Assembly: GCA_003024785.1 (NCBI GenBank)
Contig: PUQB01000146.1
Coordinates: 434,799-498,798 of the forward strand
Direction: 5' to 3'
From: Selaginella tamariscina
Taxonomy: Eukaryota; Streptophyta; Lycopodiopsida; Selaginellales; Selaginellaceae
DNA length: 64,000 bases
Position 1 is the stretch's first letter, and each line of letters opens with the position of its first letter. Made by a program: the position numbers and the translations under genes. The notes beneath the pieces were generated by a model. It did no database searches. It saw only the letters and a list, made by a program, of their open reading frames with translations, and was not told the DNA's origin. Positions 1 through 64,000 of the stretch are shown here, in pieces.

Positions 1-2800
1 ATGGAATTTGAGGAGGGTTCTCCTGTATTGTGGAATTTGGATGAAGTCAAGGCTGACACAGAATATAGAGTCACAAACAAATAGTAGCACGAGTTTTCCA
101 GATGATGGCTTGCCTGCTGTGATGGATGAGGTGATTCTCTTTCTTCATGAGATTGAGGTTGGGAAGGCATCATCACAGCTATAAATCCAATGGAAGCAGT
201 GTCAGAAGAGAAACTAGGGTCCGACTTCGTGGGTGTAGTTGTGACAGAGGTTTCACCTAATGGCACATTGCATCCTGGATCCCTCGTGAGGTGGCGAACA
301 TCTGAATTAAGACGGCAAGATGGTTCAACATATTCTGGGTTGGATTTCAATAATAACAACCCGGAAAACAACTCATATTTGAAGAGGTTCCTTGCATTGG
401 TCCTATTGTAAGAAAAAGGCGATTCATGGGTTGCCCCCTGCAAGTTTCAGCAAGAGGGTAAGATGGATCCTACATCTTCCGAAAGTGTTACGAGCATTTC
501 CACGATTGACTGCTGCAAGAAGAAGTGTTGTCAGATGGCAGACCGGAATGAAATTACCCAATGTAGACATGTCTTTCGTACGCTCACCCAAAAGCAAAGG
601 CATGAGTTTGTATATGCTGCACTAACTGGGTGTATTGATGGAATGGCCTCGGACACAGGTTATCAGAGTACATCCATGGTATTTAATAAGGTGGCCATCT
701 GCTTCAAAGCTTGGTACAGTATATACGGGATCCCAAAGACCACGTTCTACCGTCGGAGGGATGAGTGGCTAGATGGAGCGCGAACCTCAGTACATGGGAA
801 CACTCGCTTGGTCAAAACCCGCTCTCACATTATGGCAGCCATAGAGATACTCAAGGCTTTTGTGGAAGCAAATGCAGACAGGATGCCTCACAAATGCCGA
901 ACCACAAATGCAGGGGTCAGGGAAAATCTCAAGGTTTTGCCTTCGATCTACACTCAATTGAAGCTGTGTGAACATGTGAACAAGTGCCTCAGCTTGATGG
1001 GGCTCAAGCAATCTGCACTGGTACCTTCAACAACATATGGAATACTCATTTTAAGGATGTGGAGATTGCAAAACACTCTAGCTTTTCCAAGTGTGACACT
1101 TGTACATCATTGAAGGCTGCAGAGGCTTGTGCAAAAACCTTGGTGGAGATCACTGCCATTCAAAAGAAGATGGAGGCCCACATGATTGCACAACAAACTT
1201 GCCGGTCTCAGTACTATGCACACCGCATGCTTTCTGTGTCACGCCCATCAGAGTACCTGTGCTTGATCCATGACAAGATGGATCATTCAAAGACCAGCAT
1301 TCCAAAGCTCGTTGCAACACCAAAGTGCCTTGGAAATGTCATGAAACTTCCGATTTCATTGACATGTGCTAACACATGGACACGGTTGTGAGTCATATGG
1401 ACACTTTTCACTTCCACATTGGTCTAGCGACTCCAATTTCACTATTGGGTCGTTGGCCATGTGTTTCAGAAACCTTGAAGCCCACTCACAGACAAGTCCT
1501 ATCAGTGATCTCAAAGTGAAGAAACAACACCTTCAACCTTTACATAATGCTCTCATGAACACGTCTGCACTTGAGGCTACTTGGGAATATGAGAGGCATT
1601 GTCAGCAGTGCACAAAAAACAATGGCCCTGTTGAGAGTTCAGGTTCAGTGGAGGGATCTAGCTCAAATAGTGTACATGTGTCCTCAACTTGCTTTTACAC
1701 ATGGATAATTGTGCAGGCGAGAACAAAAATAGGTAAATCATTTTACTTAAGGGTTTCTCAAGCTCATACTTACTTTTATTTTCTTATGGTTGGTCACACT
1801 CATGAAGATATTAATGCGTTCTTTAGCAAGGTCTCCAACTCTACAAAAATGACAAGTGCACTTACTTTACCGCATATAATGAATCTTTTTAAAAATTGCA
1901 CTCCAAAAAAAGTTGTGCTTTGCTTGTGACTGAGGTGCCAGACTTCAAAAAATTTCTCAAGGAGTATATAAAAGAGGGGAGTGATTCTTTAGTTGGTCAC
2001 CTTGTGTCGCTACAATTTTTTTCTCCATACGAGATGGTATACCTATTATGCAGTACAAGTTACGACCATCAGAGCATGAGTGGTTACCGAAAGAGGGGTT
2101 AATGCTATTCAAAAGTGGAGAGAATGGAAAGCCACTTCTCCCAGAAGGACAACCAGACCCTATTCCATTGAGTGCTCAACTTAAGGAACAAGAGGTTATT
2201 ATTGATGGCATCAAAAAATATGTGGCATGGGTTCAAAAATCAATGCCAAAGAATTCTAATAAGGCAACTAGTTACTCAGAACTATATAAACATGTGGTCG
2301 ACTATTGGGAGACTGTTGTTCGAGAGTTGGAAGGGCCTATTATTACAAGTACAGAATTGCAACACCTTTTTTGGCCTAAAACAAGGTGGCGAGAGGAGAT
2401 TGAAATGACATCACTGAGCACAGACGATATAGAAGTCAGTAGTGATATGGAAGTGCAAACCCCACACTTTGTTGGACAAAGGAACCAAAAACCTAAAGCA
2501 TACTTTGATTACTGCAAGGATCTTCAAAAACTAATGATGTTTCTCATTACTCCAGATGTGTCATATAATCAACCTATTTGGATGAGTCAAATTATCGACA
2601 CACTTAAAGTAATCACAAAAAATAGTATGGTTAAGGTTGCATGGTTCAAACCATAAAAAAGGTGACACGAGAAAGAGAGCGAAAGATATAATGGATGCCT
2701 AGAGAAAACATGGTCTCCCAATCAAAAAGACCCAACAAGTTTTAAAATGTTAAATCCATTCGATATAGGTGGATGTCAAGAAGCGTTGATAAAGTCACGA
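1..2800 (+). pseudogene. DUF7869-like transposon protein, frameshifted copy a
   Basis: This is the 3' nine-tenths of a gene whose intact 5' end is seen at 62471. Successive pieces lie in different frames: 190-411, 463-1113, 984-1391, 1366-1929, 1896-2102 and 2048-2656, with a basic tail readable to about 2800. Landmarks in order are a cysteine cluster (DCCKKKCCQ), HGN near 797, RMPH near 882, KCDTCTSLK near 1094, LIHDKMD near 1262, MDNCAGENKN near 1701, GHTHEDIN near 1794 and a C-terminal FVGQRNQKP segment. These resemble eukaryotic proteins annotated with DUF7869. A probable intron starts at the GTAAAT after ENKN (1733). A one-base loss near 1008 relative to 63648 and other indels break the frame. 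I infer that it is the element's transposase; this has not been shown biochemically as far as I know. Confidence 0.75.
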
Positions 2801-3326
2801 TTAACAAAACGGTAAGGGAATGTATGTTTTCTGAAGCTTAAAGCAATTACAAAATTATAAAATATAATATATTTAATATTCATAATTATTATAAACTCTT
2901 TAATAATAGTACCAAATTGTTTACTTAACTATATAAATTTAAAAAACGATATGGAAGATTGACTATATTATTATAGGATTTTGTATACTATATATTATTA
3001 TTACTACTACAAATTTTTAATTAATAATGTTATATTTAATATTAATATTTTAATAACAACATCAATATTTATATAATGTACCTCTTATGTTCTTCCTTAA
3101 TTGTTATATTAGGCAATATATTATATAATTTAATACTTTCTACTTTTATAATGTTATTAATTTTTGTTCAATAAATGCTATAATTTATTAAAGGGTCGAT
3201 TACAAAATAGAATTTTCTAAAAAATATTCTATTTTCAAATATATATTCTAAAGAATATTCCTTTAATATTAGAAAATGCTAATTAAATAGCTAAAATTAC
3301 TAATTATTAAGAAATGGGACTATAGC

Positions 3327-3352
3327 CATGCCCATTTTAATTACAACATGCA
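3327..3352 (-). repeat. Terminal inverted repeat of copy a
   Basis: Read on the minus strand, the end starts TGCATGTTGTAATTAAAATG and continues GGCATG. The same terminus occurs on the plus strand at 45071 and, with one change (TGCACG), at 51275. It marks the outer boundary of the element family. Confidence 0.8.
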
Positions 3353-3538
3353 TAAGGTTTCATTAAGGACTTATCCAAAATTATACTTCCATTGAATTAG
3401 CTCATCAAGAAGGAAGTTCCATTCAAGTGGTATATGGAGGCTAAGAATGCATTTATCACACTCAAGTTTGCTTTTACCTCGGCTCCAATCTTACTTCATC
3501 TTGACCTAGTCGAACCCTTTTTGATGGAGATAGATATA
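3353..3538 (+). pseudogene. Chromovirus G2a pol fragment (RT end to RNase H start)
   Basis: This matches 36468-36650 of the full-length element G2b nearly base for base, including the FIKDLS region after the reverse transcriptase and the start of the RNase H domain. It is cut on the left by the giant element ending at 3352 and on the right by the G1a insertion. The remainder of the same pol gene resumes at 7327. Confidence 0.8.
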
Positions 3539-3583
3539 CCTTTTTGGGGAATATTCTTTGATTCGTTATATAGATCATAACAA
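3539..3583 (-). repeat. Inverted copy of the G1 LTR terminus
   Basis: About 45 bp here are the reverse complement of the first 45 bp of the G1 LTR at 7118 (ATCAAAGAATATTCCCC is shared exactly). It abuts the regular 5' LTR head to head. It may be the product of an aberrant integration or a small inversion. Confidence 0.6.
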
Positions 3584-3777
3584 CCATACTGACAGAGAAT
3601 AACACCTAAAGGTATAAGTCAGAATATTCCTAAAGAGCTATACCTAAATTTAAGAGAATTAAGGGCACACTAAGATTGAAAACCTTTTGGAGAACAACGT
3701 GTGGAGACTAGAGATAGCTCAGGGGAGGTCGAGTGGTTTTGTGAGGGTCTCTAGTTTGTACATAGTGGTGCCTAACA
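3576..3777 (+). repeat. G1a 5' LTR
   Basis: Similar to 7118-7326, 21171-21378 and 24613-24818. It ends GTGCCTAACA. The first 30 bases are more diverged than the rest and adjoin an inverted LTR fragment. Confidence 0.8.
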
Positions 3778-3778
3778 A

Positions 3779-3791
3779 TTGGTATCGGAGG
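3779..3791 (+). other. G1a primer binding site
   Basis: TTGGTATCGGAGG directly follows the 5' LTR and resembles the initiator-tRNA-Met primer site TGGTATCAGAGC usual for plant gypsy elements. Confidence 0.75.
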
Positions 3792-4029
3792 AAGGTTCGA
3801 GATGAGTGCATGGTGGGAAGGGATAATACCACATGTGTGAAGACATTGGACACTGAAAGGCAAATTGTCCAAGGAGAAGCAAGTCCAAGGGCAAAAGTTT
3901 CAATGGCAGCAAGGACAAGTAAATGCCTAAGAAGCTTTAGAAAATGGAGCGTGGAGAGGAGCACAAAGGAGACTTCTTTAAACCACAAGGTAAATTTCTA
4001 TTTGTTCTTGCTCAACAGGTAAACTACAT

Positions 4030-6740
4030 GGCATGGGAGGAGCGACACACACACACTATTGTGGTGAAGGGACAACTTAGTGAGCGTCCAGTGCGAGTCC
4101 TTGTGGATAGCATGAGTAGTGATAACTTTGTGTCAACAAAGTTAGTGGAGGAGTGCAGCTTGCCTACAAAGACTATGCCTCAATATGAATTTGAGGGCTC
4201 AGCTATCACACAGATCTATAGTGCTTGTGTGGAGGAGTTACAGCTGGAGGTTGGCAAAACTCAGCTGGTGGAGCTGCACGAAGAACCTCAATACGAGATT
4301 GAGGGCTCAGCTATCACATAGAGCTACAGTGCTTGTGTGGAGGAGTTACAACTATAGGTTGGCAAAACCGAACTAGGGAGCTGCATGAAGACTGTGCCTC
4401 AATATGAGATTGAGGGCTCAGCTATCATATAGAGCTAAAGTGCTTGTGTGGAGGAGTTACAGCTATAGGTTGGCAAAACTCAGTTGGTGGAGCTGCACGA
4501 AGACTGTGCCTCAATACAAGATTGAGGGCTCATTTGACACATAGAGCTAAATTGCTTGTGGAGGAGTTACAGCTAGAGGTTGGCAAAACCTAGCTGGTGG
4601 AGACTTTCTTTCTTGCGGAGCTAGTGCGTGTGGATCCTAAGATCTAGTGGAGCACCAAGCATATGAAGCTTGAGTATAATGAAGTGAAAGACACTTGGTT
4701 TAAAACAAAGCTTGAGTCTCCAAACAAGTTCTTTTACTGTCACTTTGAGCAAAGCTGTTGTGCGAGGAGTTTGTTGACGTCTTCCCTCCCGAGCTACCTC
4801 ATGGCTTACCACATGCAAGAGGTGTGAAGCGTGAGATTGTGTTGGAACAGGGTACAAAGCCATTTACCATAAGCCATTCCGACTGAGCCATGCTAAGGAG
4901 CAAGAGGTTAAAAGACAAGTGATGGAGCTATTGGAATATGGCTTCATACAACTGAGCAAGTCTCCATTTGGTGCACCAGTATTGCTTGTCAGGAAGAAAG
5001 ATGGCACCATGAGGATGTGCATAGACTACAGAGTCTCAACAAGAAAATAGTGAAGGACAGGATGCCCATGCCACGTGTGGATACTATCATGGATCATCTC
5101 GGTGGAGCTAGACTGTTCACCAAGATAGATTTGCACAGTGGGTATCATCAAATTGCTGTGAAGGAGGCAGATATCTACAAAACTGCTTTCAACACTAGCT
5201 TTGGGCATTTCGAGTTCACTATTATGCCATTTGGCTTAACAAATGCCCCAGTCACATTCACTTGGTTGATGACTTAGGTGTTTGGTGATTACTTGCATAA
5301 CTTTGTGGAGATCTTCCTCAATAATATTCATATTTACAGTAAGAATATGGAGCATATGCAGCATTTGCGAAGAGTTCTTTAGTTGTTAAGGGAGAACAAG
5401 CTCTATGCAAAGAAGAGCAAATGTGCATTTGCTCAGTGCGAAGTGGAGTATTTGGGTCACATTGTGACGCCAAAATGGAGTGAAGACTGATCCACATAAG
5501 GTGGCAGTGGTGGAGTAATGACCAATTCCTAGCAATGCAGAAGAGTTATGGAGTTTCTTGGGCATGGTTGGTTATTACTAGCGGTATGTTAAGGATTATG
5601 CCAAGAAAGCTTCTCCGTTAACTAGTTTGCTAAGGAAGGACGTTCCCTTTGCATGAAGTGCTTCAAAGAAGAGCAGTTTTCAAGATTTGAAACAAGCTTT
5701 GGTACATGCACCAGTTTTATATATTGTAGATCCCTCTAAGCCTTATGAGGTATCGTATGATGCAAGTGCAGTGGCCATTGGAGTAGTACTTATGCAAGAG
5801 GGAAGGCATATTGCTTATAAGAGTCGTACTTTGAATCCTGTAGAGCAACGGTACTCAACATATGAACAAGAATTATTGGCTATTGTTAATGCATTACGAG
5901 TTTGGAGGCACTATCTTTATGGTGCAAGTTTCAAGGTGTTTACAAATCACAAGCCTTTGGTGTATTTGTTCACACAAAAAGAGTTGTTGACAAGCTCGTT
6001 GGATGGTTAAGCTCATGGAGTTTGGTGAATTTCCTATTGAGCATCGTGCGAGGAAGGCTAACGTGGTGGCAGATGCTTTGTCACGTGTTAGGAGAGCCAC
6101 AGTAGTTAGAGAATTCCAAACACGCTTATGTAATGCATTAACAAGGACGGTCAATGAGTTTAGCTAGGTAGTTCAACATGCTCAAGCACAAGACGCCGAG
6201 GTGCAGGAGCTCAGAGGACAGCTAGAGCAACCATTCTCATTTCAGGATGGAGTTTTGTATTACAATGGCCGTGTGCATCTTCCTCGTGTGGACCATTTGA
6301 TCAACCAGGTACTATATTTCCATCATGATCGCCCGGAGGTTGGTCATTTTGGGGGAGGAAAATGTATGAGTTGATCAAGAGGAGGTTCTACTGGAAGAAT
6401 ATGAAAGTTGATATCATATAGTACTATAAGACTTGTGACAAGTGTTAATAAGTAAAGGTGCCCAAGGAGAAACCAGGTGAGCTATTAACCATTGCCTATT
6501 CTAGACAAGTGATGGGGCAATATCTCTATGGACTTTGTCACCCATTTGCCAAGGACATAGTAGCATTGGAATAAGTCCATACTATGCTATGTTTGGACGG
6601 CATCCCAAGACAGACTTTGAGCTGGGTTTAGCAAGTAAGAAAGCTCAAGGCAACATAGATGAGGAAGCTAAATATTTAAGTGTTGAGCTTAGAAACATTC
6701 AGAGTTTGTACAAGAAGAACTTACAAGTAGCTCAGAGCTG
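4030..6740 (+). pseudogene. G1a protease-RT-RNase H-integrase remnant
   Basis: The order is: retropepsin remnant with VLVDSMSSDNF near 4100 (active-site glycine of DSG replaced by M), a tandem-repeat insert (4177-4600), reverse transcriptase (KIDLHSGYHQI near 5125, MPFGLTNAP near 5225), RNase H (VSYDASAVAIGVVL near 5752, YEQELLAIVNAL near 5870), an H2C2-like zinc finger around 6350-6450, then YYAMFGRHPK near 6575. Between the MDFVTHLP motif (6530) and the SSIG-SPYYAMFG motif (6555) the roughly 130-residue D,D,E core expected of gypsy integrase is absent. Many stops and frameshifts are present. The same gaps occur in G1b, so they predate both insertions. Confidence 0.8.
4177..4600 (+). repeat. 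Tandem repeat, about 110-bp unit, in G1a
   Basis: Units begin with a CCTCAATA-type motif at about 4177, 4284, 4396 and 4508 and include GGAGGAGTTACAGCT and GTTGGCAAAAC. The spacing is 107, 112 and 112 bp, not a multiple of three throughout, so the array shifts the protease reading frame. The homologous array in G1b is at 21765-22180. Confidence 0.85.
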
Positions 6741-7104
6741 AGCTATCAAGTTTGCTAATGAGCATAGAAGCTTCAAGAGTTCCAGGTGGAAGATTATGTA
6801 TATTTCCAAATGGTATTTGCCACATATATAAGGAGAAACACTGTTGTGGCCTTATAGAAGGGACGCAATGATAAGTTATCTCCTAGGTACTTAGGTCCTT
6901 ATGAGATTCTGGAGCGTATTGGTAAAGTGGCATATCGACTATGACTACTAGAAGGAGTGAGGGTGCACCCAGTGTTTCATGTTAGCCAGTTGAAGAGAGT
7001 ACTCACAAGGAACGAATCCCAGGTAGATTCTTTGTGGATGTATGAGGCTAATGATACAGGACCAGTTGAGTAAGTTATATTACCCTTGAGGACACGGACT
7101 TGCT

Positions 7105-7117
7105 AATGGGGGAGGAT
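7105..7117 (+). other. G1a polypurine tract
   Basis: ATGGGGGAGGAT lies immediately before the 3' LTR, as expected for the plus-strand primer. The same tract precedes 24613 in G1b. Confidence 0.75.
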
Positions 7118-7326
7118 TGTTATGACCCATATAACAATCAAAGAATATTCCCCAAAAAGGTATAAGCCAGAATATTCCTAAAAGAGCTATACATAGATTT
7201 AAGAGAATTAAGGGCACACTAAGATTGGAAGCCTTTTGGAGAATAGCGTGTGGAGACTAAAGACAGCTCATGGGAGGTTGGGTGGTTTTGTGAGGGTCTC
7301 TAGTTTGTACATAGTGGTGCCTAATA
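7118..7326 (+). repeat. G1a 3' LTR
   Basis: Begins TGTTATGACC and ends GTGCCTAATA. About 205-209 bp long, similar to the three other G1 LTRs in the window. Confidence 0.85.
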
Positions 7327-9083
7327 ATGGTTTTGACAACGATCTACACCCCATAGCATTCCACTCACGCAAGTTCATAGTTGTGGAGATCAACTATGAG
7401 ATTCATGATAAGGAACTTTTAGCTATCATGGATTGCTTCCAAGAGTGGCAAAGGTTTCTTGAAGGTTTCCCTTACAAGGTAATTGTCTTCACTAATCATC
7501 GAAACTTGGTTTACTTCTCTCAGGCTCAAGTTCTAAATCAACGTCAAGCTCATTCAACCCATTAGATCCTCTCTCGGTTCGACTTCGAGATCAAGTATTG
7601 ACCCAACACTTAGCAAGTTCAATCCAACACACTTTCACAATGAACATATTTGGTGCCGCATGTTGGTGATGTGGAATTTGACTAGCAAAAGCAAGTGGTA
7701 CTTGGTCTCAAACACCTCCAAGCACTCACCATTTATGTTGCACCCTTTGACTCCAACCTTCTTGACACTATTTGTTCTAAACTTGTCTCCGATCCAATGG
7801 CTCAGGATATCTTAAGTCACCTTGCAGGTAACACTCTGTCCGTCTCATGACTCGACTACAATTTGTTTTGATTTACCAACAGTTTGCTTCTTCATAATGA
7901 CTTGGTTTATGTTCCACGGGATGACACTCGACTTCAAGTGCTACAATCTCATCACACACTTCGCTTGCTAGTCACTTTGGCATTACAAAAATAGTGGAAC
8001 TAATCAACTGTAACTATTGGTGCTCCAATTACGCCAATCGATGGAAGAGTTTATTCGTACTTGTGACATTTGTGTTCACTTTAAAATTCCTCGTCATTGC
8101 CCGTATGGTCTCCTCCAACCACTTTTAGCTCCAATAATGCCTTGGTCTTGCACCTCGATGGACTTTATGACTGATTTACCACCAACTTAACGATTCAACA
8201 TTGTTCTCATTGTTGTGGACTGACTCACTTCCTATCATGTACAAAGACTATTTTCAGTGAAGAGACAACAGACTTAGTTATGAAGGACATTTTTTGGCTG
8301 CACGGACTCCCCAACAACATTGTTAGTGATCGTGATCCATAGTGTATAGCTAAGTTCTGGCAACAACTTCTCGAGTTACTCAAGATCAAGAGGTTGTTAT
8401 CTTCGGGTTATCATCCAGAATATGGTCAATTGGAATGCACCTCGAATAGTATTTATGGTGCTTCATCAACTACCAATAGGATGATTAGTTACTGCTATTG
8501 CCCTTAATTGAGTTCTCCTATAACAACTCCAAGCATGCGTCAATTGGTATGTCACCCTTTTATGCTTGATAGGTCAACATCCATGATGGAGTTTTGATAA
8601 GCCTGAGAGTTCGATAAATCCGTCTACTGAAGATCGGCTTGACCATCTCCAATTTGTCCAAGCTATGCTTCATCAACATCTTCTGAAGGCACACAACATT
8701 AAGACTACGAGGTTTGATTATCAATGCCCTGGTTTATTTCTAGTGGCATTTCATATCAACAATGTGGCTTATCGATTGAAGCTTCCTCTTTCCATCCGGT
8801 ATTCCATGTTTCTCTTCTTGAGCCATACCATTTAAACACACTCCCTAGTCGAACTTTACCACCTCCAGCTCTAATTATAGTTGACAATGATTTGGAATAT
8901 GAAGCCATCAAAATCTTGGACTCTAAGTTCCTTTGCTGTCAACTTTATTACTTGGTCGACTAAGTTGGCGACCCTCTAAGTGAGCATTCTTGGGAACCCA
9001 TAATGAATTTGCAACATGCTCATGATGCTATCAACAAGTTTCATCGCAAGTAAACAAGCCTGGCTCTCAAAGGAGGGGGATGG
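7327..9083 (+). pseudogene. Chromovirus G2a RNase H, integrase and chromodomain remnant
   Basis: This continues the pol gene broken at 3538. RNase H is seen as [19 protein letters not shown] (7355-7440). A zinc-binding region and an integrase core with HGLPNNIVSDRDP follow near 8300. A chromodomain comes next (VDNDLEYEAIKILDS near 8880, then a SEHSWEP-NLQHAHDAINKFH segment to about 9050). Stops and indels are frequent. The chromodomain at the C-terminus of integrase identifies the chromovirus branch of Ty3/gypsy. It matches 36680-38480 of G2b closely. Confidence 0.85.
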
Positions 9084-9135
9084 TGTGATAATTTGTCTTT
9101 GTTACACGAATACGAATAGGGATACAGATACAAAT
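9084..9135 (+). repeat. Start of G2a 3' LTR, split by an insertion
   Basis: Starts TGTGATAATTTG after a purine tract (AAAGGAGGGGGATGG). The LTR is interrupted at 9135 by the TIR transposon and resumes at 14353. The last ten bases, 9126-9135 (AGATACAAAT), are repeated at 14343-14352 and look like the target duplication of that insertion. Confidence 0.8.
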
Positions 9136-12100
9136 CCCGGGGAGTTCACTTAATATAAACGTTTGGATACACGTGCGTGCGTAAGGTTTAAAAAACACCC
9201 CAAGTATACTATTAATTATTAATTTTAACCCCTAAGTACCATAATAAAATATTATATTATTTATACTCCTGAAGGTTTTTATACCAAAAAAAATCATAAA
9301 CATATGTACCCTTAAAGTACTTTTACATTTTATTTCTTCTCCGTTGACCACCTGAAAATATTTCAAAATTATAAGTTAGAAAATTACATTAATAAATTTT
9401 TTATTATATTATCTTTTGTTTGTATATCAAATTGTTGACAAAAATTCACAACAAGCTTCTCATCTTCCTTGTCAAGTCGATATGTATTATCGCTTGACTT
9501 GTAGCTCGTCTTCACTGTTGCAATGACAGACTCAAGAAGTATCGTTTGATGATCAATCAAATCATAAGTCCAAGATTGACTTCCATGCCCATGTTGCTTT
9601 TGATACCATTGACAACTAAACCGAATAGCATAAGTAGGTCCATTATCAAGGTCAACGAGCTCTCTAGATTCCTTCCATGAAGAACTAGCTTGTTTTGCCA
9701 TTTTTAAAACTCGACCAATATACCATGTAGAAGCTGCTCCATTTACACCTTGGTACAAACACACAATATCTGAACCTATAGTAATAGTTGTTCCTGTTCG
9801 AACATGTTTCATGCCACCAGAATCATAAACACCCTCCTTCAATCTAGTTAACCGGTCCTTCGAGAGAAAAGGATTCCCATTCAAATGAGAGACAAGTGTA
9901 CTCTTTGCAACTTTTTTTGAATCCACCTCCACAAAGCTAGCAATTTTCATAGACTCCAAACATGTCCCCTCTTCATTATCTATCATCTGATCAAAGGTAT
10001 GTCTTAGCTCCAATGAGGCTGCAAATTCTTCATCTCCAGTTTCTGATCTCTCTATAGTTTTTCATCTCCAATTTCTGATCTCTCTTAGTTTCTTCATCTC
10101 TTGTTTCTGCCTCAGTAAATCCATTTCATCACTATTTGAAGTTGCTAATCCTGTTGCAAAGTCTGTCTTGTAGAAATCCTCAAAAGCCCATGGCTCAATC
10201 CACCAACGTTTGTTTGATGTCACACCTACAACTTGCTAAACTAATTGTGCCTCCTCAAAACCAGCCTTCAAAAATACTATTAACCCTCATCTGTTTCTAT
10301 CCCTGTGTAATCTGTCAAGTCTGCAAATGCCCTCTCACTTGAGTTCTCTAAAGAAGACCATATCGACTCTTGTTTCTTGTGTGTTAAAGGGAAAAAAGAT
10401 CACCTTTTACTTTCAACTCTGCAATTCGATTCATTGCTCCTGCTGCATCCAACAAATCCACACTATCATATGCCCTCTCATTCTGCACCATTCCACCAAC
10501 TTTACTAAAAAAGTTCTCACAACAATCAGACCCTGTTGATGCCAAGGGTACTGCTATTCCTGGACCTTGTCTTTAAAAAGTTTGATTAAAAGAACAACAA
10601 AGTGACATGATATTTGAACATCCAGAAAAGCCTCATTACTTATAAAATTCTCTTTCAACTTATAGAGTCCTGAATTCTCTAGAATCCATAGACGCCATAA
10701 CCTGCTAATTATATATAAATATATTTATTATATTTATATATTATTTATATGATTATTATATGTAAATATTATTGTTTTAGTAGTTATAATATACATAGAG
10801 AATAAAGGTTAATTGTATTTTATTATATCTTAATAATGTAAATAAATATATCAATTATGTATCTATATAATATATAATATACCTGGAAAAAAAAAAGAGA
10901 CTGTTGTAGCTGCCTTAACTCTTTCTTGTAGAAACAAGTGCGGTGAAAGAAAAATATCAATATAAAGAGAGACAATAGAAAGATAAGCTTCAGTAGCTTG
11001 TGTTTGCTCCCTCCTCACTTTGTCAGACATACGGATTTGTTGCAAACACTCCTGGACTTTCCTCGATGCAATACGTTGTGCAGCTGCCCAATTCTGCCTA
11101 TCTTTACGCTCTACATCCCCCTTACGTAAACCATGTTGTTCCTTACTATAGCACTCAACCACCATCACAATGTGGTTGATGGTGACCAACCAGCTTCCCA
11201 AAACAAGTCGTTTTGCAGCACTATCCAATGGATTTATCAATTTTTTACCATTGTGTATAAAATCTTGATCATGAAGCTCTATAGCCCAGCCATTCATGTC
11301 AGTTGTTGCATGAAAAACCCAACCATTCCAGTCAATAGAAAAGGGTTGACTCTTTGGTCGTGTGTAATCCTCTAGTATGAGTTTCCTTCGCCTCCCATCA
11401 CCATCAGAAGCATGTCCAATGATAGGACCTACAATTGTTTCAAGCTCTCTCTTCCATAATACATCAACTTGTTGCCATTGCTTTTGCACGTCTTCATGTG
11501 TGAATCGGTTACATGTGAGTTGAACAAGCAACACAAGTTGAGGCAAGCTTGGGCAAAGTGGATTGATGAGAAGAACTCTTCCATAGCATGCCATTTGACA
11601 CTCCTCAAAAGCTGAAGTTATATTACAATAACCCTCTTCTCCACTCCCAACATGAACTATGAAGTCCGGTTCACACTTGTGATTGGATTCACTCTTCTTG
11701 CCACAGAAGCCATAAAGGACATCACGACTTGGAATCCAACGAGCACAGGGTTTGATCCTAGTCTCATCTTCTACAATAATGATAGGCACTCTACAAGCCT
11801 TATTAGACATAAGGCTACTATAGATCCTAGCTAAGGCAGAGAATACCTCAGGCGAAGCACCAGGGCTGTACCGCAAAGTTTTTCTAACTAATCGTTTTGT
11901 AGTAGAGATGTGTGGCCCTATGAAGTTTATACTTAAGAAATCATGCATCCTCCTCCCTCCCAAAATCTGAACAACTTCATACAAATCCTTTGAACTTTTG
12001 GTCCATCGTTTTCCACCATTAGGGCAGCTCATATTCTTGCCACATCAACAAGAAACTATAACACAATAGAAAAATGTCTAAAAATAAATATCTCATTAAA

Positions 12101-14342
12101 AATGACACATAAACATACCTTCCATAATGCAGGTTTACCATCAAACATTCCATTATTATGTGCATGAACAATATCATGACAAAACTTACGTAAGTCTCCT
12201 CTTGCCAAGTCTTCAGAAACACCTCCCTTTAAGTCTCTAGCTCGCACTTGTAGAGCAATACGGGCATCCCTTTTTAGTATCACATTCTGAAAACGTCTCA
12301 AGGTACAACTAACAGTCTTAGCTTGTGAAAGTAGCTCTTTTGTGGTTAAGAAATCAAGGCGCCTACCGTTTCCAGTTGTTCTTTCACCTCTTCTAGTTGA
12401 ACCAACCACATCAGCTAACCGTTGTCGATAACACTGCATACGGAAGTCATTATGTTGTGGAATTTGTTTGCAAAATACACATTGAAGATTATCGAAGCCA
12501 TGCTCAGAGATTCGTTGACATCGCTTGTCTCGAAACGTCCCCTCAATACTCACAACACCACAAGAAGTCTGCACTATCTCATGAGTCTCAGGTTCAGCTT
12601 GCCAACATACACCACCCCTTGAATCATTAAGAAACCGTTTCAAATCTACAGTCCAATTTCTATATTTATAATGCGATTGCCAGTACCCCCAACACATAAG
12701 CTTCATTAAATCAGTTTCTAATAAAGTACAAACAAAAATGAGTTTTAAACATACTTCATCAATGTCTAAATTAAAGAACTTTCAACACTTACTGCTCGGG
12801 CCGCTAACAATGTTGTTTCCAAAAGTAGCTACAAAATAAGATGGTATAATAAGTATACATGTGTGTATATATCACATAAGATACTTACTTGGAAAGAACT
12901 TTTTTATTCCTATTTGGACGTTGTTAGTAGCTTTAAAGGTTTTAGAAGGGTGGCTTGAAGGAAGTGCTTCAACAACTTTCCGCTTTCCCTTTGTTGTTTC
13001 CTGCTCTTTCTCCTTGCGAACAATTGCTGCTACATGGGACTTGGAGTCTATATGTTCCTTGATATTATGCTCAAAGGAACCTAAGAGAAAGGAAAACATT
13101 TATAAGTATAAATAGTTTACAATATATATATATATATATATATATATTTGTATATGCAATATGTGTGTGCAGGTGTGTGTGAATAATCTCAAATAAATCA
13201 CCTTTTTGGGGAAAAAGTTGAATCAGCGTATTATCAATCTTGCATCTTATTTTGACTTTGTCGAGTCGAGTGTAATCACAACTTTCCCATAGGACAAATT
13301 CACATTTCAAATTTTCACAAAGCTCCTCAACCATGGTCATTGTTGCCTCAACTTTCTTTTTGTTTTCTTCTGCAATCGAATTTGGTGAAGTCTCAGAAAC
13401 TATATGAGAAAAGAAAAGTTTATATTAGTTATAATGGAACAGTGATATAAAAACTTACCAGAAGTTGCTTCAAAATTTGTAAATTTTGTGATTGCTTTCT
13501 TGTGATTTTGAGAAGTTAAATGTGAAGAGAGGAAATTCTTCAATGCATCCCGAGCAGTAACTCCACCAGTGGACTTGTCACATTCCTCACACCACACTGA
13601 ATACCAAGGCTTATCATTAATAATCTCACTTTCAGGATGGAACCTGTCAAGTTTGCCTTCTCGATGAAGTTTAGACTGTGCTACCTCCACATCAATCTTC
13701 CATTTGGCACCAAGCTTTCTGGTAACATTTTTTGGTTCTTCCTAGAAACACTATCCTGCTGAAAAATAAAGAAAAAATATAATTAATATAACTATATATA
13801 AATAAATTATCATTTAATGTCTTGTATGAAGTTTAATATGAATATATTAGTGAGCGTTAGTACAATATTAATGTACATTATACCTCTATAAGATCACATT
13901 CTTCATCAATTGGAACTTGTTTAAGCTCCACTTCACTCTCAACTGCTCGTATTGTAACTTGTTTATCTTGCACATACCATTTTGCTTCTTGAATGCTCCT
14001 TATTTCCAAACCCTCCTCCAGATCAATAAAAACCCACTATGCTGGAAGGATATCTACTAAATCATATTGGATTTCATGACGAAGAGCTTGATAAGTGAGA
14101 GAATGTAAAACTCTCACAACACCAAGCTTAATAGAAGATCCATCCTTCTCCAAACAAATCACAATAGATCTAGACATATTTTAATCTCAAACTTCCAAAT
14201 CTCTAACCCTACGCGTATCTATCTGTTATGTTCTTCGTACCCCTAACCCTAAGGATATATCGTACGCGTATAAACATGTACAAAAGTAACCCCTAAAGTG
14301 CACGTACCTGTATCTACCACATTCTTAAGAGTGAACTCCCCG
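9136..14342 (-). mobile_element. TIR DNA transposon of unassigned superfamily (5.2 kb)
   Basis: The left end reads CCCGGGGAGTTCACTTAA. The right end, on the opposite strand, reads CGGGGAGTTCACTCTTAA. A 10-bp direct repeat AGATACAAAT (9126-9135 and 14343-14352) flanks it. The insertion splits the 3' LTR of G2a, and the uninterrupted LTR is seen at 38482-38801, which supports the boundaries. The LTR is rich in GATA-like short repeats, so the duplication length could be 8-10. It carries one multi-exon gene on the minus strand. Confidence 0.8.
9384..14177 (-). pseudogene. Multi-exon transposase-like gene of the 5.2-kb TIR element
   Basis: Exons can be followed by GT-AG borders. Exon 1 is 14177 to about 13881 (starts MSRSIVICLEKDG; contains one in-frame TAG). 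Exon 2 is about 13752-13460, with a C-x2-C...H-x5-H finger (WCEECDK, HLTSQNHKK). Exon 3 is about 13399-13206. Exon 4 is about 13084-12893. Short exon 5 lies near 12793. A large exon covers about 12706-12119 (FCKQIPQHNDF). The core exon runs 12046 to about 10900. Then come about 10700-10340 with shifted frames and a C-terminal exon 10013-9384. The core has IIIVEDETRIKP, GFCGKK, GHASDGDGRRRKLIL and later a SDCCENFFSKVGG segment. This set of acidic motifs recurs in transposase-like proteins of many eukaryotes and is compatible with a DDE/RNase H-fold enzyme. The C-terminal exon looks like a separate chromatin-reader-like domain, but I cannot name it. Confidence 0.65.
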
Positions 14343-14352
14343 AGATACAAAT

Positions 14353-14612
14353 ATGAATAAGGATATGGATAAGGATATAGATAAGGATATGAATAAGAAT
14401 CCTTAAAATTAGCCAAGTCTAAGGATACGAATAGGAATAAGGGTCACTAAAATTAGCTAAGTTTATATTTGGCTTCTCTTATAGTATATAAGGGTGAACA
14501 TAATCAGGGTTAAACATTCTAGTTCAATGCCAATTTAGGAGCTAAATCTTTTGTCTTGTTCCGATCTTTGTAATCTAGCTTGTTTCATGTCTTCTCAACT
14601 TGGTTCCTAACA
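14353..14612 (+). repeat. Remainder of G2a 3' LTR
   Basis: Continues the LTR begun at 9084. Rich in GGATATGGATAAGGATA-like units, with a TATA-like stretch (TATAGTATATAAGGGTGAACAT), ending CTTGGTTCCTAACA. It matches 38490-38801. Confidence 0.8.
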
Positions 14613-17600
14613 GTTATGTACTTAGGGTTATTCAAACCTAGCCTTAGGGAGTTTACTTAGCAAAACACTTGTGTTCACTTATAGCACACACTCGTGTCCT
14701 CACTAAGTATGAACCTTAGGTTTAGGATATAACTTGGCCCTTAAGAATTAGTTGTGGTTCAGGGTACCTCTTGTTGCCCAAAAGGGGTTGTAATCCTAGA
14801 TGAGGGTGATTCCTCAAGGAATAAGTGACAATGCCTTAGCTCTGTCATGGGGGTATGTGTGGGACATGTCTCCTTGATGGGGTTAAGGCAAGAGCCTATC
14901 TAGGTCACCTAGGGTGAAATCCTAAAGTCTACTTGCGTTATTCTTTGGGGTTTAGAGGGTAGTCATTCTAGGGGACTTAGGGTATTTGGGCATTTGAGTT
15001 AGATGCTCAAGGTTGTCATGAAAGACTTAGCATTTTTCACATAGGGTGTTGACATTGGATGGCCACTTGGTAACCACGTGTTAACCCTTTAAGTTAAAAC
15101 CTTGACAAGTTGCATGTAACCCGTTAAAAGCACTCACCTCTAGGAGTTGTGTCCTTGACAAACATCATAAGTCTCAAAAGGAATGTTTGCGATGTGTTTC
15201 CCAGTGAGAGGAGTAACTCTCATGCACTTAAGTCATTGGCACATAATATTATATATAAACACGTAAACTCACCCGTCTTTTCGCTCATCCAACTAAAACT
15301 CCATTGCATGAGTAAAAGATGGCCGATAAGCACCTCCCCAATTGAATGTTTCATCATGTGAATGTTCCACATGATCACAAACTCTTGCACACCTACTTGT
15401 AACTTTTGAAAGAGCACAATCTTTTACAATGAGTTTTTTGTATTGGCTTTCCAAAACATTGTGGCTTTTAGCTCTTATAGTGAGATTGGAGAGTGTGTTA
15501 TGTAGTGAATTTTTTAAAAAGTGGCTTATCCTGTGGTTTTTGCAAGCGGCTTCTTAGTTTTGAGTGGCTTTCAAAAGTGGATTTTTAGCACCTTATCCAT
15601 GAGAAGGTAGGTAATACTTCAATTTGTAACCTACACATTCCACTTGAAATTGAACTTAAAAAAACCAACCAAAAATGGAAGCTTGTTAGCTTGTATGTAC
15701 TAGCCATCTGCACCAAGCACAAGTTCTTTTGCCACAAATATTTTCTGCCTGGACACTATTGATAGAACAATTGCTAGTTGATGTCCTCGTACTTGAACCA
15801 CATCATCAACTTGCACTAAAATATAACCATCTTCTGTCTCACCACATAGCATTAAGCACTCAAGAGTTGACCCCTTCTACTTTGTGTTGTGTTGAACAGC
15901 CGTTGCCACTAACACCTTCTCTCCATTGATACTGCATTCCTCTAACCAAGTGACCTCTTGCCAATTGTCTTTTAGAGTTGCTAGATATTATTGCTATTGT
16001 TTTCAATCCTACTCATGTTTAAATTTGTATGATGTCACCTGTTATTATCCAAATTGGATTTCTTATTGCCCATGTTTGAAGCTCAAATGGGAAATTGCAA
16101 GTCACAACCTCCAACGCAATGTCGAAACCTTGTGTAGCCATCACTTGATCGCTATGAGGGACAATGCATATCTCATTGAGGATATCTTGAACAACTAGAA
16201 TGCATGTTGAGTCGAACCTCTCTCGGCTTGGAGCTAATATTTCCTTATACCTTGATGAATCACTGGCCGAGATGTCCTCTCATCATAGTGATACCTAAAT
16301 TTAAATTCAAAGTTGAGATATATATGTGAAACATTGAATTTCATATACTCACTTCTACAACAAAACTAAAATGCATGTTGAGTCGAACCTCTCTCGGCTT
16401 GGAGCTAATATTTCCTTATACCTTGATGAATCACTGGCCGAGATGTCCTCTCATCATAGTGATACCTAAATTTAAATTCAAAGTTGAGATATATATGTGA
16501 AACATTGAATTTCATATACTCACTTCTACAACAAAAAAAACTTCAATGTGTAACAAGAAAATATTATTGAGTTCCACAAAGCATATCTCACCTACAAAAG
16601 TAAAAATTACTAATACTCTCAAGGCCGACAAACTTTTAAAAAACAAAAAAAAGCAAAAAGCAGTACTAGGATTATCAGGGTCTCTAGTCACCATTAAGGT
16701 CCCACACTTACAAATAGCTTTGTGGTGGTGACATTCGAATTTGAAAATTTTCCCTTTATTGAAGCCGAGCCTTTCATTCTAGACAATGCCTCCAACTACA
16801 AAGTGGTTATCCATCGGCCTTTCTACATGCCAACCATCACTCCCACTTTTGCTAGGCAGTTCCTCTAGTCTTTATTGCCATAATTTGAACACTTGCTCCA
16901 TAACTTCACTACTTTCTCGTCTAACTTAACCACCACAATCCCATTCTTTATTGGAATTGGAAGTGAGCTACATACATACCTTAGATGTGCTTTAGTGAAT
17001 GTGAGTTCCATTTGCACATTAAAACCTTTGAAGTCAGCCTCAAATCCATAGCACCAAGTATTGCTGGATACACAATACTGGTATATATCATTGCATGTGT
17101 CCTTTGCCTAGAGCATGTAGTAGTGTCGATTGATGGGCTCCAAAGTTCTCAAACTAGATCACTTCCAATGTGTTGCAATATTCTCAAAATAGGTCCAACA
17201 TTGCAACTGTCTAGCCATTTGTCCTACTCCAATCATATAGTAGCCTTGTCAATTCAATCAACAAGGTGCATACACGGAAATGGCTATTGTTGATTAAGTC
17301 GTCAACCACATAACTCATATACCATTGCATGAAGTCCTAGTGTTCTTGTGCATGACAAAATCCCAATCAAGTAAGTGGATGGTCTGGCCACCTTCCTTTC
17401 TTCATGTAGCTCATCATGCACTTCAACAGAGTCTCCATCCTTACCATCACTATTGAGTTTTTGCTTGTCTCTTCAATTGTTGTGAATAGATGTTCATTAG
17501 ATTGCTTTAGCACATTTAAGCACCATAGGTGCATCATGTCAAATGCTGAAACCTCTAACAATTTCAATATGAAAGCCAACATCAAAGAATACAATAATTA

Positions 17601-17736
17601 GCAAACAAGTGCAACAAAAGCCACAAAGATGATCAATTTCCTCTTGGATCTCAACCTATTGCTCCAATCTAGCATTGTAAGAAGAATGCAAGTGCTTGTA
17701 GAAGCTAGATTTACTCCAATGCCTTCCCTCCATTCC
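14613..17736 (-). other. Duplicated block, copy 1 part A; unidentified gene remnant
   Basis: Closely similar to 38802-41728. Copy 1 has about 135 bp (near 14960-15095) and a tandem duplication (16201) that copy 2 lacks. No known protein family is recognised. On the minus strand, short exon-like stretches correspond to those at 40134-41195 in copy 2, where they are longer and better preserved. Nothing else convincing is seen in this 3.1 kb. Confidence 0.5.
16201..16538. repeat. Tandem duplication, 171-bp period
   Basis: The stretch starting TGCATGTTGAGTCGAACC at 16201 is repeated without visible change from 16372 for about 165 bp. The second segmental copy (40317 onward) has it only once, so the duplication is recent relative to the block. 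Confidence 0.9.
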
Positions 17737-17914
17737 ATGAGAACCATAGTTACAAACAAGAACATGGAACATGAACACGAGCCTTAGATTTCAGGAACCC
17801 GATCACAGAACATGATAATGGTTCACAATGGCTCATGAATATTCTAGTGAATATTCTAAGAATATTCTATTTTTAATTCTAGAAATATGCTACTTTTTAT
17901 TATATATAAACTAA

Positions 17915-19971
17915 TCAAACATCCTCAACCTCACAATCTTTGACATTGTCTCCATCTTCCTCTTCCTCTCTTGACTCAAGCTCATCTTCCGGATGAGGAA
18001 CTGTCTCTAGTACTTTGTAGCTCACAAACTTGTTGTAGTCACAGTCATTTTTGCAGGTTAACAACCTGCTATTGCAAGCCACGAAAACCAGATTTGTTGT
18101 CATGTCCATAGTAAGTCTGTTCTTCTTTTTTGAAGACACATGCTCGAAAGTGCTAAATAGTCTCTCCACTGAGGATGACGAGCATGCCTAGCTTAGAACT
18201 CGAATGGCCAACTTCTGAAGAGCTGGAGTTTCATAACCATAGTCCTCTCACCAATGTATAGCTCCCTTCCTAGTGCAATCAGCCTTAGCATCAATCAATT
18301 TGAAAATGCCTCCTATCCTCCTATAAGTTAAAAGCTCATCCCGTATCACGTCCCTCTCATTGGATGTAAACATGGCCGACAGATAAGCATTCCAATCCTT
18401 CATGACTTCTTTGTTGGCATGCTTTTCATGCTCTTGAAACTCGGGGTCCAACATATATGCCACCGAGTGCATGAGCGAATGATACTCATGCCACCGATTA
18501 TACATGATCTAATGAAGTTCCATGTACCTGCCATAATCCGATTGTCCTTCCTCTAAACTTGCATTCAGCTTGTTCATACACATATATTTTTCCAATCACA
18601 TGTATATCACAGTCCACAAGACGAAGTAGTAGCATAACATCCTTGGACACCTCTAACATGTCCTTAACCTATTCCCAAAAATGGTCATCAAAAACAGTTT
18701 CATAACTGTCTCTGCCTGCTCTCGTCTTTGACTCAGGCCTTGCTTTGTATGCAGGGCATATGAACATCTATTGTAGAGCTTCCCAGAGCTCCACTAGCCT
18801 CTCCATCATAATGAAGTTGTAACCAAACCTCGTATCACAATAGTGTAGCATTCGCTTGTGAGTAAACTCCGTTAGCAGTGCCACCATATGAGAGTGGTTC
18901 CTGATGAAGCTCACCAAAGCCTTTCCTTGCATTACCATCCATGGAAGTTCACCAAAGTCTTTCAAGGCATTGTTCAAGCAATGAGCAAAACATGCTGCCC
19001 ATTGAATCTTCAGGTACCTCTGTTTTAGAATTGCTGCTGCTACTCTGTTCGCATTTTCCCCATCTGTTACAACCATGACAACGTTCTCTGCACCCACAAT
19101 GCTAATGCCTTCTTCCCAGCAACGCAAAGTATTCTCAGCTATTTTTCCTATGAGAAAATATCGATAGCCTTCAGAAAAGCTACCCATCCTTGACTATATG
19201 CCACAAGCCCCATGATATGCTGATTCCTCCTATCTGCCCACCCATCTGCACATATGGTTACACCCCTCTATTCCCACTGCTTTCTCATGGACGCCATCTC
19301 AACGTTGATGAATCCTTTCTCTTTTAATAGAAACTTCTCCCGAAGATCATTATATTTTGGTGGTGCATAAGGCACACCATGCCTGGCAACTTCCTGGATC
19401 ATGTTGAGGAAGTAAGGGGACTGAGCCTTCACAAATGGAATGTGTTCATTCCAAAAAACCCTCCAATCGCCACATCAACTTGACTCTTCTGCTCTGGATC
19501 CATCGAATCTACAATATGAACTTGGCTCTACTTGCTAAACAACGAGGAAAGGCAGCCACTTCCACTTGCAAGGGATGATACCACTGGCACTGAAAGTTCT
19601 ACATTCGACCGTTTCTTCCCCCTTGTGCCTTTTTCAGAGTCAATAACCTTTTGCATGTTAACTAGCTCCGCCTTCTTGTTACTTGAGATAAGGGGGCAAC
19701 CCACAATATCCCTGCTACTTGGGCCATTTCCCAACAGATGAGCTTGCACACGATCAACGCCACTGAGCTTGTTCACCATTGTGCAAGGATACTTTTGCCC
19801 CTGTAGTATGCTAGATTGCTGCACCATGCTTGGTAGCAGTAAGGCAGATGAAGTGCCTCTCCTCCAATCCGCGGCAAATGGAGCAGCGGAGGCGGCTACA
19901 GCATCACCAAAATTAGAAGTGGCAACAATGGCAAGCAAGATCAAGGAGATGGAGTCGAAATAGGTGCACAA
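17915..19971 (-). pseudogene. hAT transposase (DUF659 type), inactivated
   Basis: Minus-strand pieces in order. The N-terminal part (19971-19528) has a BED-like segment (KYPCTMVNKLSG...HLLGN). A stretch near 19270-19190 contains TICADGWADRRNQ, the usual first catalytic aspartate region. 19187-18768 has MVVTDGENANRVAAAI, AACFAHCLNNALKDFG and DTRFGYNF. 18505-18248 has the LDPEF region. A C-terminal dimerisation segment (LAIRVLS, SSSSVERLFSTFEH) runs to 17915. Lesions include a frameshift near 19160, a TGA in place of the second W of the expected WW near 18248, and a TAG near 18187. The gene cannot make full-length enzyme. Confidence 0.88.
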
Positions 19972-20039
19972 AACCCTCCAAAAATCAGCACCATGCTATC
20001 CCTCTTGCAAATTCACTATTCACTTGTATGTGTCATCAT

Positions 20040-20067
20040 ATATACGTGTTGTCTACAACGTATATAT

Positions 20068-20109
<42 letters not shown>

Positions 20110-20135
20110 ATATATATATATATATATATATTGTT
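20040..20135. repeat. CT and TA microsatellite inside the hAT element
   Basis: A CT dinucleotide run (about 20065-20100) is followed by a TA run. It lies upstream of the transposase in its direction of transcription. Confidence 0.9.
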
Positions 20136-20710
20136 ATGAATTGCATATTCAAGTTTCAGTTCATCTCAAAGTTTTTAGAATTTTTCTTGCAACAATATAA
20201 TAGATAAACAATAAATAAAGGCATGTCTTATAAAAAAGTGTAAAAAGAGAAATATGTATATAAGGTTGCATACAGATGGAGTCAAAGGACATTGATGCCA
20301 AAGCTACTAAACCACATTCAGATCCGTCTAAAAAAACTCACCAGAATTGAGGGTCTTTTCTGGTTCAAATCCATTGAATATCAAACAAAGTGCTAGCTCT
20401 ACAAAATGCCGCCTTGATCGGAGCCGCACTACAGCTCCTTTTGCTCAGATCCGTATGGCATCAATTTGTCACTTATGAACAGCATGAGATCTGTAGAATC
20501 CCGCAGAATGAAGATGAACTCACCATATTCAACAAGCCCTAGAAAATATTGTTGTGTGTGCCCTAACTCTAAGTTGGTGTTACAAACACAGGCCGTGATC
20601 CCAACAACCATGGCTGGGATCATGGCCCCTGTTCGTAACAATATATACTATTCATGAACAAGGTCATGGGAACACAACCCATCGGGATCCTAGCCGTGTT
20701 CATAACTATG

Positions 20711-21170
20711 ATGAGAACTCACACAATCACTACATTCACAAACATAAATTGTTGAAGAAATCGATCTTCCAATTGGTTCTTGTAATTACTCTCAAACATA
20801 TTTGAATGATGCCACCTCCAAGCTGATCTTGTGACAACCTTGCCATTGACAATGTACTCCCTTGATTGAGTCATTTGTGTAGCATCATGGTTTTTTTTGT
20901 TTTTTTTTTTTCCAGCAAATTTGGGGCTTTTATTGATGAACTTTCATTCATGCAAGGATTAACAATTTTACCATGGTTTAAACCATTAAATAAACCATGG
21001 TGGTTTAAATTAACAAATTTTAAACTAATTTATATAATGATTTTTCATTATTTTAAATTAAATCAAATATTTAAATTATTCTTTAATTTTATAAATACCT
21101 TTTCAATTTATTCAATATATAAATTATTAATATATATTTTATAATTAAAAACAAGGTTTTACTATTCAAT
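20711..21170. other. Duplicated block, copy 1 part B; no gene
   Basis: 20711-21040 matches 41728-42030, including a poly-T run and ACCATGG-containing inverted repeats. 21040-21170 is AT-rich filler absent from copy 2. I see no coding content. Confidence 0.6.
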
Positions 21171-21378
21171 TGTTACAACCTGTATAACGAATCAAAGAAT
21201 ATTCCCCAGAAAGGTATAAGCTAGAATATTCCTAAAGAGCTATACCTAAATTAAGAGAATTAAGGGCACACAATATTGGAAGCCTTTTTGGAGAGCAGCG
21301 TGTGGAGACTAGAGACAGCTCGGGGGAGGTCGGGTGGTTTTGTGAGGGTCTCTAGTTTGTACATAGTGGTGCCTAACA
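21171..21378 (+). repeat. G1b 5' LTR
   Basis: 208 bp, TGTTACAACC to GCCTAACA. Nearly identical to 24613-24818. Confidence 0.9.
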
Positions 21379-21619
21379 ATTGGCATCGGAGGCAAGGTTC
21401 GAGATGAGTGCCTGGTGGGAAGGGATAATACTTTCTGTTGGACACTAAAAGGCAAATTGTCCAAGGAGAAACAAGCTCAAGGGCAAAAGTTTCAATGGCA
21501 TCAAGGACAAGTAGATGCCTAAGAAGCTTTAGGAGATGGAGTGGAGGAGCACAAAGGAGACTTCTCTAAACCACAAGGTAAATTTCTATTTATTCTTGCT
21601 CAATAGGTAAACTACATGG

Positions 21620-24250
21620 CACGGGAGGAGCCACACACACGTGCTATTGTGGTGAGGGACGACTTGGTGAGCGTCCAGTGCGAGTCCTTGTGGATAGCAT
21701 GAGTAGCGATAACTTTGTGTCAACAAAGTTAGTGGAGGAGTGCAGCTTGCCCACGAAGACTGTGCCTCAATACGAATTTGAAGGCTCAACTATCACACAG
21801 AGCTACAGTGCTTGTGTGGAGGAGTTACAGCTGGAGGTTGGCAAAACCCAGCTGGTGGAGCTGCGCGAAGAGCCTCAATACGAGATTGAGGGCTCAGCTA
21901 TCACACAGAGCTACATGCTTGTGTGGAGGAGTTACAGCTGTAGGTTGGCAAAACCCAGCTGTGGAGCTGCATGAAGACTGTGCCTCAATACGAGATTGAG
22001 GGCTCAGCTATCACACAGAGCTACATGCTTGTGTGGAGGAGTTACAGCTGTAGGTTGGCAAAACCCAGCTGGTGGAGCTGCACGAAGACTGTGCCTCAAT
22101 ACGAGATTGAGGGCTTAGTTGTCACACAGAGCTAATTTTGTGTGGAGGAGTTACAGCTAGAGGTTGGCAAAACCCAGCTGGTGGAGACTTTCTTTCTTGC
22201 GAAGCTAGTGCGTGTGGATCCTAAGATCTAGTGGAGCACCAAGCACATGAAGCTTGAGTATAGTGAAGTGAAAGACACTTGGTTTGGAACAAAGCTTGAG
22301 TCTCCAAACAAGTTCTTTTACTGTCACCTTGAGCAAAGCTGTTGTGCAGGAGTTTGCTGACGTCTTCCCTCTGAGCTACCTCATGGCTACCACATGCAAG
22401 AGGTGTGGAGCTGGAATAGGGTACGAAAGCCATTTACCGTAAGCCATTCCGACTGAGCCATGCTAAGGAGCAAGAGGTTAAGAGACAAGTGATGGAGCTA
22501 TTGGAATATGGCTTCATACAACTGAGCAAGTCTCCATTTGGTGCACCAGTATTGCTTGTCAGGAAGAAAAATGGCACCATGAGGATGTGCATAGACTACA
22601 GAGCTCTCAACAAGCAAACAGTGAAGGACAGGATGCCCATGCCATGTGTGGATACTATCATGGATCATCTCGGTGGAGCCAGAGTGTTCACCAAGATAGT
22701 TGGGCATTTCGAGTTCACTGTTATGCCATTCGGCTTAACAAATGCCCCAGTCACATTCACTCGGTTGACGACTGAGGTGTTTGGTGACTACTTGCACGAC
22801 TTTGTGGAGATCTTCCTCAACGATATTCTTATTTACAGTAAGAATATGAAGGAGCATGTGCAGCATTTGCGAAGAGTTCTTCAGTTGTTGAGGGAGAACA
22901 AGCTCTATGCAAAGAAGAGCAAATGTGCATTTGCTCAGTGCAAAGTGGAGTATTTGGGTCACATTGTGATGCCAAGTGGAGTGAAGACTGATCCACAGAA
23001 GGTGGCAGTGGTGGAGCAATGGCCAGTTCCTAGCAATAAAGAGAGTTACGGAGTTTCTTGGGCATGGCTGGTTATTACGGCGGTATGTCAAGGATTATGC
23101 CAAGAAAGCTTCTCCGTTAACTAGGTTGCTGAGGAAGGACGTTCCCTTTGCATGAAGTGCTTCAGAGAAGAGCAGTTTCCAAGCTTTGAAACAAGCTTTG
23201 GTACGTGCACCAGTTTTATGTATTGCAGATCCCTCTAAGCCTTATGAGGTATCGTGTGATGCAAGTGGAGTGGCCATTGGAGTTGTACTTATGCAAGAGG
23301 GAAGGCCTATTGCTTATAAGAGTCGTACTTGAATCCTGCAGAGCAACAATACTCAACGTATGAGCAAGAATACTGGCTATTGTTAATGCATTATGAGTTT
23401 GGAGGCACTATCTTTATGGTGCAAGTTTCAAAGTGTTTACAGATCACAAGACTTTGGTGTATCTGTTCAAACAGAAAGAGTTAAACTCTCAGCAAGCTCA
23501 CTGGATGGTTAAGCTCATGGAGTTTGGCAAATTTCCTATTGAGCATTGGCGTGGGAAAGGCTAACGTGGTGGTATATGCTTTGTCACGCGTTAGGAGAGC
23601 CACAGTGGTTAGAGAATTCCAAACATGCTTATGTAATGCATTAACAAGGACGGTCATGAGTTTAGCCAGGTAGTTCAACATGCTCAAGCACAAGACGCTG
23701 AGGTGCAGGAGCTCAAGGACAGCTAGAGCCACCATTCTCATTTTAGGATGGAGTTTTGTACTACAATGGCCGTGTGTATCTTCCTCGTGTGGACCATTTG
23801 ATCAACCAGGTACTATATTTCCATCATGATCACCCGGAGGCTGGTCATTTTGGGGGAGGAAAACGTATGAGTTGATCAAGAGAAGGTTCTATTGGAGGAA
23901 TATGAAAGCTAATATCATAGAGTACTGCAGGACTTGTGACAAGTGTCAGCAAGTAAAGGTGCCCAGGGAAAAACCAAGTGGGCTATTAGTACCATTGCCT
24001 ATTCCAGACAGGCGATGGGGCAGTATCTTATGGACTTTGTCACCCATTTGCCAAGGACACAGTGGCATTGGAATGAGTCATATTATGCTATGTTTGGACG
24101 GCATTCCAAGACAGCTTTTGAGCTGGGTTTAGCAAGTAAGAAAGCTCAAGGCAACATGGATGAGGAAGCTAAAGATCTGAGTGTTGAGCTTAAAACATTC
24201 AGAGTTTGTGCAAGAAGAACTTACAAGTAGCTCAGAGCCGAGCTATCAAG
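21620..24250 (+). pseudogene. G1b protease-RT-RNase H-integrase remnant
   Basis: Protease motif VLVDSMSSDNF at 21690, again with M in the active-site triad. The tandem repeats follow (21765-22180). Reverse transcriptase occupies 22489-23124 with [31 protein letters not shown] and FLNDILIYS (the usual Y-x-DD is changed to FLND). The KIDLHSGYHQI segment is deleted. RNase H lies at 23200-23480 with a frameshift at 23330. The integrase zinc finger is at 23872-24000 (RTCDKCQQVK). The MDFVTHLPRT motif at 24031 runs almost directly into YYAMFGRHSK at 24083, so the catalytic core is missing. Confidence 0.85.
21765..22180 (+). repeat. Tandem repeat, about 110-bp unit, in G1b
   Basis: Units start at about 21765, 21873, 21983 and 22094 (spacing 108, 110, 111). 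They are homologous to the array in G1a at 4177. Confidence 0.88.
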
Positions 24251-24612
24251 TTTGTTAATGAGCACAGAAGCTTCCAAGAGTTCCAGGTGGAGATTATGTA
24301 TATCTCTGAGTGGTATTTGCCACACATGTAAGGCGGAACACTATTGTGGCCTTACGGAAGGGACACAATATAAGTTGTTCCAGGTACTCAGGTCCTTATG
24401 AGATTCTGGAGCGTATCGATAAGGTGACATATCGACTACGGCTGCCAGAAGGAGTGAGGGTGCACCCAGTGTTTCATATTAGCCATTAAAGAGAGTACTC
24501 ACAAGGAATGAGTCCCGGGTAGATTCTTTGTGGATGTACAAGGCTAATGATACGGACCAGTTGAGTAAGTTATATTGCCCTTGAGGACAAGGACTTGCTA
24601 ATGGGGGAGGAT

Positions 24613-24818
24613 TGTTACGACCGTATAACGAATCAAAGAATATTCCCCAGAAAGGTATAAGCTAGAATATTCCTAAAGAGCTATACTTAAATCTAAGAGA
24701 ATTAAGGGCACAATATTGGAAGCCTTTTTGGAGAGCAGCGTGTGGTGACTAGAGACAGCTCGGGGGAGGTTGGGTGGTTTTGTGAGGGTCTCTAGTTTGT
24801 ACGTAGTGGTGCCTAACA
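24613..24818 (+). repeat. G1b 3' LTR
   Basis: 206 bp, TGTTACGACC to GCCTAACA, preceded by GGGGGAGGAT. Confidence 0.9.
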
Positions 24819-24839
24819 ATTTGAATAGTAAAACCATGT

Positions 24840-27300
24840 TCTAAGTCAAAAAAGGTGAATTCATGCATTCATGGCAGGCAGCTAGTCGGCTGAGCACACG
24901 AACACAATTAATTGCAGGTTTGCGAATCACAAGCCATGATAGGTTTTGAGTTTGAAACTAGCCCCCAATGATTTCCTTTTTTCTATCTTCCCACTCAAAA
25001 GGTTCAGTGAGTAGGATTTTTGTTGACTGCCATGAAGAAAGGAGTTATTTGGTCTTCAATTTGGAGCATGGATCTCAAAAGTAGCACGATTGAAGAGGTA
25101 GACAAGTCGTTGCAGTCCCATTTTGGAGATGTTAGGATCAACTTCAAAACCCTTGCGCATGAGGAAAAGATTAATGATCATGGCCTCTTGGGTTTGACAT
25201 TTGACGCCTGGGTGATTCTTGGATGCAAGTGCAGCACTGTGCAAGGTATTGTTCATTTTGTGTAGACAAGTTCCATGAGCCCAGATCATTTTATTCCCCA
25301 GGATGGAGCAAGGCAATGTTCCCTGTCAAAGTTAGCACCAAAGCTCCATTGTGTTGTGCATTCATCGAGTGGTACCACTTTAGGCAGCAGTTTGAGCATG
25401 AAGAGGCATGCACAAAAAGGCACATAGAAGCACACATGAGCATCACTTTTGAAACTCCAACGCTAGAAGTGAAGGAAGATAAACTTGTCTCAACAAAGGA
25501 GATACATACCCAAGTGAAGTAGGATTTTCCAAACTACTAGGTTGTGAAGTTCAAAGGATGAGATAATGAACCATTTGTATGGTGCAAAATATTCAACTGA
25601 AACAAGGCTTAATGCAGAAAAGGAAATAAGCCACAAACTTACAAGCATGTGGCACACCATTACATGTAAAAAGGCAATTCTTAGATTGCAAGGAAGATTG
25701 GAAAGGTGGTATGAGTGGGGCACCACAACGGTGGATTTTTTGTCATATGGATGGAAGTTGAATCCCTCCAACATGGATTTCTTCATCAACTTCACTTTCC
25801 TAAACCAATTGCGTTCAAGGAAGTGAAGGTACATTTTTTCTTTTATTCTTTTATTATTTGACTTTTTGTTGTATTGGAGTTTTTGTAGGTTGGTACAACA
25901 ATGGTTTTGAGGAAATTCTTATTAGATGGTCACCCTTACCAAATGTTGCAATTGAAAGTTGTCACCAAGGTCGATAAATTGGAGAACAAGCATTTGCCAT
26001 TCCAATTGGGCACACCTGCCTTAGAAAATGATCATCCAACCTAGACTTTGCAAGTAAAAGTGGATGTAAGTTTCAATTTTCTTTGCGTATAGCTCTTAAA
26101 TTTTTTTTTATTGGTGGCTACAAGATGTTCTTTGTTGGCCAACAAAGGTATGTGATGAGGAGGAGGACTTGGAATGCACAAAGGATAAAGATCAAAGCCC
26201 TAGGCCATCCCCAACACCATCAAAACCAGCAAAGTGCTTGAAAGCAGTCTTGGTATGTATTATGATTTTTGCACTTATGATAACAATATCCCAGTTCTCC
26301 CAACTATGTTAAAAGAGTGTGCAGGTAGTGGCTAAGTCCGGTTAGAGCAACCACGAGCCATTTGAACAGCTGAATTCCAAGGACCAAGTTCAACTCTTAG
26401 CTTATGAGGGGGTACTCACATATGAGTTTTGTTTGTTAATTTTTACTAAAGATTTTTTTCAAGACACAGGAAGCTATTGCTAGCAACAACAGTGGAAATG
26501 AAGAATCTGATGATGAACAAAATCTAGGGATCATAATCCTGGTGAGATTGCTAGTATGGAAGTAGAGACACATCAATTAGAGACAACTACCGGTAGCCCC
26601 ATGGAGAATACAATGCATGTACATATAGAAGCGAAGGTAAATTCTTGCACTTAAACATTTTCATTATGAACTCCTTGTTTCTGTGTTGTAGGCAGTTGTT
26701 AAAGAAGATGGTGGGGAGGGTGGTCTGACTGTCATGAACAAAAAAAGGATGACGTTCCAATTGTGAATATTGTGCAGGTTAGTTTGTATTTTCTTCATTG
26801 TTGTTTTGTAAATAATGTATTCTATTCATGCAAGCACATAAAGAGGAACTAGCAGAGGAGCCAATTAAGAAGCCAACTTCAAGCCCAACTAAAGAGCCCG
26901 CTTTTGATCCAGCTGATGAGCCAGCTCCTAAGCCTACTAAGGAGTCAGCTTAGTGACAAAGCAATATCACCAAGACCATGTATAAGGATAAGTAGTCAGC
27001 TGTAAGTTTTTGGACTGTAAAATTGCAACCTAGTTAACATTAGAAAAAAAATTTCTCCTAGGTAGCCAAAGTAAATAAAGCAAGTGAAGATGACTACAAG
27101 GTAACAAGTGTTGTGATTTAGGTTCCTGTCTAAAGCCTCACAATTTTATAGGTACCTAAGGATTCAAGGAGCTGGATATGGACTCCCTCAAATTTCTAGC
27201 TAGCATACTTCTTCAACAACTAGCAACCAAATTAAGCCTTGTTTCTATGAAAGTATTTTGTTGTTGCCCACAACTAAAAGGTTGGTTCTAAGGTATTTGT
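24840..27300 (+). pseudogene. Multi-exon gene remnant of unknown family, copy 1
   Basis: Open stretches with exon-like borders run along the plus strand. They are 25020-25265 (DHGLLGLTFDAWVILGCKCS), 25290-25522, 25566-25826 (RLERWYEWGTTTVDFLSYGW), an exon near 25890-26030 (VVTKVDKLENKHLPFQLG) after a TTTTTGTAG acceptor, and an acidic or proline-rich stretch near 26840-26950 with repeated EEP/KEPA-like units. From 25761 on it is duplicated at 42036. I do not recognise the family. Its steady association with the integrase-like gene downstream suggests both may belong to one old transposon. Confidence 0.4.
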
Positions 27301-27744
27301 AGTTGCGGCATCTCAACCTATTTCAAATGGGATTTTGAAGATTCATAATGCAAGTTGGTAGGAGAGGCGGTTTGATTCTTCAATTGTGCACTCCTGAGTA
27401 GTCACATTGTTTTCAGTAACCACTTATGCTACCACTTTAGAAGTCAAAGTAGAAGCCACTATAGGACACTATAATTAGTAGTTTTCAATATGTAATCTTG
27501 AATCTCACTTTTATAAACCGTTTTAAATATTGCAAAGCAGCCTATAATGTAGTTGACATAATATAGCACTTTCAAAAACTCAGAAAAACACTCATTCAAA
27601 CACTATATTTCACACTTTATGAGCCACATTTGGTTGTCACCACAACTTTCCTCTTTCAAAATCCACTTTCATATAGCACTATAAGTAACAATATATTTCC
27701 ACAATAAAGTCCACTATAAAATCCATGTTCTTCCTAATAAGCAT

Positions 27745-28700
27745 TTATATCTTCTTGTACAATGGTATGCTCTTGAGCTTTATTAAAAAAATGAGGCATG
27801 GACAACCATAACAATGTATAACTTCAGCATATCCATATAATACTATTGTGGACTTATTATTTATGTTAACTATGTGACCAACAATGTATTGAGTCGCTCC
27901 ATCGATTATGGCATGCATGTAAACACCCAAGGCACAAATTCACAATAAGTTGCATATATATAGATGTAAAAGAGGCCTTTGAATGTGCTATATACCTCAT
28001 CGTCCATGTGCCATATAACATATCTTGGAATTCTTTTAAGGACTTCATTATTGCAGTGATTCTTTTAATATCAACCTCATTGAAGATGCAATCAAATTGT
28101 GGCTTATTCAAAATTCGAAAACTTTGTTTGATAAAATATTATACCCTAGCTAGTCTTGTTCTTTTATAAAGGGATGAATAAAAAAATGAGTAGTGCAATC
28201 ACAAGGATATTCTTATAAAGATACACTCCCTTCTAGTTGAGATTGGTAAACCCTCATCATAAAATCGCTTCTCCACACCCAATGCTTTCATAATGTCCTT
28301 CATTAATTATCCTTCTTTCTTCTTACTATGAACCCAATTAACCAAATTATTTTTTATACTTGAATTCGCACGCCTAAAAAGTCTTTTTTCGGGACAAGCA
28401 ACTCTACCATCCCAAATCATATAATCCAATGTAAGAAAATTATGATCAAATTTTAATATATGTTGATTTTGTGAGATGGACCGTTATTAAATCTTCTTAT
28501 TGTTTATCCAATAAATAAGATCTTCATCTTTAGCAAAATAGCAATGCCTCAGTATTGTTTGTCCACTCTCATACATGTGAATAAGCCAAATCTAAACACA
28601 TAACTTTAAGAATTCCAAATCAAAAAGCTTTTCATGTAATCTCTATGTCAAGTCATAACCGTATTACATATCAATTTAAAATTTATTGTCATCACCCCAC
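27745..28700 (-). pseudogene. rve-like integrase/transposase remnant, copy 1
   Basis: Minus strand. The best-preserved part (28111-27745) carries an IIDGATQYIVGHIVNINNKS segment. It matches the IDG(Y/A)-(S/T)-R...NN pattern that follows the first catalytic aspartate in a family of eukaryotic integrase-core proteins. The upstream part (to about 28700) is frameshifted. The intact-looking equivalent is at 44163-43861. Aspartates of the WHMDD and IIDG motifs are consistent with the first part of a D,D,E core; I do not see the terminal glutamate region. Confidence 0.5.
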
Positions 28701-28980
28701 TTAAACATATTTTAAATTTTCTAGTAAATAGGGTTTATATCGTTCTTCGTACTCCTTCCCTACAATTTGTATTAAATTGAGTTCTTTCTATTAAGTTATA
28801 ATTTATTATATATTTTTGTAGTATTGTAAATAAACTCTCCTAAAGATGTTCAATTATTTGAATTATTTAATGTTTAAAACATTTATTTATTTCTTTAACA
28901 TATTTATATAAATTAAATTTCTTCAATCTTTGTTTAAATGCAAAATTTATCAAGATGGTTGCCAACATGCACACGTGGGA

Positions 28981-30270
28981 GCTCATAAGTCTCTAATGGC
29001 TGTATATGAGAGTTTTAAGTTAGGGTTACATTCTTATGATTTGGCATTTCATTTTTGAAAGATTTTATTTTATTTTTATAAATCTTTAAGAAGAGGTAAA
29101 TTTTAAGTTTATATGATAAATATTCTTTATACACTAGTGCACATGTCCATAGTCGGGGTTAACTAATCTAATTTACATTTTATTATGTACTCAATTGTTA
29201 TTCTTAACTTAAGTGAGTTCATATTTAAGTTAGACCCTTAATGCAATTGTTAAACATAATGAGTTTATCTTTTAAACTCTTAGGTTCATTTATGTCTAGG
29301 TTTAACTATTTAATGACCCTTAACATAATTATTGATTTTATTCTAAGTTAGACCCTTAGTGAGTTTATCGTTAAGCTAGATACTTAACTTAGTTATTGTT
29401 TTTAAATTAATGAATTTATCCTTAAGATTGATTCGTAACCCAATTATTATGATCCTAAAACTTATGCTTGGGCTTAACTATTTAATGATTCTTATTCTTA
29501 TTCATAACATAGTGAGTTTATTTCTAAACTAAACCTTTAACTTAGTTGTTATTCTTAATATAACCATAAGATGAATAGAATATCAATCATTAAATGACAA
29601 GGTTAGAATAATAATCAAATATTGATGATGCGTTTAGAACACAAATACACACAACATGCATATACACAATATAACTTATTATTATCTGTAGCCTAGTGAG
29701 TCTCTTAACCCAATTGTTATTTTTAACTTGGTAAATTTATTTTTAAATTGGACCATTAACATAATGAATTTATCCTAAACTGGATGTTTAAGTTTATCTT
29801 TAAGTTAAACCCTTGAGTTAAAAATAATCATCAAATTGAATTTAAAATAATTATCGATGGAATTTATGATGGCCATTGATGGCGTTTACAAACACATATA
29901 CACACACTAAATCACAGCATGCACGTGGACACTTATACACGTACAGACACTAAATCACAGCATGCACACGACACGTGTACACACACTAAATCAGAGCATG
30001 CACACGTGGACACATATATACACGTACACACACTAAATCACAACATGCACACGTGGACACATATACACACGTACACACACTAAATCATAGCATGCACACG
30101 TGGATGTTCACGTGTCTCTAATTGTTGTTTTAGAGAGTTTTAGGTTAGGGTTACACTCTTATGATTCGGCATTTCATTTTTGACAGAAGTTTTCTTTTTT
30201 TATAAAGCTTTAAGGAGAGGTAATTTTTGAGTTCATATGATAAATATTCTGTATACATGTTTGGATCTTA
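28981..30270. repeat. Irregular tandem repeats between two 130-bp direct repeats
   Basis: A 130-bp segment at about 29008-29145 (TTAGGGTTACATTCTTATGA) recurs at about 30130-30268. Between them lie degenerate units built on TTAGACCCTTAA and GAGTTTATC (29160-29830). Then come five copies of a roughly 45-50-bp unit with ACACACTAAATCACAGCATG and CACGTGGACAC (29890-30105). No gene is seen in this 1.3 kb. Confidence 0.75.
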
Positions 30271-30373
30271 TACTAAAATCAGTGAGCGGCATAATTAAGA
30301 TTAAGAGGGTAATAATTTTAGGGAAATTTGTATATGAAATAAACTTTGATAGATAACAAATAATTTAAATGCA

Positions 30374-31589
30374 GATGTATAAGAGTAGACTGCAGGAGAT
30401 TACACACAAGAAGTTGTGGGCGCGTCCAGTTTACCAGCACGTAAGAGTAGGGCCGTTAAACAATCCTCGGTTTAAGGCTGTTGTTGAAGTCGATGGGTCA
30501 AAATATGAATCTGATCTTGGTACATATATAGAATATATATATATATATATATCATAGCAACTTATATATATATTTGTGTAACAGCTTACCCAAATACATA
30601 TATATACATACATATATATTTTTATTTATGTATACATACATACATACATGTGTGTTATTGAAACAGGATTTGACAATCTCAAGGAAGCCGAGAATGCTGC
30701 TGCAAAAAAAGCTATAGAAGCAAACGGTGAAAGCTCTCAACCACAATCTATGGTAAAGTAAAATAAAAATATAAAGAAAATTTACAAAATTACAAGATTC
30801 AAATATACAAAATTTACAAAGAAAATTTTCAAAAACAATCATATAACACCCAATTGTGCTAGTGTATTAAGCTTTAGAGGGTCATTCTATCTTATTATTG
30901 TTTTATAGTATGCATAAAGAAAGCAAATATTGTTGCAGTAAATATTCTTACACTTGTATTGATTTTATTTATTATTGCATATACTGGGCTAGTGAAGACT
31001 AACTACAACAGTATACTCAGGAAAATGGTCTTCGACGTCCAGTGTATTCAGTATTGAAGCTGCCATAAAAAATCCTCCAATGTACACTGGGACAGTGGAG
31101 ATTAATGGATTCAAGTACATTGGAAGCTATGCAACAAGCAAAAACAAGCTGAAATTGGTGCAGCAAGAGTTGCTATGATCTGCATAGAACAGGATCAAAG
31201 TAAGTTTCACATGATTAGTTTTTCTCAGTTAATCTATGTAAATTATTATAATTTAGGTATACGAGAAAATCTGAAGAAGAAGAAGAAGAGAAGAATTCAT
31301 CAAGAGTTGAGGCATGGTAAAAATTGTGATAGAAGTAAATTTAAGTAGAATCTCTTTGGATGTTGTGACATGTTTGTTAACAGGTACTACAAGAACCAAG
31401 GTACAGAAAACAGATGCAGATAATAATTCAAAACAAGCACGAGGATATGCTAATGCTAATTTACGAGAGATTCCACGCCAGCAACAACGTGCACAAATGT
31501 ATCCTCCTAGTGTTTTCCCTCCTGCTCCATATGGTTACTATCCTCATTCTGGGTCGTACACTCCACCTCAGCCACATTATTATTTTTAA
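30374..31589 (+). pseudogene. DRB/HYL1-like double-stranded-RNA-binding protein gene, frameshifted
   Basis: Five exons with GT-AG borders. Exon 1 is 30374-30519 (MYKSRLQEITHKK, RFKAVVEVDGSKYESDLG). Exon 2 is about 30667-30752 (FDNLKEAENAAAKKAIEANG). Together these make one dsRNA-binding domain of plant DRB type. Exon 3 is about 31012-31197 and holds a second such domain (GTVEINGFKYIGSYATSK, then AEIGAARVAMICIEQDQ), broken by two one-base shifts. Exon 4 is lysine-rich (31260-31315). Exon 5 is 31384-31589, a Pro/Tyr-rich tail ending PQPHYYF. In plants, DRB proteins partner Dicer-like enzymes in small-RNA production. The first domain keeps its residues. The shifts in exon 3 make it a pseudogene unless they are sequence errors. 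It lies between repeats with no visible transposon hallmarks of its own. Confidence 0.75.
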
Positions 31590-31879
31590 TTTTCTTATTT
31601 GTTCTGGGTTTCAATAAAAATATTTTATTTATGAAAATTATATTCATCCCATCAACTCAAAATAAACTCCAAACATTATAAATGATAAGATATGGTTCAT
31701 GAGTTATTCCTAGATTATAACTAACATATTCTACAATCTTACGCACGGTGGGTTGGGTTTGAATTCCGACCAACCAACTAGAAAATTACATAAATGTCTA
31801 TGTAATTTTCTTACCCAAGTTTCTTTACTGCAACTATAATTGCATTATATTTTACTTCACAGTAGATGAAGTCACACTA
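31590..31879. other. Intergenic; nothing recognised
   Basis: Contains an AATAAA (31612) just after the DRB-like stop, a plausible polyadenylation signal. Otherwise no feature. Confidence 0.4.
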
Positions 31880-33010
31880 TGCCACTTCATGGAACACCAC
31901 GATACAGCTCCCCCTATGTACGTATAACACCACCTCGTTTGTGATTTCTTATCATCTAAGTCTCTAGCCCAATCATCCTCAACAAAGCCTTAGACTTTGG
32001 TCCTCCCTCACATACCATATTGCTAAGTCTTTAACAAAGAATTTAAACCATAGGATACCAATGCTTAAGTCCAGGTTTTAACATGTACCTCCTCACATTA
32101 ACAACATAAGCTAAAATATCAACCACAACATACCAATGTTTAAGTTCATGTTTTAACATGTACCTCCTCAATGGCAACATAAGCTAAAATATCAAGATGA
32201 TTAGAATTTGCTAAATACATTAAGGCTCCTACGGTTTATCAAACATCTCGCATCTTGGTGCCAAACTCTTAGAGAGTTCAAATTTGGAGTTCTACACTAC
32301 ATGTGTATGGACAATCCGTATAAAATATGTTGAACAAACCTGTCTAATATAGTATCTATATATTTTCTTTGATGCAAATATATAATATGCTCATATTTAT
32401 TACTTAATATTTTCAATCTTAAACAATATGTAAGTTTACTTAAATATGAATGAAATTTTAAACCCACTTACAAGTTTAAATTTGATGTTTTGGAGAATAT
32501 TCTTAGTGGCAGCAAGAATGAGATCATTTACGTATATGATAATTATGCATATAAAAGATGTGTTTCTAAATATATATGAAATGTGTGTACTTTGCCATAT
32601 ATAAATCTATTTAACTTATAAATAAGATACTCTTGATCCTCAATCTTAAAAATATATGGTTGTTTCCTATGTAAGTTAACCATTTTAAAATGCATTTTCA
32701 CATACATTGATGAAGTTTCAAATTTAACTTTGTTGCAATTGCAAGTATAATCAAAATAAAATTAATTTTGCAATAAGAAAAAAATTTATGTATAATCAAA
32801 CTCCTTTGTCACAAATAAGCTTTAAACTTGTTGATACTTATCGTCACAATACTTAGGACTTTGTACACCCATTTGCAAGTGATCACATTTCTCCCATTTG
32901 GCAACATTGTATAAACTTAATTTGATTTGCCATCTAGACATCAAATTCATCTTGCATAGCAACGTGCCACATATCCACTAAGTGTTTTATGTAAAGTTTC
33001 TAACTCATTT
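31880..33010 (-). pseudogene. Ty1/copia reverse transcriptase-RNase H remnant
   Basis: Minus strand, degenerate. Near 32990 there is an AMQDEFD segment followed by a KWVFK-like region. Near 32540 IIIIYVNDLILAATKN aligns to the copia YVDD motif with one D changed to N. Near 32370 LHQRKYIDTILDRF is seen, and near 32220 VGALMYLANSNHLDILAYV. Near 31960 GFVEDDWARDLDDKKSQTR and GAVSWCSMKWHSVTSSTVK correspond to copia RNase H. No LTRs are recognised. Confidence 0.8.
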
Positions 33011-33728
33011 ACAACATATTAGTTAAATTAAAAGTAAAATTGAAGGTAATCTTGTTATTCTTTTAACGATAGCTCTAACTTGTATTGTCAAGCACAACTC
33101 TTTATTGTGCTGCCTCAACTTACAAACTTTTCCTACCCTTAATAGTTTCAAATTCGTATTTGGGAGGTCTTATTAAAGTGAACGTTCCAAGTGTCAAAGG
33201 TTGAGGCATGTCTCCAACCTCCTCCTCCACATCAAATTAAGAGTAACACTCATATCTAAGGCATATTTGTGTCTTTGTCCAAGTATGGGTGTGGAATCTT
33301 AGTTGACAGTTCTTTTTACGAAGTTTCTAAGAGTTCATAAAGGGGTTCTAGAGTGGCATATGTGAGTCACATTGTGGCATTAAGTGTAACTCTTGAATTT
33401 AGGAGCTATGGTGAGATATCCACATCTTGAAAAATAGTGTGACATGAAAATGTGACACTAGATTAAATGGCACACGATAACGCTTGAAGCACACCTTTGA
33501 GATTGCCTCATGGGCTTAATGTCAAGGAGTTGAATACTTTAACAAGAAGCGTGCTTGTGCTCACATCAAGGTATCATTTGCTCAAGGTCCGCTCGAGGGA
33601 GGTTAGATCTCATAATTGGATGTGTTATTGGCACACTCGGTTGGAGGGGAGGTGTTCTACTTGGATTAAGGATTAAATGACCTAATCTCATTAGCAACAT
33701 CCCATTCATGAGACAATCACAAGGTCGT
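33011..33728. other. No recognisable gene
   Basis: About 700 bp between the copia remnant and the chromovirus LTR. No domain, repeat or RNA gene is recognised. It could be a decayed 5' part of the copia element. Confidence 0.4.
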
Positions 33729-34022
33729 TGTGACAATTAACTTCATCACATAAATACATATACGAATATGAATATGGATAAGGATACAAATAAGTATATA
33801 GATAAGGATCATTAAAATTAACCAAGTTCAAGATAAGATATGAATATGGATAAGGGTCACTAAAATTAGCTAAGTCTAGATTTGCTCCTTATAGTAGTAT
33901 ATAAGGGTAAACATGATCAGTGAAACATCCGATTTAAAGCTAGTTTAAGAGCTAAGCCTCTTGTCTTGTTTTGATATTTATAATTCAATTTGTTTCATTT
34001 CTTTTCGGCTTGGTTTTTGACA
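33729..34022 (+). repeat. G2b 5' LTR
   Basis: Starts TGTGACAATTAAC and ends GGTTTTTGACA. It contains GATA-rich units and TATATAAGGGTAAACATGATC, shared with 38482-38801. Confidence 0.75.
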
Positions 34023-34405
34023 GTTTAAACAGGAATACTTTCATTCCTTGGTTTTGAGCTTTATAACTTAAGAATCAACGGTTACAATAGGATCTACAAT
34101 GAATCATTCTATCATGGGTTTTAGAACCAAAAGTCAACCTACCAACCAAGTTTGATAGCTCAAGATCACAATTTTGGGATTTCATGAATCAAGTTCAGAT
34201 GGTCTTTTAATTACACCACACTGATACCTTATGGCTATAGCATATCACTAGTGCAGCTTTTGAAATCATGGGCTATGTTTTTGTAAGCCTTTGAAGCTAC
34301 CTTCGGCAATCTTGACCATGAATGCATTGTGGTAATCAAGTTTTAACAACTATGGCAAGGTTCTTATGCAGCATCCAAATATGCTTTTGATTTTTTATTA
34401 CTTTC

Positions 34406-34606
34406 ATGCAACAATGGGAGGACATTGCCCTCCGTGATCAATTTAGGGAAGGTCTTTATGATGATGTCAAGGATCTCCTACTGACTCTCAAGGACCCAAA
34501 TTCTATGGACAAAGCTATTGCTCATGCAATTTGTTACGACATTGATTTTTTGAGCGACGTCAAGAGAAATGTTCTTGACAAATATTTTGACTATGAGGAC
34601 CACTAA
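34406..34606 (+). pseudogene. G2b gag remnant
   Basis: Reads LRDQFREGLYDDVKDLLLTL followed by LKDPNSMDKAIAHAICYDIDF, similar to the Retrotrans_gag region of plant gypsy elements. The surrounding gag sequence is too damaged to follow. Confidence 0.65.
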
Positions 34607-35049
34607 ACACAAGTTGTGCGACAATGACATCTTTAAGCAAACTTATGTTTATACTGTGTAAAGACAAACACTGAATTGCTAGGTGCCCAAATCGATAATG
34701 AATTCAAGCTAAGTGGTGGATGGTCCCTCGGCTGAATTAGGAAATGAGGAGGTCTAGTCTAAAAGGAGCATTCTAATTGGACTATTGCAAATCTGCTCCA
34801 AATATCTCTTCCTCGATGGTTGTTCTACATGTCATCCCAGCAACAAACCAGCAAGCCCTTTTCTTCATTCGATTATTATCTCGACATTTAACGTTATTCA
34901 AGTTAATGTAGTAGCTCTACTGGATGTGTGTAACTAACAACTTGACTGACTGCCTTTTCGTCCAACAATATATAAAGCTTTGTTTGCATTCTGATTCAAT
35001 TAAGTTGATAATTCTAATGGAAGACCAATGACATTCTGGCGATATTACT

Positions 35050-38000
35050 AAAGAAACGGTGTCTTTCACGGTCACCCTTGGTAATATCTTGTGCTTGATC
35101 TCCTTCAGCGTCACTTCAATTCTCAACACTCTTGTTATTCTTGGTTTTCCTTGGTTTGAGACCCTTAATTCACAAATTGATTGGACAACTCGTACCTTGG
35201 TTGTTTTTACTCTAGCTTTTGTTCCGTCTTTGACTCTTGGCTGTATCTTGTAACTTGGCTCTTGGCAATACCTCTGCAATTCTGATACTAGCTGTGTCTT
35301 GGCAACTTCGGCTCTTGGTAGTACTCTACAACTCCAACTCCTGGCTGTATCTTAGCAACTCCGACTTCTAGTTGCATTTTAACACATTTGGTTCTTGGCA
35401 CATTTTGCATCTCCGTCTTTGGCTCAACTCCGACTTCAACTTTAGTTCTAACTTCATCTCTATCTCTAGCTTTGATCACAACTCTAGCATGGCAATGTCT
35501 TGAGTCTCTAAAGACATCAGCTCTGACTTTGACTTTGACTCTAACAACATCCCTAATCTATATTCTCGACTATTTCATTGCCAAAATTTATCAATGCTAG
35601 CTGTACTCAACCGACACAGTTTTTGCTATGATGGTGATTTCGATTTCACATTTGCTTCTAGTTTCTTGCCATCTGCATACCATGATTTTTAATATATTCA
35701 ACAAGGTCCAAGCCATTCATCTTCCTAAACATCATTCGTATGATTGTCTGATGATATTATTGAAATAAGACACTTCCATTTGGTCTAATTTATGATCTTT
35801 CTCCACTTGAGCTTGAAGCTTTGTAGGAATATATTAATAATAATCTAGCTACCAATTTCATTTGTCATTCCAGTCTTTATCTTGTGCCCTTATCTTCTTC
35901 GTTAAAAAAAAGGATGGGTCAACTATTGTAAGTTGAACAAGATCATCATTCATAATCCGCATTATTTACCTCTATCTTCGAGATTCTTGAGCATCTTCAT
36001 GGGGCTCGTTACTTTATGAAAATTGACCTTCGAGGTGCTTGCAATCTCCTCTGTATTTGCCATGGTGATGAATGGAAAACTACTTTACGTATACACTATG
36101 GGCATTTTGAGTACACATTGATGCCTTTTGGGTTCACGATGCCCTTGTAGTTTTTTAGCATATGGCCAACGACATCTTTCATGACTTTTTTGATTGGTTT
36201 GTAATTATTTACTTGGATGACGTTCTTATTTTTTTCAAAGACAGAGGAGGAACATTAGCAACACATTCATTAGGTTCTGACATATTTCGGCAACATGGTC
36301 TTATGCCAAGTTGGAGAAGTGTTATTTTCACCAGAATAAGTCGAGTTTCTTGAATACGTGGTGTCATGCACTGGAAGCCGGAAAAGGTGCACACAGTTCT
36401 TGAGTGGAAAATGCTAAAGTCAACTCGAGACGTCCAGCGTTTTCTTGGCTTTGCTAATTTCTACCGATGTTTCATTAAGGACTTATCCAAATTGTATTTC
36501 CATTGAATTAGCTCACTAAGAAGGAAGTTCATTCAAGTGGTATATGGAGGCTGAGAACGCGTTTATCAAACTCAAGTTTCTTTTACCTCAGCTCCAATCT
36601 TGCTTCAAATTGACCCGGTCAAACCCTTTGTGATGGAGATAGATGCATCTAACTTTGCTTTGGGTGTTATTCTGTATTAGTATGGTTCTGACAACGATCT
36701 ACACCCCATACATTCCACTCATGCAAGTTCATAGCTGTGAAGATCAACTATGAGATTCATGACAAGGAACTTCTAACTATTATGGATTTTCCAAAAGTGG
36801 CAAAGGTTTCTTAAAGGTTCCCCTTACAAGGTAACTGTCTTCATTAATCATCAAACTTGGTTTATTTTCTTAGCCTCAAGTTCTAAATAAACGTCAAGCT
36901 CATTCAACCCATTAGATCTCTCTTGGTGCGACTTCAAGATCAAGTTTGACCAACACTTAGTAAGTTCAATCCACAATGAACATATTTGGTGTCTTGGTGA
37001 TGTGGAATTTAACCAACAAAAGCAAGTGGTACTTGGTCTCAAACACCTCCAAGCACTCACCATTTATGTTGCACCTTTTGACTCCAACCTTCTTGACACT
37101 ATCTGCTCTAAACTTGTCTGATCCAATGGCTCAGATATCTTAAGTCACCTGCAGGTAACACTCCGTGTCTCATGAGTTAACTACAATCTGTTTTGATTTA
37201 CCAACATTTGCTTCTCCATAATGACTTGGTTTATGTGTCTCGACTTCAAGTGCTCAATCTCATCATGACACTCTGCTTGCTAATCACTTTGGCATTACAA
37301 AAACAATGGAACTATCAGCCGTAACTATTGATACCCCAACTATGCCAATCGTGGAAGAGTTTATTCGTACTTGTGACATTTATGCTCACTCTAAAATTCT
37401 TGTCATCACCCGTATGGTCTCCTCCAACGCTTCCAGCTTTAATAATGCCTTGGTTTTGCACCTCGATGAACTTTATGACCAACTCAAGGATTAACATTGT
37501 TCTCATTGTTGTGGACCATTTTATTAAGATGGCTCACTTCCTATCATGTACAAAGACTATTTTCAGTGAAGATATATCTGACTTAGTTATGAAGGACATT
37601 TTTTAGCTACACGGACTCCCCAACAACATTGTCAGTGATCGTGATCCATAGTGTATAGCTAAGTTCAGGCAACAACTTCTTGAGCTACTCAAGATCAAGA
37701 GGTTGTTATCTTCGGGTTATCATCCAGAATATGATGGTCAATTAGAATGCACCTCGAACAGTATTTATGGTGCTTCATCAACTACCAATAGGATGATTGG
37801 TTACTGCTATTGCCCTTAGCTGAGTTCTCCTACAACAACTCCAAGCATGCGTCATCTGGTATGTCACCCTTCTATGCCTTCATAGGTCAACATCCACGAT
37901 GGAGTTTTGATATGCCTAAGAGTTCGATAAATCCATTACCAAAGATAGACTTGACCATCTCCAATTTGTCCAAGCTATGCTTCATCAATATCTTTGAAGG

Positions 38001-38475
38001 CACATGAACATCAGAAGATAGTTGCCAATGGTATCATAAAGACAATCCGTTTTATCAGATTGGTGAGCAGGTCTGGCTTCTTCAATGCAACATTAAAACT
38101 ATGTTTCCTTGTGGGAAGTTTGTGTTATCAGTGGCATCTCATATCAACAATGTGGCTTATCGATTGAAGCATCCTTCTTGATGCACATCCATCCGGTATT
38201 CCATGTTTCTCTTCTTGAGCCATACTATTCAAACACACTACTTGGTCAAGCCTTACCACCTCCAGCTCTAATTACAGTTGACAATGATTTGGAATATGAA
38301 GTCACAAAATCTTGGACTCTAAGTTCCTTTGCCGTCAACTTTTTACTTGGTCGACTAACTTGGCAACCCTCTAAGTAATCATTCTTGGGAATTCGTAATG
38401 AATTTGCAACATGCTCATGACACCGTCAACAAGTTTCATCGCAAGTATCTGAACAAGCATGGCTCTCGAAGGAGG
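35050..38475 (+). pseudogene. G2b pol: protease, RT, RNase H, integrase, chromodomain
   Basis: Protease tail with LVILGFPWFETLNSQIDW (35115-35180). Reverse transcriptase around 35930-36470 with MKIDLRGA, FEYTLMPFG and an intact IIYLDDVLIF (36200). RNase H around 36620-36850 with [11 protein letters not shown]. Integrase around 37270-37900 with EEFIRTCDIY, IVLIVVDHFIKMAHFL, HGLPNNIVSDRDP and SGYHPEYDGQLE. Chromodomain around 38270-38450. Numerous frameshifts and stops, including an out-of-frame break before the YLDD segment. Confidence 0.85.
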
Positions 38476-38481
38476 GGATGG

Positions 38482-38801
38482 TGTGATAATTTGACTTTGT
38501 TACATGAATATGAATATGGATACATATACAAATACGGATAAGGATATGGATAAGGATACACATAAGGATAAGGATAAGGATAAGGATCGTTATTAAACTA
38601 AGTCTAGGATAAGGATATGGATATGGATAAGGGTCACAAAATTAGCTAAGTCTAAATTTGGCTTATCTTATAGTATATAAGGGTGAACATGATCTGGGTT
38701 AAACATTCAAGTTCAACGCTGATTTAAGAGCTAAGCCTCTTGTCTTGTTTTGATATATGTAATTTAGCTTGTTTCATGTCTTTTCAGCTTGGTTCCTAAC
38801 A
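38482..38801 (+). repeat. G2b 3' LTR
   Basis: 320 bp, TGTGATAATTTG to GGTTCCTAACA, with a GGATATGGATAAGGATA-type simple-repeat region near the start. It is the uninterrupted counterpart of 9084-9135 plus 14353-14612. Confidence 0.85.
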
Positions 38802-40133
38802 ATTATGTACTTAGGGTTATTCAAACCTAGCCTTAAGGAGTTTACTTAGCAGAACACTCGTGTTCGCTTATAGCACACACTCGTGTCCTCATTAAGTATG
38901 AACTCTAGATTTAGGATATGACTTGACCCTTAAGAATTAGTTGTGGTTCAGGGTACCTCTTGTTACCCAAAAGGGGTTGTAATCCTAGACGAGGGTGATT
39001 CCTCAAGATAAGTGACAATGCCTTAGCTCTGTCATGTGGGACATGTCTCCTTGATGAGGTTAAGGCAAGAGCGTATCTAGGTCACCTAGGGCGGAATCCT
39101 AAAGTTTACTTGCGTTATTCTTTGAGATTCAGAGGGTGGATTAGCCCTTTGGGTTAAAACCTAACAAGTTGAATGTAACCTGTTAAAAGCACTCATCTCT
39201 AGGTGCTATGTGTCCTTGACAACATCATAAGTCTGATAAGGAATGTTTGCAATGTGTTCCTAGTGAGAGGAGTAACTCTCATGCACTTAAGTCATTAGCA
39301 CATACTATTATATAAACACGTAAAACTCACTCGTCTTTCCTTTCATCCAACTAAAACTCCATTTCATGAATAAAAGATGGCCGATAAACCCCTCCCCAAT
39401 TAAATGTCTTCATCGTGTGAATGTTCCACATGTTCACAAATGCTTGCACACCTACTTGTAACTTTTTTGAAAGAGCACAATCTTTCATAATGAGTTTTTT
39501 GTATTGGCTTTCCAGAACATTGTGGCTTTTAGCTCCTATAGTGAGATTGGAGAGTGTTATGTAGTGAATTTCTTGATTTTAGTGGTTTTTGTAAGCGGCT
39601 TCTTAGTTTTAGTGGCTTTTTAATGTGGCTTTTCATTTTTATATGGCCTTCATTGTATATTTTGAAAATGGTTTTACTTACAATGCAAAAACTTAATCCT
39701 AATCCACGAGAAGGTATGTAATACTTCCATTTGTAGAACTTGTAACCTACACATTCCACTTGAAATTGAACATGGAAAAACAGACCAAAAATGAAAGCTT
39801 ATTAGCTTGTATGTACTAGCCATCTGCACCAAGCACTAGTTCTTTTGCCACAAATATTTTTTGTTTGGACACTATTGATAGAACAATTGCTAGTTGATGT
39901 CTTCGTACTTGAATCACATCATCAACTTGCATTGAAATATAACCATCTTCTCTCTCACCACATAGCATAAAACACTCAAGAGCTGACCACTTCTACTTTG
40001 TGTTGTGTGGAACAGCGGTTGCCCTAACACCTTCTCTCCATTGATACTACGTTCCTCCAACTAGGTGACCTCTTGCCATTTGTCTTTTAGAGTTGCTAGA
40101 TATTATTGCTATTGTTTTCAATCCTACTCATGT

Positions 40134-41195
40134 TTAAATTTGTATGATGTCACCTGCTATTATCCAAATTGGATTTCTTCTTGCCCATGTTTGAAGCTTA
40201 AATGGGAAATTGCAAGTCACAACCTCCAACGCAATGTTGAAACCTTGCCTAGCCATCATTGGATTGCTATGAGGGACAATGCATATCTCACTGAGGACAT
40301 CTTGAACAACTAGAATGCATGTTGAGTCAAAAGTTTCTCGGCCTGGAGCTAATGTTTCCCTATACCTTGATGAATCACTAGCCGAGATGTCCTCCATCAT
40401 AGTGATACCTAAAATTTAAACTCAAAGTTGAGATATATATGTGAAACATTGAATTTCATAAACTCACTTCTGCAACAAAAATGGCCATAATAGTTTAACA
40501 AGAAAATATTATTGAGTTCTACATAGCATATCTCACCTACAAAAGTAAAAATAACTAATACTCTCAAGGCCGACAAAGTATGAAGAAACAAAAAAGCAAA
40601 AAGCAATACCAGGATTATTAAGGTCTCTAGTCTCCATTGAAGTCCCACACTTAAAAATTGTCCAATGCATGCAAATAGCTTTGTGGTGGTGACATTTGAA
40701 ATTGAAAACTTTCCCTTTATTGAAGCCCGAGCCTTTCATTCTAGACAATGCCTCCAATTACAAAGTGGTTATCCGGCGACCTTTCTACATGCCAACCAGC
40801 ACTCCCACTTTTGCCAACCAGTTCCTTTAGTCTTTATTGCCATAATATGAACACTTGCTCCATAACTCCACTACTTTCTCGTCTAACTTAACCACCACAA
40901 TCCCATTCTTTATTGAAATTGGAAGTGAGCAACGTACATACCTTAGATGTGCTTTAGTGAATGTGAGTTCCATTTGCACATTGTTTGTGTCAATTGCATT
41001 AAGACCTTTGAAGTTAGCCTCAAATTCATAGCAAGTATTGCTAGATACACAATACTGGTATATATCATTGCATATGTGTCCTTTGCCTAGAGCATGTAGT
41101 AGTGTCGATTGATGGGCCAAAGTTCTCAAAGTAGAGCACTTCCAATGTGTTGCAATATTCTCAAAATAGGTCCAATGTTGCAATTGTCTAGCCAT
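40134..41195 (-). pseudogene. Unidentified multi-exon gene remnant, copy 2
   Basis: Minus strand. Open stretches are 41195-40827 (122 residues, with KGHICNDIYQYCVSSNTCYEF), 40757-40533 (KGKVFNFKCHHHKAICMHW) and 40400-40134 (RETFDSTCILVVQDVLSEIC). They may continue to about 39850 (GYISMQVDDVIQVRRHQLAI in another frame). I do not recognise a family. The copy at 16000-17300 is more damaged. An old transposon protein is the likeliest source given the setting. Confidence 0.35.
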
Positions 41196-42035
41196 TTGTC
41201 ATGCTCCAATCATATAGTATCCTTGTCAATTTAGTCAACAAGGTGCATATACAAAAATGGCTACTGTTGATTAAGCCATCGACCACATAACTCATATACC
41301 ATTGCATGAAGTCCTGGTGTTCTTGTGCATGACAAAATCCCAATCAACTAAGTGGATGGTATGGCTACCTTCCTTTCTTCATGTAGCTCGTCATGCGCTT
41401 CAACAGAGTCTCCATCCTTGCCATCACTATTGAGCCTCTTCAATTGTTGTGAATAGATGTTCATTAAATTGCTTTAGCACATTAAGCACCATAGGTGCAT
41501 TACATCAAATTCTGAAACCTCTAACAAATTTAATATGAAAGCCAACATCAAATGAAATCCAACATCAAATAAACAATAATATTAGCAAACAAGTGCAACA
41601 AAAGCCACAAAGATGATCAAATTTCCTCTTGGATCTTAGCATGTTGCTCCAATCTAGTATTGTAGGAAGAATGCAAGTGCTTGTAGAAGCTAGAATTACT
41701 CCAATACCTTTCCTCCATTCCATGAGAATTCACACAATCATTGCATTCACAAACATAAATTGTTGAAAAAATCAATCTTCCAATTGGTTCTTGCAATTAC
41801 TCTTTAACATATTTGAATTGATGTCACCTCCAAGCTGATCTTGTGACAACCTTGCCATTGACAATGTACTCCCTTGATTGAGTCATTTGTGTAGCATCAT
41901 GGTTTTTTTTTTTTAATAGCAAATTTGGGGCTTTATTTTTATGAACTTTCATTCATGCAAGGATTAACAATTTTACCATGGTTTAAATCACCAAATAAAC
42001 CATGGTAAATAAATTAACAAATTTTAAACTAATTA

Positions 42036-43500
42036 AATCCCTTCAACATGGATTTCTTCATCAACTTGCATGTTGCTCGCTTTCCTAAACCAATTGCGTT
42101 CAAGGAAGTGAAGGTACATTTCTTCTTTTATTCTTTTATTCTTTATTTATTTGACTTTTCTTATATTGGAGTTTTTGTAGGTTGGTACAACAGTGGTTCT
42201 AAGGAAATTCTTATTGGATGGTCACCCTTACCAAATGTTACAACTGAAAGTTGTCACCAAGGTTGATAAATTTGAGAACAAGCATTTACTGTTCTAGTTG
42301 GGCACACCTGCCTTAGAAAATGATCATCCAACCTAGACTTAGCAAGTGAAAGTGGATGTAAGTTTTAATTTTCTTTGTGTACCTGGAATGCGCAAAGGAT
42401 GAAGATCAAAGCCCTCCACCATCCCCGACACCATCAAAACCATTGAAAGTAGTCTTGGTATATATTATGATTTTTGCGCTTATAATAACAATATCCTAGT
42501 TCTTCCAACTATGTTAAAAAGGTAGTGGTTAAGTCCGATCAGAGCAACTACAAGCCATCTAAACAGCTGAATTCCAAGGACCAAGTTGAACTCTTAGATT
42601 GTGAGGAGGTACTCTCATATGAGTTTTGTTTGTAAATTTTTACTAAGGATTTTTTTGAAAACATAGGAAACTATTCCTAGCAACAACAATGGAGATGAAG
42701 AATCTGATGATGAACAAAAATCTAGAGATCATAATCCCAGTGAGATTGTTAGTATAGAAGTAGAGACACATCAGTTAGAGACAACTACTGATAGCCCCAT
42801 GGAGAATACAATGCATGTACATGTAGAAGCGGAGATAAATTCTTGCACTTAAACATTTTCATTATGAACTCCTTGTTTCTGTATTGTAGGCAGTTGTTAA
42901 AGAAGATGGTGGGGAGGGTGGTCTGACTGTCACGAACAAATAAAAAGATGACATTCCAATTGTGAATACTATGCAAGTTAGTTTGTATTTGCTTCATTGT
43001 TGTTTTGTAAACAATGTATTCTATTCATGCAAGTGCATAAAGAGGAACTAGCAGAGGAGCCAATTGAGAAGCTGCTTACAACAAAGCAATATCACCGAGA
43101 CCATGTATAAGGATAAGCAGTCGGCTGTAAGTTTTTGGACTGTAAAATTGCAGCCTAGCTAACATTAGAAAAAAAAAATTCTCCTATGTAGCCGAAGTAA
43201 TAAAGCAAGTGAAGATACTACAAGGTAACAAGTGTTGTGATTTAGGTTCCTGTCTAAAGCCTCACAATTTTATAGGTACCTAAGGATTATCAAGGAGCTG
43301 GATATGGACTCCCTCAAATTTCTAGCTAGCATACTTCTTCAACAACTAGTAACCAAATTAAGCCTTGTTTCTATGAAAGTCTTTTGTTGTTGCCCACAAC
43401 TAGAAGGTTGGTTCTAAGGTATTTGTAGTTGTGGCATCTCAACCTATTTCAAATGGGATTTTGAAGATTCACAATGCAAGTTGGTAGGAGAAGCAGTTTG
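42036..43500 (+). pseudogene. Multi-exon gene remnant of unknown family, copy 2
   Basis: Corresponds to 25761-27400. The exon after the TTTTTGTAG acceptor near 42180 gives VGTTVVLRKFLLDGHPYQML. Other pieces are shortened, and the proline-rich repeat seen at 26880-26950 is largely deleted here. Confidence 0.4.
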
Positions 43501-43860
43501 ATTCTTCAATTGTGCACTCCTGATTAGTCACATTGTTTTAGTAACCACTTATGTTACCACTTTAGAAGTCAAAGTAGAAGCCACTATAGGACACTATAAT
43601 TAGTAGTTTTCAATATGTAATCTTGAATCTCACTTTTATAAACCATTTTAAATATTGCAAAGCAGCCTATAATGTAGTTGACATAATATAGCACTTTCAA
43701 AAACTCAAAGAAAAACACTCATTCAAACACTATATTTCACACTTTATGAGCCACATTTGGTTGTCACCACAACTTTCCTCTTTCAAAATCCACTTTCATA
43801 TAGCACTATAAGTAACAATATATTTCCACAATAAAGTCCACTATAAAATCCATGTTCTTC

Positions 43861-44900
43861 TTAATAAGCATTTATATCTTCTTGTACAAGGGTATGCTCT
43901 TGAGCTTTATTAAAACAAATGAGGCATGAACAACCATAACAATGTATAACTTCAGCATATCCATATAATATTATTGTGGACTTATTATTTATGCTAACTA
44001 TGTGACCAACAATGTATCGAGTTGCTCCATCGATTATGGCATGGATGTAAACACCCCAAGGCACAAATTCATAATAAGTTGCATACATATAGATGTAAAA
44101 GAGGCCTTTGAATGTGCTATATACCTCATCGTCCATGTGCCATAAAAGCATATGCCTAGTCATTATGTAAACATATCTTGGAATTCTTTTAAAGACTTCA
44201 TTATTGTAGTGATTCTTCTAATATCAACCTCATTGGAGATGCGCAGCCTATTCAAAATTTGAAAACTTTATTTGATAAAATCTTATACCCTAGCTAGTCT
44301 TGTTCTTTTACAAAGGGATGATAAAAAATGAGTAGTGCAATCACAAGGATATTCTTATAAGTACACTCCCTTCTAGTTAAGACTGATAAACCCTCATTAT
44401 AAAATCGCTTCCCCACACCCAATGCTTTTGCAATGTCCTTCATTAACTATCCTTCTTTCTTCTACTATGAATTATTTTTATACTTAAATTCGCACGCCTA
44501 AAAAGTCTTCTTCCGGGACAAGCAACTCTACCATCCCAAATCATATAATCTAATGTAAGAAAATTAAGATCGAATTTTAATATATGTTGATTTTGTGAGA
44601 TGGACCGTTATTAAATCTTCTTGTTGTTTCCAATAAATAAGATCTTCACTTTTAGCAAAATGGCAATGCCTCAGTATTGTTTGTCCATTCTCATACATGT
44701 GAATAAGCCAAATCTAAACACATGACTTTAAGAATTCCAAATCAAAAAACTTTTCATGTAATCTTTATGTCAAGTCATAACCGTATTACATGTCAATTTA
44801 AAATTTATTGTCATCACCCCACTTGAACATATTTTAAAATTTTCAACAAATAGGGTTTATATTGTTCCTCATACTCCTTCCCTACAATTTGTATTAAATT
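43861..44900 (-). pseudogene. rve-like integrase/transposase remnant, copy 2
   Basis: Minus strand. 44163-43861 gives a 100-residue open stretch with MLLWHMDDEVY, WGVYIHAIIDGATRYIVGH and a VSINNKST segment. This is the W-H-x-D ... IDGATR ... NN pattern of integrase-core proteins found in eukaryotic DNA transposons. Upstream (44170-44900) remnants such as LGVGKRFYNEGLSVLTRREC are readable in shifted frames. It is frameshifted and truncated before the expected catalytic glutamate. The less intact copy is at 27745-28700. Confidence 0.55.
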
Positions 44901-45070
44901 GAGTTCTTTCTATTAAGTTATAATTTATTACATATTTTTGTAGTATTGTAAATACTCTCCTGAAGATGTTCAATTATTTGAATTATTTAATGTTTAAAAC
45001 ATTCATTTATTTTTCTTCTTTAACATATTTATATAAATTAAATTTCTTCAATCTTTGTCTAAATGCAAAA

Positions 45071-45096
45071 TGCATGTTGTAACTAAAATGGCATGT
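45071..45096 (+). repeat. Terminal inverted repeat of Y
   Basis: TGCATGTTGTAACTAAAATG, inverted match to 3327-3352. The undisrupted target in copy 1 is near 28944. Confidence 0.85.
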
Positions 45097-45699
45097 CTAT
45101 AGTCCCATTTCATAATAATTAGCAATTTTAATTATTTAATTAGCATATTCTAATATTAAAGGAATATTCTTTAGAATATATATTTGAAGATAGAATATTC
45201 TATTTTGTAATTGACCCTTTAATAAATTATAGCATTCATGAACCAAAAATTAATAACATTATAAAAGTAGAAGGTATTAAATTATATAATATATTATATT
45301 TAAGATTGTATGGGCCTAATATAAAAATTAAAGAAGAGCATAAGAGGTACATTATATAAATATTGATGTTGTTATTAAAATATTAATATTTAAATATAAC
45401 ATTAATTAAAAATTTGTACTAGTAATAATATATATATATAATATACAAAATCCTATAATAATATAGTGAATCTTCTATATCTTTTTATAAATTTATATAG
45501 TTAAGTAAACAATTTGGTACTATTATTAAAGAGTTTATTATAATTATGAATATTAAATATACGATATTTTATAATTTTGTAATTGCTTTAAGCTTCAGAA
45601 AACATACATTTTCTTGCAGTTTTGTTAATCGTGACTTTATCAACGCTTCTTAACATCCACTTATATCGAATAGATTTAACATTTATAAAACATGTTGGA

Positions 45700-48598
45700 T
45701 CTTTTTGATTAGGAGACCATATTTTCTCTAGGCATCCATTATATCTTTTTGCCTTCTTATGTCGCTTTTTTTGTGATTTAAATATGCAACCTTAACCATA
45801 TTATTTTTTGTGATTATTTCAAGTGTGTCTATAATTTAACCCATCCCAAATGAGATTATATGACACATGGAGTAATAAGGACCATCATTAGTTTTTGAAG
45901 ATCTTACAGTAATCAAAATATGCTTAGGTTTTTGGTTCCTTTGTACAATAAAGTGTGGGTTTCCACTTCCATATCACTACTGGCTTCTATGTCGTATGCT
46001 CAATGATGTCATTTCAATCTCTTCTCACTACCTTGTTTTAGCCAAAAAGAGTGTTGCAATTCTATACTTGTGACAATAGGCCCTTCTAACTCTCGGACCA
46101 TAGTCTCCCAATAGTCGACCACATGCTTATATAGTTCTGAGTAACCAGTTGCCTTATCAGAATTCTTTGGCATCAATTTTTAAACCCATGCCACATATTT
46201 TTTTGATGCCATTAATAATAACCTCTTGTTCCTTGAGTTGGGCACTTAATGGAATAGGTCTGCTTGTCCTTCTGGGAGAAGTGGCTTTCCATTCTCTCCA
46301 CTTTTGAAGAGCATTAACCCCTCTTTTGGTAACCACTCCTGCTCTAATGGCCGTAACTTGTACTGCATAATAGGTATACCATCTCGTATGGAGAAAAAGA
46401 ATTGTAGCGGCACAAGGTGACCAATTAAAGAATCACTCCCCTCTTTTATATACTTCTTAAGAAATTTTTGAAGTCTGGCACCTCAGTCACAAGCAAAGCA
46501 CAACTTTTTTTGGAGATGCAATTTTTAAAAAGATTCATCAAATGCGGTAAGGTAAGTGCACTTGTCCTTTTTGTAGAGTTAGAGACCTTGCTAAAGAACG
46601 CATTAATATCTTCATGAGTGTGACCAACCATAAGAAAATAAAAGTAAGTATGAGTTGAGAAACCCTTAAGTAAAATGATTTACCTATTTTTGTTCTCGCC
46701 TGCACAATTATCCATTTGTAAAAGCAAATGACGAGGAAGCTTATTTGATGTGAGGACACATGTACACTATTTGAGCTAAATACCTCCACTGAACCTGAAC
46801 TCTCAACAGGGCCATCTGTTTTTTGTACAGGCTACTGATAATGCCTCTCATATTCCCAAGTAGCCTCAAGTGCAGACGTGTTCATGAGAGCATTATGTAA
46901 AGGTTGAAGGTGTTATTTCTTCACTTTGAGATCACTGATAGGACATGTTTGTGAGTGGGCTTTAAGATTTCTGAAACACATGGCCAACGACCCAATAGTG
47001 AAATTGGAGTCACTAGACCAATGTGGAAGTGAAAAGTGTCCATATGACTCACAACCGTGTCCATGTGTTAGCACACATGTCAATGAAATCGGAAGTTTCA
47101 TGACATTTCCAAGGCACTTTAGTTACAACGAGCTTTAGAATGCTGGTCTTGAATGATCCATCTTGTCATGGATCAAGCACAGGTACTCTGATGGGCATGA
47201 CATAGAAAGCATGTGGTGTGCATAGTACTAGACCGGCAAGTTTTTGTGCAATCATGTGGGCCTCCATCTTTTGAATGGCAGTGATCTCCACCAAGGTTTT
47301 TGCACAAGCCTTTGGAGCCTTCAATGATGTACAAGTGTCACACTTGGAAAAGCTAAAGTGTTTTGCAATCTCCACATCCTTAAAATGAGTATTCCATATG
47401 TTGTTAAGTACCAGTGCAGATTACTTGCAGCCCATCAAGCTGAGGCACTTGTTCACATCTTCACATAGCTTCAATTGAGAGAATCGAAGGCAAAACCTTG
47501 AGATTTTTCATGACCTGCATTTGTGATTCGGCATTTGTGAGGCATCCTGTCTGCATTTGCTTCCATAAAAGCCTTTAGTATCTCTATGGCTGCCATAATG
47601 TGAGAGCGGGTTTTGACCAAGTGAGTTTCTCATGTACTTAGGTCTGCACTCCATCTAGCCACTCATCCCTCCGATGGTAGAACGTGGTCTTTGGGATCCC
47701 GTATATACTGTACCAAGTTTTGAAGCAGATGGCCACCTTATTAAATATCATGGATGTACTCTGATAACCTGTGTCCGAGGGTCATTCCATCAATATACCC
47801 AGTTAGTGCAGCATATACAAACTCATGCCTTTGCTTTTGGGTGAGCTACGAAAGACATGTCTACATTGGGTAATTTCATTCCGGTCTGCCATCTGACAAC
47901 ACTTCTTCTTGTAGCAGTCAATCGTGGAAATGCTTGTAACACTTTTGAAAGATGTAGAATCCATCTTCACCCTCTTGTTGAAACTTGCAGGGGAAGATCT
48001 ACAACCCATAAATCGCCTTTTTTTACAATAGGACCAATGCAAGGAACCTCTTCAAATATGAGTTGTTCTTCCAGGTTGTTATTATTGAAATCCAACCCAG
48101 AATATGTTGAACCATCTTGCCGTCTTAATTCAGATGTTCGCCACTCACGAGGAATCCAGGATGCAAAGTGCCATTAGATAAAACCTTTGTCACAACTACA
48201 CCCACGAAGTCGAACCCTAGTTCTCTTCTGACACTGCTTCCACTGGATTTATAGCTGTGATGATGCCTCTCCCAACCTCAATCTTATGAAGAAAGAGAAT
48301 CACCTCATCCATCACACAGACAAGCCATCATCTGGAAAACTCGTGCTACTGTTTGTTTGTGACTCTGTATATTCTGTGTCAGCCTTGACTTCATTCAAAT
48401 TCCACAATACATAAGAACCCTTCTCAAATTCCATTCTCGGAACCTCAACATGCTTGAAAATGGTGTTCACCCATACGTAACACAAGATCCTTGGGCAATA
48501 TTGTGACATGATGCATTATCATCTCGAACTTCCACAGTTCCAGTGCCAACTATCTCATTGTTTCGAAGAAGACATACTTTATCTCCAGTATTATACAT
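45700..48598 (-). pseudogene. DUF7869-like transposon protein, frameshifted copy b
   Basis: Starts at 48598 (MYNTGDKVCLLRNN) after a GTGCAG acceptor, in the same way as the intact copy at 62471. A one-base deletion near 48500 breaks the frame early; further shifts occur at 47850 and 47560. Motifs are FSKCDTCTSLK near 47340, LLLQMDNCAGENKN near 46710 and MVGHTHEDINAFFSKVSNST near 46610. The C-terminal region lies at 46350-45780. The DNC-ENKN segment is better kept here than in copy a. Confidence 0.75.
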
Positions 48599-48748
48599 AT
48601 TGTCCTGCACATAAATAATTGTGTTATTTATGATATATGTTTATGCAATATTTCTAAGAATCATAACTGCGGTTGCTTAATAATATGCATGTGCAATAAT
48701 ACATAATTATATATAGATAATATCTCATGCTTTATTAATACAACTGAT

Positions 48749-49675
48749 GGGCAAGATTAATCCTGCCATGACTCCATCCGACGAGGAACGATGGGTGGGA
48801 TTAATCCTGCCGCAGACTCTACCCCTTCGGAGTGAGTCAGCAGGATTAATCCCGTCGTCAACTCTACCCCATCAGAGAGAGTCGGTGGGATTAATCCCGC
48901 CACCGATTCCCTCCCGCGAGGAAGAATCGGCGGATTAATCCCACCGCCAATTCCCTCCCGCGAGGAAGAATCGGCGGGATTAATCCACCGCCAATTCCCT
49001 CCCGCGAGGAAAAATCGGTGGGATTAATCCCCCCTCGTTGGAGAGAGGCGGTGGGATTAATCCCGCCGCGGACTCCCTCAAACGAGGAAGTACCGGCGGG
49101 ATTAATCCTGCCGCCGGATCTTCCTCGTCGGTGAGAGTTGGCGGGATTAATCCCACCGCAAATCCCTCTGACGAGGAAGAGGGGGCGGAATTAATCCCGC
49201 CTACAACACTGACTATTGAGAATAGGCGCGGGATTAATCCCGTCCACAACACTGACGACAGAGAATAGGCGGCGGATTAATCCCGCCCACAACTCTGATG
49301 ACAAGGAATAAGCGGCGGATTAATCCCGCCCACAACTCTCTCAAAAACTATGATTTCAAAGAGATTCGGGATGAATCCTGCCCACAAATATTTAAAACAG
49401 GAAAGTGCTGGCGAGATTAATCCCGCCACCCCTTCTCTGCCTCCTAAAATGGTTGGCGAGATTAATCCCGTAAATAACTCTTTCTAATAAACTCAAGGAA
49501 CTCTTTATTAGTTGAAAGAGTTATCGGCATGATTAATCCCGCCTCTCTTTTTAAGAGACGGAAAAGCATTGCCCGGACTAATTCTACCATAACTATCAAA
49601 GAGATGGTGGCGGGATTAATTCCGCCACCTTTTCGAAGAGGCGAAAAAAAATGGCCGGATTAATCCCGCCGCCCG
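48749..49675. repeat. Palindrome array 1 (about 21 sites, degenerate)
   Basis: Roughly 21 matches to GGCGGGATTAATCCCGCC, many with one to four changes, mostly around the invariant core GATTAATCC. It lies on the 5' side of the DUF7869-like pseudogene (48598), between it and a conserved exon-like segment near 49850. It is the inverted counterpart of array 3. Translated frames give repetitive GGINPA or GLIPP peptides, which are artefacts of the repeat. Confidence 0.93.
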
Positions 49676-51230
49676 GCTAACCGAGAATATTAAGTTAGAA
49701 GTATATTTAAACGGGATAAATCCCTAATAACATATTATAATCCTAATGCATTCCTAAATCTCTAAATTTGAAAATTTAAGAGAGAATGTAAGAGAGTGAA
49801 TCTTTATAAATATATCTAAATTTGTTTATAATACTTACTTGTAAACAGCACTGAAGGCGCTGTGCTTTCTTATAAACAATAGCGCACCCAATTTAATGTC
49901 GCTCCTGAGCTGATCATTAAGAAGAAAAAAGAAAATTTGAAGAGTGAAAAATAAATAAATGAAGAAACCCTTGCTGGAGAAAGAACAAGATCTGAATTTG
50001 AGTGAGAAATTAAATGCATTTTTAAATTTACATGTCAGACCGACAATACTTATGTCAGAAATTCGAAATTTTTAAAATAACAGAAAAGAAAATTTAGGAT
50101 GAGTTAAAACAAATAACCGATAGTTAATATATACTCTCCAATTCCAATGAGTGTTTTAAAATTGCATTTAATGTCATTCAAGTGCTTCAAGCTGTTTAAT
50201 ATTACAAAATTTTTGTAATTATTTTACATTCTTATATTCAAGTATATATTATATATATATATACACTAATACAATAAATAAATTGATATATTATTATGTA
50301 TCATTTAAAATATATTCATAGTCTATTTATTATTATTATTTTCTTAATTACTCGAGTAATTAATTTACATTTCCTAATATTAATGGGATATTCTTTATTA
50401 TTTTCTTAATATTCAAAGAATATTCCAATATTAAACCTGATTATCATAATTAAATTAGTCTTATTCTTAATTATCTTAGTAATTATTCTAAATTCTTATT
50501 ATTTCAAGAATATTCCTATGTTAAACCTTATTATAAATATTAAATTAATATATATTATTAAAACTATATATGACTATATATTAGATAAAATGATGTATTA
50601 TTATGTATAATTTAAAATATGTTCATAGTGTGTATATTAATATCATTTTCTTAATTACTTGAGTAATTAATCTTTTTTATATTAATGCGATATTCTTTAT
50701 TATTTTCTTATTATTCCAAGAATATTTCAATATTAAACATGATTATCATAATTAATTTAGTTAATTATTTCAGTACTTGATCTACATTTGTATATATTAA
50801 TGGGATTTTCTCAATTAATTTCTTATTATTTCAAGAATATTCTAATGTTAAACCTTATTATCAATATTAAATTAATATACATTATTAAAACTATATATGG
50901 CTATATATTAAATAAAATCATATATTATTATGTATAATTTAAAATATGTTCATAGTGTGTTTATTAATATTATTTTCTTAATTATTCGATGTTTGTTTTG
51001 CACACATATATAAACACAATCATAAATTTATATATACACGTGCACACACATTAGAAGTACTTACAGAGACACATATGCACACACATGCACATTGCCCTAA
51101 ACCAAACTTGAGAAATTATATGTTGCTTCTTTATTGAAAAACATCATGTTCAACGCATGTATGATCTATATGTACTCAGTTTATGTGTATGTAACACATT
51201 GAATTTACACATGTAATATATATGTATATC
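49676..51230. repeat. AT-rich internal region of Y, inverted copy of 60110-61680
   Basis: No gene. It contains several diverged units with GAATATTCC, TTAATTACT and TATATGGCTATATATTA-like motifs. The segment near 49845-49930 mirrors the proposed first exon at 61440-61516. 51190-51274 matches (inverted) the repeated tract near 59880-59965. Confidence 0.8.
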
Positions 51231-51274
51231 TGTGTGTATACACGTGTGTATGTATATATGTGTACTAATATATA

Positions 51275-51300
51275 TGCACGTTGTAACTAAAGTGGGCATG
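51275..51300 (+). repeat. Left terminal inverted repeat of X
   Basis: TGCACGTTGTAACTAAAGTG then GGCATG. One or two differences from the termini at 45071 and 3352. 51301-51560 is AT-rich with TTAAT runs and no gene. Confidence 0.8.
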
Positions 51301-51561
51301 ATACGTGAAAATGGGAATATAAAATAAATTACTAATTAATACTTAAGTTTTAATTATTAATTAATCATTTAATTAATATGTAATTAAGCCTTAAATATTA
51401 ATTAATTAATTAATTAATCCTTCAATAACCTTACTTAGTAAGGAATATTCCTAAAATATCTTAGAATATTCATATTATTCTAAAAATAGTTTACAATAAT
51501 GAAGAAATACTATCAAACATAATTACAAATGAAATCATTTTCTTATCAACATGTTAATTTT

Positions 51562-52922
51562 TTATAAATACTTTCTTTCTATCATACAAAGAAATCTTTT
51601 CATTTTGTCTAAATCATCACTCTCCGGATTAATCAAATCATTTTGGTCAATATCTTGATGTTGTTGCCACCACTTAACACTCTCACGAATGCAATTGGGA
51701 GTTGCCATCCTTGTTAATACATAAGATGTGATAAGAGAAGGTCTGCATAAAGGCTCATCTAAAAACTGACGTTCCTTAAGAATAATATTATAAAGCGCCC
51801 GGTTGCTATCCTTCATTTTATAAAATTCAATATCACGAGAAAGAAAAGCTTCAGGAAATGTATGATACGGTGGATACTGCTCACAAAAATTTTCGAGATT
51901 CTTCTTTCTGAGGCACGTATCCAAGTAGTTCACTAGCTCATCCATGATATCGGTATCAGAATATGGATCGAAAGTGATTGGATGAATACAAGCAATGTTT
52001 TGGTTGAGCATAGCCTTCTGAGGAGAGTCGTCTACTACTAACATGTGTTCTTCATTATCCTTAAGCGACTGATCTCCCCATGAGTCCCAATTATTCTTTC
52101 ATTCTTGAAGAAGTATGGCTTGCTTTCCTTTCTTATATTGTGAAATTCGAGAGGTTTATGACACATTCGCTGGTCAAAAATCCAATCTTTACGAATCACC
52201 TCTTCTGCAACACTACAATGTTTCTTAAGTAAACTCAACAGCGGTGTTAAGTTATGAATCTGCATGCATGACCAAATCCCCACAAGCGCACCCATCTCCT
52301 TAAGCTTTTGAAAGAGACGATCCAACCCTGGACGAAAAATAATATCATATCGAAATTTACCATGACAAGGAATGAAATCTCCTTGTTTGATTTCTTTTCT
52401 ATCCTCGGGCCTTTGTCGATGAAGCAGAACACCATTGACATCCAACAACACAATATGGCCATGAGTAACATGAGATAGCGTTGCCTCTTGAATACTTTGC
52501 AAATCACTTGTTTGCTCCCTTTCACATTTATCCGTTGCCACTATCTCGTTGCCTATCCCTTCATCATTTAATTGTACATCATCCTTACAAGATTCAGATA
52601 TTGCATGCGCTGAAGAAATTGATTTCGGAACTGAAGCCAATAAAAATGATGATGAAGTGGCCCCCATGGTAACGATGTTTTGAGCTGCATTATTATCCAT
52701 TTCCTGCATGAACTCTGTCATTCTGACATGTGGCACAAGAAATTGTCGCCAAACCCCTCTCTTACCTCATGGCAATGCTGAAAATCCATGTTCTCAATTA
52801 TTTCATTACATCTGCAAAATGATAATTAGCTGACCTTAAAATTATCAAGGTATATTATTTACCTTGTTAATGTGTGACCCATGTTTGAACTAAAAGCTTC
52901 ATTAATCCTTGAGAATTTATTT
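51562..52922 (-). pseudogene. FCP1/HAD-like phosphatase, one frameshift
   Basis: Main exon 52736-51562. After a low-complexity N-terminus comes LLDVNGVLL (residues 97-105 counted from 52736), the HAD nucleophile motif in the D-x-N-G form. RPGLDRLFQKL and VGIWSCM follow. Then, after a one-base shift near 52075, MLVVDDSPQKAML is read, the C-terminal HAD acidic motif, with a tail to 51562. The order and the DDS motif fit the FCP1/NLI-interacting-factor branch. Two likely upstream exons with GT-AG borders are 52922-52861 and 52805-52759 (CNEIIENMDFQHCHE). Known members dephosphorylate proteins; here the substrate is unknown. The gene lies directly downstream of the ParB-like gene on the same strand, next to the left TIR. 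The single shift may be a sequence error. Confidence 0.65.
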
Positions 52923-52993
52923 TCTGTACAAATATAAAAGAAATATACAAAAATGCCTTATGTTACACTCATTTACAACTATTCATCACTCTA

Positions 52994-55900
52994 TCAATTC
53001 ATTATCAATTCTTCTTCGCTATTACCTTCTGAGTGAGGCGAAGAAGGTCTAAGCCGCTTGTGAGATGGTTCAAGATCTTCTGCATCTTCTATTGATGTTT
53101 CCATGGGTCCTGGAGTGTGCGAATGTTCTGTACTCCTCGAGATAACTTCCGGTCTAATATCTGATTGAAGTTCGTTCTCAGACTCCGAGATTGAACCAGA
53201 TTCACCTTCAGAGCTATCGCACTTATCTGGAGGGAACTTTCTCAAATACGCCTTTATGGATTCGTTGGGGTACTCAGTTGAGACCCAATCTATCCACTTG
53301 TTCAGGTCCTCAACCATGGTCTTATCCTTTTCAACGGCAAACACACATGTATGCCGAAGGTAACACTCCTTCAAGACGGACCCCCTAGTGCAGTAGTCAA
53401 AAACCCACGCATCACTGTGAGGACCCCTGATCAAGTTGACGATGCTCCGTGCCGCTTGACTTGTAATGTTTGGATAACGTACATTGCCGAATACGTCACT
53501 CATACCTATCGGTGTATCGGATGGAGGTTCAGGGCCGTTGGAGTGCAAACAGATGCCTGGCCAGTCATTTGGAAGCTTGAAATTGTTTGGCGCATTCCTA
53601 ACAACCAAGTGAACAACGGTATCAATGCACTTGGGATTAGCATCGTTCATATAAAATCCTGTCCAACGATGTCTATTCTTCTTGGCGAAGGCGAAGGCAA
53701 AAGTATCGGTGACATGAGCAAGAATCAAGAAATAAATACCTGAAAAAGTAGGTATCAGTGAAGAGCGCAAGCATGAATTCAATAATAAATACCTTCTATG
53801 TATATGCTTGCACGGCTAAGTTTCTCCACCAGATCCTCTAGTGCCCTATCTGTCGAAAGATTTTTTGACACCCGCCGATCCATCACGAACAATTGAAACG
53901 GTTTCCTACAAGCAGTGATGTTACCCCATAAAGTCTCCGAATCTAACAACAAACATCTGTAGGGCTTGTCGTGATTCGTAGCATCCTCCTTTATAAGGTT
54001 CAATTCGGTTCTCCGCTGCTGAAGGACTGCCATAAGAGAAGGCGTCATCCCAATGTTCTCCTTTTTGGCGTTGGCGTGCAATAGATTCTTGCCAGATCTT
54101 CCGATTGGTTCACCCATTCGACAAGCATATCATCGTTCGTCACATGCAAATATTTGCTGACCTCTTCATATTTGAAGTCGAGGTCCAACCCAGTTTGTGG
54201 CAGTGTATTCCCAACCACTCCTTGAAATGCCTGACCGTCTTCAACTCCATTGCCTTGAGATGAAAAGGAGAGGTTGGGCTGCTGTTATTAATTTGTAGTT
54301 TGCCATCGATCACCAAATCAGCCAAGACTTCCATCTCCTCCATCGTTGTTCCATTTAAAGGCTTCAACCATGTGAGCTTGAAATCGTTGTCTACATCCTT
54401 TGTAGATTGAACAGACTTAGCCTTCGGCGTCTTACTGGGTTTCTTTGCAGACTTTTCTGAGGGCTCCCCTTCACTTGTCTGCTTCTTCTTCAGTGTTCCT
54501 TTTGAAAAGGATTCCATAATCCCCAACCATTTGGCAAAGATCTTATCTTCGGGGCAAGAAATCAACATCATCAGAAAGGATGTTTCCTTCCCGCCCACCT
54601 GGGCAAAATCAACTGCTGCAATTTCTTCAACTCTCTGAGGAAAAAGACAGATTAATATACCGGCGAGATAAATCCCGCCCAAACAATTTGCTTACCCGGT
54701 ATTCCGCAGATTGTGTATTCCCTGCGGTAGCTCTTTGTGGTCGCTGAAGAGATTCCCACACGCATATATTTTGCTGTTGTAGTGGTTGGTGTCGGCAGCG
54801 TCCCATTCCGCCGATAACTTATGGTACTGCTCGATTGTGAGATTCGGCTTAGCTAAAAACGCCGATCTTTTTGTCAGCTTCTCACGGGTATGCTCGGAAA
54901 GTTTTGTTGCCATCGTTCCTTTGTTGTGTTCCTCGAGAAGTCGTTGGGCTGCCGTTATTGTGTGCTGGCCACTAATGATGTAGTACTTGATAGATTTTTT
55001 ATTCTCCGTCTGAATCTTCATGAGTTGTTCTGGTGTTGTGATCCAGACTTTGTCAGCGCCCTTCCTTCTTTCATAGTATGGACACAAAACAGCATTATGT
55101 GGAACGGTATAAGAATTGTCGTCCTTCATCTTCTCCATGAGCTCAGCTACACGTTCCTGGTTGAGTGGCCTGTAATTGAAGTTTGGGTTGACGCTGCAAT
55201 ATTTAACCCTACAAGGATAAATCTTATCATCCAACATCATTTCCTTGTGACTTATTGCAGCATGAGATGCCACAGGTGCAGCTGACAAAACGATTGATGA
55301 TTTTCTTTTGCGATCCGAATCAACATGTGTGATCCCCGACTGCAGCTGTTCTAGTGTTCTCGGTACACTCTTCCAGCTCCCAAAGCTCCCTAAGCAAATT
55401 GAACGTGATCTGTAGAGAACCTGAGACCGAGCCACCCTCTCAATCTCCATTATGATGTCGCTGTGTTCTTCTTCAATGTGAAGAGGGACGATTGCTCCAC
55501 TTGCTGATTTTCTGTATTGTGAAGCAATATCTCCTGACAATACACCTACTCGATGAGTCTGAAGATTTTCGAAGTAGACATCCAGATGGATCCCCTCCAT
55601 AGATGGGCTTTCGTTGAGTTGAAGAAGAACTCCAAGGTCAACATCATTAGTGAACACGTGAACGTCATTATCCACAAGTCGACAAAACCACCCGAAATTA
55701 ATGTTGTAACTGACGACCTCTGGATCCGAGAACGTGACATTGGATGGAACAAGGCATATGTGTCGAGCATCGTCCAATCTGGGTTCGCAGCCTGCTTTCG
55801 GGTGCTTGACTAGCGAATCTACTTTCCATTGTTTTGCTTGTCCATGAGATGTGACAGAGGTTAATTTGACAGCAGCCATGGTTGCTCCAATGCGCTTCCC

Positions 55901-56116
55901 ATTTATCTTAAAATATGGCCAAGTTGATTCCAGAATCCCCCTGCCCATCTCTTCTCCTGCTCTTGTCTTTAATGTCACCTCAATTCCACATCTGAATACA
56001 AAAATGATTAGTTCAAGTATCCGAGTATAACAGATTTTATTTTAATTCTTACCCAGAATTTGACGACGACTCCATACTAATGACTCGATCTCCTTGTTTG
56101 ATCAAATCGTCCTTCT
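52994..56116 (-). CDS. ParB-like domain joined to degenerate DNA-methyltransferase-like domain
   Basis: Exons on the minus strand are about 56116-56054, 55992-54693, 54632-54120 (one shift near 54200), 54117-53784 and 53737-52994. Counting from the methionine at 55978, residues 254-350 look like a ParB/Srx partition fold: NPNFNYRPLNQERVAELMEK, then KYYIISGQHTITAAQRLL (compare the G-H-x-R-x-x-A-A signature). Further downstream FQLFVMDRRVSKN stands where N4/N6-adenine-type methyltransferases have DPPY. FLILAHVTDTFAFAFAKKN follows. Then comes AWVFDYCTRGSVLKECYL with VFAVEKD, matching the AdoMet-binding motif order of circularly permuted methyltransferases. ParB plus methylase fusions are known in bacteria and phages. 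The catalytic residues are replaced, so a binding role is likelier than methylation. The C-terminus is acidic and Ser-rich. It may be non-functional if the shift near 54200 is real. Confidence 0.55.
54662..54679. promoter_or_regulatory. Solitary palindrome site in an intron of the ParB-like gene
   Basis: GGCGAGATAAATCCCGCC, two changes from the array consensus, sits alone inside the short intron between the ParB exon and the next exon. It is 1.7 kb from the nearest array. Confidence 0.75.
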
Positions 56117-56410
56117 GCAAAATAATACACTATAAATATAAATTATATAAAAACGCACACACACTTGTATAAACCCGAATATACAAAAATAATACACAGA
56201 GAGAAGTAGACGTAATTAACTGTCCGAAGCTCACATTTGTGTTAGTGCAAAAGAAAGATAACATTTCGTTTTAGAACCACCACAAATGTGAGCTCTGGAC
56301 AGTTTTACATAGATTCCTAGCTTTTACTCGAAATATTATGATAAGATGATAAAAGTAAATAAAATGAGATATGCAACTTATATATACTAATACACATATA
56401 TATTCACATG
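56117..56410. other. Region between ParB-like gene and array 2
   Basis: AT-rich apart from the hairpin at 56218-56304. A TTTTGCAG acceptor on the minus strand ends at 56117, implying an upstream 5' exon. Confidence 0.5.
56218..56304. repeat. Long hairpin with 24-nt arms
   Basis: AACTGTCCGAAGCTCACATT plus TGTG (56218-56241) pairs with 56281-56304 with two mismatches around a 39-nt loop. Possibly a small MITE-like footprint or an RNA hairpin inside the first intron. Confidence 0.8.
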
Positions 56411-56414
56411 GAAG

Positions 56415-58025
56415 GTGCGGCGGGATTAATCTCGCCACCCCTTCAATGCCTCCTGAAAGAGTGGGCGGGATTAATCTCGCCACCTTTCTGGAGGCCTTGA
56501 ACGGGAGTGCGGAATTAATCTTGCCACCCTTCTCGGTTCAGAGAGAACTGGGCAGGATTTATTTCTCACACCCCTTCAGTGACTCCAGAAAGGGGCGGGA
56601 TTAATCTCGCCCACCATGTAAGTGATGGTTAAATGAATTTCCCCACCCTTCCCAATTCTCTCCATTGGTATGTTGAAAACCTTCTACGTCTCAGACAGAA
56701 ACGTTTGGGATTGGTCCGACTCACCAATGGAGAAAAAAGGAAGGGTGGCGGGATTCATTCCTCCAACAGGCATTGAAGACTCGGCGGGATTAATCCCGCC
56801 GCCCAGGGCCTTCACTCGGTCCCTATGCGGCGGGATTAATCCCGCCGGACGCCAATTCCCTGCGCGGAATCGGGCGGGATTAATCCCGCCGCCTAGGCAC
56901 TTCAGGCAGGCCAATGGCGGCGGGATAAATCCCGCCCGATTCCGCGCAGGGCATGCGTACGCGGCGGATTAATCCCGCTCCCAGGCCCTTCACTCAGGCC
57001 TTAGTCGGCGGGATTAATCCCGCCGAACGCCAATGCCCTGTGCGAAATCTTGCGGGATTAATCCCGCCGCCTAGGCCCTTCAGGCAGGCCAATGGCGGCG
57101 GGATAAATCCCGCCCGATTCCGCGCAGGGCATGCGTACGCGGCGGGATTAATCCCGCCCACCATGTAAGGGATGGTGAAATTAATCCCACCACCCTTCTC
57201 AGTTCCCTCCATTGGTATTTTGTAAACCTTCTCCGTCTCAGACAGAGTTAGTCGGGATTGATTCAACATACCAATGGAGGAAAAAAAGAAGGGTGGCGGG
57301 ATTAATCCCGCACCGGGTAATGAAGGTTCGGAGAGACTAATCCCGCCGCCCTCTCGTAAATCATGCGCTCACACATATATATTGGCTGCGGCATTTTGAA
57401 CAGGGATGGGTGGGGGCGGGATTAATCCCGCCGCTTATATCCTGCGGAAGTGCCTGAGCGGCGGGATTAATCCGCCGCCCTCCGCGAAGGGCATGAGCGT
57501 GGGGCCGGATTAATCCCGCCGTTCATGTCCTGCGTGAATTCCCTGGGCGGCGGGATTAATCCCGCCGCCTTACGCGCAGGACATGTCATGCAGGCTCTTC
57601 GGTTAGCCTTCCGTGCAGGATCTTTCATGCAGGCTCTTCGGTTAGCCTCATGAGCGGCGGGATTAATCCCCGCCCATCCCCTGTAAATGCCCTGCGCGGA
57701 ATCCGGCGGGATTAATCCCGCCCATTAGGGCCTTCACACAGGCCATTGCCGGCGAGATAAATCCCGCCGCATTCCGCGCAGGGCATGGGTGAGCGGGATT
57801 AATCCCGCCGCCGAGGCCCCTCACGCAGGCCATGGGCGGCGGGATTAATCCCGCCGCTCTTCGGTTTGTCGTAGAGCGGCGGGATTAATCCCGCCGCCCA
57901 TAGCCTGCGTGAAGGGCCTCGGCGGCGGGATTAATCCCGCCGCCATGGCCCCAACCATATAGCGGCGGGATTAATCCCGCCGCCGAGGCCATAAACCTAT
58001 AGCGGCGGGATTAATCCCGCCGCTC
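56415..58025. repeat. Palindrome array 2 (about 31 sites)
   Basis: About 31 copies of GGCGGGATTAATCCCGCC, many perfect. Centre-to-centre distances measured in 57659-58013 are 49, 46, 41, 46, 40, 46, 40 and 40 bp. Spacers are GC-rich with recurring GCGCAGGGCATG and CTTCANGCAGGCC words. A block near 56800-56985 recurs at 56985-57165. The outer copies at the left (56415-56650) are decayed (ATCTCGCC variants). It sits on the 5' side of the ParB-like gene. Confidence 0.95.
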
Positions 58026-58029
58026 GAGG

Positions 58030-58780
58030 GGCTTAGCGTGTGTGCGAGAGATAAAATTAATAAATAAAAAAATTATACAGATAAAAACACACACATATAT
58101 ATATGTGTGTGTGTATATATATATATTATATGTATGTATGTATGTATGTATAGGAGTGTACGTGTGTGTGCAAGAGATAGATAAATAAATAAAATTATAC
58201 AGTACTGGTACACATAATATATGTGTGTACATAGGTATATATATGTGTGTATATGTATATCGTGTGTATGCGTGTGAGCGAAACAAATAAAATCATACAG
58301 ATAAACAAACACACACACACACATATATATACACAGGAGTGTGCGTGTGTGTGCGAAAGATAAAACTAATAAATAAATAAAATTATACAGATAAACACAC
58401 ACATATATATGTGTGTATATAGATATATAATCCATAGAGAAAGAGAGAGAGTCTGTGAATATATAAGCATATATATAAACTAGTGTTGTATGTATGTATA
58501 TATGTATATAGGTATATATATATGTGTATATGTATATTGTGTGTATGCGTGTGTGAGCGAAACAAATAAAATCATACAGATAAACAAACACACACACACA
58601 CACACATATACATACACAGGAGTGTGCGTGTGTGTGCGAGAGATAAAACTAATAAATAAATAAAATTATACAGATAAACACACACATATATATATGTGTG
58701 TATATAGATATATAACCCATATGAATATATAAGCATATATATAAACTAGTGTTGTATACTATTTGTTAATATGCATTGAT

Positions 58781-58834
<54 letters not shown>

Positions 58835-59110
58835 GCAGTGTGCGTGTGTGTGGGAGAGATAGATCAATAAAAAAAATTTACAGATACTGGTACACATAAT
58901 ATATGTATGTATATATGTATATAGGTATATATATATGTGTATATGTATATCGTGTGTATGCGTGTGTGAGCGAAACAAATAAAATCATACAGATAAACAA
59001 ACACACACCACACACACATATACATACACAGGAGTGTGCGTGTGTGTGCGAGAGATAAAACTAATAAATAAATTTATACGCACACTCCTATACATATATA
59101 CATACACACA
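58030..59110. repeat. Microsatellite-rich tandem repeats
   Basis: About six units of variable length, each with GTGTGCGAGAGATAAAACTA, a TAAATAAATAAAATTATACAG stretch split by short indels, and CA/TA/TG runs. Long Tyr/His/Ile-rich frames here are repeat translations, not genes. Confidence 0.9.
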
Positions 59111-59127
59111 CACACACACAGATCTCA

Positions 59128-59330
59128 CCTGTGTGCACAGCCGCCGCCGCCGATTTCACAGCCGCCGCCTCTTGAAACCCTAAGAATATACCTAAACCCT
59201 AAAGGAATTAAATATATATATTAACCCTAATAGAATATTCCTTCTGAGAATATACTTAAACCCTAAAAAGAATAAAATATAGATTCGCCCTAAACGAATA
59301 TTCTTTCATTATATTATTAGCGCGTGCGTG
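59128..59330 (-). promoter_or_regulatory. Possible first exon/promoter of the ParB-like gene
   Basis: On the minus strand a GGCGGC-rich segment ends CACACAG with a GTGAGATC donor at about 59128. Upstream (59170-59310) are four or five AAACCCTAA-type telo-box motifs, common in plant promoters. If real, the first intron spans 59.1-56.1 kb and contains the microsatellites and array 2. Inferred from splice-like signals only. Confidence 0.35.
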
Positions 59331-59510
59331 TGCGTGGGTGTATCACATACACCCCAAAAATATAAATCATGCAGGGATTTAACATGTGTGTGTCCATGAG
59401 AGTGTTAAAGTTTCATGTGTATCAATACATACATACACATTGCATATATTAATACACATAATATATACATACACACGTGTATACACACAGACATACATAC
59501 ATATTACATG

Positions 59511-60090
59511 GGTTTAGGGTTTAGGGTTTAGGGTTTTGGATTTAGGATGGATCATGCATGGTGTGTATGTATGAGAGAAGAGAGAGTGTTGAAAAATTAT
59601 TTTTGTACACATTGCATATATTAGTACACATATATACTTACACATATTATACACAGATATACATACATAGTATATGAGAGAAGAGAGACAGTACATATTA
59701 TGGATCATGCATGGTGTGTATTATACACACAGACATACATACATATTAGTACATAATATTGAGAGACCGAGTACATATTATAGATCATGCATGGTGTGTA
59801 TGTTTGAGAGAAGAGAGACAGTACATATTAACATGGATCATGCATGGTGTGTATGTATGAGAGAAGACAGAAAGTACACATATATACATACAGAGTACAC
59901 ATATATACATGCACACGTGTATACACACAGACATACATACATATTACATGAGTAAATTCATTGTGTTACATATTAGGGTTTAGGGTTTAGGGTTTAGGAT
60001 GGATCATGCATGGTGTGAAGAGAGAGTGTTGAAAAATTATTTTTGTACACACATGTATACACAGGGTTTAGGGTTTAGGGTTTAGGGTTT
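59511..60090 (+). repeat. Interstitial telomere-type tracts within tandem repeats
   Basis: TTTAGGG tandem runs of about three to four units at 59511-59536, 59973-59998 and 60064-60090. They are interspersed with 80-100-bp units containing GGATCATGCATGGTGTGTAT and AGAGAAGAGAGACAGTAC. The stretch from a telomere tract through GTTGAAAAATTATTTTTGTA occurs twice (59541 and 59998). Confidence 0.9.
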
Positions 60091-60109
60091 GCTCCCAACA
60101 AGCTTAATA

Positions 60110-61440
60110 TAAATATTACACATGTAAATTCAATGTGTTACATACACACAGATTGAGTACATATATCATACATGCGTTGAACATGATGTTTTCAATAAAG
60201 AAGCAACATATTTCTTCAGTTTGGTTTAGGGTTGTGCATGTGTGTGCATATGTGTTTTTGTAAGTTCTTGTAATGCGTGTGTAAATTTATGATTGTGTTT
60301 ATATATGTGTGCAAAACAAACATCGAATAATTAAAAAATAATATTAATAAACACACTATGAACATATTTTAAATTATACATAATAATATATGATTTTATC
60401 TAATATATAGCCATATATAGTTTTAATAATATATATTAATTTAATATTGATAAAAAGGTTTAACATTGAAATATTCTTGAAATAATAAGAAATTAATTGA
60501 GAAAATCCCATTAATATATACAAATGTAAATTAAGTACTCAAATAATTAACTAAATTAATTATCATAATCATGTTTAATATTGGAATATTCTTGGAATAA
60601 TAAGAAAATAATAAAGAATATCCCATTAATATAAAGAAGATTAATTACTCAAGTAATTAAGGAAATGATATTAATATATATATTAAAACTATATATGACT
60701 ATATATTAGATAAAATGATGTATTATTATGTATAATTTAAAATATGTTCATAGTGTGTATTAATTTAATATTGATAATAAGGTTTAACACATGAATATTC
60801 TTGAAATAATAACAAATTAATTGAGAAAATCCCATTAATATATACAAATGTAGAATAATTACTGCAATAATTAAGAACAAGACTAATTTAATTATGATAA
60901 TCAGGTTTAATATTAGAATATTCTTCAAATATTAATAAAATATTAAAGAATATCCCATTGATACTAGGAAATGAAAACTAAATACTCGAGTAATTAAGAA
61001 AATAATAATAATAAACAGACTATGAATATATTTTAAATGATACATAATAATATATCAATTTATTTATTGTATAAGTATATATTTATATATATATATATAA
61101 TAAATATACTTGAATACTAAGAATGTAGAATATAGTCTAAAATTTCGTAATATTAAACAGCTTGAATCACTTGAATAACATTAAATGCAATTTTAAAATA
61201 CTCATTGGAACTGGAGAGTATATATGTCAGAGTGTCGGATATTTGTGTCAACTCATCTTAAATTTTATTTTCTGTTCTTTTTTAAAAAATTTGAATTTCT
61301 GACATATGTATTGTCGGTCTGACATGTAAATTTGAAAATGCATTTAATTTCCCACTCAAATTCAGATCTGGTTCTTTCTCCGGCAAGGGTTTCTTCATTT
61401 CTGTATTTTTCACTCTTTAGATCTTCTTTTTTTTTTTTAG
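60110..61440. repeat. AT-rich internal region of X, inverted partner of 49900-51230
   Basis: No gene. Diverged tandem units with GAATATTCTTG, TTAATTACTC and ATATATAGCCATATATAG-like words. It is the reverse complement of the corresponding part of Y. Confidence 0.8.
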
Positions 61441-61516
61441 TGATCATCTCAGGAGCGAGATTAAATTGGGTGCTATTCTTTATAGGAAAGCACGGCGCCT
61501 TCAGTGCTGTTTACAA
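61440..61516 (+). promoter_or_regulatory. Possible 5' untranslated exon of the DUF7869-like gene
   Basis: A segment conserved with 49850-49930 of Y ends TGCTGTTTACAA followed by GTAAGTATT, a strong donor. The next acceptor, TTATGTGCAG at 62464, precedes the start codon. The implied intron (61517-62464) contains array 3. Confidence 0.45.
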
Positions 61517-61682
61517 GTAAGTATTATAAACAAATTTAAAAATACTTATAAAGATTCACTCTCTTACATTCTCTCTTAAAATTACAATTTAGGGGTTTAG
61601 GAATGCATTAGGATTATAATATATTCCGTTAGGGATTTATCCCGTTTAAATATCCTTTTAACTTAATATTCTAGGTTAACCG

Positions 61683-62316
61683 GGGCGGCGGGATTAATCC
61701 GGCCATTTCTTTTTCGCCTCTTCGAAGAGGTGGCGGGATTAATCCCGCCACCATCTCTCGGGCAATGCTTCTCCGCCACTGAAAAAGAGTGGCGGGATTA
61801 ATCCCGCCGATAACCTTCTCAACTGATGAAGAGTTACCAGAATTTATTAGAAAGAGTTGTCGGCGGGATTAATCCCGCCAACCATTTTAGGAGGCAGGGA
61901 AGGGGTGGCGGGATTAATCTCGCCACCACATCCCTGTTTTAAGGATTTGGGGACAGGATTTATCCCGAGATCTCTTTGAAATCATAGTTTTGGAGAGAGT
62001 TATGTGCGGGTTTAATCCCGCCACCCATTCCCCGTCGTAAGAATTGTGGGCGGGATTAATCCCGCCGACTCCTCCGAAGGAGAGCCGGCGGGATTAATCC
62101 CGCCGCCTCTTCCTCCTCGGGGAGTCGGCGGGATTAATCCCGCCGGACTCCCTCCGGGAGGAAGAGTCGGCGGGATTAATCCCGCCGGACTCCCGGGAGG
62201 GAGTCCAAGGCGGGATTAATCCCGCCGACTCTCTCCGAAGGGGTTGAGTCGGCGGCGGGATTAATCCCGCCGACCGTTCCTCGTCGGAGGGATTCGTGGG
62301 CGGGATTAATCCCGCC
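61683..62316. repeat. Palindrome array 3 (about 14 sites)
   Basis: About 14 copies of GGCGGGATTAATCCCGCC, most perfect. Centres near 62057, 62095, 62135, 62177, 62217, 62262 and 62307 are 38-45 bp apart. Spacers here are themselves partly inverted (CCTCCGAAGGAG, CCCTCCGGGAGG). It ends 155 bp before the DUF7869 start codon and is the less decayed inverted counterpart of array 1. Confidence 0.95.
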
Positions 62317-62470
62317 CATCAGTTGTATTAATCAAACATGAGATATTATCTCTAAACATAATTATGTATTATTGCATATGCATATTATTAAGTAACCGTA
62401 ATTCAGATTTCTTAGAAATATTGCATAAACAGATATCATAAATAATACAATTATTTATGTGCAGGACAAT

Positions 62471-64000
62471 ATGTTTAATACTGGAGATAAAGTATGTCTT
62501 CTTCGGAACAACGAGATAGTTGGCACTGGAACTGTGGAAGTTCGAGATAATAATGCATCATGTCACAATATTGCCCAAGGATCTTGTGTGTACGTATGGG
62601 TGAACACCATTTACAAGCATGTTGAGGTTCTGGGAATGGAATTTGAGGAGGGTTCTCCTGTATTGTGGAATTTGGATGAAGTCAAGGCTGACACAGAATA
62701 TGCAGAGTCACAAACAAATAGTAGCACGAGTTTACCAGATGATGGCTTGCCTGCTGTGATGGATGAGGTGATTCTCTTTCTTCGTGAGATTGAAGTCGGA
62801 AGAGGCATCATCACAGCTATAAATCCAATGGAAGCAGTGTCAGAAGAGAAACTAGGGTCCGACTTCGTGGGTGTAGTTGTGACAGAGGTTTCACCTAATG
62901 GCACATTGTATCCTGGATCCCTCGTGAGGTGGCGAACATCTGAATTAAGACGGCAAGATGGTTCAACATATTCTGGGTTGGATTTCAATAATAACAACCC
63001 GGAAGAACAACTCATATTTGAAGAGGTTCCTTGCATTGGTCCTATTGTAAGAAAAAGGCGATTCATGGGTTGTAGATCTTCCCCTGCAAGTTTCAGCAAG
63101 AGGGTAAAGATGGATCCTACATCTTCCGAAAGTGTTACGAGCATTTCCACGATTGACTGTTGCAAGAAGAAGTGTTGTCAGATGGCAGACCGGAATGAAA
63201 TTACCCAATGTAGACATGTCTTTCGTATGCTCACCCAAAAGCAAAGGCATGAGTTTGTATATGCTGCACTAACTGGGTGTATTGATGGAATGGCCTCGGA
63301 CACAGGTTATCAGAGTACATCCATGGTATTTAATAAGGTGGCCATCTGCTTCAAAGCTTGGTACAGTATATACGGGATCCCAAAGACCACGTTCTACCGT
63401 CGGAGGGATGAGTGGCTAGATGGAGCGCGAACCTCAGTTCATGGGAACACTCGCTTGGTCAAAACCCGCTCTCACATCATGGCAGCCATAGAGATACTCA
63501 AGGCTTTTGTGGAAGCAAATGCAGACAGGATGCCTCACAAATGCCGAACCACAAATGCAGGGGTCAGGGAAAATCTCAAGGTTTTACCTTCAATCTACAC
63601 TCAATTGAAACTGTGTGAACATGTGAACAAGTGCCTCAGTTTGATGGGGCTCCAAGCAATCTGCACTGGTACCTTCAACAACATATGGAATACTCATTTT
63701 AAGGATGTGGAGATTGCAAAACACTCTAGCTTTTCTAAGTGTGACACTTGTACATCATTGAAGGCTGCAGAGGCTTGTGCAAAAACCTTGGTGGAGATCA
63801 CTACCATTCAAAGGAAGATGGAGGCCCACATGATTGCACAACAAACTTGCCGGTCTCAGTACTATGCACACCGCATGCTTTCTGTGTCACGCCCATCAGA
63901 GTACCTGTGCTTGATCCATGACAAGATGGATCATTCAAAGACCAGCATTCCAAAGCTCTTTGCAACACCAAAGTGCCTTGGAAATGTCATGAAACTTCCG
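62471..64000 (+). CDS. DUF7869-like transposon protein, intact as far as seen
   Basis: Open from ATG 62471 to the window end, at least 510 residues without a stop. The start is chosen because it follows a GTGCAG acceptor by six bases and begins MFNTGDKVCLLRNN. The N-terminus (about residues 1-75, SCVYVWVNTIYKHVEVLGME then SPVLWNLDEV) resembles the small N-terminal domain of plant transposon proteins such as DUF8039. Next come acidic and basic linkers, the cysteine cluster DCCKKKCCQ, TTFYRRRDEW, VHGNTRLVKT, RMPHKCRTTN, SKCDTCTSLK and LIHDKMD (D at residue 484). The later motifs seen in copies a and b lie beyond the window. It is transcribed outward from the central region, toward the right TIR. 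I infer transposase because all three copies of the element end carry it. The family has no confirmed activity that I know of. Confidence 0.75.
   Translation, partial: MFNTGDKVCLLRNNEIVGTGTVEVRDNNASCHNIAQGSCVYVWVNTIYKHVEVLGMEFEEGSPVLWNLDEVKADTEYAESQTNSSTSLPDDGLPAVMDEVILFLREIEVGRGIITAINPMEAVSEEKLGSDFVGVVVTEVSPNGTLYPGSLVRWRTSELRRQDGSTYSGLDFNNNNPEEQLIFEEVPCIGPIVRKRRFMGCRSSPASFSKRVKMDPTSSESVTSISTIDCCKKKCCQMADRNEITQCRHVFRMLTQKQRHEFVYAALTGCIDGMASDTGYQSTSMVFNKVAICFKAWYSIYGIPKTTFYRRRDEWLDGARTSVHGNTRLVKTRSHIMAAIEILKAFVEANADRMPHKCRTTNAGVRENLKVLPSIYTQLKLCEHVNKCLSLMGLQAICTGTFNNIWNTHFKDVEIAKHSSFSKCDTCTSLKAAEACAKTLVEITTIQRKMEAHMIAQQTCRSQYYAHRMLSVSRPSEYLCLIHDKMDHSKTSIPKLFATPKCLGNVMKLP

Follow-up and report, generated by a model that had tools for sequence, protein, structure and literature searches.

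Arrays of an 18-bp palindrome beside the divergent genes of an abundant Selaginella tamariscina DNA transposon as candidate operator clusters

We analysed a 64-kb stretch of the Selaginella tamariscina genome (the window, in whose positions all coordinates are given) that contains parts of three copies, X, Y and A, of a transposon with two divergently oriented genes, T, which is transposase-like and of the DUF7869 type, and P. The 18-bp palindrome GGCGGGATTAATCCCGCC is repeated in three arrays with 21, 32 and 14 sites at up to six mismatches, a recount close to the ~21, 31 and 14 copies given in an earlier note on this DNA. Array 1 (48750-49670, + strand) has 21 sites, none of them perfect, and belongs to the older element Y, where it lies on the 5' side of a decayed T gene (45100-48590, - strand, limits approximate). 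In element X, array 2 (56419-58021, +) lies on the 5' side of gene P, ~300 bp from its first predicted exon, and array 3 (61687-62316, +) lies on the 5' side of the T gene, ~155 bp from its first ATG (62471). The statement that most copies in arrays 2 and 3 are perfect holds for array 3 (10 of 14) and not for array 2 (13 of 32). At up to three mismatches, 59 matches were found in the window, compared to a chance expectation of 0.01 from dinucleotide shuffles; 18, 27 and 13 of them fall in the arrays and one (54662-54679, +, two mismatches) sits inside gene P, in a short intron predicted by eye at ~54633-54695.

The arrays belong to a very abundant DNA transposon of ~14-15 kb with 27-bp inverted ends. 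They had been assigned to a single element; instead, array 1 lies in the older copy Y, into which the younger copy X, with arrays 2 and 3, is inserted at ~51,274. The left 27-bp terminus of X (ATGCACGTTGTAACTAAAGTGGGCATG) occupies 51274-51300 (+), and the ~147 bp of Y immediately to its left match the unbroken centres of E1, E1c and E2a at 94.6, 98.0 and 97.3%. Because of this terminus and these matches, we preferred nesting and rejected a single giant inverted-repeat element running from 45 kb to past the window end. At its T-gene end, Y terminates at 45070-45095 (+), with one base deleted and an empty-site relative at ~28946. The third copy, A, is represented by its T gene and right end (1-3353, +), with the right terminus at 3327-3353 (-); its other end is 10.6 kb left of the window and an empty-site relative lies at ~36469. 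P is transcribed leftward and T rightward, with array 2 on the 5' side of P and array 3 on that of T wherever both are visible, and the AT-rich centre of X (58022-61686), which contains TTTAGGG tracts, lies between the two divergent arrays. Each array is located either upstream of one of these two transcription units or within a 5' intron of it.

In the sampled stretches, from which the element-end and half-site spacing figures come, the 27-bp terminal inverted repeats were present at both ends of all six complete copies with 0-5 mismatches. Target duplications, judged by eye, were exact over 4 bp in two of the six (ATGT and GTAG); one further copy gives ATAT when an extra base is tolerated, one matches at three of four bases and two have no 4-bp match. 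In copy A, three of four bases match. CACTA/En-Spm elements have ends that read CACTA, 3-bp target duplications and a protein, TnpA (TNP1), that goes with subterminal 12-bp repeats. Our element resembles them in its multiplied putative binding motif, its second, possibly regulatory protein and a similarity of T to Transposase_23 (TNP1/EN/SPM) that is weak and below the cut-off (E 0.036 and 0.22). It differs in that its arrays are internal, its ends lack CACTA and its clear target duplications are 4 bp and not 3 bp. Compared by target duplication and termini alone, the element is similar to Sola2, for which the excerpted text of PMC3627910 gives 4-bp duplications and short terminal repeats, except that the Sola2 duplication is given there as AT-rich AWWT, a pattern to which the exact ATGT and GTAG duplications do not conform; ATAT is a possible third.

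The T gene was represented in X by its N-terminal part (62465-64000, +), whose frame is open to the window end. A DUF7869 domain (Pfam PF25273) was detected in the T gene of copy A at 1363-1929 (E 8.4e-16; 58.6 bits against a curated cut-off of 26), in agreement with the earlier suggestion of a candidate transposase beside the arrays. A genome search for DUF7869 gave 4,249 candidates, of which 150 were scored, and all matches listed exceed the cut-off. Gene P was predicted by eye as exons 1-2 (54696-56115, -) and later exons (52994-54632, -), and neither part was assigned to a family. It encodes the protein that had been called ParB-like, a name that rested on a GQHTITAAQRL-type motif seen by eye and that lacks profile support: no ParB-like match was found in Pfam, NCBIfam, PHROGs, PDB sequences or phage records, and hhalign against the F-plasmid SopB profile gave a probability of 0.22%, with a profile that is shallow (Neff 1.4) and weak for distant kin. 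No DNA-binding domain was recognised in the P product. No protein relatives of P or T were detected at E up to 10 in a set of 5.8 billion proteins, nor any in viral contigs, and AlphaFold gave two models of too low confidence for use (mean pLDDT 32.8 and 34.8). A methyltransferase-like reading of the late exons, based on two motif look-alikes, was dropped, as Pfam gave no match and PDB sequences gave only a designed repeat protein. X also contains two NIF/CTD-phosphatase-like frames (51562-52766, -; Pfam NIF E 3.1e-8 for the first and 0.0058 for the second). The pN/pS ratios of shared differences (0.32, 0.18 and 0.37 for P; 0.23 for T) show that both genes are under purifying selection. Among the best candidates for P, 90 of 98 scored copies had a stop-free match.

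The repeated site has a strict geometry. Within 265,566 sampled bases, 162 pairs of exact half-sites had 0-12 bp between them; 160 of these had the arrangement GGCGGGA-N4-TCCCGCC, and the centre was TTAA in 151 of these 160 dyads. Site-to-site distances were mostly 43-46 bp (251 of 404 intervals, window and sampled genome loci together). CpG had an observed/expected ratio of 1.0-1.1 within the arrays; the ratio was 0.74 for the gene P region, 0.37-0.44 for the T genes and 0.38 for positions 1-44000 of the window. Changes in the potential stems of the 18-mers were compensated in 2 cases, wobble in 21 and broken in 62; since they are mostly uncompensated, the 18-mer probably acts as DNA, and an RNA-hairpin reading was dropped. 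Some spacers are imperfect inverted repeats. Spacers as conserved palindromes did not prove general, with mean folding z-scores of -0.96 in array 1 (20 spacers), 0.01 in array 2 (28) and -0.66 in array 3 (13), against -0.08 for control 27-mers. The best-kept part of the site is ATTAAT, at 95-100% per position even within the decayed array 1. This would suit binding of another host factor to the central GATTAATC, for instance a homeodomain or GARP type protein with a GATTA/TAATC core. However, the GC arms are also held, at 1.3-1.8 bits per position (centre 1.6-2.0) compared to 0.19 on average in the flanks, and we regard such a factor as improbable.

Could the arrays instead serve transposition, with T binding them and bringing the element ends together? 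The T gene adjoins array 3, and a deletion derivative (L035) retains array 3 and T but lacks gene P and the greater part of array 2. Against this, the arrays lie ~3.8-5.2 kb inward of the element ends, and in none of five complete copies did the outermost 1,000 bp at either end contain an exact half-site, which also makes the earlier idea of subterminal transposase-binding repeats unlikely. A better transposase-site candidate is the 8-bp palindrome GAATATTC, which all five complete copies carry near both termini, ~170 and 190 bp in from the left one and ~90-145 bp in from the right one. We therefore consider transpososome sites a fairly unlikely explanation, if marginally less so than the host factor above. 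GAATATTC also occurs 2-6 times in the element centre.

Across the 300.7-Mb host genome, 59,903 sites were found at up to two mismatches, compared to none for the backward control. The 18-mer is therefore widespread; nevertheless, it occurred in or beside element genes in the stretches examined, where site clusters accompany these genes and no array apart from an element was seen, so that it does not behave there as an unrelated satellite. This association describes stretches that, outside the window, were picked for containing the 18-mer, rather than the whole genome. Among the 265,566 sampled bases, 368 of 375 sites at up to five mismatches were clustered and seven were isolated sites of the P-intron type, a type that recurs next to gene P in six sampled element copies.

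The site also changes more slowly than the spacer, as the earlier note had proposed. In close, well-aligned copies, the core had 26 substitutions in 3251 positions (0.8%) and the spacer 111 in 6817 (1.6%), a twofold constraint, drawn from four copies whose pairs are not independent. Shifted masks scored as low as the core in 23 of 5000 trials, and 3 of the 12 close-copy comparisons were reversed or tied. Over all pairs, the core and spacer had 215/5730 and 1183/10210 substitutions in array 2 and 157/5301 and 1178/8299 in array 3, a gap that is partly alignment error because spacers of different units may align to each other. Satellite-like amplification without function, in which unequal crossing-over spread the unit and homogenisation kept the site constant, is consistent with the differing array lengths among element copies and the detectable tandem-repeat units. 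Homogenisation, though, would even out spacer and site alike, and the arrays keep their position 5' of genes; this explanation appears very unlikely.

Collectively, these features fit the earlier view of binding-site-like arrays tied to a transposon. We tentatively favour, at somewhat under an even chance, the reading that the arrays are homotypic operator clusters, through which a dimeric binder, most likely encoded by the element, would control or un-silence the element's genes. This reading is favoured because the arrays lie 5' of P and T, the sites are clustered, the dyad is fixed, the core changes more slowly than the spacer and P and T are constrained. In the proposed mechanism, the P product would be the first candidate for binding the dyad, and many bound sites may recruit or hold it at the element promoters. 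The element could thereby control its own genes or protect them from host silencing, much as VANC acts for VANDAL. We found no relative carrying another palindrome that would allow a test for joint change of site and protein, the two stretches sampled for it belonging to the same family. When the sampled stretches were scanned without bias for 12-bp palindromes that recur, only this palindrome and one AT-rich one came up.

The main rival to operator clusters is a host E2F/DP site cluster, by which the element would use an S-phase factor to switch on its own genes, and genome-wide copies may titrate E2F. Each half-site is an exact match to the short E2F core of the host, which counts against the operator reading: GGCGGGA-TTAA-TCCCGCC holds the in vivo core TCCCGCC twice, inverted (consensus as excerpted from PMC5464667). 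In the portions of PMC12595863 and PMC5464667 consulted as sources, TCCCGCC-type cores are transposon-borne, as here, and the former describes amplification of E2F sites by transposons in Brassicaceae. Unlike those cases as described, two cores are locked here in one dyad with a conserved TTAA, in dense arrays inside a gene-coding element. The longer consensus TTTSSCGSS/TYTCCCGCC is not matched, as AAT stands in place of TTT before CCCGCC (the site reads AATCCCGCC). Moreover, the near-invariant 4-bp spacing and a centre conserved like the half-sites go beyond what two independent E2F sites need. Together, these points make an E2F cluster unlikely, albeit an alternative to be taken seriously.

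The operator reading finds its closest parallel in VANDAL elements of Arabidopsis, whose VANC protein, according to excerpts of PMC5735166 and PMC10398659, binds short motifs in noncoding tandem repeats and induces loss of silent marks. In the same excerpts, VANDAL, like our element, combines a transposase gene and a further gene with a short motif multiplied in noncoding tandem repeats, and these repeats expand and contract, as do the arrays here. The VANC motifs given there are short (YAGTATTAY and AGTTGTCC) compared to the 18-bp dyad. The transposase-like gene has DUF7869 here and is Mutator-like in VANDAL; the T gene had no Pfam match to the Mutator-like transposase model, and homology to VANC was compared through Pfam. 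It is conceivable, with roughly one chance in three, that an anti-silencing or self-activation system arose apart from Mutator/VANDAL. The P protein of a DUF7869 transposon, of unrecognised fold, would then read dense arrays of a CpG-bearing 18-bp dyad 5' of the element genes, and the host would have gained ~60,000 operators for one selfish regulator.

For a site of regulatory type, one 18-bp dyad that occurs as ~60,000 near-copies within a plant genome of 300 Mb is multiplied to an unusual degree. Should a protein of the element itself bind the dyad, we would have another, independent example of a plant transposon that regulates itself or counters silencing in a sequence-specific way, and the arrays, naturally dense in operators, could be put to use as a tool. 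Should E2F be the binder, the element would be a strong example of a transposon that is linked to the cell cycle of its host or that soaks up a host factor. Neither the 18-mer nor its 16-bp and 14-bp cores had a match in the open literature searched, and the genome_contigs search returned no paired 18-mer copies. One viral contig holds a single copy of the 18-mer.

The three arrays of an 18-bp palindrome described in the earlier note were recovered as described. With up to three mismatches, the 18-mer matched 59 times in the 64,000 bases against an expectation of 0.01, and all 59 matches fell within 48,750-62,316 of the window. When up to six mismatches were allowed, array 1 comprised 21 sites (0 perfect), array 2 32 sites (13 perfect) and array 3 14 sites (10 perfect); a lone site was located at 54,662, inside an apparent 63-bp intron read by eye. 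Across the window and the loci fetched from the rest of the same genome, 251 of 404 site-to-site intervals measured 43-46 bp. The site is sharply bounded, with 1.3-2.0 bits of information per position inside it (values inflated because the sites were picked by consensus likeness) and a mean of 0.19 outside, rising to 0.48 in adjoining bases. The dyad centre is TTAA, rarely TAAA or TTTA. Since the site is a single dyad with fixed spacing (4 bp in 160 of 162 pairs) whose stem changes are mostly uncompensated, it fits a dimeric DNA-binding protein.

Self-comparison of the window revealed three copies of one sequence, at 1-3353(+), 45,070-48,434(-) and 62,636-64,000(+), within three partial copies of a DNA transposon (A, Y and X). 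Its 27-bp terminus, ATGCAHGTTGTAAYTAAARTGGGCATG, was found facing left at 3353, facing right with one base lost at 45,070, and facing right at 51,274. Empty-site relatives were present for two of the three insertions, at 28,946 (Y) and 36,469 (A); the former is supplied by a diverged segmental duplication, 14345-28946 / 38526-45071, with pieces ~87-93% identical. Tandem repeats of ~110 bp occur in repeated blocks at 4169-4602 and 21752-22186, and related units form longer runs to the left of the window. The 147 bp immediately left of 51,274 match the unbroken centre of three copies from elsewhere in the genome, E1, E1c and E2a, at 94.6, 98.0 and 97.3%. This indicates that the younger X (51,274 to past 64,000) sits inside the centre of the older Y, which is read as 45,070-51,273 plus a further part past the contig end; array 1 is accordingly assigned to Y, and arrays 2 and 3 to X. 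The contig stops 1,566 bases past the window, short of X's predicted right end, and the nest is seen from its left side.

In the window's assembly (300.7 Mb in 1,391 contigs), the 18-mer was found at 59,903 places with up to two mismatches, and the backward-read pattern at 0. Because X alone carries 38 such sites (24 + 13 + 1), this would correspond to roughly 1,600 X-equivalents. Twenty 10-kb stretches picked around known 18-mer sites yielded six copies with both ends. The order in complete copies is left end, NIF-like frames, gene P (leftward), array 2, AT-rich centre, array 3, the transposase-like gene T (DUF7869; rightward) and right end. At up to five mismatches, array 2 contains 20-30 sites and array 3 14-20, an internal N run concealing array 2 in one complete copy. 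Lengths are ~12-15 kb, and 22 kb in one nested, rearranged copy (C2:139762-162011). Target duplications, judged by eye, were exact at 4 bp in two of the six (ATGT and GTAG); among the other four, one reads ATAT if one base was inserted, one matches at three of four bases and two are without a 4-bp match. Sola2 target duplications served as a comparison (PMC3627910). The feature is real, strong and unusual: a giant, very abundant DNA transposon, probably a plant one, with dense 18-bp-dyad arrays 5' of both genes.

The best 98 of 6,729 first-look candidates for gene P were all 90-100% identical, 90 of them without a stop in the match. The DUF7869 search gave 4,249 candidates, of which 150 were scored, and it hit 0 of 14 control genomes. 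By rough counts of differences shared among six or seven copies, pN/pS is 0.23 in T and, in three parts of P, 0.32, 0.18 and 0.37. Values of 0.95 and 0.78 in the NIF-like frames come from only 4 and 15 changes. A NIF/CTD-phosphatase-like gene lies inside the transposon at 51562-52766 (-) (Pfam NIF, E 3.1e-8). In E1d, E2c and E3 (L021-L023, L027-L028 and L029-L031), small indels break frames at differing places; their T genes are >99% identical to X, and these indels may be assembly errors.

Over all pairs, array cores changed less than spacers in the totals, at 215/5730 in the core versus 1183/10210 in the spacer for array 2, and 157/5301 versus 1178/8299 for array 3, totals that are open to spacer misalignment; one of 36 pairs (E1/E1c, array 3) ran opposite. 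For four close copies (at least 88% local identity), the counts were 26/3251 versus 111/6817, and 23 of 5000 shifted masks were as low. Nine of the 12 non-independent close-copy comparisons agreed, two were tied and one was reversed (X/E1d, array 2: core 1/374 versus spacer 0/786).

P and T are the candidate element-encoded binders. P is favoured because it is a second gene under constraint, the densest array precedes it, and one site lies in its predicted intron. The earlier label 'ParB-like' for P found no support in profile and sequence searches: nothing ParB-like came from Pfam, NCBIfam, PHROGs, PDB sequences, phage records or a shallow SopB profile. P has no recognised domain. The N-terminal regions of P and T are weakly similar (37 residues, 30% identity, E 3e-5 in a single comparison), and this region of T carries a sub-threshold TNP1/EN/SPM match. 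Five of five complete copies carry an 8-bp palindrome, GAATATTC, near both ends, ~170 and 190 bp in from the left and 90-145 bp in from the right, as well as 2-6 times in the element centre; it is a candidate transposase-binding site, more likely than the 18-mer to be the subterminal one. CACTA elements and homeodomain/GARP proteins are further comparisons for the element and the site, respectively.

The main rival is that a host E2F factor binds the 18-bp site. The short E2F core TCCCGCC (PMC5464667) occurs twice per site, and amplification of E2F sites by transposons is reported (PMC12595863). A known system to compare is that of VANDAL elements, whose VANC proteins bind short, tandemly multiplied motifs in noncoding DNA and cause silent marks to be lost (PMC5735166, PMC10398659). 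The layout of the present element resembles that system; however, the transposase is from another family and the binder is only a candidate, and we therefore do not class the element as a VANDAL. On the best reading, these are putative operator or anti-silencing arrays. CpG observed/expected was 1.0-1.1 in the arrays, 0.74 in the gene P region, 0.37-0.44 in T genes and 0.38 in window 1-44000; the CpG-rich arrays fit recent amplification and low methylation alike and do not discriminate.

Compared over 1,497 sites, the T genes of Y and X disagree at 28 first, 27 second and 25 third codon positions, and their alignment has 17 short gaps; C>T or G>A accounts for 50 of the 80 changes. Y has lost 12 of the 33 CpGs of X's T gene, and CpG transitions account for 15 of 48 changes in its array sites. 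Y looks dead and decaying in the manner of methylated DNA. Copy A differs from X at 4 first, 3 second and 12 third codon positions in 1,352 sites, also with gaps. One stretch, L035 (G000:C585:60001-70000), is a deletion derivative: P and the bulk of array 2 are missing, but array 3 and T remain. Two inward-facing terminus-like sequences with 5 mismatches each, ~220 bp apart at G000:C3:91360-91583, are a weak candidate for a short non-autonomous relative. In keeping with the earlier note's view of the host as a land plant, short tracts of the plant telomere-type repeat TTTAGGG are found in the AT-rich centre of X at 59510-59546, 59973-59998 and 60063-60090, and also in L035 and a further fetched stretch, L036.
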